Shown here in pieces: positions 1-64,000 of a DNA stretch of 64,000 nt (positions are counted from its first letter, which is position 1; each line of letters opens with the position of its first letter). The position numbers and the translations under genes are program-made. The notes under the pieces are model-generated. The model was given only the letters and a program-made list of their open reading frames with translations, ran no database searches and was not told the origin of the DNA. Source of the stretch: Bacteroidia bacterium (GTDB lineage Bacteria > Bacteroidota > Bacteroidia > J057 > JANWXU01); contig JANWXU010000006.1 in the NCBI GenBank assembly GCA_025057395.1, forward strand, positions 1 through 64,000, in the 5' to 3' direction.

Positions 1-1169
1 CACTGGTTTACACAAAGAGAAGTAGGACCATTTATGGTCGCATCTATAGTTCCAGATACAGATACATTCACTGTTGCAGTAAAAGTAGGGCAGCCTGCCT
101 TAGTCATAGTTACAGTATATACACCTGCCTCTGTAGAATTCATATTAGTACGGCTTACTGTCTGCCCCGAAGCACTCCACCCCCCAGGACCGCTCCAGCT
201 GTATGTTGCACCCGATGCCCCCGCAGGAGGGTTGGCTGTTAAAGTTAAAGTACCACCACACTGAACTGGTGAGTTAGTAGTGATCGTTGGTGCTGTACTA
301 GGACAGTTTGAAACACAAGTAACATTGAATGTAAAACCTGGCGCTGTAATAATAGGATCTGAAGTAAAACGAACAGTAAGACAACCATTCGAAGCTGTCG
401 AAGTATAATTAGGAGGAAGGGTGGTGCCTGTATGGGTACCCATTAGAGGAGCAGAGGTGCTATTACCATTGTATATGTATAAAAAATCCCATCCACTTTC
501 CACATTGAATTCCGTAAAAGAAATTTGAATAGACTGACCAGAAGTACTAGGACAGATAACCAAATTCCCGTCTGCGTTATTACTATAATTTCCTGTACCC
601 CCATGGTCTCTTACTGTGGCACTACAGGTAGTAAGATTAGTAGTTCCTGTATATGGAACTACATTACCAGAACCACCTCCTCCTGGGCAACTTACTTGGC
701 GAAACACAACCGTATTACCACAAGCCGCAGTTGCACAGTTATATTGGTGAAGGTAAACTCTTATCGTACCTGTAAGAGTAGCAGTCCAAACAATACGAGA
801 CCTTAAACCACAGCTACCTCCTGCATCGTCATTAAATGCTAAAAAAGCATTAGTGGCATCCGTTCTTAGAGTAAGCTGCGTATCATTAATGCATCCAGAA
901 GCTCCATCGGATGTACACGTAGAAAACTCATAGGTACATCCACTTGTGACATTTACCCGGAAATATTCTCCGCCCCAAAGACCAGATTGAGAAAGCCAAA
1001 CTCCATTGGTAGTAGGAGTATGGATAGGCCCCCACACAGAACCTGTTGAACAGCCTTGAGCAACTACATTACTGCTTTTATAAATGCTAAACCCAAAGAA
1101 TAAAAGCAATAGGAGCCCCTTGGAATAAATATTAAAAAATTTGTATGATAGAAAGTATAACTTATTCAT
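1..1169 (-). CDS. Partial secreted surface protein with CUB-like domain and Ig/PKD-like region (C-terminus beyond left edge)
   Basis: Reverse strand is open from ATG at 1169 to base 1, beginning MNKLYFLSYKFFNIYSKGLLLLLFFGFSIYKSSNVVAQG (signal peptide), with CUB-like ISFTEFNVESGWDFLYIYNG...CLTVRFTSD. Absent from the ORF track because it has no stop in the window. Confidence 0.8.
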   Translation of the reverse strand, partial: MNKLYFLSYKFFNIYSKGLLLLLFFGFSIYKSSNVVAQGCSTGSVWGPIHTPTTNGVWLSQSGLWGGEYFRVNVTSGCTYEFSTCTSDGASGCINDTQLTLRTDATNAFLAFNDDAGGSCGLRSRIVWTATLTGTIRVYLHQYNCATAACGNTVVFRQVSCPGGGGSGNVVPYTGTTNLTTCSATVRDHGGTGNYSNNADGNLVICPSTSGQSIQISFTEFNVESGWDFLYIYNGNSTSAPLMGTHTGTTLPPNYTSTASNGCLTVRFTSDPIITAPGFTFNVTCVSNCPSTAPTITTNSPVQCGGTLTLTANPPAGASGATYSWSGPGGWSASGQTVSRTNMNSTEAGVYTVTMTKAGCPTFTATVNVSVSGTIDATINGPTSLCVNQ

Positions 1170-1450
1170 AGGTTAATCCAACTTTTTAAATAGATACACT
1201 TATGCTATAACTACAAATATAATGAAACTGTAAAGAATAATAAAATTTTAAACTAACATTTTTTCAAAATAAAGCATTTTTGATTAAAAGAAACTAATAA
1301 GAAGTTTAGATTTATTGTACCTCTAATACGAAAAATCAATTAACTCATAAATCAAATAAGTAAAGATATCAAAATCACCCAAACTGAATTTTTTTCTTTT
1401 TTTGATACGTTTATATTTTATATTTTTTGGAGTTATAATTATATTCTTTT

Positions 1451-1633
1451 ATGCTTTGGAAGTACCTAAAAAGAAAAAATAGTAGTTCAGAAGAGCCGAT
1501 TGAACCACCACCACTCTCTAAATCATCAAAGTTCAATATTCTTTTGATGAAAAGAACTAACCGGCTGGCTATCTTTATGTTCGTGGCAGGCATTTTATTC
1601 AAAATTATTCAACATGTTTTTTTTAAAAAATAA
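1451..1633 (+). CDS. Small hypothetical membrane protein (60 aa)
   Basis: ORF with a C-terminal hydrophobic segment (LAIFMFVAGILFKIIQHVF), immediately followed by a terminator hairpin. Confidence 0.45.
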   Translation: MLWKYLKRKNSSSEEPIEPPPLSKSSKFNILLMKRTNRLAIFMFVAGILFKIIQHVFFKK

Positions 1634-1657
1634 AAAGGGGTATTCTTTTACCCCTTT
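1634..1657. terminator. Bidirectional hairpin terminator between convergent genes
   Basis: Perfect 9-bp stem AAAGGGGTA-TTCTTT-TACCCCTTT with flanking A and T tracts. Confidence 0.7.
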
Positions 1658-1684
1658 CTCAACGCAATTAAATTTTTGTTATCA

Positions 1685-4300
1685 TTAGCTTTGAGCAGCA
1701 AGAACTTGATTAGAAAAAACAAATTGATTCCTTTCATCCACAGAAACATGAATAGCATTATTGGCAATAATATTGCCAGCAAGAATTTCCTTGGAAAGCT
1801 CATTCACAATTTTTCTTTGTAAGACCCTTTTAAGAGGACGCGCCCCAAACTGAGGATCAAAGCCTAGCTGCGCTAACCAGTCAATTGCTTCTTCACTAAA
1901 TGTAATAGTAATATTTTGCTGCTTTAAAAGTTGCGAGAGATTGTTTAGCTGAATTTTTACAATTTCTTTTACCTCCTCTCGTGTTAGAGGAGTAAACATA
2001 ATAATGTCGTCGATACGATTTAAAAACTCAGGACGTAAAGTCTTCTTAAGTAAATCAAAAACTTGAATCTTTACGCGATTAATGATTTCCCATCGGTTAA
2101 ACTCAGTAATATTCTCAAATTCCTGCTGAATTAAATGAGCTCCAAGATTGGAAGTCATGATAATAATGGTGTTTCTGAAATTTGCTGTCCTTCCTTTGTT
2201 ATCCGTGAGACGGCCATCATCGAGTACTTGGAGCAAAATATTAAATACATCAGGATGTGCTTTTTCAATTTCATCCAGTAACACAACGGAATAGGGCTTT
2301 CTACGAATTGCTTCAGTAAGTTGTCCACCCTCATCGTAGCCTACATAACCAGGAGGAGCCCCAATTAGTCTGCTAACAGAATGCTTCTCCTGATACTCCG
2401 ACATATCGATGCGTACCATTGCATTTTCGTCATTAAAAAGATAATCGGCAAGAGATTTTGCCAGCTCCGTTTTACCTACACCTGTAGGACCAATAAAGAT
2501 AAAAGAACCTATAGGCTTTCGAGGGTCATGTAATCCGGCACGACTTCTACGAATAGCATTGCTAATAGATTCAATAGCTTCCTCTTGGCCTACTACCCTT
2601 TTATGTAATTCTTCCTCCATTTTAAGAAGTTTAGTACGCTCGCTCTCTAGCATTTTATTGACAGGTATACCTGTCCAGCGGCTTACAATTTCTGCAATTT
2701 GCTCGGCATCTACTTCTTGACGTAATAAACGTTTTTCCCCTGCCTGGTTAAGTTTTTCTAATAATTGAGAGATCTTTTTTTCCTCCTCAATAATTCTTCC
2801 ATAACGGATTTCGGCTGCCTTTCCCCAGTCTGCATTCATTTCAGCCTTTTGAGCTTCAATCTTAAGTGCTTCGATATTTTCTTGAGCAGTTCGAATTTGC
2901 TGTATAAGCGTTTTTTCTTCCTCCCATTTTGCCCTTAAATGGTTCCTTTCTGCCATTAAATTAGCAATTTGCTCACTTAAAGGACGCAGTGCCTCTTCCC
3001 CCTTTTCGCGTTTCAGAGCCTCGCGCTCTATTTCTAGCTTACGAATTTTTCTTTCTATTTCATCTATTTCTTCGGGCAAAGAATCAATTTCAATTTTAAG
3101 TTTTGCTGCAGCCTCGTCCATCAAATCAATAGCCTTATCAGGAAGGAACCTATCAGAAATATAACGATGAGATAATTCTACAGCAGCAACAATAGCAGCG
3201 TCTGTAATTTTCACTCCGTGATGTACTTCATACTTTTCTTTGAGTCCCCGTAAAATAGAAATAGCATCCTCTACATCTGGCTCGTCAACAAAAACAGGTT
3301 GGAACCTTCTTTCTAATGCCTTATCTTTCTCTATATACTTTTGATATTCAGCAAGGGTAGTAGCCCCAATTGCACGAAGCTCCCCTCTTGCAAGAGCTGG
3401 CTTCATAATATTAGCCGCATCCATAGCTCCATCTGCTCTACCTGCCCCCACCAAAGTATGAATTTCATCAATAAACATAATAATTTCCCCTTGGGAATTG
3501 GCAACTTCTTTAACCACAGCCTTAAGCCTTTCCTCAAAATCACCGCGATATTTAGCACCTGCAAGCAAAGCCCCCATATCTAAAGAGACAATGCGCTTAT
3601 TTTTCAGATTTTCGGGCACATCACCCTGTACAATTCTGTGGGCAATTCCTTCGGCAATAGCTGTTTTTCCTACTCCGGGCTCACCAATCAGAATAGGATT
3701 ATTTTTACTTCGCCTTGAGAGTATTTGCATTACTCGCCGAATTTCTTCGTCTCTTCCAATAACAGGGTCAAGTTTATTCTCTCTTGCCAACTCAGTGAGG
3801 TCTATGCTAAAGCGCTTAAGAGCATTGTACCTGGTCTCTGCTCCACGATCTGTAACTTTGTCTCCACCTCTTAATTCTTTAATAACCTTAAGTAAATCCT
3901 TTTCCTGCAGTCCCTGGTCTTTAAGCAGTTGTGCTGCCTTATCATTTGATTTAAGCAGAGCAAGCAACAAATGCTCTAGAGTAATAAATTCATCTTGCAT
4001 AGAGCCGGCAATTTTATTTGCCTGCTCTAATACCTGATAACTATCATTACTCAGATATTGGCCCCCTGTAGCCCCATACACTTTGGGATAAGAACTTATT
4101 AACTCTTCCAGTTTTTGCGATAGGTAAGTAATGTTAACATTTGCTTTCTTGAGTAAGAAAGGAATTATGGATTCATCAGTTAAAAGAAGTGCCTTCAGCA
4201 GATGCGCTGGCTCTATAGCTTGCTGATTATACGACTTTGCAATTTCAGCAGCCTCCTGAACCGCTTCTTGTGCTTTTATGGTATAATTATTAAAGTTCAT
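1685..4300 (-). CDS. clpB: ATP-dependent chaperone ClpB
   Basis: 871 aa; two AAA+ modules ([28 protein letters not shown]), Clp N domain, middle coiled coil, [22 protein letters not shown]. Confidence 0.97.
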
Positions 4301-4471
4301 GCAACTTGTTATTTGTTGTTTAGTCTAGTACAAAGAATATGCAAATACTATAACTGCCATTGTGTCAGTATTTATTGGACAATAAACTGCATAAACACCT
4401 TAAATAGAAAAAATAAGTGGATTTTTTTGCATATTGCACCCTAAAAAAGCCCAAGAAATACTAAAATTAAA

Positions 4472-5437
4472 ATGGTCAATAACGCCAATGATACTTCGTT
4501 ATGGAATGAGCTAAAAATACTTTGGTTATATCGATATTGGATTTTAAGCCTAAGCAGCGTAGTAGTGTTGGGCACTCTTGTTTATACCCTTCCTTTCGTA
4601 ACCCCTCCTGAATATTTGGCTGTAAGTTCATTTATCCCACCTAGCTTGGAAGACATTAAGTCTTTAAATTTTTTAAAAATCAAATTCAATGGCTTTGGTG
4701 CAGCCAAAGATGAGGACTTAGAAAGGTACGCTGCTGCTCTACAATCTGATAGCGCCTTTTATTGGATAGAAAAAAAGTTTAATCTTACTAAGTATTACGG
4801 ATTAGAAGATATTTCGGACCCTAGTAAGAGAGAAAAAAAACTTAGAGAAAAATATAACGAACAAATTAAAATTAAAGTTACTGCCCTTTCTACCGTAGAA
4901 ATTCAAGTATATGATACAGACCCCCAACATGGAGCTGCTATAGCGAATGCTTTTCTAGATTACGCAGATAATTTTACCGAAAAAATAGCCAGAAGAAAAG
5001 AAGGAATAGCACTACTTGAAAAAAGCCTGGCAGAAATACAAAATATTAGAAAGCAACTTCAAGATACATTAGGATACTACAGAAGTCGCTACAAAATTTA
5101 CCATTTCGATGATTTAAGTGAAGTAGTCTCGGCCCGTATTCTTACAGAAGGATTTAACCAAAGAGAATTTCATCAGTACTACGATAAAGTGCAAGCCATA
5201 GAACATCAATTACGCTACCTAGAAGAGCATATTGCCGATATGTTTAACGAACTAGTTTTTCGAAAAGAAAATTTACAAACCTACCCTAGCTTAATTAGTA
5301 TTGTTAGTTATGGCATTCCTTCTAAAGTGAGGGTGCGCCCCCAAAGACTGATTTATCTAAGTTTATCCACTATCTTTAGCTTGTTTTTATTTAGCATAGG
5401 TGCCATCTATTACCATAAATACAAGCATAAAAATTGA
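4472..5437 (+). CDS. Wzz-type chain length determinant-like protein
   Basis: N-terminal TM, periplasmic coiled-coil region, C-terminal TM (LIYLSLSTIFSLFLFSIGAIYY). Confidence 0.65.
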   Translation: MVNNANDTSLWNELKILWLYRYWILSLSSVVVLGTLVYTLPFVTPPEYLAVSSFIPPSLEDIKSLNFLKIKFNGFGAAKDEDLERYAAALQSDSAFYWIEKKFNLTKYYGLEDISDPSKREKKLREKYNEQIKIKVTALSTVEIQVYDTDPQHGAAIANAFLDYADNFTEKIARRKEGIALLEKSLAEIQNIRKQLQDTLGYYRSRYKIYHFDDLSEVVSARILTEGFNQREFHQYYDKVQAIEHQLRYLEEHIADMFNELVFRKENLQTYPSLISIVSYGIPSKVRVRPQRLIYLSLSTIFSLFLFSIGAIYYHKYKHKN

Positions 5438-5503
5438 CTTTTGTAAAAAATAAAAAATAGGTTTTGCTTAAATAACTTAAATAACTTAGATAAAATAATA
5501 AAA

Positions 5504-6340
5504 ATGGAAAACCAAATTTGCTTAATTACAGGTTGTAATACGGGAATTGGTAAAGTAACTGCCATTGAATTAGCCAAAAGGGGGGCTACTATTATTATGG
5601 CCTGCCGCAACCAAGTAAAAGCTGAAAGGGCAAAAGTAGAGATTATTGCCCAGAGTCAAAACCCCAGAATAGACCTCTTCTTAGTAGACTTATCTCTACA
5701 AAGCTCCATTCGAAAATTTGCCGAAGCTGTGCACAAAAAATATAACAAAATAGATATCCTTATCAATAATGCTGGTGCAATTTATTACCACCGCTACGTT
5801 ACCCCCGAAAAAATTGAGCTAACCTTTGCTGTTAACCACCTAGCTTATTTTTTGGTAACCCACTTGCTTTTAGACCTTATAAAAGCTGCGCCCCAAGGAA
5901 GAATTATTAATGTCGCTTCGAGAGCCCACCAAGGATATACTATCGACTTTAATGACTTAATGGGCGAAAAAAACTATTCTCCTTTCAAAGCCTATGGACA
6001 GTCGAAGCTAGCTAATATTATGTTTACTTACAAGCTCGCAGAATATCTACAGGGAACAAAAGTTACTGCTAACTGCTTACATCCAGGACTTGTAAATACA
6101 GAATTTGCTCGTGATATGCCTTTCTGGTTTCGAATGATTTTTACTTATTTAGGCTTAACGCCTGAAAAAGGAGCCGAAACTACAATTTACTTGGCTACTG
6201 AACCCTCTCTTGCTGGCGTTACGGGAAAATATTTTTACAAAAAAAAGGAAGCTAAAACCTCGTATATTTCCTATGACAAAAATATACAACAACAACTTTG
6301 GGATATAAGTCTAAAACTTGTGGGTATACATCAATTTTGA
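5504..6340 (+). CDS. Short-chain dehydrogenase/reductase (retinol dehydrogenase-like)
   Basis: TGCNTGIGKVTA nucleotide motif, NNAG, YGQSKLAN active site. Confidence 0.9.
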   Translation: MENQICLITGCNTGIGKVTAIELAKRGATIIMACRNQVKAERAKVEIIAQSQNPRIDLFLVDLSLQSSIRKFAEAVHKKYNKIDILINNAGAIYYHRYVTPEKIELTFAVNHLAYFLVTHLLLDLIKAAPQGRIINVASRAHQGYTIDFNDLMGEKNYSPFKAYGQSKLANIMFTYKLAEYLQGTKVTANCLHPGLVNTEFARDMPFWFRMIFTYLGLTPEKGAETTIYLATEPSLAGVTGKYFYKKKEAKTSYISYDKNIQQQLWDISLKLVGIHQF

Positions 6341-6468
6341 GTTTTAGGGATATTCCTCTAAAACTTAGGCTGCCTAACACTTAAACTTAGAATTTCATCG
6401 TTAAATTTATGATTGGCAGTATTACTTGCCTAGGGCCCTTATTTTTCAAAAAGAGTGTAAAATTTTTA

Positions 6469-6476
6469 TAAATTTG
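6469..6476 (+). promoter_or_regulatory. Possible Bacteroidota -7 element (TAAATTTG, fits TAnnTTTG)
   Basis: Motif match about 60 nt upstream of the decarboxylase ORF; no convincing -33 TTG at proper spacing. Confidence 0.25.
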
Positions 6477-6538
6477 AATAAACATAAACCTGCTTTAATT
6501 TTTTTCTTATAATTGCTAGAATATAAAAATGAACTACA

Positions 6539-9361
6539 ATGCAAAACGTGAGTACTGCTAGTTCTTCTTATCTGGTAAGCCATTATAACGCTTCTCAACT
6601 AAGAACAGATACCTGGAACCGCTTAAAGCACAAGGCGCTTCTTCTAAATGAAATCTATAAAAATGCTCAAAAGAAAAAAAATTTACTCCTAGAAGTTATT
6701 ACTAAAGTCAAAGAGTATCTAAATATCCTAGAGCAAGTTGAAAATTATTTTGCTTTTCCAGGAAAAGAAAGATTTAGTGATATTAAAAAACTTTTTGAAA
6801 GAGAAGATTATCGCCTTTTTGCTCATCGGGTAGTAAAAATCGTAAATATTCTGTTTAGTGAAGGATACAGACAAGTACCCGCCTGGCAAATACGTCTTGA
6901 TGATGATTCTCTAGCTGCCTCCTTTTCAGTAGGACAACACTCTACAGCGGCAATTAATAGGCACTATTTTGAAGTGCTCTATGTCGCTAACTTCACGCTG
7001 GAAGAAGAAAAAGACATAAGAGCACGCCTTCTAGCTATGCAACAAGAAATTACAGACTTTTTTTATGATATTGTCTTTGTGCCTAGCTTCGAAGACGCCC
7101 TTATCGCCATTAATTTTAACTACAATATCCAAAGCTGTGTAATTCACTATGGCTTTAATCTTAAATCTTCGATGCCCTTAGGACAATTACGAGATTATTT
7201 TAATATAGAAGAAGAAGAAGAATGGATAAATGATAAATTTTCAATGGAATATAGTTCACGTTTAGGAAAAGTTTTGCATCGTTTTCGTCCGGAACTAGAT
7301 CTTTACCTGATTACAGAAGCCCTAGTCGAAGATTTTGCCACTTTCGATACTCATCAAAGTTTTCGAAGAGTTTTTTATGGCAAAGAAAATTTTTTAGAGC
7401 TTCATTTAAGCATCTTACGTGGTATCGATGAGCGCTATGAAACACCATTTTTTAACGCCCTCAAAGCTTATAGCCAGCGCCCCACAGGAGTATTTCATGC
7501 TATGCCTATCTCAAGAGGAAATTCAGTATTTCGCTCTCATTGGATACAAGATATGGGGCATTTTTACGGCACTAATATATTTTTAGCAGAAACTTCTGCT
7601 ACAACTGGTGGTTTAGATTCACTATTGCAACCTACAGGACCGCTAAAAAAAGCACAAGAAAGAGCTGCATATGCTTTTGGTGCTCAATATACATTTTTTG
7701 TTACTAACGGTACTTCTACTGCTAATAAAATTGTAGTACAGGCCCTAGTACAACCGGGTGACATAGTTCTAATAGACCGTGACTGCCATAAATCTCACCA
7801 CTACGGTTTAGTACTTAGCGGCGCATATCCCATTTACTTGGACTCTTATCCTGTACAGCAATATTGTTTATATGGTGCTGTGCCTCTAACAGAAATAAAA
7901 AGAAAATTACTTACGCTCAAAAGAGAAGGGCTATTAGATAAAGTAAAAGTCCTTTTGCTTACCAATTCTACATTTGATGGTATTGTTTACCACGTGGAAA
8001 AAGTAATGCTAGAGGTACTGGCTATCAAACCTGATATGGTATTTCTATGGGATGAAGCATGGTGGGGCTTTGCTCGCTTTGTGCCTACTTACCGCCAAAG
8101 GACAGCTATGCACGCCGCTAGTACTATTCTCGAAAAGCTTCAAAGTAGTGAATATCGTGCTAATTATTTGTTATATAAACAAAAATTGGAGGAACTAGAA
8201 TCACAACCAGGATGGAATAAAGAAGAATGGATGATCAATAATCCTTTATTACCAGATCCTGATAAAGTTCGAATACGCGTCTATGCTACCCAATCTACCC
8301 ACAAAACCCTTACCTCTTTGCGCCAAGGGGCTATGATTCATATTTATGATCAAGATTTTAAACTTAAAGTAGAAGATGCTTTCCACGAAGCTTATATGAC
8401 CCACACCTCTACTTCTCCTAACTATCAAATTTTGGCTTCCTTAGATATTGCTCGAAGGCAAGTAGAACTTGAAGGCTATGAAATGGTACAAAAATGTATT
8501 GAAAACGCCATGAGCATCCGCGAAAAGCTTAAGCTCCACCCTACCATTCGCCAAATGTTTACTCTATTGGGCCCCAAAGATATGATTCCTGAAATTTACC
8601 GTCCTTCTAAAATTGAATATTATTACGACCCAGAATTAGGATGGGGAAAAATGTATGAAGCATGGAAACAAGACGAATTCGTACTAGATCCTACCCACAT
8701 CACCCTATTCACTGGCAAAGCAGGTATTGACGGTAATCTGTTTAAGAACGAATATTTAATGAATCGCTACAGCGTACAAGTAAATAAAACTTCTATCAAC
8801 TCTGTACTATTCATGACTAACATTGGCACTTCTCGAAGTGCTGTAGCTTTTCTCATTAGTGTACTAAGTAAAATTGCACGCTCCCTAGTAATTGAACAAA
8901 GCCAGTTCTCCAGGGAAGAGCAAGCTGTACATCAAAAAAGAGTAGAGCAACTAACCCACAACCTTCCTCCCTTACCAGATTTTAGTAGCTTTCATCCCGC
9001 CTTCCGTCCATATGAAAATATTAGTGCCGGCGATATACGCAAGGCTTATTTCCTAGCCTTTCAGGAAGATAATTGCGAGTATATTCCTATAACAGAAGCA
9101 TTATATGCTGTTGAAAATGAGCAAACACTTGTTTCAGCTTACTTCGTAATTCCGTATCCCCCGGGCTTTCCTATACTAGTACCAGGTCAAGTTATAACTT
9201 ACGAAATTCTATCTTTTTTAAAAGCTCTAGATGTTAAAGAAATTCATGGTTATAAGCCTGAAATAGGACTAAAAATTTTCAAAGAAAAAGTTCTTGCTGA
9301 ATATATTTCTAGTGAAAAAGTTACTAATGGACAAGCCAATAGGCACATAACCCTGGGGTAG
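6539..9361 (+). CDS. PLP-dependent Orn/Lys/Arg-type decarboxylase with long N-terminal region
   Basis: 940 aa; ETSATTGGLDSLLQPTGPLKKAQE, TNGTSTANKIV, WDEAWWGFARF, PLP lysine motif ATQSTHKTLTSLRQGAMI, family C-terminal domain. Confidence 0.9.
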   Translation: MQNVSTASSSYLVSHYNASQLRTDTWNRLKHKALLLNEIYKNAQKKKNLLLEVITKVKEYLNILEQVENYFAFPGKERFSDIKKLFEREDYRLFAHRVVKIVNILFSEGYRQVPAWQIRLDDDSLAASFSVGQHSTAAINRHYFEVLYVANFTLEEEKDIRARLLAMQQEITDFFYDIVFVPSFEDALIAINFNYNIQSCVIHYGFNLKSSMPLGQLRDYFNIEEEEEWINDKFSMEYSSRLGKVLHRFRPELDLYLITEALVEDFATFDTHQSFRRVFYGKENFLELHLSILRGIDERYETPFFNALKAYSQRPTGVFHAMPISRGNSVFRSHWIQDMGHFYGTNIFLAETSATTGGLDSLLQPTGPLKKAQERAAYAFGAQYTFFVTNGTSTANKIVVQALVQPGDIVLIDRDCHKSHHYGLVLSGAYPIYLDSYPVQQYCLYGAVPLTEIKRKLLTLKREGLLDKVKVLLLTNSTFDGIVYHVEKVMLEVLAIKPDMVFLWDEAWWGFARFVPTYRQRTAMHAASTILEKLQSSEYRANYLLYKQKLEELESQPGWNKEEWMINNPLLPDPDKVRIRVYATQSTHKTLTSLRQGAMIHIYDQDFKLKVEDAFHEAYMTHTSTSPNYQILASLDIARRQVELEGYEMVQKCIENAMSIREKLKLHPTIRQMFTLLGPKDMIPEIYRPSKIEYYYDPELGWGKMYEAWKQDEFVLDPTHITLFTGKAGIDGNLFKNEYLMNRYSVQVNKTSINSVLFMTNIGTSRSAVAFLISVLSKIARSLVIEQSQFSREEQAVHQKRVEQLTHNLPPLPDFSSFHPAFRPYENISAGDIRKAYFLAFQEDNCEYIPITEALYAVENEQTLVSAYFVIPYPPGFPILVPGQVITYEILSFLKALDVKEIHGYKPEIGLKIFKEKVLAEYISSEKVTNGQANRHITLG

Positions 9362-9390
9362 TAGGGTAGAAAAAAAATAAAAAAATAATA

Positions 9391-11082
9391 ATGCTAGAAT
9401 TTTGGAATTGGCAGTGGAAGTTTTTTAGAAATTGGATACACACATGCTATCATCTTTTTTTTAGTACATATAACTTTTTTGTAAAAGTACTAGCACCACC
9501 CTTAATAAAAAGCAACCCAACTTTGGAAATACAACCTAAACAACAATTATTAAAACTACCATATGAAAATCATAAAAAATCAACAATTCATACTAATAAA
9601 CTAATGCAAGTTATGCCAGGGCAAAATAAACGTATATTAAAAGGTCTACCTGAAATTCGAAGATTTTTCTTTAAAAATTCTACGCCTATTTACTTCATTA
9701 GCCCTACTAACTTCAACTTACTAGGGCTGGATGAATGGGTAAAAAGTTTTAAATACATTTCTTATATCGACTGTTATGATAAGCAGCATCCCAATGTATT
9801 TGTTCCTAGTGAAAAGCCTCATGATCTTTTTGAAAGTATCGAAGAGGTGAACAACTACCTCTTAGAACACAAAGAAGTGGTAGATTATATCAATAAAAGG
9901 GGACCAGGCGGAATTGCACTTTTTCTAATGTTCGACGAAAAAACCGAATCCCTTTGCCAGGAACTTGATTTAAAAGTGGGCTTCCCTTCAGCAAAACTAA
10001 GAAACTATGTTGATAATAAAGTAGTAACTACCCGAATTGCTGAAAAAGCAGGAGTTCCTTGCGTACCTAATGTTTTAGGAAAAGTATCAAACTATGAGTC
10101 CTTGCTTGGGCTAGCAGGAGACCTGGGTACAGACTTGGTAGTTCAACTTCCTTACGGAGATTCCGGTAATACTACTTTTTTTATATCTTCTTCAGAAGAT
10201 TGGGAAAGATATAAAGATAAAATCACTGCGGAGCCAGAAGTGAAAATTATGAAACGAATTAATTGTCGCGGCTCTGCTATGGAAGCTTGTGTAACAAGAC
10301 ACGGAACTATCGTAGCTCCCCTAATGACTGAACTAATTGGCTTTAAATCTCTAACGCCCTACAAAGGGGGATGGTGCGGCAATGAACTTTATGCAGATGT
10401 CTTTACTCCCGAAATACGAGAACAAGCTAGAAAATATACAGAAAGCTTTGGTAATGCCCTCCGTGAAGAGGGATACATTGGCTATTTTGAGCTAGATTTC
10501 TTAATTGATACTGATACACAAAAATTATACTTAGGCGAACTTAACCCACGAATTACCGGCGCTAGCTCTATTACTAATCATGCAGTTTTTGCTCTTGCTG
10601 ATATGCCCCTGTTTTTATTTCACCTGATTGAATTCATGGACGTAGACTATGAAATAGATGTAGAAGAAATCAATCAGCGCTGGAATGACCCTGATAATAT
10701 CGATACCTGGAGTCAATTGGTACTTAAAAGAACAGAGGAATCCTTAGAATGGGTAACTCAAGCTCCCCCCACGGGCATTTGGTCAATGGATAGAAATGGA
10801 GATATCAAATTTTCTCGCTTTGATACTCACCGTAGGGCTGTAGAAAATGAATGGGAAGCTTTCTTTTTGCGCATCATTAAGCCGGGAGATGTATGGTACA
10901 AGGGAGCTGACTTAGGAATATTGGTAACTCGAGGAAGGTTAATGACCGATGATTTTAAGCTTAATGCCCGTGCCCATGCCTGGATAAGTGGATTACAACA
11001 ACACTTTAAAACTACCCCCTATGAACCCCATTATTCTTATAAAGTACCTTCTGAGACTTATGAACCCTTTAAGCTTCTATAA
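9391..11082 (+). CDS. ATP-grasp (biotin carboxylase-like) ligase
   Basis: 563 aa; FPSAKLRNYVDNKVVTTRIAEKAGVP..., VVQLPYGDSGNTTFFI, LGELNPRITGASS (metal/ATP-binding core). Confidence 0.85.
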   Translation: MLEFWNWQWKFFRNWIHTCYHLFFSTYNFFVKVLAPPLIKSNPTLEIQPKQQLLKLPYENHKKSTIHTNKLMQVMPGQNKRILKGLPEIRRFFFKNSTPIYFISPTNFNLLGLDEWVKSFKYISYIDCYDKQHPNVFVPSEKPHDLFESIEEVNNYLLEHKEVVDYINKRGPGGIALFLMFDEKTESLCQELDLKVGFPSAKLRNYVDNKVVTTRIAEKAGVPCVPNVLGKVSNYESLLGLAGDLGTDLVVQLPYGDSGNTTFFISSSEDWERYKDKITAEPEVKIMKRINCRGSAMEACVTRHGTIVAPLMTELIGFKSLTPYKGGWCGNELYADVFTPEIREQARKYTESFGNALREEGYIGYFELDFLIDTDTQKLYLGELNPRITGASSITNHAVFALADMPLFLFHLIEFMDVDYEIDVEEINQRWNDPDNIDTWSQLVLKRTEESLEWVTQAPPTGIWSMDRNGDIKFSRFDTHRRAVENEWEAFFLRIIKPGDVWYKGADLGILVTRGRLMTDDFKLNARAHAWISGLQQHFKTTPYEPHYSYKVPSETYEPFKLL

Positions 11083-11108
11083 TTAGGTAGCCGTAAAAAG
11101 GGTAAAAA

Positions 11109-12077
11109 ATGAATTATATTTATTTGCAAACCCTCTATGAAACGCAACCTGGCGCCAAATGGCAAAATTTTTTCAATACACATTGGCCTAATTACAAAAA
11201 GTGGTATTTAAGTAAAGGCGAAAAACAAAGGCCCGGTTTTTTAACATGCCAAAAACAACTTAAAAAGTATATGCCTGAACTTTTTCCTATCTGGGAAAAA
11301 CTGGTAGAACTTGCGGGAGGCGGAGACTTGCAGGCTCGTTTTCTGAGCCTGTATAATCCCCCTCCCTTTGTTGCTGGCTGCAGCCAAATGGTATGGTTAC
11401 AAGAACCCCTAGCTCTGGTGCGAAATTATGACTATTCTCCTCATCTTTTTGACGCCACCTTGTTACACACTCAGTGGTGCCAGCCTGTAATTGCCGTTTC
11501 AGACTGTTTATGGGGCGCTTTAGACGGAATTAATGCCGCAGGATTATGTGTCTCTCTGGCTTTTGGGGGCAGTCAAAAAACAGGTGAGGGCTTTGCTATT
11601 ACCCTAATTTTACGTTATCTTTTAGAGTGCTGCTACAATGTAAATGTAGCTTGCCAGGCTTTACAGAAAATTCCTTCTCATATGGCCTATAATGTATTAC
11701 TTCTAGATAGCAATGGCAACCATATGCTCGCTCAATTAGCTCCTGAACAAGAGCCCCAATTTTCTAAAGCTCTTTTTTCTACAAATCATCAGTGCAATTC
11801 CCAATGGTTGAAATATTTACAAATTAGCCAAACTTATGAACGATACCAATACCTTGAACACTTATTTTCTACTCCCACTTTAAACCTAGATTCAATAATT
11901 AGAGCTTTACTAAATCCTCCCCTTTATAGCACCCGTTTTGATAGAGGCTTTGGTACGTTATATACTGCAGCCTACTATCCTACTTATTTATCTGCTACTT
12001 TTCATTGGCCAGGTTTAAAATTAGAAAGAAATTTTTCTTCTACCGACGAACCAGCTTTTCATATTCAATACACCTAA
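11109..12077 (+). CDS. C45-family autoproteolytic acyltransferase/hydrolase (AAT / carcinine hydrolase-like Ntn fold)
   Basis: AGCSQMVW putative nucleophile Cys after about 90-aa propeptide, followed by LVRNYDYSP, WGALDGINAAGLCVSLAFGG, FSTNHQ. Confidence 0.8.
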   Translation: MNYIYLQTLYETQPGAKWQNFFNTHWPNYKKWYLSKGEKQRPGFLTCQKQLKKYMPELFPIWEKLVELAGGGDLQARFLSLYNPPPFVAGCSQMVWLQEPLALVRNYDYSPHLFDATLLHTQWCQPVIAVSDCLWGALDGINAAGLCVSLAFGGSQKTGEGFAITLILRYLLECCYNVNVACQALQKIPSHMAYNVLLLDSNGNHMLAQLAPEQEPQFSKALFSTNHQCNSQWLKYLQISQTYERYQYLEHLFSTPTLNLDSIIRALLNPPLYSTRFDRGFGTLYTAAYYPTYLSATFHWPGLKLERNFSSTDEPAFHIQYT

Positions 12078-12106
12078 AAAGCTAGTCAAAAAATTTATAC
12101 TGCTGT

Positions 12107-13570
12107 ATGCGCAATGGGCGAATTGTTTTTTTTAACATTATTGTATTGTTGTGGGCTCTATCTTTCAATGGACAGAGTCAAAATAAAAATATTCATCGCT
12201 ATTTCGAAAAAATTAGAAATAATGAGGCTCTCCTAACCGCCTTCTTCATGCAAATGCCTAAAGGCGGAGACTTACACCATCACTTCAGTGGCTCTGTATA
12301 TGCCGAAACTTACCTGGAGTATGCAATAGAAAATAATTACTGGCTCAACCGTAATACCCTAGAAGTAGCCATTGAAAAAAAGTCAGAAGACCCAGTATGG
12401 ACACAGTTTTCCACCCTCCAAAGCGAAGGCTCTTTAAATCTTTACCGTTCAAAATTACTACAAAAATGGTCAGTTAAAGACTACAACCTTAGCAATATAC
12501 CTCCTGATAAGCTATTTTTTGAAACTTTTGCTTATTTCAGTCCTATTAGTAAACAACCTAATTGTATCGCAAAGGGATTACTAGAATTAAAACACAGAGC
12601 AAAAATTGAAAATGTAAGCTACCTAGAAACTATGCTTTCTACTGTCCCTTGCTCACCGCCCCCTCCAGGAATAGAAAAATATAACTTTCGTCTGCGCCAA
12701 ATTCAAAATCAAAGAGATACACTAGCGCTATTTAGCTTATTAGATTCTCTTTTGCCCCTATTAAATCTCGAACGCCTAGAAAACTGCGCAGAAACCTATG
12801 CCAAAAACAATAGGAGAATGCATGATAGCCTGCAGCTAGACGAGTCAGATTTTATTATTCGTTATCAAACTTACGTACATAGGCACAGCGAGCCTACGGC
12901 TTTATTTCAAAGCCTGTGGATTGCATTTGCCGCTTCCCAAAAAAGTCCTCTCATTGTAGGTGTAAATATTGTAGGAGCAGAAGACCATCCTATTGCGCTC
13001 CAAGACTACTGGCTCCATATGGCCATGTTTCGCTATTGCCATAAAAAATTTCCTGCTGTAAAATATGCTCTACATGCCGGAGAATTAACCCTCGGCTTTG
13101 TAAAACCCGAAGAACTTACTTGGCATATTCAAGAAGCTATCTTTTTAGCTCAAGCTCATAGAGTCGGGCATGGTGTTGATATTATGCATGAAAGTCAAAT
13201 TTTTGAAATTTTAAAATGGATGCACACCCAAAAAATACCTGTGGAAATTAACCTAAGCAGTAACGAATTTATCCTAGGAGTAAAAGGAAATAAGCACCCT
13301 ATTGAGTTATATTTTCAACATAAAGTACCTATTGTAATTTGCAGTGATGATGCCGGAGTTTTACGCAATAACTTTACACATCAATTTGTGCTTCTTGCGC
13401 AAAGGTATAGAAAAATTAGGTATAAGCATATTAAAGAGTTTATTTTTAACAGTCTACACTATGCTTTCATTGAAGAAGAAAGCCTTAAGAAGGCACTAAT
13501 TCAAAATCTGGAAAAACGCTTTGCTTACTTTGAAAAAAAAATACTTCAAAACTGCTATAAAAAATTGTGA
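12107..13570 (+). CDS. Secreted adenosine deaminase-like protein (ADGF/CECR1-like)
   Basis: N-terminal signal peptide; MPKGGDLHHHFSGSV, ALHAGELTLG, HRVGHGVDIM, VICSDDAGVLRN metal/active-site motifs. Confidence 0.88.
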   Translation: MRNGRIVFFNIIVLLWALSFNGQSQNKNIHRYFEKIRNNEALLTAFFMQMPKGGDLHHHFSGSVYAETYLEYAIENNYWLNRNTLEVAIEKKSEDPVWTQFSTLQSEGSLNLYRSKLLQKWSVKDYNLSNIPPDKLFFETFAYFSPISKQPNCIAKGLLELKHRAKIENVSYLETMLSTVPCSPPPPGIEKYNFRLRQIQNQRDTLALFSLLDSLLPLLNLERLENCAETYAKNNRRMHDSLQLDESDFIIRYQTYVHRHSEPTALFQSLWIAFAASQKSPLIVGVNIVGAEDHPIALQDYWLHMAMFRYCHKKFPAVKYALHAGELTLGFVKPEELTWHIQEAIFLAQAHRVGHGVDIMHESQIFEILKWMHTQKIPVEINLSSNEFILGVKGNKHPIELYFQHKVPIVICSDDAGVLRNNFTHQFVLLAQRYRKIRYKHIKEFIFNSLHYAFIEEESLKKALIQNLEKRFAYFEKKILQNCYKKL

Positions 13571-13599
13571 GAATTCAATCAATTACTAAAAACTAATGC

Positions 13600-14892
13600 C
13601 TAATCACTAGAATTTAATGAATACTTTTCTCCCCACTTCAACCGAATAAATTGTTGAATTTCCTTTTCTTTACCAATAGGCTTAGGCAAATAAAATACTT
13701 TTCCTTCTAAACCTGGGGGCATAAATTCTTGCCTAGCCATAGGATTAAAAATATCAAAATCATGTTCATATAAATAGTTTTTACCATATCCCCAGTCTTT
13801 CATAGTATCAGTTACAGGATTTCTTAAGTGTAAAGGCACAGGAGGATTATGTTGAGTGCGAACTACTTCTAGAGCTTTTTCTATTCCTACATACGAAGCA
13901 TTACTTTTTAAGGAAGTAGCTAAATATACAGCACATTGGGCAAGAATAATTCTTGCTTCGGGCATTCCTATTACAGAAACTGCTTGAAAACAACTGGTGG
14001 CCAGTACTAAAGCATTAGGATTAGCATTTCCAATATCCTCAGAAGCTAGAATTATCATCCTACGAGCAATAAATTGTACATCTTCGCCACCCTCTAACAT
14101 TCTAGCTAACCAATATAAAGCGGCATTAGGATCACTACCTCGAATGCTTTTGATAAATGCAGAAATAATATCATAATGCTGCTCTCCTGCTTTATCGTAA
14201 AAAATACTCTTTCTTTGAGCTACTCTAGCTACTAACTCATTGGTGATTATAATTTTTTCCTCTTCCTTGTGCTGCAATACACATAGCTCTAATAAATTTA
14301 GTGCTTTACGCGCATCGCCATTAGAAATATGGAAAAAGGCATCATATTCGCAAATTTCAATAGAGCGCTTTTTTAGTAGGCTATCTTGCTGCAAAGCACG
14401 CTTTAATATTTTTGCAATTGCCTCCTGAGTTAGAGGGCGCAATGTAAGCACCTGACAGCGCGAAAGGAGAGCGGGTATTATTTCAAAAGAGGGATTTTCC
14501 GTGGTAGCTCCTATAAGGGTTATAAGACCAGTTTCCACTGCATGTAAAAGAGCATCCTGCTGCGCTTTATTAAAGCGATGTATTTCGTCGATAAACAAAA
14601 TAAGTCCCTTACGTACCTTTGCAGATTCAAGAATGACTCTAATTTCCTTAACTCCTGCCTGCACAGCACTTATCATTTCCAATTCTCTTCCTAAAGCAGA
14701 AGCTAAGATATATACTAGCGTTGTCTTTCCTACACCTGGGGGCCCCCAAAATACTAGAGAAGGAAGAAATTGGTTTTGTATAAAATTAAACAATAGCTGC
14801 CCTGCGGCAGTAAGATGCTCTTGCCCTATTAATTCTTCTAAAGTTCGAGGACGAACTCTTTCTGCTAAGGGAGGAAGGTCAGTCAACCTCAA
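13600..14892 (-). CDS. rarA: Replication-associated recombination protein A (AAA ATPase RarA/MgsA)
   Basis: RPRTLEELIGQEHLTAAG, FWGPPGVGKTTL, LFIDEIHRFNKAQQDALL, GATTENPSFE. Confidence 0.95.
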   Translation of the reverse strand: MRLTDLPPLAERVRPRTLEELIGQEHLTAAGQLLFNFIQNQFLPSLVFWGPPGVGKTTLVYILASALGRELEMISAVQAGVKEIRVILESAKVRKGLILFIDEIHRFNKAQQDALLHAVETGLITLIGATTENPSFEIIPALLSRCQVLTLRPLTQEAIAKILKRALQQDSLLKKRSIEICEYDAFFHISNGDARKALNLLELCVLQHKEEEKIIITNELVARVAQRKSIFYDKAGEQHYDIISAFIKSIRGSDPNAALYWLARMLEGGEDVQFIARRMIILASEDIGNANPNALVLATSCFQAVSVIGMPEARIILAQCAVYLATSLKSNASYVGIEKALEVVRTQHNPPVPLHLRNPVTDTMKDWGYGKNYLYEHDFDIFNPMARQEFMPPGLEGKVFYLPKPIGKEKEIQQFIRLKWGEKYSLNSSD

Positions 14893-15106
14893 TAATTGAC
14901 ATTAGTACAGATGGTACAGTAGACTGATAAGACTGGTAACGCTCGTCTTTTTCTATTATGCGATTATGTATAAGAGCTGTTTGTACCGCATGCTTTATAT
15001 TAGCATCCAGTAAGGAATGGAATTTCTCAAATTCCCAGTTCCAAGGGTTGGTAGTAGGCTCCAATTCTTGCCCAAATGCTTGGTTCGTAAACTTCAATGG
15101 TAGCAC
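14879..15106 (-). CDS. Small hypothetical ORF between the zeta-like kinase and rarA (start codon uncertain; GTG 15106 or TTG 15097 proposed)
   Basis: 3' part of the supplied 125-aa ORF. The portion upstream of about 15106 lies inside the zeta ORF in another frame; ELEPTTNPWNWEFEKFHSLLDANIKHAVQTALIHNRIIEKDER... lies mostly beyond the zeta stop; its stop overlaps the rarA start. Confidence 0.4.
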   Translation of the reverse strand: MLPLKFTNQAFGQELEPTTNPWNWEFEKFHSLLDANIKHAVQTALIHNRIIEKDERYQSYQSTVPSVLMSIIEVD

Positions 15107-15620
15107 CACTTTTTTTCCGCGACACAAGTATAGGTATTTTTCCAGAATTATCATAGACCCAAAAGTTATCGAAGAGAGGTATATATAGTTGGTGTAAATT
15201 GACAACAGAGCGGTAGTACCGCCTAAAAACAGTAGTTTTAGATACATAGTGCCCACCTAATTGTGCTCTTTTTTGTACTCGTTCATATGCTAATTCCGGA
15301 CTCTCTAACCACAAGTAAATCAGGTTTAGCATATACCCGGTGGATTTACATTGCCTCAAAATATGTGCCAAAGTAACAGAAGAAAGTGTACTTTCAAGAG
15401 CAAAATTTTGCTTATGATAGACTAATTGCCGCAATTCTTGAAGCAATATCTTAGAAGCTGCATAGCCTGCACTTCTTTGCGGATCTCGTAAGGAAATATT
15501 AGACGCAATAATATCCGCATTCAAAAATACCATCTGCCCTAATAAGTCTTGCGTTATAGGCAAAGCAACCGTAGTCTTACCCGCACCATTACATCCTCCA
15601 AATAAAAACAGAACTGCCAT
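15027..15620 (-). CDS. Zeta toxin-family P-loop kinase
   Basis: FGGCNGAGKTTVALP Walker A, FLNADIIASNI, NFALESTLSS, APYERVQKRA-like region read as LAYERVQKRAQLGGHYV. Confidence 0.82.
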   Translation of the reverse strand: MAVLFLFGGCNGAGKTTVALPITQDLLGQMVFLNADIIASNISLRDPQRSAGYAASKILLQELRQLVYHKQNFALESTLSSVTLAHILRQCKSTGYMLNLIYLWLESPELAYERVQKRAQLGGHYVSKTTVFRRYYRSVVNLHQLYIPLFDNFWVYDNSGKIPILVSRKKSGATIEVYEPSIWARIGAYYQPLELGI

Positions 15621-15917
15621 AGTTACTTTTTGTAATTAGTTAGATTAGTTAGACAGTTTAGCCTTCAATTTAAGAATAACTAACTCTAAAAATTTTTAAA
15701 TTGATATATAATTACCTAGATTGATAATTTTCAGTTACTTAGCCCATTCATTAATATTCACTGCCATAAACTTAAACATATGCTAAAAACAATAATGCAA
15801 AATGATGTTAATTTTTTGAGAATTCCTCTACCTAATATTTGTTTTATATCTATAATTTTGAGATAATATAGAGTTTAGGTTACTAAAAACAGTATTCAAT
15901 AAATAATAATATTTGCC

Positions 15918-16358
15918 ATGGCAGTAGAAAAAACAATTCTTCACGTTGAAGACGACCTACACTATCAAATGCTTTGTAAAAAAATATTTGAGAAGTTGGG
16001 CTTCGTGTATACCGGAGTACCCACCGCTGAAAGAGCAGAAGAAATTTTAAATCAAGAAAAAATAGATATTTTGCTAGTAGATTGCTTTTTACACTCCGAA
16101 GGAATTAACGGAGATAAGCTAATAGAAAATTTACTGAATACTAATAAATTTCAGAACCCGATCATTTACGTATCCAATTCGGCACGTCCTGCCTTTATTA
16201 AAAAACTCAAAAAAGACTATCCTAGTGCAAAAATTACAGAATGTGTAAAGCAAGATTTTTTACCTATGCTTAATCAACTAAGCCAAACTAACGAGCAGCC
16301 TAGCCCTGATTATCTTTTTGAATTTCTGGATACCGCCTATTCTACTGAACACTCCTAA
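15918..16358 (+). CDS. Stand-alone response regulator receiver domain protein
   Basis: ILHVEDDLHYQML acidic pocket, DILLVDCFL phospho-acceptor Asp, IIYVSNSA; no output domain. Confidence 0.8.
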   Translation: MAVEKTILHVEDDLHYQMLCKKIFEKLGFVYTGVPTAERAEEILNQEKIDILLVDCFLHSEGINGDKLIENLLNTNKFQNPIIYVSNSARPAFIKKLKKDYPSAKITECVKQDFLPMLNQLSQTNEQPSPDYLFEFLDTAYSTEHS

Positions 16359-16418
16359 ACAAAATCAGCACTTACTAGTGCTTAATTTAGTAATCTTAAT
16401 TCTAAATTCATAGCATAA

Positions 16419-17069
16419 ATGCAAGTATCTCCCTCAATTATTGCTACAGAATTCCTAAAACTTTCCCAAACTCTCAATTTATTGAACGAAAGTGAAGCAG
16501 ATTATATCCACTGTGATATCATGGATGGCAATTTCGTGCCTAACCTCACTTTTGGTATGACAATTTTTGCAGAAATTGCTCAATTTTCTCAAAAACCCCT
16601 AGAAGCCCACCTGATGATACAAAACCCTGAAAAATATATTCCGGACTTTCAAAAAGCAGGTGCTCAAATAATCACTATTCACTATGAAGGAAATTTGCAC
16701 GTGCACCGTACCCTAAACCAAATCAAATCTTTAGGCTGCCAAGCAGGACTAGCAATCAACCCATCTACGCCAATAGAGTGTGTATTAGACCTTATATGCG
16801 AAGTTGATATAATTTGCCTAATGAGCGTTAATCCTGGCTTTTATGGGCAGCCTTTTATTCCTCGAACATTATCTAAAATACAAAGGCTTAAAAATTTAAT
16901 CCTTCAAGAAAAAAGCTCAGCTCTAATTGAAGTAGATGGGGGTGTAACTTTCGAAAATATTCCTAATATTGCTGCTGCAGGCGCCGATATCGTTGTAGCA
17001 GGAAATACTGTTTTTAGGCATCCTAAGTATACCATCCATCAAGCTATTGCAGAACTCAAAAAATTTTAA
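16419..17069 (+). CDS. rpe: Ribulose-phosphate 3-epimerase
   Basis: VSPSIIATEFLKL, YIHCDIMDGNFVPNLTFG, LMSVNPGFYGQPFIP, EVDGGVTFENI. Confidence 0.96.
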   Translation: MQVSPSIIATEFLKLSQTLNLLNESEADYIHCDIMDGNFVPNLTFGMTIFAEIAQFSQKPLEAHLMIQNPEKYIPDFQKAGAQIITIHYEGNLHVHRTLNQIKSLGCQAGLAINPSTPIECVLDLICEVDIICLMSVNPGFYGQPFIPRTLSKIQRLKNLILQEKSSALIEVDGGVTFENIPNIAAAGADIVVAGNTVFRHPKYTIHQAIAELKKF

Positions 17070-19647
17070 TCTAATTATCTCCAAAGTGAATGAAAATCAA
17101 ATAAGCATAAGTATTTTTTGTTTTATCATAGCGTTGGCAGTAGCTCCCTACCTTCAAGGTCAAACCCAACTTCAAGTTTTCGTATATAAAGGCTCTAAGC
17201 AGTCTCCCATTTCGCAAGCAGAAGTCACTATTCAAAATACGCCCTACAAGTGTACTACTAATGACTCAGGGTTTTGCACTATCGCCTTAAAAGCAGGCAA
17301 CTACAAAGTACGCGCAAGATTTGAAGAAGAAATAACAAAATATAAGACCATTCGCATAAAAAAAGATAGCATTGCCGTAATTTATTTTGATCTTTTAAAA
17401 GATGCTCTTCTGATAGATACATTGCAAATTATAGCTCCTAGCCCCAAAACTGAGCTTCAAGAAAAACCCTTTATGGAAACTATTCCTATTGAAACAGAGA
17501 AAATCAGAAAAATCACCTTTGTAAAGCACGACGAAAGCATTTTACAGCTCACCCCTGGAGTAGCAGGAAGTAGCGAATTTTCATCTCAATACCGTGTACG
17601 CGGAGGTAACTACGATGAAAATTTGGTTTATATAAATGGTGTAGAAATTTATCGTCCTTTTCTAGTTCGTAGCGGACAAATGGAGGGTCTAGGCCTAATT
17701 AATTTCAACCTAGCAAGCGACGTGTCTTTTAGTACGGGTGGCTTTATGGCACGCTATGGAGATAAACTTTCCTCTGTATTAGATGTAACTTACAGCAAAC
17801 CCACTACATGGAAAGGATCGTTAGAACTAGGATTACTTACCGCCAACCTTCACTTAGAAGGATATATTCCACATAAAAAAGACTCATTGTTGCCTAGCCC
17901 CTTCTCTTTTGTAGCAGGCTTACGAAGATTCTCCACTCGTTACTTACTCAGTACTCTTGACGCTCAAGGCCAATACCTGCCAGAATTTTGGGATGGACAA
18001 TTCCTCCTTCATTTTACTCCTCATTTCAAAAAACATAAACATATTCGAATTAGACAGCGGAAAGATGGAAAAATAGATACCCTATATGGCGTCAAAGACC
18101 CCTTACGTATATCAGTACTAGGAATTATTCAGCGTAATAATTTTCTCTTTCGTCCGCAATCGCGAGAAACTACTTTTGGAAGCTTTCAGGCTGGCTTACG
18201 ACTATTCATTGGCTTTGAGGGGGAAGAAGCAACAAAATACATTACCAGCCAAGGTGCCCTTATTTTTGAATGGATACCTAGCCTCCGATTTAAAACTAAA
18301 ACTATCATTAGTGCCGTAGCTAGCGAGGAAGCGGAGCTTTTTACCGTGGAGGGCGGTTATCGTATCTCAGATATTAGTACCAACTTTGGCAGTGACCAGT
18401 TTAATCAAGAAATTGGAGTCCGAGGAATAGGCTCAGAAATAAGACATGCCCGTAACTTTTTAGAAGTAAGAGCTCTTAGCTTATGGCACCAAAGTGAAAT
18501 AAAGCTGGGCAGAAATTTTTATAAATATATCTCCGATAAAAATAAACCTTTGCATACTCTCGAATGGGGAATACGAGTACAGTATGAATACATTGAAGAT
18601 CTACTTAAAGAATGGAACGCCTTGGATTCTGCCGATTACCTCTGGATGACTGAATCTATCAATGCCGCTAATAAAATGTATTCTCAGCGTGTTTCTGCCT
18701 ACCTACAAGAAAATTGGAAAATCAACCGTTCTTTTTTCATAGTAGGAGGTATTCGAGCTAATTATTGGTCTATTAATAAAGAATTTTTTATTACTCCTCG
18801 CTTACAAGTTGTTTATACGCCCATTCGTCAAGCCCTAGAGGGTGAAAAAAGAAAATATCAGTTTCGGGCAGCCCTAGGAGCTTACTTTCAACCTCCTTTT
18901 TACCGAGAATTACGTGATTTTCAGGGTAGAGTTTACACACATACGCTTTCTCAAAAATCTTATCATGCTATTCTTGGTTTTGATTATATTTTTCAACTTT
19001 TCAACCGTACTTTTAAAGTATTCACAGAAGTCTATTATAAGCATTTATTTGATATTCTCCCTTATCAAATTGATAATGTTCGAATTCGATATTTTCCTGA
19101 AGATAGTACAGGCTCTTTGCGCGGAGTAGGTTATGCTTATGGTTGGGATTTTCGCATTAATGGACAATTTATCAAAGACATCGATTCTTGGTTTAGCATT
19201 TCTCTATTGCGTACTCGGGAAAATGTTCCTAACGATGGTCAAGGATTTATCCGCCGCCCTACCGACCAACTGGTAATGTTTAATTTTTATTTTCAGGACG
19301 AAGTACCCAAAATACCAAGTATTAAGGCACACATGAATTTTATTTTTGCAAGCGGACTTCCTTTTGGTCCTCCGGCTTCTTACCAAGCAAGAACTCTATT
19401 GAATGCGCCGTATTATTTAAGGGTAGATTTAGGAGTAAGTAAAGAATTTATTTTCGAGAAAAAATTAAGGATTATCAAAAATTGGAAGATTTACTCCCTA
19501 TGGTTAGGACTAGAAGTATTCAATTTATTTGGAAGAGCCAATACTGTTTCTTTTCAATGGGTGCGCGATTTTGACCAAATTTTTTACGCCGTACCTAACT
19601 ATTTATCTGCACGCTTACTTAATTTGAGAATAATCGCACGATTTTAA
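17047..19647 (+). CDS. TonB-dependent receptor with N-terminal carboxypeptidase-like regulatory domain
   Basis: Signal peptide, CarbopepD_reg-like domain, plug domain (TPGVAGSSEFSSQYRVRGGNYDENLVYINGVEIYRP), C-terminal beta-barrel. Confidence 0.88.
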   Translation: MQNSKNFNLIISKVNENQISISIFCFIIALAVAPYLQGQTQLQVFVYKGSKQSPISQAEVTIQNTPYKCTTNDSGFCTIALKAGNYKVRARFEEEITKYKTIRIKKDSIAVIYFDLLKDALLIDTLQIIAPSPKTELQEKPFMETIPIETEKIRKITFVKHDESILQLTPGVAGSSEFSSQYRVRGGNYDENLVYINGVEIYRPFLVRSGQMEGLGLINFNLASDVSFSTGGFMARYGDKLSSVLDVTYSKPTTWKGSLELGLLTANLHLEGYIPHKKDSLLPSPFSFVAGLRRFSTRYLLSTLDAQGQYLPEFWDGQFLLHFTPHFKKHKHIRIRQRKDGKIDTLYGVKDPLRISVLGIIQRNNFLFRPQSRETTFGSFQAGLRLFIGFEGEEATKYITSQGALIFEWIPSLRFKTKTIISAVASEEAELFTVEGGYRISDISTNFGSDQFNQEIGVRGIGSEIRHARNFLEVRALSLWHQSEIKLGRNFYKYISDKNKPLHTLEWGIRVQYEYIEDLLKEWNALDSADYLWMTESINAANKMYSQRVSAYLQENWKINRSFFIVGGIRANYWSINKEFFITPRLQVVYTPIRQALEGEKRKYQFRAALGAYFQPPFYRELRDFQGRVYTHTLSQKSYHAILGFDYIFQLFNRTFKVFTEVYYKHLFDILPYQIDNVRIRYFPEDSTGSLRGVGYAYGWDFRINGQFIKDIDSWFSISLLRTRENVPNDGQGFIRRPTDQLVMFNFYFQDEVPKIPSIKAHMNFIFASGLPFGPPASYQARTLLNAPYYLRVDLGVSKEFIFEKKLRIIKNWKIYSLWLGLEVFNLFGRANTVSFQWVRDFDQIFYAVPNYLSARLLNLRIIARF

Positions 19648-19686
19648 TTATTTTAACGTAATTAATTGTAGCTTTCATAAATACGT

Positions 19687-20751
19687 ATGGCCCTAAAATT
19701 TTATCCTTTAGAAGTCAAAGAAATTATACACGAAACAGACGAAGCCTATACTATAAAATTCGATAAGCCTAATTTAGAGGTCTTTCAATACTTGCCTGGG
19801 CAATACATTACTGTAAAAGTTGAAATTGGGGGCGAAAAACTTAAAAGAGCATTCTCCTTATCCAGTTCTCCCTATACTGATAACTTCTTATCTATTACTA
19901 TCAAGGCAATTCCGGGTGGCAAAGTATCGAATTATCTACAAAAATACCTCCAAGTAGGAGATACTTTAGAAGTTTATCCCCCCTTAGGAAACTTTACTGT
20001 AAAACCCGCAGCTTGCAATGGCAAACATTATCTTTTAATAGGCGGAGGCAGTGGTATTACGCCCCTAATGTCTATTCTTAAAAGCGTTTTAGAAGTAGAA
20101 CCTGGTAGTAGAGTTACCTTATTATACGGTAACCGAGATGAAAAATCAATTATATTTAAACAAGCTCTGGAAAATATCGCAGAACACAATGACCGCCTTG
20201 AGCTTATTCATGTCCTTTCGCAACCCTCTGAACGCTGGACAGGTTTAAAAGGACGTATCGAGGGAGAACTTCTCTTAAATATTATACAAGACGTACAAAG
20301 AAAAGCCCAAAAACCTATTGAATATTATCTCTGCGGTCCAGCAGGAATGATGGCAACCGTGGAATCAACATTAAAAAAATTAGGAGTTGACGAAAAAAAT
20401 ATTCATAAAGAACATTACTCTGCTCTTCCAGCTATTGAAGAAGAAAAACAAGAAGAAGAAGTATCCTACGAAATTATTACCCGAGACGTAAAAGTAATTT
20501 TGGAAGGAAAAACTTACACCGTTACAGTTCCTGCTGGTGAATCTATACTAGATGCCGCAATTGCTCAAGACTTGGACCCCCCCTATGCCTGCCAAGAGGG
20601 AGTTTGTTCCACTTGCCGTGCCAAATTACATAGTGGTCTAGTACAAATGCAAGCAAGAGACGGCCTCTCGGACGAAGAGCTACAGGCTAATTACATTCTT
20701 ACTTGTCAATCTTACCCCCTAACAGATGACGTAGTAATAGAGTTTGCATAA
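19687..20751 (+). CDS. Ferredoxin-NAD(P)H reductase / PaaE-like flavin oxidoreductase with C-terminal 2Fe-2S domain
   Basis: RAFSLSSSPY FAD motif, LIGGGSGITPLMSIL, YYLCGPAGMM, PYACQEGVCSTCRAKL...LTCQSYP. Confidence 0.92.
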   Translation: MALKFYPLEVKEIIHETDEAYTIKFDKPNLEVFQYLPGQYITVKVEIGGEKLKRAFSLSSSPYTDNFLSITIKAIPGGKVSNYLQKYLQVGDTLEVYPPLGNFTVKPAACNGKHYLLIGGGSGITPLMSILKSVLEVEPGSRVTLLYGNRDEKSIIFKQALENIAEHNDRLELIHVLSQPSERWTGLKGRIEGELLLNIIQDVQRKAQKPIEYYLCGPAGMMATVESTLKKLGVDEKNIHKEHYSALPAIEEEKQEEEVSYEIITRDVKVILEGKTYTVTVPAGESILDAAIAQDLDPPYACQEGVCSTCRAKLHSGLVQMQARDGLSDEELQANYILTCQSYPLTDDVVIEFA

Positions 20752-20805
20752 ATTGCTTCAGTCACAATACCCGTATTTATCTTCTCAAGTCAATTGAACA
20801 AAATA

Positions 20806-20850
20806 ATAAATCCTACTTTCTCTTATGAAAACAGAGAAAGTAGGATTTAT
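20806..20850. terminator. Strong bidirectional hairpin between convergent genes
   Basis: Perfect 18-bp stem ATAAATCCTACTTTCTCT / AGAGAAAGTAGGATTTAT with 9-nt loop TATGAAAAC. Confidence 0.8.
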
Positions 20851-20861
20851 GCTAAAATCTA

Positions 20862-23800
20862 CTACTCTATAATTACCTTAGCTCGAATTGCATCCTCTTC
20901 TGATTCTAAGCTAAGGAGATAAATTCCTTTAGCAAGATGTGAAACATCAACTAAAGTTTCTACATTTTCTATCAATACCTCTTTCTGTAAAAGAAGTCTA
21001 CCCTGCATATCCCAGAGCTTAAGCTTTGTACTCTTGGGTCCATTGCCTTGAAAACGAATATAGACTAAGCCTGCGCTAGGATTAGGATAGAGTATAAAAT
21101 CAACACCAGAAGAAGTTTCTTCCCTAGCTACTCTTTGTACAAAATTTACTACACTACTCCATTGCCCTAATGTACCTTGCCGAATAGAGCAAGTCGTGCA
21201 GTTGGCACGTACCCTTACCCCGTAAATGCCATTAGGTAAGAGACCCGTAAGTTGTATTCCTTGCTGGGGATGAGGTATAAGTACCTCTTGCCATCTTTCA
21301 GTTGGTTCATTGAGCAAGCCATATGAAAGTACGTAGCAAACTATACCCGGACTTAACCCTTGAAAATTTACACTAGCCTCGCTTGCACTACGCACAGTTA
21401 CTTGTAAATTTCCAGCAATGCAACTCCGCTCATTATTATTGCTAGCTGCTGTAGTAAATATTGCTGCTTCTCCAAAATTAGCGGCTCCATAAAAGCATAT
21501 GGGCGCTACACTTACTTCATAGGTTGTAGCAGCTGACAAATTAGTAAGCACTAAATTCGTAGTAGTTACCTCTAGGTGAGTATAATTTTCTTGGCCAATA
21601 GCACGATATCGCACCCTATATCTTGAGGTTCCTGCTACTACTGGCCAACTAATTTGAGCGCGGCTTGCCTCAATGGATGTAATAGTAACTAAAGGCATAG
21701 TCCAACCCTCAGGCACTATTATTACTTCAGAACTGCTGCATCCATTATCAATATCTATAACATTTAAGAAATAAGACCCTGGTGCTAAGCCACTAAAATT
21801 ACCATGGTTTTGTTGAATAGTTCCTAAGCGGTAAAGATAGCTACCACTTCCTCCTCTCACCTGAACATTTACCTGCCCCCCTCCATCACACAAGGCTGCT
21901 CGAACTTGGGTAGTAAGTACCAAATTACTACCCACACGTAAGGCAATTGGTATACGTCGCCCTTCGCAAAGCCCATTAGCGCCACTCACATAGTAAGTGG
22001 TGGTAGTAGATAGAAAAGGCGTCTCTAAACGAGGCTCTCTACTATCTGCAAGGGGCTCTCCTCCAACAGGCTGGCTATAAAGGCGATAGCTCTTAGCATT
22101 ACCATTGATAGTGATAGTAAACACGCCTGGGCTGCAGCGCGGGGCAGCTGTAGCTGCTAAAGGTTCAACTTCTGGCTCAATTTCTACAGTTACAGGTGCT
22201 CGCATCGATTCACAACCATTCACCACCCAAGCAGCAAAGTAATTTTGAGTTTGATTCACAAACGGTATCTCAATCGAAAAAGGAGAACCCGTTTCTCCTA
22301 CCCAATTACCCTGACCATCATAAAGACGCAAAAGAAAAGAATTATTATTACCCTCCGGAGAAGGAGCGCTAATAGTTACTACTCCAGCTCCACAACGAGT
22401 AATATTCCTTAGCTGGGGCGGGGTCAGCTGAGTAAACACCCTAATAGGTAAATTTATTCTTGGAGACTCACATCCTTGCTTCCAGCTGCTTACACTAAAG
22501 CTGGTATTACCCCCTACATTCACCCTAGCGGCATAAGGTGGATTACTAGACCTTGCCACTTCTTGGCCCTGAGCATCATAATAGCGTACCTCATCTACCA
22601 TACCCGCTACACTTGCTGTCAGCGTAACTATACCCGTGCTACAGACAGTTATGGGTTCAACAATAGGGGCAGAAGGAACCAAATTCACTACTACACGTAT
22701 AGCTCGTGCTTCACTCAAACAATTACCATTTCTAGCTCGAATATAATATGTTGCACTAGTACTTATTCTTCCCCCCTCTAGGGTATAAGGAGGAATTGTA
22801 GCAACATCAACTAATTGATTATTACTATCATAAAGCAATATTTCATTTCCTATGGGTGTGCCCATTGTTGCAGTAAAACGAACCAAGCCGCCACCACAAA
22901 AATTTAAATTCTCCGCAAAAGGAGTAGCAGGCAAAACTCCTATTTGGGCAACTGCAATTGCTCTAGGACTTTCGCAGCTACCCTCTACCGAACTAACATA
23001 AAAACTAGTAGTAGTAGTCAAATTAAAAGTAAAATTAACCACACCACTCGCACTACTAGCAACTACATCACCGCCTTGCAGAGAATTATATACTCGAATA
23101 CTTTCTCCCCCCAAAGTTTGTACAGTTAAAGATACTAATCCAGCACCGCAACGACTGACACTTTCTACTCTAGGTAGCGGCGGAATAGGCAGAATAGAAA
23201 TTACTACTGGCCTTCGTTCACTTTCACAGTTAGCAGTAAAACCTGATAAATAATAAGTTGTAGTACGGTTCAAAATACCTGTTACTAATTGCACATTCAC
23301 ACTACCTGGTGCTACTACCTGAGCAAATCCGCCACTAGAACTTTCATAAAGACGAATTTCCTCTGCTCCTTGGCTACTTACCGTAAGTGTAACCGCACCA
23401 CTACCACAACGACTTACATTATTCACTTCTACTTGTGAAGGCAACGATAATATATTTACACTAACCATCTGTCGGCTACTTCTACAATTTCCATTTACGC
23501 TGCTTACATAGTATAAAGTACTGCTGCTTACAAAGGGTATACTTAATACACCCCTATTTCCTACTATTACTCCTATTAGTTGCCCGCCACTAGGGGTATT
23601 ATAAACCTCTATTCTTTCAGCATTGGTACTCGAGCTAATGCTTAAGCTTACACTTCCCGCTCCACAACGACTAACCGGAGAAACAATTGGTAAAGAAGGA
23701 ATTTCCGTAACATTTACCCTCACGGCTACTCTTGGACTTTCACAAATGCCGCTTACAGAGGCTAAATAAAAAGTAGTAGTACTATTTAGTACTGGAGTGT

Positions 23801-26800
23801 TAATAAATACAATCCTACCCCTACCGCTCGTCAATTCTACTCCTCCTGCTTCTTGGCTGTAAAGGCGAACCTCACTACCACTTTCATTATATACAGTAAG
23901 TGTTACACTACCCACACCACATCGATTAGCATTTTCGGCTATGGGCAACATAGGAACAGACTCGATTTCTACCACTGCCGGAATGCGTTCTCCTATACAC
24001 CCCGTTTGCGAAGAAAAGGGTTCTAGATAATAAGTTTGAGTTTGGAGAGTAAAAGGTGTTGTTAATTCATAGGGAAAAATATTATCGCTCCATAAGGTTT
24101 CTCCTCCTGTGGGTAAAGCATATAGCCTTACAGCATCCCCTAGGCCTGTACTCAAAAAAGCTGTAAAAGTTACGCTACCAGCTCCACATCGAACAATGCG
24201 ACTTACAGGAGCTAAAGCCGGTACAGCATGAATTTGTGCCACAGCAGCTGTACGAGCCGAGCGGCATCCAGTTCTTTTATCTTCTGCCTCAAAATACCAG
24301 GTTGTATTGGTAGTTAACAGTGGAGTTTGCAATTCATAAGGGGGTGCATCATCAAAAGCGTCTGCCGTGGTGCCCGTAGCTAAAGAATAAGCGCGCATCA
24401 CATACTCACTAGTACCTACGGCTATTACTGTAAAACTTATTCTCCCTATTCCGCATCGACTAGAATTATTTACTACAGGCGGCGGAGGTAAAGATAAAGC
24501 CGAAACATTTACCGCTACCCGCTCACTTTCACACCCTGAGCTTCTGTTTCGAAAAGCTATATAGTAAATAACACCTTCTGTAGTAATCGACGGAATAGTT
24601 AACTGCGCAGGATTACCTAAGCTTTCTGCAAGCGCCTGACCACCCCTACTTGTACTATAAAGTAAAACCTGATTTCCCTGAAAATTACTTATTGTCAAAG
24701 TAATACTACCCTGCCCGCACCGCCTAAAACTAGTACTTTCAAGTATAGGTTGGGGCGGAATTCTTTCTATATTTGCTGTAGCAGCAATTCTACTACTTGT
24801 ACAACCTGTCTTAGCATCATAACTTTCTAAATAAAAAGTTTGATCACTGGTAACATTTACTTTAAGCTCATAAGGAAAAGATTCGTCTTCGGCTAATAAA
24901 TTATCACCAATAGGTTGGGCAAATAAACGAATGCTTGTTCCTAAGGGAAAAGACATATGGGCAGTAAAAGTTACTTCTCCTACACCACAACGCCGAATAT
25001 CATTCACCCGAGGTAGCCCAGGAATAGAATGAATTACTACTTCTATATTTGTACTATTACTCTCACAATTTTGAAGTACACTTCGAAGAGAATACGTGGC
25101 CGTAGTTTCTAAAGAGGGAGTTTCTAAAATAAAAGGACTAGAACTAGCTTCAGCTATAAAGTTACCATTCCTATCATAAAGCCGAACGCCATGTACATTT
25201 TCCACTACATTAGCTGTGATATGTACCTTTCCTGCTCCGCACCGACTTAAATTTGCTACAGCAGTAGGAGGTGAAGGAAGCCTTCGTATTTCCGCCTTAG
25301 CTTCTATGCGTTCACTTTCACAGCCTGTAGTTTGGTCTTGGATGCTCACATAGTAAGTGGTAGTTGTATTAAAATATAAAGGCACTACAAAAGGAAAGTT
25401 ACTTTCTTGCGCAATAACTTCTCCACCGCTTGGAGCGTTATAAATACGTACAGTTTGTCCTGTTGCTACACCCCGTACCGTGAAACTTATATTTCCTGGG
25501 CCGCATCTAAACACAGGATCAACCTGGGGCAAAGCAGGAATTTCATGCACAGTGGCTTGTACAAAAATACGAGAACTCTCACAACCACTATTAGCAGCAA
25601 CACTGCTAATACCAAAAGTTTGATTTCTGGTAATGATAGGAGTTGTTAATTCAAATGGTGCACGAAAAGTACTACTTATCCAATTTCCATTTTCGTCATA
25701 TAGTCTTACTTCTCTTACAGGTACTTGCCCAGCAGATACACTAAAAGTTACAGCTCCAGCTCCACAACGCTGTACCGAATTTACCAAAGGCTGCGCCGGA
25801 ATCGCAAGTATTTGCACTGGCACAGCTACTCGAGCACTACTGCAACCAGTTGCTACATTGTAGCTTTGTACAAAAAAGGTTGTAGTAGAACTTATGCTAG
25901 GAGTTACTAGCTCGTAAGGCCAACTATCGTCCTTAGCTAGTGGATTACCCCCTTGCCCTGTAGCGTAGAGAAGTACACCACTAGTACCCCCACCTACAGC
26001 ATGCACGCTTAAAGTTACACTTCCTTCCCCACATCGACTTGCCCCCAAAGCATTAGGGCGCGGCAAAGGCGGATTTACAATAGCTATTGCTACTACACGC
26101 GCACTACTACAGCCCGTAATACTATTGACTACCTGAACATAGTAAGAAGTAGTTTGTAAAACACTAGGAGTTGTAAGGCGAAAAGGTGGCGTGCTAGCAG
26201 AAGCTAGTAAAACTCCTCCTACAGAAGTAGAATATAATTGAACCTCCGTGCCTTCAATTTCTCCCATTTGTATACTAAAGGTAACAGGCCCACTTTCGCA
26301 GCGGCTAACACTACTCACTAATGGAGCACTAGGAATAGGATGAATATTTATAACAACAGGTACCCTTACACTTTCGCAACCGTTTATATCTCGACTTGCC
26401 AAGTAGTAAGTGGTACTTTGGTTCAAACTGGGCGTAACCAGATGATAGGGTGCTTGATCACTTTGCGCTATGATACTTCCACCCACCATAGCATTATAAA
26501 GTAAAATTTCTCTTCCCGCTGGCGTACCCATTTGAACTGTAATAGTTACACTTCCAGAGCCACAGCGCCCTATTTCACCAGCTGCAATTGGAATCCCTGG
26601 TAGAACCTGAGAAGGGTTTACTATGGCACTTACAGGGATGCGATGGCTGCTACAACCCGTTACAATATCATGACTTTCTAAATAAAATACTGTTGTGGTA
26701 CTTACTTGCGGAGAAGCTAAAATATAGGGTGCAACGCTACTACTTGCAATTGGAAATCCACCACTAGGAATAGTATATAGGCGTATTTCACTACCTGCAG

Positions 26801-29800
26801 GATTCCCCATGCGAACTGTAAAATTTACAGTACCACTATTACCGCAGACCCCACGATTCGAACTTATGGGTGCACCAGGTATAGCAAAAACTTTAACTTC
26901 CACCTCTACTCTGGGACTTTCACACTTCGAATTTGCATGATAAGCACTTATAAAATAACGAGTTGTAGTATTCAAAAAGCCTGTTCGAAATTCATATGGA
27001 GGAGTAAGAATTGCTAAAGGAATTTCTTCTGTTCGATTAGGGTATATACGCATCTCTGTGCCACTAGGCACCCCCATAGAACCTGTTAAAGTAACTACTC
27101 CTGGACCGCACCGACTAGCAGAACTCATAAAGGGTATACCAGGCGCAGCTACCACTTGGGCTATCACTTGCCGACGTGGACCTTCACAACCTGTTAAACT
27201 ACTAAATTGAGATATATAAAAGGTAGTAGTTCTTTCTAGCAAAGGGGTCTGCAATACTCCCTCACTACCAGCAATTACTTGGATAGGTAAATCACCAGCA
27301 GATTGCGTATAAAGTCGTAGCTCTGTACCTTGAGGAGCTAAAGCCTGAGCTGTAAAAGCAATAACACCGCGACCACAACGAGCTACATTATTACTTTCCA
27401 CTTCTCCGGGTGGAGTAGTATGAATAGTGACTACTACTGGTACACGAATACTTTGACAGTTATTTTCACTAGCTCTGCTACTCAAATAAAAAGTAGTAGT
27501 AGTTTGCACAAAAGCAAGATTTAGCACAAAAGGAGGTGTAAAACTTTGAATAATAGGAACTTCCTCCTCGGGTGAAGTATAAAGTGCTACGCTATTGCCG
27601 CTTTGGGGGGTCATTTGCGGGCTAATCGATACCCCCCCTGCTCCACAGCGCCCTACTGCACTCACCACTGGAGCTGTAGGAGATAAAAGAATAGTAGCCT
27701 CCAAAGGTACTTTAGGCCCTAGGCAACCTGTTTGTATACTAAATCCTGCAAAATAAAATGTTCGTGTTTGGTTTAATACTGGCGTTGTTAGTTGCGCTGT
27801 ACTTCCAGAGCCTACCACTATTGGTGAAAAACTAGCCTGATCTTCAAACATTTGTATTTCGGTACTCCCTGGAGCTATTATACTGAAGGTTACCACCCCA
27901 CTGCCGCAACGCCTTACTGAACTGCCTAGTACTGCTGAGGGAGCCTCTAAAATGTTTACTAATACAGGTACACGCTGCGAAGTACACCCTGTCCCCTGCT
28001 GAAAACTTTCTATATAAAAAAGCTGACTTTGCTGAACATTTTCCAAAGTGAACAAAGCTGGATTTTGACTAGTTTGGGCAATAGGCACTCCTCCTGTAAG
28101 TAAAGTATATAAACGTACACCAGAAACCTCCGGAGTATACAAAGCAGTTATAGTAACGCTTCCTGGACCGCAACGACTAATATCATTACTTTGCGGAAGT
28201 GCCAGTGGCGGCAATACGGTCAAAGCAACAGGAGTTCTACTGCTTTCACAATTATTATTATCAAATAGAGCTACATAATAAGTACTGCTAGTACTAATAG
28301 CTAGTGTGAATATATAAGGACTAAAAGTACGACTTTGTAAAGGAAGACCGCCACTAGGCTCACTATAAAGGCGAACTTCGCCTCCAGTTGTTACACCGGT
28401 AACACTAATTTCCACTAAACCTGCACCGCACCTTTGAATAGGCAGAGCATTTACACTATGGGGCAATTCTCGAACTTCTACTAGCACAGGCACACGGCCA
28501 CTAGAGCAATTGCCTGATAAGTCATAACTTTCTATAAAAAGGGTAGTACTGGTACTTAAGCCAGTACTTAGCAAATAAGGAGCCTCATTGCGACTATCTA
28601 GCATTTGCCCCCCTTCTGCCGCGCTCCAAAGTCTTACTCCTAAGCCCGAGCCGCTTACTTGCACTGTTAAAGTAACCACACCACTTCCACATCGAACTAT
28701 ATTTTGTGAAATTGGAGGCACGGGTATAGGATGAACTTTTGCTACAATAGGCTGCCTTCCACTACTACAGCTTGTGGCCGTATTTTGTAATTCTACAAAA
28801 AAAGTAGTAGTAGTAGAAACATCCGCAGTCAAGACATAAGGCGAAGTATTACGCACAACCAAAGGCGAGCCGCCACTTGCTTGAGTATATAAATAAGCCA
28901 CGTCTCCTTGTTGAGCATTATGAATAGTAAAACTAACTTCCCCTGCTCCACAGCGGCGTACTTCTGAGCCACCTATATTAATAGTTGCTGCCTGACTTAC
29001 AAAAGCTCTTACTGGCAAGCGAGGAGAAGTACACCCATTAGCAGGTTCAATATTTTCTATATAAAAAGTTTGAGTTTGAGTAAGGAGTGGCGTTATAAGG
29101 GTATAAGGCGCAGTATCATCTAATGCAATAGGCTGTCCTCCTGTAGCCTCTGTATATAAACGAACCTGACTCCCCGAAGGATTCCCCAAAGCTACTGTGA
29201 ATGTTACAGCACCTGTGCCACACCGAGTAACATCAACGCTGCTTACTTGCCCTAAGCTGCTACTAAGAGTAACAGTAGCCAAAACACGGCTGCTTTCACA
29301 AGTAGTTTGAGTATTACGTTGGCTAAAGTAGTAATTAGCACTTTGAATAGCCGAAACTCTTATTTCAAAAGGCGCAGAAGTAATACTTACTAAATTTCCT
29401 CCCTGCGGCGCATCGTACATAAGGACTTCATTTTCAGTTACTCCTGTTACTGTAAAAGTAACTACTCCCGGACCGCAACGGCTTACATTTTGCACCGTTA
29501 CATTAGGTAAGTTTTGCAAAAACACCCTTGCTACTACTTCTATAGCATTACTTCGGCAGAAAGAATCTTCACTTACTATATAATAAGTAGTATGAGTGGT
29601 TAAAGAAGAAGTAGTAAGCTCAAAAGGAAATAGGCTATCGCTAGCTACAGCAATAGGAGCATTGAGCGAGCTATACATTCGATAAAGTTGCTTACTAGTA
29701 AAATTATCAATTACTGTAAACGTAACAGAGCCGCTTCCACATCGAGTTACTACGCTTTCTTGCAAAATAGGAGGAGTAGGCAAATTACGGTAGATAATTT

Positions 29801-32800
29801 TTACAGGAACAAAATTGCTAGCACAGTTGCCCTGCGGATTTATAGCTGCTATGTAATAAGTAGTATGAGTAGTGATATTAGGAATAGTAAAAACAAAGGG
29901 AGCAGTAGCACGAGTTTCTAAAGCCTGACTTCCTATTTGACTATAAAGACGAATAACAGCACCAGCAGGCATGCCCATTTGAGCAGTAAAAGTAACAGGA
30001 CCAGGACCACAGCGAATAATCTCTATAGGCATAGGGTCTCCCGGATTGCCAATAGCAGAAGCGGTGACTTTAATACGCGGAGTTTCACAGCCAGGCTCAA
30101 ACTGGGTATCTTCAAAAGCTGCTGCTACCCAAAATTCCTGTACCCCACTAACAGATGGAGTAACCAATTCAAAAGGAAAAGAGCTATCCGTAGCAATAGG
30201 CACTCCCCCTTTTTCTTGAGTGTATAGTCGCGCAATTTGGCCCGCCGGATTGCCCATTTGTACAGTTATAGTAAGCGGTCCTGCATCACAGCGCCCTACA
30301 TTAGCAGCAGTAGGACGTTCGGGGCAATCGGAAAAAACAGCAATTGCCTTTTCATTAAATTCCATGGTTAAACCTGGCGCACTTCGTTGAAAAGGCCCTA
30401 ACCCTGAAACTTGTGCAGGAAAGGCTTGCCCTCCACTACCTGGTAAATCTATCCAGCCCGTTGGGCTGCCCCCGCTAATAAAGCCTCTAACACGGCAAAA
30501 ATCACGACTAAAAGCACTCCCTTCTCTTTCCGGACGCCACTGAACTCGTAAAGTAACATTATTGGTAGTTTGCGTACAAGTAGTAGGTGCTGGGGGTGTT
30601 AAATTAGGTCGCTCTTCTGTAACAAACCAAGTAGTTTTTACTACATTTTTGAAAGGATTGCCAAAAATTGTAGGAGGTTCAAAAACTTGGTCTTGTACTC
30701 GAATAGCAAAATTATCTCGCACGCCCAAGTTTTGTAAAGTTAGAGGAGCGTAATAAGTAGGAGTACCTACAGCAAATTTAAATTCACTGGCATCGCCCCG
30801 GCATTGGTCATCCGGAGGTGTAGGATATTCAGCTACACCTCCACCTAAACAATCCCGTACTAAGCGTCCTGTACTATTAGTAACCACCCAGCTACTATCA
30901 CTTCCGCCTGTGAGCAGGGCATTAGGAGGGGGCGTATTACAAGTTAGACGCAAATCATTATTATTGAGCCAAATACGCCCTCTTTGTAAGTCCAAAAGTC
31001 GATTAATTCGAAAAGGGCGTAAGAGCTGTAAATATTGGTCAATCTTATCGGTATCCATTCGCAAATTATCTATCATTGGATTACCATTTACGGAACTGGT
31101 AAAAACTACATTTTTGCGAATGGTATTCATAAAGTTTTCATTATAAGGTTGTGAGGCCTGCCCGGGATTGGGTACTGTAGGCATTGGCTCTAAAAGTCTA
31201 TCATAAATAAATACAGTTCCTCCTTCATTTACTAGGTCTGCTCCTTCATGCACTCTTCCATAAACACCAATATTAGGATAAGGACAGCCTGCAGGAAAGG
31301 GCGCAGGATAAGGACAAGGGTTAGCCCCTGGCGACTGCGGACTGCCCCTATCTACATACAAATAACTAAAGTCTCCCTGAAAGCCGTTATTAGGATTACC
31401 ATCAATATCCGTCCCCGAAGCTAACCATGGAGTATAATCAACATAAAATTTATTAGCATCGTTAATTGGATTAGCACCACAAACTAAACCCCTTGAAAAA
31501 TTATCTGCTAAAACAGCAATAGTAGCAGGGTTAGCATCTCCCCACCAATTACCACTCATATCTAAAATGCCGTTGGCTGGTCTTTGTCCTCCACTTTCTA
31601 GAACAGCTCCTACTTTACCAATTGTCAGGTGATTATTGAATACTTTAATCGAAGAAAGATTTCCGGGAGTAACATTTGAAGAAACCCAAACGACCGAATG
31701 AAAATTCCTAATAAAATTATTTTGAAACAATAATACTCGAATAAAATTATTCTGAGTAATATTTTCAAACTGAAAAGCAGCGCCAAAATCACCCGGAGAA
31801 TTGTTATACTGCCCATCTAAGGTATTATATCGAACATACCAGTCACCGTTTGCATCCCCGTTATTGTAGCGGAAACTCATAAAATGCAAGCCGCGCAAAC
31901 CGCAATCATTGCAGTTTAAACAATTACTGCCACAATTATCATAGCAAGCACTTTGAGCAGTACTAATTATAAGGCTAGCTGGTACTAGCCTAGCTATATA
32001 AGTATTGTATTCAAAGTAATTTACTCCCTCCACATCATCAATAAAAATAGCTCGGTTAGCAGCTATTGTAGTTCCGTTTTTGATATAATAGTATAATTGA
32101 TTATGTCTTATTACGTGCCCTTCCACTTTAGCACTTCCGCTTTTGTTATCTAGGGCTAACAAGCGCCCCCTTCCACCATTGTTGTAGTTTACATCATTAT
32201 CATTAATAAAGGTATTATATTCGACAAAAGTATTACGAATACGAGATTGTCCTAAGTTTCCACCAATGGCATCTCCTACTATTCTTAAATTGTAAGACTC
32301 ATTATCCTCGATGTGGTTATAACGTAAATAAGTACTATCAGCTTTGATAATTGAATTGGCATAAGGAGCATATACTCTTATAGAGACCCCTATTTCCCCC
32401 CCTTTGATAAAATTATTCTTAATATCTCCTTTATAAAAGTTAGTAGCATAAATTCCATAAATGTTACGAGAATTGGCAGCAGTGTAAGTATAACGCCGCT
32501 CTAGATTCGTTATAAAGGGAGAAATACCATTAAAGGTGGAAAGACCACCAGGTTCTTGCCCACCTCCAAAAACAATATTTCCTACTAGCAGAATATTATT
32601 CTGGATTTGAACATTTTGAAAAGCAGTACGAGTAGAACTAAAAAAAATAGTAGCAAATTGACAATTTTCAATTTTGTTATCACGTATAAAAATGCCAATA
32701 TTGGGGTCATTAGGGTTAGGAGAAAATCCGCCAAAAGCAGCTTCCTCATTTGTTACTAAAATTCCTACTCCATTCTCAGGGGAGCGGCCATTATTAGCAG

Positions 32801-33245
32801 ATGGGCCTCCATCAAGATTGCGAATAATTAGCCCTTCTATGAATATACTATCTACCCCTCCAGCAATTCGGATTCCGTAATTAGTAGTAAAGTTACCATC
32901 AATAATGGGGGCGTTAGGACCCGGACCTCTGTCTCCTGGAGTATTCGATTGGCCCCCAGGGTCTCCTATAATTCTCAGCTTAGATACCGTAATAACATTT
33001 CCCGCAGGATAAACACCAGGAGCTACATAAATTGTCTTCATTTGAGTATGCCCACTTGCATTAGCAGCAGCAAGAGCTTGCGCTAGAGTTAGGAAAGGAC
33101 TTTGCTGGGTACCATTTCTTGGTCCAGGAATATTAGGGTTAGCATCTACCCACCAATTAGGAGGTCCTTGGGCTAATACAACATTCATTACCCAACATTG
33201 AAAAATATAAATCAACAAAGAGATAACGCTATAAATTTTGCTCAT
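20862..33245 (-). CDS. Giant (4127 aa) T9SS surface protein: beta-helix N-terminus, about 32 Ig-like repeats, SprB-like and FN3-like modules, type A sorting domain
   Basis: Signal peptide; parallel beta-helix features (MSGNWWGDANP, many N/I/F repeats); about 32 RCGxGxVTFTV...LYxxxxGG...TTTYYV...GCxSxR units; C-terminal VDFILYPNPSAGLVYIRFQG...LAKGIYLLSLESEEDAIRAKVIIE. Confidence 0.92.
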   Translation of the reverse strand: MSKIYSVISLLIYIFQCWVMNVVLAQGPPNWWVDANPNIPGPRNGTQQSPFLTLAQALAAANASGHTQMKTIYVAPGVYPAGNVITVSKLRIIGDPGGQSNTPGDRGPGPNAPIIDGNFTTNYGIRIAGGVDSIFIEGLIIRNLDGGPSANNGRSPENGVGILVTNEEAAFGGFSPNPNDPNIGIFIRDNKIENCQFATIFFSSTRTAFQNVQIQNNILLVGNIVFGGGQEPGGLSTFNGISPFITNLERRYTYTAANSRNIYGIYATNFYKGDIKNNFIKGGEIGVSIRVYAPYANSIIKADSTYLRYNHIEDNESYNLRIVGDAIGGNLGQSRIRNTFVEYNTFINDNDVNYNNGGRGRLLALDNKSGSAKVEGHVIRHNQLYYYIKNGTTIAANRAIFIDDVEGVNYFEYNTYIARLVPASLIISTAQSACYDNCGSNCLNCNDCGLRGLHFMSFRYNNGDANGDWYVRYNTLDGQYNNSPGDFGAAFQFENITQNNFIRVLLFQNNFIRNFHSVVWVSSNVTPGNLSSIKVFNNHLTIGKVGAVLESGGQRPANGILDMSGNWWGDANPATIAVLADNFSRGLVCGANPINDANKFYVDYTPWLASGTDIDGNPNNGFQGDFSYLYVDRGSPQSPGANPCPYPAPFPAGCPYPNIGVYGRVHEGADLVNEGGTVFIYDRLLEPMPTVPNPGQASQPYNENFMNTIRKNVVFTSSVNGNPMIDNLRMDTDKIDQYLQLLRPFRINRLLDLQRGRIWLNNNDLRLTCNTPPPNALLTGGSDSSWVVTNSTGRLVRDCLGGGVAEYPTPPDDQCRGDASEFKFAVGTPTYYAPLTLQNLGVRDNFAIRVQDQVFEPPTIFGNPFKNVVKTTWFVTEERPNLTPPAPTTCTQTTNNVTLRVQWRPEREGSAFSRDFCRVRGFISGGSPTGWIDLPGSGGQAFPAQVSGLGPFQRSAPGLTMEFNEKAIAVFSDCPERPTAANVGRCDAGPLTITVQMGNPAGQIARLYTQEKGGVPIATDSSFPFELVTPSVSGVQEFWVAAAFEDTQFEPGCETPRIKVTASAIGNPGDPMPIEIIRCGPGPVTFTAQMGMPAGAVIRLYSQIGSQALETRATAPFVFTIPNITTHTTYYIAAINPQGNCASNFVPVKIIYRNLPTPPILQESVVTRCGSGSVTFTVIDNFTSKQLYRMYSSLNAPIAVASDSLFPFELTTSSLTTHTTYYIVSEDSFCRSNAIEVVARVFLQNLPNVTVQNVSRCGPGVVTFTVTGVTENEVLMYDAPQGGNLVSITSAPFEIRVSAIQSANYYFSQRNTQTTCESSRVLATVTLSSSLGQVSSVDVTRCGTGAVTFTVALGNPSGSQVRLYTEATGGQPIALDDTAPYTLITPLLTQTQTFYIENIEPANGCTSPRLPVRAFVSQAATINIGGSEVRRCGAGEVSFTIHNAQQGDVAYLYTQASGGSPLVVRNTSPYVLTADVSTTTTFFVELQNTATSCSSGRQPIVAKVHPIPVPPISQNIVRCGSGVVTLTVQVSGSGLGVRLWSAAEGGQMLDSRNEAPYLLSTGLSTSTTLFIESYDLSGNCSSGRVPVLVEVRELPHSVNALPIQRCGAGLVEISVTGVTTGGEVRLYSEPSGGLPLQSRTFSPYIFTLAISTSSTYYVALFDNNNCESSRTPVALTVLPPLALPQSNDISRCGPGSVTITALYTPEVSGVRLYTLLTGGVPIAQTSQNPALFTLENVQQSQLFYIESFQQGTGCTSQRVPVLVNILEAPSAVLGSSVRRCGSGVVTFSIIAPGSTEIQMFEDQASFSPIVVGSGSTAQLTTPVLNQTRTFYFAGFSIQTGCLGPKVPLEATILLSPTAPVVSAVGRCGAGGVSISPQMTPQSGNSVALYTSPEEEVPIIQSFTPPFVLNLAFVQTTTTFYLSSRASENNCQSIRVPVVVTIHTTPPGEVESNNVARCGRGVIAFTAQALAPQGTELRLYTQSAGDLPIQVIAGSEGVLQTPLLERTTTFYISQFSSLTGCEGPRRQVIAQVVAAPGIPFMSSASRCGPGVVTLTGSMGVPSGTEMRIYPNRTEEIPLAILTPPYEFRTGFLNTTTRYFISAYHANSKCESPRVEVEVKVFAIPGAPISSNRGVCGNSGTVNFTVRMGNPAGSEIRLYTIPSGGFPIASSSVAPYILASPQVSTTTVFYLESHDIVTGCSSHRIPVSAIVNPSQVLPGIPIAAGEIGRCGSGSVTITVQMGTPAGREILLYNAMVGGSIIAQSDQAPYHLVTPSLNQSTTYYLASRDINGCESVRVPVVINIHPIPSAPLVSSVSRCESGPVTFSIQMGEIEGTEVQLYSTSVGGVLLASASTPPFRLTTPSVLQTTSYYVQVVNSITGCSSARVVAIAIVNPPLPRPNALGASRCGEGSVTLSVHAVGGGTSGVLLYATGQGGNPLAKDDSWPYELVTPSISSTTTFFVQSYNVATGCSSARVAVPVQILAIPAQPLVNSVQRCGAGAVTFSVSAGQVPVREVRLYDENGNWISSTFRAPFELTTPIITRNQTFGISSVAANSGCESSRIFVQATVHEIPALPQVDPVFRCGPGNISFTVRGVATGQTVRIYNAPSGGEVIAQESNFPFVVPLYFNTTTTYYVSIQDQTTGCESERIEAKAEIRRLPSPPTAVANLSRCGAGKVHITANVVENVHGVRLYDRNGNFIAEASSSPFILETPSLETTATYSLRSVLQNCESNSTNIEVVIHSIPGLPRVNDIRRCGVGEVTFTAHMSFPLGTSIRLFAQPIGDNLLAEDESFPYELKVNVTSDQTFYLESYDAKTGCTSSRIAATANIERIPPQPILESTSFRRCGQGSITLTISNFQGNQVLLYSTSRGGQALAESLGNPAQLTIPSITTEGVIYYIAFRNRSSGCESERVAVNVSALSLPPPPVVNNSSRCGIGRISFTVIAVGTSEYVMRAYSLATGTTADAFDDAPPYELQTPLLTTNTTWYFEAEDKRTGCRSARTAAVAQIHAVPALAPVSRIVRCGAGSVTFTAFLSTGLGDAVRLYALPTGGETLWSDNIFPYELTTPFTLQTQTYYLEPFSSQTGCIGERIPAVVEIESVPMLPIAENANRCGVGSVTLTVYNESGSEVRLYSQEAGGVELTSGRGRIVFINTPVLNSTTTFYLASVSGICESPRVAVRVNVTEIPSLPIVSPVSRCGAGSVSLSISSSTNAERIEVYNTPSGGQLIGVIVGNRGVLSIPFVSSSTLYYVSSVNGNCRSSRQMVSVNILSLPSQVEVNNVSRCGSGAVTLTVSSQGAEEIRLYESSSGGFAQVVAPGSVNVQLVTGILNRTTTYYLSGFTANCESERRPVVISILPIPPLPRVESVSRCGAGLVSLTVQTLGGESIRVYNSLQGGDVVASSASGVVNFTFNLTTTTSFYVSSVEGSCESPRAIAVAQIGVLPATPFAENLNFCGGGLVRFTATMGTPIGNEILLYDSNNQLVDVATIPPYTLEGGRISTSATYYIRARNGNCLSEARAIRVVVNLVPSAPIVEPITVCSTGIVTLTASVAGMVDEVRYYDAQGQEVARSSNPPYAARVNVGGNTSFSVSSWKQGCESPRINLPIRVFTQLTPPQLRNITRCGAGVVTISAPSPEGNNNSFLLRLYDGQGNWVGETGSPFSIEIPFVNQTQNYFAAWVVNGCESMRAPVTVEIEPEVEPLAATAAPRCSPGVFTITINGNAKSYRLYSQPVGGEPLADSREPRLETPFLSTTTTYYVSGANGLCEGRRIPIALRVGSNLVLTTQVRAALCDGGGQVNVQVRGGSGSYLYRLGTIQQNHGNFSGLAPGSYFLNVIDIDNGCSSSEVIIVPEGWTMPLVTITSIEASRAQISWPVVAGTSRYRVRYRAIGQENYTHLEVTTTNLVLTNLSAATTYEVSVAPICFYGAANFGEAAIFTTAASNNNERSCIAGNLQVTVRSASEASVNFQGLSPGIVCYVLSYGLLNEPTERWQEVLIPHPQQGIQLTGLLPNGIYGVRVRANCTTCSIRQGTLGQWSSVVNFVQRVAREETSSGVDFILYPNPSAGLVYIRFQGNGPKSTKLKLWDMQGRLLLQKEVLIENVETLVDVSHLAKGIYLLSLESEEDAIRAKVIIE
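21930..30300 (-). repeat. Tandem array of about 32 divergent Ig-like domain repeats (about 87 aa / 262 bp each) within the giant CDS
   Basis: Manual count of RC[GDES]-initiated units with a second Cys at G-C-[EST]-S-x-R. Confidence 0.88.
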
Positions 33246-33297
33246 AACTAAACTAAAAATTTCTAAAACAGGAAACCTACATATAAAACTGGCAGGG

Positions 33298-33305
33298 CAA
33301 AAATA
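33298..33305 (-). promoter_or_regulatory. Possible -7 element (TATTTTTG on minus strand) for the giant gene
   Basis: Matches TAnnTTTG about 53 nt upstream of the start codon; -33 element not identified. Confidence 0.22.
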
Positions 33306-33544
33306 AACAAAAAAATAGCTTTATAAAGGCAGGCAATAAATTTATAGATAGATTAAGAAATAATTTTATTTAATTATATCCGAGATACTCGAATTTTTTT
33401 AGCGTATAGATAGAATTTTCTTTATAAAGAATACATGAATTTACTACGTAATAAAATTGAGTAAATAATCAGTTTTATAATAGAAGGGTATTTTTAATAC
33501 TTCAATAGAGTTGCACTTAAAATATACCCAAAGCTTATAGTAGT

Positions 33545-34767
33545 TTAATTTTTAGAATGTTTGATAAACTCTGCTTTTTGCAAAAAGTGAGAAGCTTTTT
33601 CATAGTCTCCTAGCTTTTCATATACCTTTGCCATATCCTCATAAATTAATCCTAGGAGTTGTTTTTGATTTTGCTCCTCTTTATCTAAGCAAATTGAAAC
33701 AGCCTTTTGGTAGTGCTCCAAGGCTTTACCATACTCCCCTTGGCTATTGTAAATAGAAGCTATATTTTGACATATTGCTGTTGCTGCTTCCAAAGCTCTT
33801 TCGTCTAATAAATCTAATAAATGGATAAAGCTTTTTGATAATAATACAAAGCCTGGGCGCAGTTACCTTTTTTAAGGTATATGGCTGCTATATTCCCATA
33901 GAATGACGCTACATACTCATCTTTTTCACCCCACAACTCTAAACAAATTGCTAAAACTCTCTGGTAGTAATCCAGAGCTTTATCATAATTGCCCTGGGCA
34001 AGATACAAAAATGCTATGTTCTGGTAAACTACTGCTACTTCCTCATTTTTTTCACCCCATAATTCTAAGTAAATAGCTAGGGCTTTATAATGATACTCTA
34101 TCGCTTCGTCGTATTTAGCATTATTATGGCACATAGTTGCCATGGTCCTATAAGCTAATGCTACTTGTTCACTTCTTTCCCCCCAAAACTCTATACTTAA
34201 AGCTAGAGCTTTACCGTAATACTCCAGCGCTATATCGTAATCCCCCTTCTTGTTATAAGCCGTTGCCATATCCTTATAAATCTCCGCCACTTGCTCCCTC
34301 TTTTCCGCAAATACCTCTAAATGAATTGCCAAAGCTTCGTGGTAGTACTCTAAACTCTTATCATAATTACTTTCATTAAGATACACACGGGCTATATTTT
34401 GATAGGCTGAAATTACTTTCTCACTTTTTTCACCCCACAACTCTAATATAATATATTCTCAAAACTTTCTAATAATACCTTAAAGCCTCCTCATACTTAC
34501 CGTTGATAAAATACATAGCTGCCACATGCATATACAGTAGCACTGCTTGCTCACTTTTTTTCCCCACAATTCTAAGCATATGGCTAGAACCTTCAGATAG
34601 TACTCTAAAGCCACATCGTAATTCCCGTTTTGGGTACAAGCCATTGCCATATCCTTATAAATATCTGCCACTTGCGCACTCTTTTCTCTATGCAGCTCTA
34701 TAGCAACTGCTAAAGCCTTCTGATAATGCTCTAAAGCTGTATTGTAATTAATTTGATTCGACTCCAC
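33545..34767 (-). pseudogene. TPR-repeat protein gene, disrupted by frameshifts and a nonsense codon
   Basis: TPR coding continues through three ORFs in different frames (34890-34480, 34440-33814, 33793-33545); apparent GTG start at 34767 (VESNQINYNTALEHYQKALAVAIELH) matches the start of the upstream TPR gene. Confidence 0.65.
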
Positions 34768-34786
34768 GATTCTATTTTTATAATGC

Positions 34787-36079
34787 TTAAAAAGTTCTAA
34801 AAACCACATACAAATTCCACGTCTCATCATACTCACCATTTTTATAGTGGGCAATTGCTTTATTTTTATAATCCCTTGCCGCTGTATCACCTTTCTTTAT
34901 TAATAAATATTTGTAACAATACTCTATAGCCTCCGTACATTTACCGATTTTATAATAAACGGTTGCTATAGCATCAAACAACGGTGCTACCTGCTCATTT
35001 TCCGCCCCATATATCTCCATGTAAATCTTCAAAGCCCTCATATAATACTCTAAAGCCTCAGCATAGCTAGGTTTATATTTATCAAAACAAACGGTGGCTA
35101 TTTTCTTACATAATTCTGCTACCTTCTCAATATTCTCGCCATACAAACGTGAATAAATCTTCAAAGCCTTCTTATAATACTCTAGAGCATCGATATAGCT
35201 ATATTTATCAAAATAACTTGTTGCTATTTCTTCATACACTTCTGCTACCTGCTCACTCTGCTCCCCATATAGCTCCAAATAAATTGCTAAAGCCTTCGCA
35301 TTATATTCTAAAGCCTTTAAATACTGCCGATCTATAAGATAACTAGTTGCTATCTTCCTATACACTTCTGCTACCTGCTCACTCCGCTCCCCATATAGCT
35401 CCACACAAATTGCCAACACCTTTTTACTATACTTTAAATTATTATACTTTAAAGCCCTAATATAATTTCTTCCACGCAAATAGTCCTCATATGTTTCGGC
35501 TGACCGCTCACTCCCGCCCCCATATATCTCCGAATAGACCCGTAAAACCGCCTCATTACTCTCCAAAGCTTCAGCAAAACTCCTGTAACAAGGCTCTATC
35601 TCTTTATACAATCCTGCTACCCACTCACTCTGCTCTCCATGTATCTCTAAGTAAATTTTCAAAGTTTTCTTGTAATACTCTGAAGCCTTGAAATACTGCC
35701 GATTTATAAGATAACTAGTTGCTATCTTCCTATACACTTCAGCTACCCGCCCGCTCTGCTCCCCATATAGTTCCACATAAATTGCCAAAGCCTTTTTATT
35801 ATACTCTAAAGCCTTGATATACTTGCTTTTACGAAAATAATCACTTGCTATATCCTCATATGCTTTGGCTACTTGCTCACTTCGCTCCCCATGTAGCTCC
35901 GAATAAATCTTCAAAGCCTTCTCATAATACTCCCAAGCTTTGGCGTAACTACTGTAATAAGACGCTATTTGCCTATACAACCCTGCCACTTGCTCACTTT
36001 TTTCTCCATGCAGCTCTATGGCAGCCTCTAAAGCTTCCTGATAATGCTCTAAAGCCGTATTTTTTTGATTCGAATGCAT
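34787..36079 (-). CDS. Tetratricopeptide repeat protein
   Basis: 430 aa; multiple ALEYYKKALxIYxELYGEQSEQVAEVYxxIATSY units. Confidence 0.8.
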   Translation of the reverse strand: MHSNQKNTALEHYQEALEAAIELHGEKSEQVAGLYRQIASYYSSYAKAWEYYEKALKIYSELHGERSEQVAKAYEDIASDYFRKSKYIKALEYNKKALAIYVELYGEQSGRVAEVYRKIATSYLINRQYFKASEYYKKTLKIYLEIHGEQSEWVAGLYKEIEPCYRSFAEALESNEAVLRVYSEIYGGGSERSAETYEDYLRGRNYIRALKYNNLKYSKKVLAICVELYGERSEQVAEVYRKIATSYLIDRQYLKALEYNAKALAIYLELYGEQSEQVAEVYEEIATSYFDKYSYIDALEYYKKALKIYSRLYGENIEKVAELCKKIATVCFDKYKPSYAEALEYYMRALKIYMEIYGAENEQVAPLFDAIATVYYKIGKCTEAIEYCYKYLLIKKGDTAARDYKNKAIAHYKNGEYDETWNLYVVFRTF

Positions 36080-36120
36080 AATTGATATATCATAAAAGAC
36101 ACCCCAACCACCCTTAGGTA

Positions 36121-36245
36121 CAAACTCTATTAAATTGCCAATGCCCTGTTATAATGCTCTAAAGCCTCGGCACACCGCCCCGCTCCATAACACCAATTGC
36201 CATCTGCTCACACAATTTTGACAGTGCAGTACTATTTTCACCAAA
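36121..36245 (-). pseudogene. Remnant of a further TPR unit
   Basis: Frame 1 FGENSTALSKLCEQMAIGVMERG, then shifted frame AEALEHYNRALAI-stop. Confidence 0.45.
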
Positions 36246-36789
36246 ATATATTTAAAAATCTACTAATTTCTTTTGATAATTTTTCAAGGAAAGCATAAGT
36301 ATTACTTATTCAAAATTCCAAATCAGAGTAGTTTAATACATAAGTAAATAGACAAAATTTTTGTTTTTTATTAAAGCAATTATAAATTAAAAAAATTAAA
36401 GTTATTATTAATTTTGGAAATATTAATTCTTCTAGTAATTTAATTATAATTTTTACGAATATAACTAAATACTACATACTTTAGAAAATAAATTTTAGTC
36501 AAGTAACGGTAAAATTACTAGACTTAAAAGAAAAAAATTTTAATGAAATGCAAGTTTTAAAGTTAGAAGTAAATAATTTTATATCTACTACTTTTTAGTT
36601 AATTCTTAACTATACTGGGAATAAAACTCAGAAGTAGGCTTATGCATTAACTATAACTTAATGCTTTACAAATTTTTTATAGAAAGTATTAATAGTTGTT
36701 TATTATTTATAAGCTTAAACAGCTCAGAAAGCAGAAAAAACAAATATTTCCTGTAAATTTGCAGCTAACAAATCTTAAGCACTAATCAA

Positions 36790-37350
36790 ATGAATTGGAA
36801 AAAATATTTAGAAGATGCTAATACTGAGTACTATAGAAGTGATGAAATTAATAAGCCGCAGCTACTAGAAAATATCAAAAAAATTCATCTTTCACTACTA
36901 CGAAACCCAGAAGAGCTAGGGGAATTTATCGAATTTACAATGCAAAATATAGGATCTATTTACTTACCCTATCTATTTTGGATAGAGGTGGCTAAGCTTT
37001 TAGACAAACGCCATAATCCTGAATTAATCTACCAAATGATAGAAGCTTTTTGCAACTCCGATTTCGAAGAGGGGGAGCGCAATAAAATGAAGCCCCTTCT
37101 CATTATTTACTTTGCGATGGAAAACGAATTTCATATCGATCGTATTAAATCCTTTATTATCCAAAAATCACACAAAACAGTACAAGATTATTTTAGTCTT
37201 ATCTTTAAATTCGTCCACCATAACAAACGTGCAGTAGAAGTTTTAATTAAAAAGATGCAAATGCTAAAAAAATATTACCCTTCGTTCGAACTTTTAGAGC
37301 TTCCTGTGCAAGAATTAGAAGAAAAATTAGGCAAACCAAAAACAAGCTAG
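36790..37350 (+). CDS. Hypothetical protein (186 aa, alpha-helical)
   Basis: Well-formed ORF, no family recognised. Confidence 0.7.
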   Translation: MNWKKYLEDANTEYYRSDEINKPQLLENIKKIHLSLLRNPEELGEFIEFTMQNIGSIYLPYLFWIEVAKLLDKRHNPELIYQMIEAFCNSDFEEGERNKMKPLLIIYFAMENEFHIDRIKSFIIQKSHKTVQDYFSLIFKFVHHNKRAVEVLIKKMQMLKKYYPSFELLELPVQELEEKLGKPKTS

Positions 37351-37410
37351 AGCGTAATTAATTTTTACTTGATTAACCATAGCAGCTAAGTACCATAATA
37401 AAACTAAAAG

Positions 37411-37443
37411 GCTCCACCAGTTACCAGAGTTTACTAGTGGAGC
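37411..37443. terminator. Hairpin between convergent genes
   Basis: 11-bp stem GCTCCACCAGT / ACTAGTGGAGC with one mismatch. Confidence 0.55.
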
Positions 37444-37478
37444 TATATGTAAAGTGTAAAAAAACTAAAACTAGTTTT

Positions 37479-40400
37479 TTATTCAATCTTAATTATTCGC
37501 GCCCAACGAACTTTATCGCCACTCTGCACAATCAAATAATAAACACTAGATGGCCAAGAAGAAAAGTCTATTTCTATAAAGTCTTCTGAAGAAAAAATCC
37601 AGCTTCCAATTTCTCTACCCTCTGAGCTAAATATTCGGGCGTTTATTATTTCACCCCCATTTTGGCAACTCAAAAAAGCCCTCTGCTTTATAGGGTTAGG
37701 AAATAAAGAAACTCTAAGGGTGGAATCCTCTAAAAAGGAAGAGATTTTCGAAAAATCCCATGCCGGAATAGTCAAAATAGTGGAGTAACTTGATAAAATA
37801 CCTGAGCTTTGGCAAAAAGAACAATTTGCCCTAATTCGAACAATATATTCTCTATCAGCACGAAGATTACGTAATTCATAAGAATTAGTAGGCGTCCATT
37901 CCTCTTTCCAGAGAAGAGGAGTAGTATTTTCAGCATAATTCACACCATAGCAAACCGCCCCTGCTACACTATTCCAACGCAGCTGAGCACTATTTATTTG
38001 CCTATCCACAATATAAAATCCTCTAGGAATGTTGCAATTAGTAGAAGGCTCCCCTTGGGTACGCTGCCGCAAGGAGGTACTCCAGTGCGTTACTCCCTGA
38101 TTACACTTAGCGCCTATTCTTACTTCATATTCGGTATTTGGCTGTAAATTAGTCAAAAGGTAGCTACTTTGACTAATTCCTTCTACTGTATTCCAACTAC
38201 TTTGACCTACTATTCGATATTGTAATACCAATTGCGAAGTACCACTCAAATTTTGCCAAGTTGCAATTAGAGTATGAGCACTATTAGCTCTTAATTCTGT
38301 AAATACCACTCCTACAGGTTCTTCAATAGCTATTGGACTTAGCCAATCACTTTCACAACCTAAGTCCTTGAGTTTAACTTTTGCTTTATACACACCTGCC
38401 GGAACATCAAAAAGTGGATTACTTTGCCAAGCATTACCATCGAGCGTATATTCAAATTCAGGAGAAGAAACGCTACCTAAAAATTTAGCTTCTAAAAGAA
38501 TACTTCCATTAGCAGCACCAGTACAGCTAACATTTCTTTGATTAATAACTCTAACCTCAGGCTTAATAGGATTAGACTGTACAGCTACTTCTACCCTTAA
38601 AGTAGCTTGGCAACCTTGCGCATCTGAAACAATTACATCATAACTGCCGGCTCTTAAATCTTCTCTTTTTGCAGTTCTTTTTCCATCCTGCCAAATAAAC
38701 GTATACGGAGGGGTTCCACCTATTGCACTTAATTCTATCATTCCATTGCTAGCCTGAGCACATACTGTATTGGATTTCTGAAGTAGAATAGGTCGAAGAG
38801 CTGTAGCCTGGGGTAAAGTATATACCCAATTCTGAGAACACCCATTTCTATCTATTACCCTAAGAGAATAAACTCCCCCTCTAAGCCCTTGCCTTCCTAT
38901 GCAATCTCCTACTTGGGTAATTCCAGTAAAGCCATCCGACCAAATATAATTATAAGGTAAGGTTCCCCCTTGGATATTCAAACATATCTGCCCTAAAGTA
39001 TCACAACGTGGAAAAAGTATTTGAGCTGAGGCCTGTTGCAAAGGCGGAACTTCAGAAACTACAAAATGATAAGTAGCTTTACAGTTATTATCATCTACTA
39101 CTTCAATAGTATATCGCCCAGGGGCTAAGTTTCTACGGCTTAAACTCAGCAGACTCGTATCTTGCCAGCGAAAATTATAGGGAGCTCTTCCCCCCTCTAG
39201 GCTTACTACTAATATCCCGTCTTTTCTTCCAGAGCAGGTAACTGGTTCTAAAGTAATTAGTTTGGCAAGGGGCGGAGTAGGCTCTTGCAAAGTAGTTTGA
39301 TAATAAACTTGAGCACCTTGGCTATCAGTTACGCGTAAAAAATAGGTGCCGGCGCTTAAGCCTGTAATAATAGGTCCTTGCCCTTGAAAACCATTAGTAC
39401 CTGACCACTCGTACCGGTAGGGGGGCTGCCCATTAATAGCACGTGCGCTAATAGCTCCATCCTTATCCCCGACACAGAGCAATGGTTTGAGAGTAATAAG
39501 CTCTACACTTAAACTAGGAGTAAAGGGAATTTCAAAAGTTCGCGTTTGGGTACATCCAATGAAATTAGTCACTGTTACAGTATATCTACCTGGTAATACA
39601 CCACTTAAAGTACTTTCTTCTCCTACAATTTGATTTTGGCTATCGCGCCATATAATAGTAACAGGCTCATAAGGAGTAGCAATAAAAAGCTCAATCTTAC
39701 CGTCACGTCCCCATCGAAAACTAGCCGGGGTAATAGTGGGCACCACCATAGGCGCAGCCACAACACTAGGAGAATATGTACTCACTGCTGAAGTACAATT
39801 TTCCCTAATGGCTACTACCGAGTATATACTTGCGGGAGCTACCGAAGGAACACGCGCAAAACGGCTAGTTGCCACAAAGCCCTGAGGCCCTTGCCATAGA
39901 TATTGTACATTACCCAGATTAGAAGCTGAAAGAATTAAAGAACTATTTTCACAAATAGGATCATTAGCAAAAATTTGAGGAGCAGGCGGCGAAGGAATAA
40001 CATTTACTAGCAAACTAGCTTGAATTCTAGGACAATTACCGCAATTAGTCCAACGTGCAACCCGAGGAATAGCCTCTATAGTATACACGGTTGTTTGTGC
40101 TGGCTTCGCTTTTATGGCAGTACCTAAAGAACTACTTAAACCCAAAGCAGGAGACCATCGATATTCCATAAAAGGGGAAGGATTAGGTAATACAATACTA
40201 GCACTATCCCCCACAGAACATACGGTAGGAGGGGGTGGCAAAGGAATAGAAGAAAAAGTAGACTTCAAAAAAGCAATATACTGACCATTTTCAGCACTAT
40301 TTGCCATCCCTGGTGAAGGAGTTGCCATTTGCCAATTTGCAGCAACAAAAGCATCGTTATCAAGACGATTAGTAAATTGTAGAGAAGAACCCTCGAGCAT

Positions 40401-48300: not shown

Positions 48301-51235
48301 GGGGAACGAGCCTAAAGGAATGCCATTTTAGGGTAGGAGGCACCACCCTCACCTGAATTCTTCTATGAAGACTCGTGCACGCATCCTGTACCTGCGCTTC
48401 TATTTGCATACTCCTCGATGCAATAAAGTCTATAGTTGAGCTTCTTGCAATCAAACTATCTGTAAGTAAACTGCGCCATTGGTAAGAGTAGGGAGGCACA
48501 CCCGTAAGCGGGAATATGGTAAAGCGCACACTTCTGCCAAAACAAAGAACAGTATCTTGTAAATTGATAAAATTAGCATTTAGTTGGGGATGCACAGAAA
48601 TAGTTATCCAATTAGTTACCTGGTTACCACAGGCATCTTGCAAGGATACCCGAAATCGTATTCTTTCAGTAGCTTGATAACGAAGGTGAGAATTAGTACT
48701 AAGAATATTACCTGCACTATCTTGCCAAATCCAGTTGTAAGGGGGTTTACCACCATATCCAATTGCTCTATAAGTAAAAGGGATATTAGCACATACAGTG
48801 GTATCTAATAGCTGCAGCTGTAAGGGGTCTACTATCCTTGCTGTAACTAGAGTTTGCTTTTGCATACACCCGTCATTTACTTGCAAAAGAATAGGAGTAG
48901 TTTGATGAAGTAAAGTCTCAAAAAAATTTTGCCCACTGGCAGGATTTCCCTGCCAGTGGTAGGTATAGGTACCACTTCCACCACTCACATAAGCCCTAAG
49001 GCCTATTTTTTGCCCTATACATTGAGGATGTGCAGTGGTAAAAATTACAGAGTCGATACTTAAAGTATTAGGAATAACATTTACTCTTATTTGAAAGCTT
49101 TGAGGAGTATTGCAAGTATTATTCACTGTAAGCCGGTATATAGTAGAGACGGTAGGACTATGTTGTAAAGTAGGGGCATTAGCTAAAACCAAGCCACCTG
49201 TTTCCTCTTGCCACAAGTAACTAAAATTTCTGCCGTCTCCTCCCTGCGCCCGAGCCTGTAGCCGAACAGATTGTCCTAAGCAAATAGTAGTATCTCGAGG
49301 GGGAGTTACTTCTAAAGGTGCCTGTATTTCCACAAAAGCAGTATCTTGAATACAAGGATAGCCTGCTACTCGGGCAATATAGTAGGTACTAGAAATTGGA
49401 CGTACCACTAAGGGATTTCCTGTAGCTATACGTTGATTTTGAGAATTATACCACTCTACTAAATATCCGCTTCCTGCCGGCTGTAAAGCCAAAGCTAACG
49501 TTGCTGCCTGGCCTCGACAAATTGTAATATTTTTGGGAGTAAGACGACTTTGTAAGATCTCTAACCGAGCTGTAGCTACAAGGCTATCACAGCTATCTTT
49601 CACTTTGACCCTTACCCTACGGCTAGCATTTATTACAAAATTAATACTTGGCGCTGTGCTTCCATCTTCCCATAAATAAGAAACTACTCCCAAAGCATTG
49701 CGCACATTAGGACGTAAACTAACTACAGTGTTGGGGCAAACCACAGTATCTGTAAGGCTAGCAGCAAAGGGAGTGGATAAATTAGGAGTATGCACTTGTA
49801 CCCAAATACTTGCCTGAAGCTCAGGGAAGCGACAAGCGGGAAAAGTACTTTTTACTGTTATTTTAGCGCTCCCTCGCAGTGTGATAGCAATCTCAGAAGT
49901 GTTATAGGGCAAAATGTTATCATTTTCTAGCCAAGTATAAAGCACGTTTCTGAGACGTCCCCCATAAGCTTGAGCTTTCAAATTAAGAAAATTTTGTCCT
50001 GCTCTACCACACACATGAATAGTATCCTGCAAAGGAAATAGCCTCAATCTAAGTTCTGGTTCAGCTATATAAACCCTAGCCTCTATAGTTTGACAAGCAA
50101 AGGTAGGACGAAAGCGCAAAATTACTTCTTCTAGAGAAGTATCCTGTTCTGCGTCTTGTAGTGCACTCAAATACAAAGTGTCTGTTAAAGCACCACTCCG
50201 AAAAAAAATAAAATTACGATCTATAAGGTAATCTTGCCCGTATTGAGCATTGCCACCTAATTGTAAGTCAATCCGCTCTTGGGGTAAAATACCTGCTAAG
50301 GGTCTTCGAAATATCAATCGAATATCTCGAGAGCATCCTTCGTAAGTAGTAGGCTTTTCTAGTGTTCCTATAAGCCCTGGAGTAATTTCTACTGTATAGC
50401 TAGGGGAGGAAAGACTCCCTGCCTCTAGCAGAACCGCAGAATCCCAGTATGCGTCTGCTACATCTGCAATTGCAAGTTTTAAATGATAAGTTTGGCAGGG
50501 AACAGGAATTTTCGCTTTAGCTACCAACGGCGTAGTAAAACCATCATATTGAATATTATGGGGAGCAGGTTGGGCAGGACTTACATATTCATTATCAATG
50601 TAATATTGAGTATTTCGAAGGTGGTTAATACTATTAATAGAAACAGGAATTCTAGTACCTGGGACAAGAGCAATATTTAAGCCCGGAGGCGGTATGCCAG
50701 GACCTGAAATTAAAAAAGCAAATACATCATTATATCTTTTATCCACATATTCTGTATATTCCTCTGAAGCAAAAATAAAATTAAAGGAAACTGAATCTGT
50801 GCTTGGAATGAAATCAAACTCAAGCACAGCCGCATTAAAAGTGCGAGCACCAATAATATTACTTAAATCAAGGTCGCCGGGAGCACCATTATTGTAGTCT
50901 GCGCGGGGACGGTTGGGTGCAGGAGCATTAGTATTAGTATTAGGCCCTGGAACATCTCGCAGCCTACCAGTACATAAAATAATGCCTTTAGGAAAAATAC
51001 TTGAAGGCCCGTTACTACCCCTTTCATAATACCCGATAGCTTCAGGAGAGCCTGAATAAACTACGTTTTGAACTTGAACTCCTGTACCCACTAGCACATT
51101 TTTGACAAGCTCCTCGGGTGTTAAATTCTGAAAAGTCGTAATTTGGGCAGTAGCAAAAGAGCAAAGTAAAATCAAAGCAATAAATGGGGCTGCAAGCTGC
51201 ATATCTCTTGATATAAAGATAAGATAATATAGCAC
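45329..51235 (-). CDS. Choice-of-anchor L domain T9SS type B (gliding motility-associated C-terminal) surface protein, 1968 aa
   Basis: N-term FQNLTPEELVKNVLVGTGVQVQNVVYSG...GIILCTGRL...FNFIFASEEYTEYVDKRYNDVFAFLISGPG; multiple Ig/PKD-like repeats; C-term IPNVFTPNNDGVNDSWQPL...IFDRWGIQVF...WDGRNQEGKAVEEGTYFYVI. Confidence 0.93.
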   Translation of the reverse strand: MLYYLIFISRDMQLAAPFIALILLCSFATAQITTFQNLTPEELVKNVLVGTGVQVQNVVYSGSPEAIGYYERGSNGPSSIFPKGIILCTGRLRDVPGPNTNTNAPAPNRPRADYNNGAPGDLDLSNIIGARTFNAAVLEFDFIPSTDSVSFNFIFASEEYTEYVDKRYNDVFAFLISGPGIPPPGLNIALVPGTRIPVSINSINHLRNTQYYIDNEYVSPAQPAPHNIQYDGFTTPLVAKAKIPVPCQTYHLKLAIADVADAYWDSAVLLEAGSLSSPSYTVEITPGLIGTLEKPTTYEGCSRDIRLIFRRPLAGILPQERIDLQLGGNAQYGQDYLIDRNFIFFRSGALTDTLYLSALQDAEQDTSLEEVILRFRPTFACQTIEARVYIAEPELRLRLFPLQDTIHVCGRAGQNFLNLKAQAYGGRLRNVLYTWLENDNILPYNTSEIAITLRGSAKITVKSTFPACRFPELQASIWVQVHTPNLSTPFAASLTDTVVCPNTVVSLRPNVRNALGVVSYLWEDGSTAPSINFVINASRRVRVKVKDSCDSLVATARLEILQSRLTPKNITICRGQAATLALALQPAGSGYLVEWYNSQNQRIATGNPLVVRPISSTYYIARVAGYPCIQDTAFVEIQAPLEVTPPRDTTICLGQSVRLQARAQGGDGRNFSYLWQEETGGLVLANAPTLQHSPTVSTIYRLTVNNTCNTPQSFQIRVNVIPNTLSIDSVIFTTAHPQCIGQKIGLRAYVSGGSGTYTYHWQGNPASGQNFFETLLHQTTPILLQVNDGCMQKQTLVTARIVDPLQLQLLDTTVCANIPFTYRAIGYGGKPPYNWIWQDSAGNILSTNSHLRYQATERIRFRVSLQDACGNQVTNWITISVHPQLNANFINLQDTVLCFGRSVRFTIFPLTGVPPYSYQWRSLLTDSLIARSSTIDFIASRSMQIEAQVQDACTSLHRRIQVRVVPPTLKWHSFRLVPPPPFCQGQNVSLQVKAQGGSGNYTYRFPGLQNTSGNYQVTLNNSLLAIPVSVTDGCQIIDTLFSIEALPTLQARFQLSDTSLCRGERLWLQAIVRGGKPPYRYFWQDSVAGEVRFISADSVFSLLPGQSTFYRLWVQDACNQAIITSWQRVRIKSLPQIEISKDTAICQGDCAVLFWQVVPSQAQLRWTPPLTSQGSNGGRACPIQTTTYTLQALAEGCYAEAKSLTVTVRPSPQVRITTPPLAFCQGQDTARIFSQVQRGIPPYRYQWQPFTGIYNNSATTPYLVASPLQTTIYTLRVTDANGCWAKDSIKVTIHPLPVADAGEDTAICAEEGKSVKLKGKAILLDNISNFEYRWQPTLGLNNPYLPDPTATPPYTITYTLKVITKPLGCISMPKDSAEWALATVTVRVKPQPRAHIAPAKAICVGDTLELLALPQNAEAFFWYPQQNMQNSNSANPRVYPSFSQWYYLQIQQEGCLSKADSVFVRVKPRPTIRAGNSLQICAGDSVQLPTPTVSGAPAPYTYMWCPYATLSNSQAANPWAFPQTTTTYYVQVLADGCPSVVSDSLVVSVLPTPKIFLADTFVVYEKEPFSLPAQLIGIPNATFEWQPHENLSDPFLLNPMVDPRFSTTYTLVARYGQCSTQKITHVRVLRKFKAMAWAGRGRICAGDTVWLWGRKSRFSATATYWWKPFYNLSSQQGAIVKAYPQQTTTYTLTLSDSGYTDTAVVTIEVIPRPIAGFEVTPSFECDSFRIKIKDKSKFALFWLYRFGDSNVAVNQREPLYTYHYPGNYQIRQIVKNELGCQDSAFQKVKVLFPKSILVDTILSSPAVGSVLYLPNSEISFYPHPFQANSGSWLWLFGDGNSSQSVAPVHRYTLPGEYYVEVWQEDKGGCKKKFRLGPYIIKEPELQIPNVFTPNNDGVNDSWQPLYLGTEKLKCQIFDRWGIQVFVGEGNALEWDGRNQEGKAVEEGTYFYVIQVGERSYRGTITVLR

Positions 51236-51536
51236 AAAGTTTAGTTCAAATAATTATCGTAGTAAAAGTTCTGAGGTTGAACAACTAGTAGAATATATCG
51301 TTTGGTACTTACCCTGTATTATCTAGAAAATTAAACAAAAGACTTTTTATATTCACCTGAACCAGATTCCTATTTTATACGAAACAGAATAAACCTTGTT
51401 TATAAAGCTAACCCAGAACAAAATTTCATTATCTTAGGCTATCCATTACGTATTTTTACCGAATATTTATTAGTTTTACTCTATCAAAATAGAAATTGCC
51501 TTTTGAAATAAAAACAAAATTATCTACTTAATAAAG

Positions 51537-54500
51537 ATGAGATTTCTATCTTTTTTAATAGTAGCACTTTTCCTTGCTTTAGGAAAACCATTATTTGCAC
51601 AGCCAGCTCAGCCGCTTAATTTCTTTCCCACCCCTAATAATCAGGTAAATGCTTTAGCCATAAGAGGAAATATCCTCTACATTGGCGGAGCATTTACCAG
51701 CATAGGGGGAGTCGAAAGAAAATACATTGCGGCTATTGACTTACTAACAGGTAATATTTTACCTTTTAATCCGCAACTCAATGGTGAAGTAAATGACATT
51801 TTAATAAAAAATGATCTAATTTACATAGCAGGACAATTTACAGAAATTAATAACCAAAGTAAAAACTATCTAGCCGCTCTGAACCTACAAACAGGACAAC
51901 CTATAGCTTGGAATCCGATATTGAATGCCCCTGCACACGATTTAGCAAGTAAAGATAACCTTCTATTTGTAGCTGGAGACTTTACTGCAATTAATAATAG
52001 TCCGACTAGGTATTTGGTAGCATTTGACTTGAATACAGGGCAGCCCACAAGCTGGAAACCTAATCCTGATGATCATGTTAGAAGCCTAGCTATCTGGAAC
52101 AATACTTTGTACGTAGGTGGTTCATTTTTTTCAATTAGTGGTGAATTTCGAGAGCGCCTAGCAGGATTCGATATTTCAACAGGCAATCTTTTGCCATGGG
52201 CACCCTCTGTGGATGGAGATATCCTAGACATGGTTGTAGAAGCCAATAGCTCAACATTATATATAGGGGGTAACTTTCTGAACGTTGAAGGAGCAGCAAG
52301 ATCCAAGGTAGCTGCTTTTAATATTCTTTCTGGAGAATTGCTTCCCTTTAGTACAATTATCTCTCCAGGTCCTAGCTTTTACGTTCACTCTCTAGCTCTT
52401 ACACCTACTAGCCTAATGGTAGGGGGCTTTTTTACCCACCTTGGCCCTTCACAACATAAAAGCAGTATACTATTACGTAAGTCAGATGCTGCGGCTTTAC
52501 CTTGGAACCCTACTTATCAATTTATAGACCCCAGTAGAAGCATTATTAATGCTAGTGCTTTTGCAGGAAATAAAATTATTCTAGGCGGAAATTTTAGATT
52601 TGCACCTGATAAGGGGTACTTGGCTATATATGATTGTCCTTCGCCTGCAAAGCCCATTATAAATGCAATTCCAAGCACGTTTATATGCTCTGGCCGACCT
52701 ATAGAATTAAATATTCGTTCTACATTTTTTCCTAATCAAAATTACTATGAATGGTTAGAAAATGAAGAAGTTTTAGGCTCCTTTTCAAATCGATCTGCTA
52801 TTTTTACAGATTTTGCGGCTACTTATAAAGCAGTGGCCATTAATGGCTGTGAAAGCTCGGTTTCAGAAACAGTTACTACTACTATAGCTCCTTCTTTACA
52901 AACTCCTGTTATCACCTTTATAGGTAATCCTACTTTCTGCTTAGGCTCCTCGATAGAACTAAGAACTAATATTCAGATGGGTGCAGACTACATGTGGGAA
53001 AGGGATGGTGTAGTAGTAGGCGGTAATGCTCCTAACTATATTGCTTCTCAACGTGGAAGCTATACCGTCACAGTCTCAAATGCATGCGGAAGTTTTACCT
53101 CAGAGCCTGTACTTATCCAAACTGATGTAGCTCCTCCCTTGCGTCCTACAATTAGAGTAGAAGGGGATCCCCAAGGTACTTGCCAGGGTCAAAGCATCAC
53201 CCTAAGTTACAACCGTTTAGAAGGTGTCACTTATGAATGGCTGAGAAATGGAACTACTTTAGGCACTTCGCAAAATCCTCTTTCTATTACCCAAGAAGGA
53301 GAATATAGCTTAAGAGCTAGCAACACTTGTGGAACTGTAAATAGTACCAACACTATTTCGTTTACGCCTATTTTACCCCCCTCTCAAATTTTTAGCTCTA
53401 CTGAATTCAAAATCACTGCTAGTGGACCAACTACTTTCTGCCAGGGGCAGAGCGTACGGCTCACTGTTCCTGCACACCCTAATGTAAACTATCAATGGTT
53501 CAAAGATAATCAACCTATTCAGGGCAGTACAAGTCCCGCTATAGTAGTCACTACTTCAGGTAGCTACAATGTAATAGCTCGCAATGCTTGCGGGTCTATA
53601 GCTTCCATTAATACTATTCGAATCAGAGTAATTGATTCTCCTATAGACCTAACTCAGACTGAATTTCAACGATGTGGAAGTGGATTTGTTACTTTTACAG
53701 CTACAGGTAACGAAGAGGGAGAACTAAGGCTTTATAACGCCAATCAAAACTTAATTGATTCTGATAATATTCCACCTTATGTAGTGGGTACATTTCAAAA
53801 TGAGCCATCGGCTACTTACTTCTTAGAAAGTGTAATTGGAGGGTGCCAAAGTCCCAAAGTACGAGTTACAGTAAATATCCGTCCCCTGCCGGAAGTATTA
53901 GTCGCTAATGATGTTAGCCGCTGCTCTCCAGGTAACTTAGTTATTACTACCAATAACCTGCCAGGTACTACTATACGCCTATATACCCTACCTAGTGGAG
54001 GTACTCCTATTGCCACTAGTACTCTAAGCACTATTACTACCCCCTTTTTAACCACTACTACTACCTTCTATCTAGAGTCAGTTAATATTTGGGGATGTGT
54101 TAGTGATGGGCGTATGCCTGTAATAGCTGCTATTCAAACTGATCCTTCTTTACGTATAAGCACAGTGCCTGTAACAAGATGTGGAGGTGGCCCTGTTACT
54201 TTTACAGTAACAGCTACTGCTCCTGTAAGACTTTTCTCCAGTGTAGCTAGTACTATTCCCATAGCTGTAGACCTAGAGCCCCCTTATTTAGTTGAAACCC
54301 CTTATATTACTACTAATACTACCTTTTACATAGAAAGCTTTGTTGGAGAATGTGCTTCGAGAAGGATACCCGCTATTGCTAACGTAACAGCAGCACCTTT
54401 TTTTGATGCAGGCATAGATCAAACTATTCCTTGTGGCAAAAGTGTTATTCTTAGCGCTACCCTAGGAGGTACTAACTACCAGTGGGAACCCGCTACAGGA

Positions 54501-55868
54501 ATTAATAATCCTATGCAACCGACTATTGTAGTAAGTCCTAAGCAGACCACTACATACTCGGTAAGAGCTATATTGGGCAACTGTGAAGTCTTTGATACTG
54601 TTCAAGTTAGGGTAGTAAATCCAGAATTACAAGTTAATACCACTGCCAGTACAATTTGCTTGGGCTCAGAAGCAAGAATTTCTGTTAGAGGGGGGGGAAA
54701 TTATAGCTGGCAACCTCGTGAGGGTCTTACTTTTATAAATAATGAAACAGTAATCGCAAGCCCTAGAGTTACCACTACCTATACTATAAGCAGTAACGTA
54801 GGAGAATGTGAAAGCTCCTCTATTATCAGTATCAGTGTACAACCTGGTCCTATCGTGAGTGCCACTGCTAATACCCAACAAGAAGTTGAAATAACAGCTA
54901 CAGGTGGGTTACCCCCCTATACTTATAGGCTAGGTACTCAAGTACAAACAAGCAATCAATTTGAAAATGTACAGCCAGGCACTTATCAGGTAACGGTTAC
55001 CGATAGCCGAGGGTGTAGCGGACAAAGCAACGTGACGGTATTTCCTGCCACTTGCCCTGCAATTCGCAATTTACAAGTAATAAACATAACTGCTGAAAGT
55101 GCTAATGTAACTTGGTTACCAGTGGTAGGTGCTATAAATTATGAAATTGAAATTAGAAAAGAGGGAGAATCAAATTGGCAAATGGTAAGCACAAGGGCCT
55201 CAAATTACGTCTTTACAAACTTAAGTCCCACAACACGATATGATATTCGAATGCGCGCTTTTTGCCGCTTTGGTATTACAGAATATGCATTCACAAGTTT
55301 CCTAACTACTTTCACCTGCAATCCACCTATCAATTTAAGAGTAAGCAACGTAGCAGCAACTTCTGCCTTACTTACTTGGCGTGCAGAAAATAATGCCTTA
55401 AGTTACCTAGTGCGCTTAGAAAAAGAAAATACCCCTCCTACTCAATTTAGTATAAACTTTAACTCTTTCCAATTAACTGGTTTAGAGCCCGGTTCTAATT
55501 ACCGGGTAACAATCCGCTCTAATTGCTCAGCAACAAATTCTTTTGAATTAATCTCTATGCCCTCTAACGTACTTACATTTTCTACCCCTTCTGCTAAAAT
55601 AGGTACTTCTAGTTCAAATAATGGTGTAATTATCTACCCCAATCCATCTAAGGGAATAATTACGGTATCTTCTATTTTATTAGCTAACCAAAAGTTACTT
55701 TTGCGGTTACGTGATGTTAAAGGGAACTTAATCTTTGAAGATAATTTTGAGTCTAATGAATATGGGGAAGTTTATGCTAATTTATCTAATATTGTAAGTG
55801 GTTTATATATCCTTGAAGTTTTTACCCAAGAGGGTAAGAACTACCGCTTTAAACTCGCTTTTGAATAA
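51537..55868 (+). CDS. T9SS type A surface protein: beta-propeller N-terminus, Ig-like domains, three RCG repeats, SprB-like and FN3 modules (1443 aa)
   Basis: Repeats LYIGGAFTSIGGVERKYIAAIDLLTGNILPFNPQLNGEVNDI; RCG-type repeats; C-term VIIYPNPSKGIITVSSILLANQKLLLRLRDVKGNLIF...IVSGLYILEVF. Confidence 0.92.
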   Translation: MRFLSFLIVALFLALGKPLFAQPAQPLNFFPTPNNQVNALAIRGNILYIGGAFTSIGGVERKYIAAIDLLTGNILPFNPQLNGEVNDILIKNDLIYIAGQFTEINNQSKNYLAALNLQTGQPIAWNPILNAPAHDLASKDNLLFVAGDFTAINNSPTRYLVAFDLNTGQPTSWKPNPDDHVRSLAIWNNTLYVGGSFFSISGEFRERLAGFDISTGNLLPWAPSVDGDILDMVVEANSSTLYIGGNFLNVEGAARSKVAAFNILSGELLPFSTIISPGPSFYVHSLALTPTSLMVGGFFTHLGPSQHKSSILLRKSDAAALPWNPTYQFIDPSRSIINASAFAGNKIILGGNFRFAPDKGYLAIYDCPSPAKPIINAIPSTFICSGRPIELNIRSTFFPNQNYYEWLENEEVLGSFSNRSAIFTDFAATYKAVAINGCESSVSETVTTTIAPSLQTPVITFIGNPTFCLGSSIELRTNIQMGADYMWERDGVVVGGNAPNYIASQRGSYTVTVSNACGSFTSEPVLIQTDVAPPLRPTIRVEGDPQGTCQGQSITLSYNRLEGVTYEWLRNGTTLGTSQNPLSITQEGEYSLRASNTCGTVNSTNTISFTPILPPSQIFSSTEFKITASGPTTFCQGQSVRLTVPAHPNVNYQWFKDNQPIQGSTSPAIVVTTSGSYNVIARNACGSIASINTIRIRVIDSPIDLTQTEFQRCGSGFVTFTATGNEEGELRLYNANQNLIDSDNIPPYVVGTFQNEPSATYFLESVIGGCQSPKVRVTVNIRPLPEVLVANDVSRCSPGNLVITTNNLPGTTIRLYTLPSGGTPIATSTLSTITTPFLTTTTTFYLESVNIWGCVSDGRMPVIAAIQTDPSLRISTVPVTRCGGGPVTFTVTATAPVRLFSSVASTIPIAVDLEPPYLVETPYITTNTTFYIESFVGECASRRIPAIANVTAAPFFDAGIDQTIPCGKSVILSATLGGTNYQWEPATGINNPMQPTIVVSPKQTTTYSVRAILGNCEVFDTVQVRVVNPELQVNTTASTICLGSEARISVRGGGNYSWQPREGLTFINNETVIASPRVTTTYTISSNVGECESSSIISISVQPGPIVSATANTQQEVEITATGGLPPYTYRLGTQVQTSNQFENVQPGTYQVTVTDSRGCSGQSNVTVFPATCPAIRNLQVINITAESANVTWLPVVGAINYEIEIRKEGESNWQMVSTRASNYVFTNLSPTTRYDIRMRAFCRFGITEYAFTSFLTTFTCNPPINLRVSNVAATSALLTWRAENNALSYLVRLEKENTPPTQFSINFNSFQLTGLEPGSNYRVTIRSNCSATNSFELISMPSNVLTFSTPSAKIGTSSSNNGVIIYPNPSKGIITVSSILLANQKLLLRLRDVKGNLIFEDNFESNEYGEVYANLSNIVSGLYILEVFTQEGKNYRFKLAFE
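53660..54396 (+). repeat. Three RCG-type Ig-like repeats homologous to the giant-protein array
   Basis: QRCGSGFVTFTA..., SRCSPGNLVITT..., TRCGGGPVTFTV... each followed by LY/LF...TTTFYLES...C. Confidence 0.85.
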
Positions 55869-55891
55869 CTAAATAAACTCTTATATTTGGG

Positions 55892-55926
55892 TAGCTCGTA
55901 AACTCAATGTTTACGAGCTATTTTTT
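55892..55926 (+). terminator. Rho-independent terminator
   Basis: 12-bp perfect stem TAGCTCGTAAAC-TCAAT-GTTTACGAGCTA followed by TTTTTT. Confidence 0.88.
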
Positions 55927-55937
55927 AGTTTTAGAGT

Positions 55938-56360
55938 ATGACAAATCCAATTGTTCTTCGTCTTAGAGGTTATATAGGTAAAGAAGTAAAAGATAGTCCT
56001 TCCCCGGTTTCGCATTTTTTACGGGGTATTCTGGTAGAGGTAGAAGAGGGCATGGTAGAGGCAGAATATATCGTTCATCAAGAATTTACCAATCCATTAG
56101 GAACATTGCATGGGGGCATTATGGCAGCCATTATTGATGACACAGTGGGTGCCGCGGTTTACACACTAGCATTACCCACCCCTTTCGTAACAATCACCCT
56201 AAATATTGACTACATGGCCCCAGCAAACCTGGGCGAAACTATTTTTGTACGCTCAGAGGTTTTTAAGAAAGGTAAAACAGTAATAAATGCTATTAGTTGG
56301 GTAAAAAATAAAGCAGGTGTATATTTAGCAAAAGCAAGTTCAAATTTAATAGCCAAATAA
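55938..56360 (+). CDS. PaaI-family hotdog thioesterase
   Basis: FTNPLGTLHGGIMAAIIDDTVGAAVYTLALPTPFVTITLNIDYMAPA. Confidence 0.88.
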   Translation: MTNPIVLRLRGYIGKEVKDSPSPVSHFLRGILVEVEEGMVEAEYIVHQEFTNPLGTLHGGIMAAIIDDTVGAAVYTLALPTPFVTITLNIDYMAPANLGETIFVRSEVFKKGKTVINAISWVKNKAGVYLAKASSNLIAK

Positions 56361-56374
56361 TAAAAATCACTTTC

Positions 56375-57691
56375 ATGTTCGAGACCTTTAAGCCGCAGGA
56401 CGCCCAAACTTGGAATCAACTTTTGAGTCAAGAGCTCAAGGGTAAAAATCCTTCCCTCTTAAATGGAAAATGGGAAACATGTATAGAATATCAACCTTTC
56501 TATCTTCAAGACAGCTCCATAAAAACGCCAGCGGAACCTATTTTCTTTCCTGATTACCAAGTAGGAAGCTTTTATACAGCTACCGATCTCCTCACTTACC
56601 CTCAACTACTGAATTATGCTCTAGAAAATGATGTACAATTTGTAGGAATTTATATTAATGACCCTGATAATCTCTTTCAGTTAGTTGAATCCACGTCTCC
56701 CCTTTCTAACCAATATCCTCGTGTGCTATTCTATTATTCTGTACCATCTTTAGAAATTTTTGAAAACATTACTCAAATACTAGAATCCACAGAATCTTTT
56801 TCTACTCCTCCTGTTACGCTTTACGAATGGCTAAGTGTCTTCTTCGAGAAGCACACTTCAAATAGTATAAAAAATTGGTATGAACTTAAAACAACATTAA
56901 CGCAAAAAAATTTTAATTGTGCAGAAGGTATTGATTTATATGCTTTTGATAGCTACGGAGCATACAGTTACCAAGAGATAGGCTTCTTCCAGTATTATTT
57001 ATATCATTTTTTATACCCCCTCAAATCAATTCCTAAAAGAGTATATATTACTATCAGTTTGAGCTTAAACTTAAATTTGCAAATTGCCAAACTTCGAGCT
57101 ATTAGGCGGGTATGGAATCAATTTTTATCCACCAATCAGATCCCCTCTACTGAGCTTTATATTATTGGTAAGACCTCCAAATTCTATTTAAGCCAACTAT
57201 TAGAAGAGAATAACTTAATTAGAAATACAATAAGTACCCTAGCCGGAATACTAGGAGGATGTAATACTATTGCGGTAACCCCTCACACTTTCAAAAAAGA
57301 TAAAAATATTATCCATGCCGATAGGTGGGCCCGAAATATACAGCATTTACTAATTCATGAGTCTGGTTTAACTAAAGTAAAAGACCCACTTGCTGGTTCT
57401 TACTTTATAGAAAATTTAACACAGCAAATAATCGAAAATGCAGAAAAATGGTACAAACAACTCGAAAACAAAGGTGGAGTATTTACAGAAACAGGGCTAG
57501 AATTTATAACCCAAGAACTACTCAACGCCAAACAACATAGAGTAGAGTTAGCCATATCTAAAGAGCTACCTATCATTGGAAGTAACCTATATAGAATGCC
57601 TCAAGATCCCCCCCTAAAAGAATTAACCCATACTGAAATATTAATGATGCTACCTTACATTCAGAGAATTGCAGAACTCTTTGAACAATAG
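56375..57691 (+). CDS. Methylmalonyl-CoA mutase small (beta) subunit-like protein
   Basis: LAGILGGCNTIAVTPHTFKKDKNIIHADRWARNIQHLLIHESGLTKVKDPLAGSYFIENLT; no B12-binding domain. Confidence 0.85.
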   Translation: MFETFKPQDAQTWNQLLSQELKGKNPSLLNGKWETCIEYQPFYLQDSSIKTPAEPIFFPDYQVGSFYTATDLLTYPQLLNYALENDVQFVGIYINDPDNLFQLVESTSPLSNQYPRVLFYYSVPSLEIFENITQILESTESFSTPPVTLYEWLSVFFEKHTSNSIKNWYELKTTLTQKNFNCAEGIDLYAFDSYGAYSYQEIGFFQYYLYHFLYPLKSIPKRVYITISLSLNLNLQIAKLRAIRRVWNQFLSTNQIPSTELYIIGKTSKFYLSQLLEENNLIRNTISTLAGILGGCNTIAVTPHTFKKDKNIIHADRWARNIQHLLIHESGLTKVKDPLAGSYFIENLTQQIIENAEKWYKQLENKGGVFTETGLEFITQELLNAKQHRVELAISKELPIIGSNLYRMPQDPPLKELTHTEILMMLPYIQRIAELFEQ

Positions 57692-57694
57692 CAA

Positions 57695-58270
57695 GTGACT
57701 CCGGAAATTATCCAAAAAATTGATGCAGAAATCTTTTTATTCCTTTATCATTTTAGGCATCCTGCTATAACTCCTATTTTTGAGCTAATTACTAATAAAT
57801 GGATATGGATACCATTTTACTTATCGCTTTGCTACTTTTTTTATCACCTTTTAGGCATAAAAAAAACCCTTCACCATGTAGTATGGTTGATTATTTTAGT
57901 TTTTTTAGCTGATACTACAGCTTCAAAAGTACTTAAGCCTTATTTTGAGCGGCTACGCCCTTGCAATGAGCCCCGGCTAATGTACCAATTTTCAATGGAA
58001 GGACGACCTTGTAGTAAGTCCTTTAGCTTTGTTTCCTCACATGCTGCCAATAGCTTTGCACTAGCTACTTATGTAACCCTATCTTTTCGCCGATCAAAAC
58101 ACATCAGACAAAAAGTAATCACCACTATACTTTGGAGTTGGGCATTTTTACATACTTATTCGCGGCTATATTTAGGGCTCCACTATCCTTTAGATTTAGT
58201 TGGAGGTAGTGCAGTAGGCATGCTCTATGCGTTAGTTATTTATAAACTAAGTCTATGGATAAAAATTTGA
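57695..58270 (+). CDS. PAP2-family phosphatase (membrane)
   Basis: KPYFERLRPC, SFVSSHAANSFA, YSRLYLGLHYPLDLVGG; GTG start. Confidence 0.92.
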   Translation: MTPEIIQKIDAEIFLFLYHFRHPAITPIFELITNKWIWIPFYLSLCYFFYHLLGIKKTLHHVVWLIILVFLADTTASKVLKPYFERLRPCNEPRLMYQFSMEGRPCSKSFSFVSSHAANSFALATYVTLSFRRSKHIRQKVITTILWSWAFLHTYSRLYLGLHYPLDLVGGSAVGMLYALVIYKLSLWIKI

Positions 58271-58306
58271 TTTCAATTTAGTTTTTTGCAAAAAATTTTA
58301 AAAGTC

Positions 58307-58945
58307 TCAATTATTATCACTTCGAATTCTATGAGGATTATTTTGGATAAACTGTTCCCACTTTTTAGTAGTATTACTCTTAGTGCCCTTTGTAGTCTTA
58401 CTAAGCTTTTGAATTATAGTGGGAGAATCAAGAGAGGTAGAAATTCGATAATAGTGACATACGGCGCAAGCTAAAGCATCATATGCATCTAAAAAAGAAT
58501 CACCATACTGAACCTGTGCCTCTGGAAATAAATTAGCAAGTACCCCAGCCACTTGAGCCTTAGAAGCATTGCCGTAACCACAAATGGCCTTCTTAACTTC
58601 ACGAGGAGTATATTCAAAATATTCTAAATTATGAGCCAGGGCAGCAGCAATTACGATTCCTTGCATTCTGCCTAGCTTCAAAGTAGCTTGAATGTTTTTC
58701 CCGTAAAAGGGAGATTCAATAGACAATAAGTTAGCATTAAACTCATGAATTAAATTAGAAATACGCATATAGACCTTATGTAATTTTTGCCCGTGTGAAA
58801 GTCCTTGTTTAGCAAGCAGCATAGCCCCTAACGTAAGAAGCTTAGGCTTCTTATTTTCTATTTGAATTAACGCATAGCCTGTTACTACCGTACCAGGATC
58901 TACCCCTAGGATAATATTTTTTTTTCCCAAATTTATTTCCATCAA
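58307..58945 (-). CDS. ruvC: Holliday junction endodeoxyribonuclease RuvC
   Basis: ILGVDPGTVVTGYAL, LLSIESPFYGKNIQATLKLGRMQG, YTPREVKKAICGYGNASKAQV, DAYDALACAVCH. Confidence 0.95.
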   Translation of the reverse strand: MMEINLGKKNIILGVDPGTVVTGYALIQIENKKPKLLTLGAMLLAKQGLSHGQKLHKVYMRISNLIHEFNANLLSIESPFYGKNIQATLKLGRMQGIVIAAALAHNLEYFEYTPREVKKAICGYGNASKAQVAGVLANLFPEAQVQYGDSFLDAYDALACAVCHYYRISTSLDSPTIIQKLSKTTKGTKSNTTKKWEQFIQNNPHRIRSDNN

Positions 58946-61900
58946 GGAATTTTAAAACCAAAAACAGTTACATCATCTAGCTGTTCTCTATCTTCTTTCC
59001 ATTCTTTCCATTCCATGTTGAGCATAGCTCGCTGAGTAGCCATAGATTCGTGTTGGGTTCTTAGAATCAATTCTCGAAATCTTTTAGTAGAAAATCTTTT
59101 TTCCTCAGGTCCCCCAAATTGATCAACAAAACCATCCGTATACATATAAATTGCATCTCCTGAGTTTAGTTGAATAGTATGAGTTTGAAAAGTTCTTTCC
59201 CCTTCTAACTGCTCACCACCTATAGACCTTTTAGTTGGCTTAATTTCATGGATTTCCCAATCTTGATAGTAATAAAAAGGAAGATTAGCACCGGCGTATA
59301 AAGCTACCTTTGTATCTAAATTAATAGTACAAACGGCTACATCCATACCATCTCGCGAGGTCGAACGCGATTCCTCATCGTCCTGTTTTAAAGCGGTTCT
59401 TACCCCTAAGTTCAAATGATAAAGTATCTCCCCCGGATGTAATATTCCTTTTTCATTTACTATTTGATTAAGAAGCAAATATCCAATAAGAGTTAAAAAA
59501 GCACCCGGCACGCCGTGCCCTGTTCCATCAGCCACCACAATTACTTTTTCGGGTCCGTGTGCAGCAAACCAATAGAAATCTCCTCCTACTCCGTCTCTTT
59601 GTCTATGCACAATAAAGTAGTTATCACTTCCTAAATTTGCCTCCAACATCTCTTTACTAGGAAGTATGTTATTTTGAATACGTTTAGCATACTTAATGCT
59701 TTGCATCAAAGAAGCGGTTGTTTCTTCTAATTTATGTTTCTGCAACAAAACTTCCCTATTAGCCTCTTCTAGTTTGGCAAATGCTTCTTTCAGCTTATCT
59801 GATAATAGCCTTTCTTTTTGCTCAAGTACCAGTCCAATAGAATCCGCTAAGGAAGAAACAAAATTTTGTTCGTCCAGCGTCCAGTCTCTGTGACGTTCAG
59901 TTTGCTCAATACTTAATATTCCTACAGGCTTTGCCCCCAAACGGATAGAAGCATCTAGAATAGAAAAAATCTTAGAAGGTTTAAAGAGTGAAGCGGCTAG
60001 CTCTTTAGTACGAGGGTCATTGACAGCATCTCTAGCAGCTATAATTTTATCATGCTCGACGGTTCTAATGTAAATAGGATACATATCACGTTCTAGAACA
60101 GTGCCGGGCTGGTGAGCATGGTAGGGTGTGTTTTGAACCACTGTTTTGCAACGAAGTTTATTCGGCTCTTCATACATCCATATACTAGCTCTTGAGGCGT
60201 TGAGTACCTCTAGGCCAATTTTAGCAATCAAAGGGAAAGCCTCTTCGTCATTTCCTTCTTTAAATGCCGGGTGAGAAGTAAGTTCCAAAAGAGCAGATTG
60301 CTGTTTTTTCAAACGAAATTCTTGCTTCTTTTGCTCTGTGATATCAAAAAGTACGTTTATAGACTTAATAGGATATCCTTTTTCATCTAAAACACAAGTA
60401 TTGGTAACCATTACCCAAAAGTAATCTCCGTCTTTCGTACGCTTTTCCAGTTCCCCTTTCCAAATTTGTCCCTTTAAGATAGTGCGCCATTGGTCTTGAT
60501 AAATTGTATCGGGCTGACGACCAGATTTAAGAATCGTATATCTTTTGCCAATTAGCTCTTCTCTCTTATAACCTGAGACACGTAAAAGTGCATCATTAAC
60601 GTAAATGATATTTCCTTCCATATCTGTTTCATATACCATGGAAGAATTATTGAGAGCATTAATATGTCCTTGTAATTCTAACTGGGCACGGCGCATCTGC
60701 TCATTGGTGTACTGCAAAGCGTAAGCACTCGACTGCAATAATTCTTCTTTATGTAAAGCATCGGCAAGGGCTGCGCGTATTTTTTCTTCTTGTTCTTTTT
60801 GATAGGTAATATCAAAACCTACTGCGATAAATTTAATAGGCTTGCCTTCTGTATTTAATACCGGGGTAATGGTCTGGGCCATCCACACAGGCTTTTTATC
60901 CTTGGTAAGATTTTTAATTTCCCCTTTCCAAACTTTACCCGCCGAGATGGTAGACCAAAGTTCTTGAAAAAATTCGGGCGGGTGGTGCCCGGAATTTACG
61001 ATATTAGGTTTATTACCTAAAACCTCTTCCTTAGAAAACTTATATCTTGTTAAAAAACCTTCGTTTACGTAAATTATCCTTCCTTGTAAATTAGTTTCTA
61101 CAACTAACGCAGCGTTATTGAGAGCGCTAATTTGCCCCTTGAGCTCAATTTGAGTGCGGAGCATTTCCTCGTTAGTGGCTTCAATTTCTTCTGCACTTTG
61201 CCTCAGCTCTTCATCTAATGCTTGGCTCTCTTCTAGGGTTAGCCGCAATTCTTGTTCCAATACTTTTTTGTTTCCTTGCTCTAGAGCCAAAGATAAAATT
61301 TCGGCAACAGATAATAAGAAGTTTTGCTCATCAATAGCCCATTCTTTTTTTCTACCCGCATGTTCAATCATTATAAAGCCTGCAAGCATTTCACCTAAAA
61401 AGAACGGAGCTATTAAAATACTATGCACATTATTAGGAGAAAGGTAAGCAAGATTAAACTTTTTATCAAGTTGATTATCCTTGTTCACGTCTGTAATAGC
61501 TGCAACAGTAACATAGGGCAGCCATTCAAAAAAATCAGGATAATCAGTCCGCTTTAATTCAACCCCATCTGAATGATAAAGAGTAGCTCTTTCGTAAATA
61601 TCAACACACTTAATAGTTTGTTTTCTATGCAGAAAAAGCCATATTCCTACTCGCTCCTCATCCAAGGCATAGGCAATAGCTTCTGTAATGCAGCGCAGAG
61701 CCTCCTTTACATTTCCCATTTTTAGGTCCTTATTCCGCATAAGCTCCTGCAAGGTAGCTTGCTGCTGCACTAAGCGATATTTGAGTTGTTTGGTACTCTC
61801 TACTATTTGCCTAGTATTTTCTAGTTCAATTAGGGTATTTTGGTGTTGCAAAGACAATTCTCTGAGCTCATTTTCCAAGGTAGATAGTTGCTTTTGAACT

Positions 61901-63192
61901 TGCTGTATTTCATTTACAAGGGCAGTAACTTCAGTAAAATAAATTAAGTAGTTACCATTTTGTAGCCTATTGTTATTCAGTAAAAAAAAGCGAGTCCCTT
62001 GATTGCCATCCCTTATCTCAAAGACGTTTTCTAGAGAGGGCGAAAGAATTTTTTCTTTTTTTTCTATATGACTTAATAATTGAGAAAAAGGAAATTGGTT
62101 CCAGCTATGAAATGCTAAGAGGTTTAGTAATTGAGCTTGCCAACGTACTAGCTGGCCCTGAGGAGTAACTTCAATAAACAAGTTCCCTTTTTCTTGGGCT
62201 AATTTATAGGCTTGTAGATCATTATGTAAATTTTCTAACTCTTCTTGAGCATTTTGGAACTTATGTTGTACTGCCCCTAGTTCACCTTCTAGTGCTTCAA
62301 GTTGTTGTTTATTTTTTTCCATATTTGCTTGAATATTCAAAATACTTAACGCTTGAGTTTCAGATAAGATATCAGCCTTAAATTCTGCCCTAGTATTACC
62401 CTTAGCTAAAAAAGCCAATACTCTATCTAATTCTTTATTTTCCTCTACTAAACGACTGATATGAATTGCAATGTTACGAAATTCACCCAAAAATTGAGAA
62501 GGCAATACAATTCTTTGGACTAAAGCTTCATGCAATTGGACTATTGGAGCAGCTAAATCTTTTTGCAAACTACTTCTAACATAAAAAAGAATAATTCCCA
62601 AACCTAGCAGCCCTAGAAAAGGTACCAAAAAAACAGCTAATAAAGATATATCATCACTATAGAGCTCTTGTAATTGAGATTTTTGCAAAAGAATGAGTTC
62701 ATCAATTAAACTGATAATATCTCCATAAAGAGGAAACGCCTGATCTTGCAAAATATCTAAGGCTTCTACAAATTGTTGTTCACTTTTTGCAGTATTTAGC
62801 GTTTGAATAAATGAAGCTCGTAATTTTTGTAAAGCTTCTAACTTATTAATAATCTTGATAAAAGAAATATTCTTTTCTAACCCTGGGTATATTTCCTGCA
62901 CTCTGCTCTGTAAGGAGGTTATAGAAATACCCTCTCGCTCGTATATGAGTTTGTATCCCGGAACATATGCCTTAAGTACTCTTGCCTGCAGATAATTGAA
63001 ATGGCTTTGTAAGTCTTTCTTTAGGTCTTCTAAAACCTGGATAGTTGGATAAATTCGATCAACGGCAATCAGCAGGTTTTCTCGTAAATGCCAGTAGTCA
63101 AAAAAAATAATTGTAGCCCATCCTATTACGTAAATAATAGGAATTAAAATTAGATTGGTAGCAATCTTTTGTATAGCATGCATACCTTGCAT
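58942..63192 (-). CDS. Membrane-anchored sensor: HAMP-like/coiled coil, two GAF, two PAS, C-terminal SpoIIE/PP2C phosphatase (1416 aa)
   Basis: TM helices near N-term; PAS ALVVETNLQGRIIYVNEGFL and SMVYETDMEGNIIYVNDALL; phosphatase DGVGGDFYWFAAHGPEKVIVVADGTGHGVPGAFLTLIG...YMYTDGFVDQFGG. Confidence 0.92.
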   Translation of the reverse strand: MQGMHAIQKIATNLILIPIIYVIGWATIIFFDYWHLRENLLIAVDRIYPTIQVLEDLKKDLQSHFNYLQARVLKAYVPGYKLIYEREGISITSLQSRVQEIYPGLEKNISFIKIINKLEALQKLRASFIQTLNTAKSEQQFVEALDILQDQAFPLYGDIISLIDELILLQKSQLQELYSDDISLLAVFLVPFLGLLGLGIILFYVRSSLQKDLAAPIVQLHEALVQRIVLPSQFLGEFRNIAIHISRLVEENKELDRVLAFLAKGNTRAEFKADILSETQALSILNIQANMEKNKQQLEALEGELGAVQHKFQNAQEELENLHNDLQAYKLAQEKGNLFIEVTPQGQLVRWQAQLLNLLAFHSWNQFPFSQLLSHIEKKEKILSPSLENVFEIRDGNQGTRFFLLNNNRLQNGNYLIYFTEVTALVNEIQQVQKQLSTLENELRELSLQHQNTLIELENTRQIVESTKQLKYRLVQQQATLQELMRNKDLKMGNVKEALRCITEAIAYALDEERVGIWLFLHRKQTIKCVDIYERATLYHSDGVELKRTDYPDFFEWLPYVTVAAITDVNKDNQLDKKFNLAYLSPNNVHSILIAPFFLGEMLAGFIMIEHAGRKKEWAIDEQNFLLSVAEILSLALEQGNKKVLEQELRLTLEESQALDEELRQSAEEIEATNEEMLRTQIELKGQISALNNAALVVETNLQGRIIYVNEGFLTRYKFSKEEVLGNKPNIVNSGHHPPEFFQELWSTISAGKVWKGEIKNLTKDKKPVWMAQTITPVLNTEGKPIKFIAVGFDITYQKEQEEKIRAALADALHKEELLQSSAYALQYTNEQMRRAQLELQGHINALNNSSMVYETDMEGNIIYVNDALLRVSGYKREELIGKRYTILKSGRQPDTIYQDQWRTILKGQIWKGELEKRTKDGDYFWVMVTNTCVLDEKGYPIKSINVLFDITEQKKQEFRLKKQQSALLELTSHPAFKEGNDEEAFPLIAKIGLEVLNASRASIWMYEEPNKLRCKTVVQNTPYHAHQPGTVLERDMYPIYIRTVEHDKIIAARDAVNDPRTKELAASLFKPSKIFSILDASIRLGAKPVGILSIEQTERHRDWTLDEQNFVSSLADSIGLVLEQKERLLSDKLKEAFAKLEEANREVLLQKHKLEETTASLMQSIKYAKRIQNNILPSKEMLEANLGSDNYFIVHRQRDGVGGDFYWFAAHGPEKVIVVADGTGHGVPGAFLTLIGYLLLNQIVNEKGILHPGEILYHLNLGVRTALKQDDEESRSTSRDGMDVAVCTINLDTKVALYAGANLPFYYYQDWEIHEIKPTKRSIGGEQLEGERTFQTHTIQLNSGDAIYMYTDGFVDQFGGPEEKRFSTKRFRELILRTQHESMATQRAMLNMEWKEWKEDREQLDDVTVFGFKIP

Positions 63193-63214
63193 ACATCCTA
63201 ACCTTATCGTAATC

Positions 63215-63538
63215 TTAAGCGTTAAGGCAATTATCCATCCATTCTAAATAAGATTGATTTCCTTGAATAATAGGAAGAGCTATAATACAAGGCACCTTAT
63301 AAGGATGTAACTCCTTCACCTTCTGCTCTAAGGAAGAAAACAAAGCTAATTTGCTTTTTACAAGTAATAATGCTTCTTTATCCTGCTGAACTTTGTTTTC
63401 CCACCAGTAGCTCGATTGAATTTCAGAAACAATATTAATGCACGCAGCAAGTTTTTGTGCCACCAACTCATAACCAATTTTCTCGGCATTCTCTTTAGTA
63501 GGACAAGGAATATACACTATAATATACTCAATGTTCAT
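63215..63538 (-). CDS. cutA: Divalent cation tolerance protein CutA
   Basis: 107 aa; ACINIVSEIQSSYWWENKVQQDKEALLLVKS, ELHPYKVPCIIALPI. Confidence 0.95.
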   Translation of the reverse strand: MNIEYIIVYIPCPTKENAEKIGYELVAQKLAACINIVSEIQSSYWWENKVQQDKEALLLVKSKLALFSSLEQKVKELHPYKVPCIIALPIIQGNQSYLEWMDNCLNA

Positions 63539-63761
63539 TTTATAAATTTTGCTTTATTATCCAAAGACTATGCTGAGTAACTATATTGACCGCATCTAGC
63601 TCCTTAAGATACATAGTAAGATACACAAAATCGCTCTAAAAAATAAACCTAAGAAATAAAATCGAGAGTAATAAGAATGTTTGGCTGATAGCAGAAATTA
63701 TCGCTAGTTTAGCTGAAAAAACAACTGCTAAAAAGCTAAGAATTAACGGCTACCTTACTCA

Positions 63762-64000
63762 TTACTGAAAATGGGGCTTTCTCTTTTGCATAAATGCAGA
63801 TAGAGCCTCTTTAAAGTCAGAACTATCTAAAAAAGCCGCATTCCAGTTAGCCACAAAATTCATGCCCTCTAGAAAAGTATGTTCCTGAGCATAATTGAGA
63901 ACTTCTTTTATGCCCCTTAAAGTAATACTAGAATTTTGACTTACTTCGTATGCTAAGTACAAAGCTTCCTGAGGAAGTTCTTCACTATTGGCAATAATCA
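63762..64000 (-). CDS. Enoyl-CoA hydratase/isomerase family protein, C-terminal fragment (starts beyond right edge)
   Basis: Frame stays open upstream of the listed ORF to base 64000 (IIANSEELPQEALYLAYEVSQNSS...); C-term SSDFKEALSAFMQKRKPHFQ. Confidence 0.82.
   Translation of the reverse strand, partial: IIANSEELPQEALYLAYEVSQNSSITLRGIKEVLNYAQEHTFLEGMNFVANWNAAFLDSSDFKEALSAFMQKRKPHFQ

Follow-up and report, generated by a model that had tools for sequence, protein, structure and literature searches.

Three genes encoding a decarboxylase (DC), an ATP-grasp ligase (ATPG) and an amidase/acyltransferase (C45), which lie side by side in a 64,000-nucleotide stretch of DNA from a Bacteroidia bacterium (contig JANWXU010000006.1, termed the window), belong together as a conserved functional unit, around which a widespread gene set is built. 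As a tentative model, which we regard as a realistic prospect, this trio would be central to the catabolism of a basic amino acid, with lysine as the favoured substrate, in a module that proceeds via a temporary amide made at the expense of ATP.

Gene content, gene order, co-occurrence, family membership, retained catalytic residues and lineage-specific swaps were obtained by computation. Among 398 Bacteroidota genomes, ATPG is found in seven and DC in eight, comprising the same seven and one more (p about 3e-14). The trio recurs in Halomonadaceae, Marinobacter, Rhodobacteraceae, Myxococcales, Phycisphaerae and other Bacteroidota, and the adjacency of its genes is conserved in at least four phyla. 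This cross-phylum distribution bears out the view of the first three genes as a functional unit that had been formed in a sequence-only reading, and is the opposite of the restriction to close relatives named there as its potential refutation. In its complete form, the set (here termed the cassette) contains six genes, which in addition to the trio encode a GabT-type transaminase (TA) that is nearest to GABA transaminase, a nitrilase-family amidase (NIT) and an SSADH-type aldehyde dehydrogenase (ALDH). These are arranged as a collinear TA-NIT-DC-ATPG-C45-ALDH operon in five Bacteroidota genomes, with a C45-less version in two more, and in the order ALDH-TA-NIT-DC-ATPG-C45 in Myxococcales (locus L009), while 49 of 50 Halomonas/Marinobacter-type loci display the order NIT-ATPG-C45-DC. 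Of all members, DC, NIT and ATPG are retained most constantly, and C45 can be missing. DC-linked ATPGs group in a single clade (support 100/100), and DC is also present elsewhere in 9 of the 14 ATPG-bearing genomes of Rhodobacteraceae and Actinomycetota. In Actinomycetota, all eight ATPG loci contain a NylB homologue and three of them a copper amine oxidase and an amino-acid permease, partner swaps by which the logic of the pathway would be kept. Import genes found near DC encode a Lys/Arg/Orn-type binding protein scoring above cut-off (L179) and a PotA-like ATPase (L177), and uptake systems are located at the DC loci of some Rhodobacteraceae.

The family assignments fit the previously suggested succession of decarboxylation, ATP-dependent ligation and amide cleavage. 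As for the proposed route to an amine conjugate, the part concerning the trio stands whereas its endpoint does not, since the partners TA, NIT and ALDH, which are found outside of the window, move the reading from the synthesis of a conjugate towards catabolism with the conjugate as intermediate. In the resulting scheme, for which we infer substrate, acyl donor, step order and direction, DC would decarboxylate a basic amino acid, preferentially lysine, to a diamine, and ATPG would use ATP to couple a carboxylic acid to one of its amines, yielding an N-acyl-diamine that would be unable to cyclise once oxidised. The free amine end would be converted to an aldehyde and further to an acid by TA and ALDH, before the amide would be cut by C45 and/or NIT to release an omega-amino acid, either 5-aminovalerate or GABA, and the acid for recycling. 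In mycobacterial relatives, a copper amine oxidase would take over the oxidation and a NylB-like hydrolase the cleavage. Finally, the GabT-type TA and the SSADH-type ALDH would turn the omega-amino acid into a dicarboxylate; 5-aminovalerate is also a substrate of GabT and GabD (PMC6265302).

Several observations count against this catabolic model. Two oxidation rounds would be required to take a diamine to a dicarboxylate in a strictly Puu-like manner, whereas the Bacteroidota operon contains one TA and one ALDH, and a GabT-type TA would be expected to prefer omega-amino acids to N-acyl-diamines. In the host genome of the window, a TA and a nitrilase fragment reside on other contigs, unlinked to the trio, and a search of this genome did not find a cassette-type ALDH (the best ALDH match being 36% identical). 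The model would be favoured by two Rhodobacteraceae loci of ATPG paralogues with a glutaryl-CoA dehydrogenase and a GabT-type transaminase nearby, one of which (L064) also contains a homologue of glutarate CoA-transferase, but this glutarate-linked ATPG is a DC-less paralogue outside of the DC-linked clade. As a genome-level marker of lysine use, glutaryl-CoA dehydrogenase was uninformative, being present in 296 of 398 Bacteroidota, and we found no support for a homarine operon as identity of the Rhodobacteraceae cluster. A role in ectoine degradation was considered because 39 of the 50 gammaproteobacterial loci have DoeA no more than 9 kb away from ATPG. It was rejected, as doeX adjoins doeC in H. 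elongata (PMC3187862) and doe genes are not found near the loci of Bacteroidota and Myxococcales.

In the Puu (gamma-glutamylputrescine) pathway of E. coli and the GlnA2/GlnA3 gamma-glutamylpolyamine pathway of Streptomyces (PMC5403932, PMC8998196), the logic is the one proposed here: a diamine is N-acylated at the expense of ATP, its free end is oxidised, the amide is hydrolysed, and a GABA-type transaminase and SSADH then follow. The cassette falls outside of these systems, as the Puu/GlnA3 ligase has a glutamine-synthetase fold and its own ligase is of the ATP-grasp type; also, the Puu amidase is of the PuuD type whereas the cassette employs C45 and a nitrilase (or a NylB-like protein), and, unlike the Puu pathway, it brings its own decarboxylase. 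We thus propose an analogy in which the cassette would work like the gamma-glutamyl (Puu) pathway with unrelated enzymes, rather than being an instance of it. The LdcC/CadA-PatA-PatD-GabT-GabD route of E. coli (PMC6265302) shares the AAT-fold decarboxylase, a transaminase and dehydrogenase leading to an omega-amino acid and the conversion to a dicarboxylate by GabT/GabD, but it includes neither an ATP-dependent step nor amidases. The cassette DC is only distantly related to LdcC/CadA and belongs to a longer family, with an Asn replacing E526 of LdcI. The DavBADT lysine route of Pseudomonas draws on the same families as the cassette for its amidase (nitrilase family), transaminase (GabT type) and dehydrogenase (SSADH type), but it uses the FAD monooxygenase DavB in place of a PLP decarboxylase and an ATP-grasp ligase. 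A DavB-type FAD lysine 2-monooxygenase, which forms 5-aminovaleramide, was not among the identified recurrent neighbours, setting the cassette apart from the Dav route. A further analogy is offered by conjugation and deconjugation in Ebony/Tan and by carcinine hydrolase, a C45 protein, in which the amide that a ligase has formed from an acid and an amine is afterwards cut by a C45 enzyme, although Ebony itself is NRPS-like. The predicted pathway would join the orphan families of Rv2531c-type decarboxylases, PRK06524 'biotin carboxylases' and a C45 clade, whose standard names are misleading in two of the three cases, with a nitrilase clade and, if confirmed, would add a third bacterial strategy for basic amino acids or diamines to the two that use glutamine-synthetase-like ligation or oxidise the free diamine. 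A description of the six-gene operon was not found in the literature, in which subscription journals were thinly covered.

DC, encoded on the forward strand at positions 6539..9361, is a PLP-dependent AAT-fold protein of 940 residues whose match to OKR_DC_1 (261 bits, cut-off 27) places it in the Orn/Lys/Arg decarboxylase superfamily (PF01276). PDB entry 9n0n matches its full length (E=2.8e-238, residues 12-922) and represents Rv2531c of M. tuberculosis (9n0n/9n0o, about 896 aligned profile positions), whose activity was reported as unclarified (PMC12910592). The PLP lysine is part of a STHK motif (H588-K589), and His-Lys and Asp505 are invariant in 16 homologues. To our knowledge, there is no earlier genomic pathway context for Rv2531c despite its solved structure, and the cassette would be the first. 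In related mycobacteria, DC and ATPG occupy separate loci with a NylB-like hydrolase adjoining ATPG, and C45 was not detected in the one mycobacterial genome searched (G446). The residue aligning with E526 of E. coli LdcI, a glutamate which we take to contact the distal amine of the substrate, is Glu in three aligned Ldc/Adc structures (PDB 6q6i, 6y3x, 9e0m). In DC, this position is Asn749, which is invariant in the 16 homologues and Rv2531c, so that the glutamate expected for lysine, arginine or ornithine decarboxylase activity is not present. The replacement counts against the catabolic model as formulated and makes an acylated or neutral substrate possible, hence a free basic amino acid should not be assumed; our literature search found nothing that reads out the substrate specificity of DC from active-site residues. 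ATPG might consequently act first by acylating the side-chain amine, with DC working on the N-acylated amino acid with its neutral side chain and the amide being removed later. We consider this order unlikely. It would account for the invariant Asn and for the constancy of DC, NIT and ATPG in the face of a C45 that can be missing, but a single Asn is no proof of a neutral substrate, and the amine oxidase that accompanies ATPG in mycobacterial relatives would suit a diamine conjugate. It also appears doubtful that Rv2531c-type decarboxylases receive a side-chain-acylated basic amino acid from ATPG, in what would be a previously undescribed protect-decarboxylate-deprotect route spanning several phyla and mycobacteria. 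If DC were in addition oxidative and amide-forming, NIT, TA and ALDH would have their counterparts in DavA, DavT and DavD, and the route would call on each of the six operon enzymes a single time, but we know of no such member of its decarboxylase family. Cap15, a precedent for oxidative, amide-forming decarboxylation, belongs to a different PLP family. A role of DC as arginine decarboxylase supplying AguA/AguB is not needed in the host genome, which contains both proteins and a SpeA-like protein (466 residues, scoring below cut-off).

C45 (11109..12077, forward strand, 322 residues) is assigned to the Ntn hydrolases/acyltransferases of this family by its C45_proenzyme score (159 bits, cut-off 85), its fold and the catalytic Cys91, which is invariant in 26 homologues, and is predicted to undergo autoproteolysis. 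Its AlphaFold model (pLDDT 93) most closely matches the isopenicillin N acyltransferase precursor (PDB 2x1c, TM 0.68-0.70). The protein is missing from three DC-bearing genomes and would thus be dispensable or replaced, which also counts against the catabolic model. ATP-grasp ligases and C45 enzymes form amides in known natural-product pathways; this and the resemblance to isopenicillin N acyltransferase could point to biosynthesis, where DC would make the amine, ATPG add the acid and C45 transfer the acyl group to generate a secondary metabolite or signalling amide. This direction seems to us somewhat less probable still, in light of the constant GabT-type TA, SSADH-type ALDH and nitrilase-type partners, the uptake systems at Rhodobacteraceae loci and the finding that export, carrier-protein or tailoring genes are not recurrent beside the cassette.

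ATPG (9391..11082, forward strand, 563 residues) exceeds the cut-off of PRK06524 (765 versus 684 bits) and contains a predicted N-terminal helix (residues 2-34) that most relatives do not share. The fold of its AlphaFold model (pLDDT 83) and the invariant ATP/metal residues K285, E383, N385 and R387 identify it as an ATP-grasp ligase. Its nearest PDB folds, biotin carboxylase and PurK, together with the NCBIfam name, would favour an N-carboxylase or carbamoyl-type enzyme instead of an amide ligase, which we judge improbable. At the position of the Glu that ends the EMNTRLQVE loop of biotin carboxylases, ATPG has Ala391, which is conserved in all of 25 homologues except one with Val. Its recurrent neighbours include no biotin carboxyl carrier or carboxyltransferase, and the constant amidase partners (C45, NylB-like, nitrilase) fit an amide. 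Pfam detects CPSase_L_D2 only, below threshold, and no Biotin_carb_C domain, and judged by these sequence features 'biotin carboxylase' is a misnomer for PRK06524.

The genes of DC, ATPG, C45 and the co-oriented adenosine deaminase-like ADA (12107..13570, forward strand) are separated by 29, 26 and 29 nucleotides, and coordinates, family matches and motif checks confirmed the earlier account of four same-strand reading frames with short gaps and intact catalytic motifs. The three gaps contain no terminator-like sites on the forward strand, where the frequency of such sites is not above that in shuffled sequences. A short-chain dehydrogenase (SDR) gene located 198 nucleotides upstream of DC (5504..6340, forward strand; adh_short 128 bits) is not conserved with the cassette, as SDRs near other loci are distant and scattered (22-29% identity). 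That the four genes are merely co-oriented without joint function is true for ADA and would agree with the window having no TA, NIT or ALDH beside the trio, but for the trio this view is refuted by its co-occurrence and adjacency, leaving it a negligible chance overall. The suggestion that the exported deaminase might take part in the pathway was not borne out: although ADA homologues are found in 37 of 398 Bacteroidota, they are present in none of the six other cassette-bearing genomes sampled and beside none of the other cassette loci surveyed, and ADA is an unrelated neighbour outside of the conserved set. The protein itself, an exported adenosine-deaminase-like protein of 487 residues (A_deaminase 70 bits; adm_rel 75 bits, under the NCBIfam cut-off), carries all four zinc and catalytic motifs of the adenosine deaminase/ADGF family, LHHHF (HxH), HAGE, GHGV (GHG) and SDDAG (SDD).

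The four forward-strand open reading frames, encoding an AAT-fold decarboxylase (DC, 6539-9361), an ATP-grasp ligase (ATPG, 9391-11082), an Ntn amidase/acyltransferase (C45, 11109-12077) and an adenosine-deaminase-like protein (ADA, 12107-13570), lie where the sequence-only reading had placed them, with gaps of 29, 26 and 29 nt in the window, and family searches concur with its assignment of all four genes. Its proposal of a joint function stands in outline for DC, ATPG and C45, which form a real unit, and falls for ADA, since no adenosine-deaminase gene adjoins any other cassette among the loci examined, and the 37 of 398 Bacteroidota that have homologues include none of the six further Bacteroidota genomes with the cassette. 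ADA is a neighbour of the trio, perhaps co-transcribed with it, and no terminator-like site was found between ADA and the preceding gene.

The gene-neighbourhood survey suggested in that reading, a scan of the ATP-grasp protein against 85,462 species genomes that yielded 80 named loci, shows DC and C45 accompanying ATPG in Halomonas/Marinobacter, Flavobacteriales (L006, L078), Myxococcales (L009) and Phycisphaerae (L082), with the cassette located at contig ends in the latter and in a Bacteroidia MAG (L048). Among the 50 loci of Halomonas, Marinobacter and Oleiphilaceae type, 49 have DC within 9 kb of ATPG, all 50 have C45 and 49 have NIT, a nitrilase-family amidase. The ATP-grasp family exceeds its cut-off in seven of 398 evenly sampled Bacteroidota genomes, and DC is present in eight, namely these seven and G230, where it is located at a contig edge (hypergeometric p = 2.7e-14, a guide only because related genomes are not independent). 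DC is also present in 9/14 Rhodobacteraceae and Actinomycetota genomes bearing the ATP-grasp gene, and in the DC regions of five Rhodobacteraceae genomes NIT-DC-ATPG-C45 constitutes a second cassette copy.

Clustering of neighbourhoods identified as partners NIT (carbon-nitrogen hydrolase, nitrilase superfamily), the GabT-type class III transaminase TA and the aldehyde dehydrogenase ALDH. The order TA-NIT-DC-ATPG-C45-ALDH is collinear in five Bacteroidota genomes and recurs without C45 in two more; genome searches found no C45 homologue in G003, G416 and G230. In G003, a 236-aa protein (L131:12288-12998) sits between ATPG and ALDH, the slot of C45 in other genomes. The window's genome carries TA on contig C168 (57-60% identity to Bacteroidota operon TAs); of a cassette-type NIT it retains the final 63 residues, at the extreme edge of contig C169, an assembly break. 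A dedicated ALDH was not identified in a search of this genome, since its best candidate shows 36% identity.

DC matches M. tuberculosis Rv2531c (PDB 9n0n) over residues 12-922 (E=2.8e-238), a protein whose activity has not been clarified (PMC12910592). Across 16 homologues there is no variation at the PLP lysine K589, at H420 and D505 or in the motifs STHK and HTSTSP. Asn749 is Asn in every homologue and in Rv2531c, and aligns with Glu at LdcI position 526, as also found in 6q6i and 6y3x. In LdcI and Lactobacillus ornithine decarboxylase this Glu probably touches the substrate's distal amine. The structure 6q6i, labelled arginine decarboxylase, is probably the lysine decarboxylase LdcA of P. 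aeruginosa.

The AlphaFold model of ATPG (pLDDT 83) most closely resembles biotin carboxylase and PurK. Its NCBIfam name, biotin carboxylase, is probably wrong, since Ala391 aligns with the loop Glu of that enzyme. A predicted N-terminal hydrophobic helix (residues 2-34; 9391-9492), followed by a low-confidence linker, is missing from most relatives and might confer membrane association. The C45 model (pLDDT 93) has isopenicillin N acyltransferase precursor as top structural match, and Cys91 is invariant among aligned homologues.

In a maximum-likelihood tree, all DC-linked ATP-grasp proteins fall into a single clade (100/100) separate from three others. One Actinomycetota form is accompanied by C45; a Rhodobacteraceae form is found with a TRAP transporter, a small protein of no assigned family, C45 and NIT; and the Actinomycetota/mycobacterial clade is joined by a homologue of the 6-aminohexanoate-dimer hydrolase NylB in 8/8 loci and by a copper amine oxidase and an amino-acid permease in 3/8. 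Both the replacement of C45 by a different amidase and the occurrence of an amine oxidase favour the view that an amide would be made by ATPG and cleaved later, around amine oxidation. The Actinomycetota clusters of permease, oxidase, PRK06524-clade ATP-grasp protein and NylB-like hydrolase (L063:6238-12751, L065, L079) are a possible natural setting of NylB homologues. DC-less second clusters of ATP-grasp, C45, nitrilase and TRAP transporter occur at L059, L061, L064, L084 and other Rhodobacteraceae loci; a protein of about 115 aa without Pfam match is present in 12/13 TRAP-type loci, and L061 holds an extra C45 copy behind an RHH-type regulator.

The best reading is an amide-protected catabolic route analogous to the Puu (gamma-glutamylputrescine) and GlnA3 pathways (PMC5403932, PMC8998196), whose enzymes are unrelated to those of the cassette. 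It is weakened by there being a single TA/ALDH pair, by the Asn749 change in DC and by the fact that C45 is dispensable. In the main rival, acylation precedes decarboxylation; a biosynthetic role is possible, but has less support. The trio with its partners would represent a testable new form of a known type of pathway.

Concerning its substrate, hints of a polyamine or basic amino acid come from transport genes, which encode a binding protein exceeding the cut-off of a Lys/Arg/Orn model (L179), a PotA-like ATPase (L177) and, next to a mycobacterial DC, an amino-acid permease akin to cationic permeases but below their cut-off. A C5 route is hinted at by two of the 13 TRAP-type loci, L064 and L084, where genes for glutaryl-CoA dehydrogenase and a transaminase of GabT type lie within 10 kb; L064 also has a homologue of succinate-glutarate CoA-transferase. 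The hints of a C5 route concern the DC-less paralogue. E. coli GabT and GabD act on 5-aminovalerate besides GABA (PMC6265302). We rank lysine first, followed by arginine or ornithine and then diaminobutyrate, which is listed because of doe neighbours in halomonads. In Halomonadaceae (L007-L081, e.g. L010:6192-17191), NIT-ATPG-C45-DC lies amid ectoine-degradation genes, with an Lrp-type regulator and equivalogs of DoeA and DoeB upstream and ALDH and a transaminase downstream; 39/50 gammaproteobacterial loci have DoeA within 9 kb of ATPG, and in H. elongata doeX directly adjoins doeC (PMC3187862). The window's genome encodes adjacent agmatine deiminase-like and N-carbamoylputrescine amidase-like proteins (L134:2582-4571, contig C22) and a SpeA-like protein (contig C10), and could therefore make putrescine without DC.

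Elsewhere in the window, inspection by eye revealed an exported repetitive protein of 4127 aa (20862-33245), which has dozens of similar repeats between an N-terminus resembling a right-handed helix and a secretion-type domain at the C-terminus, an expansin-like protein (44234-45208), likewise exported and carrying a sorting-type domain at its C-terminus, and two adjoining tetratricopeptide-type proteins with similar repeats (33814-36079), which might mark a locus of repeat expansion.
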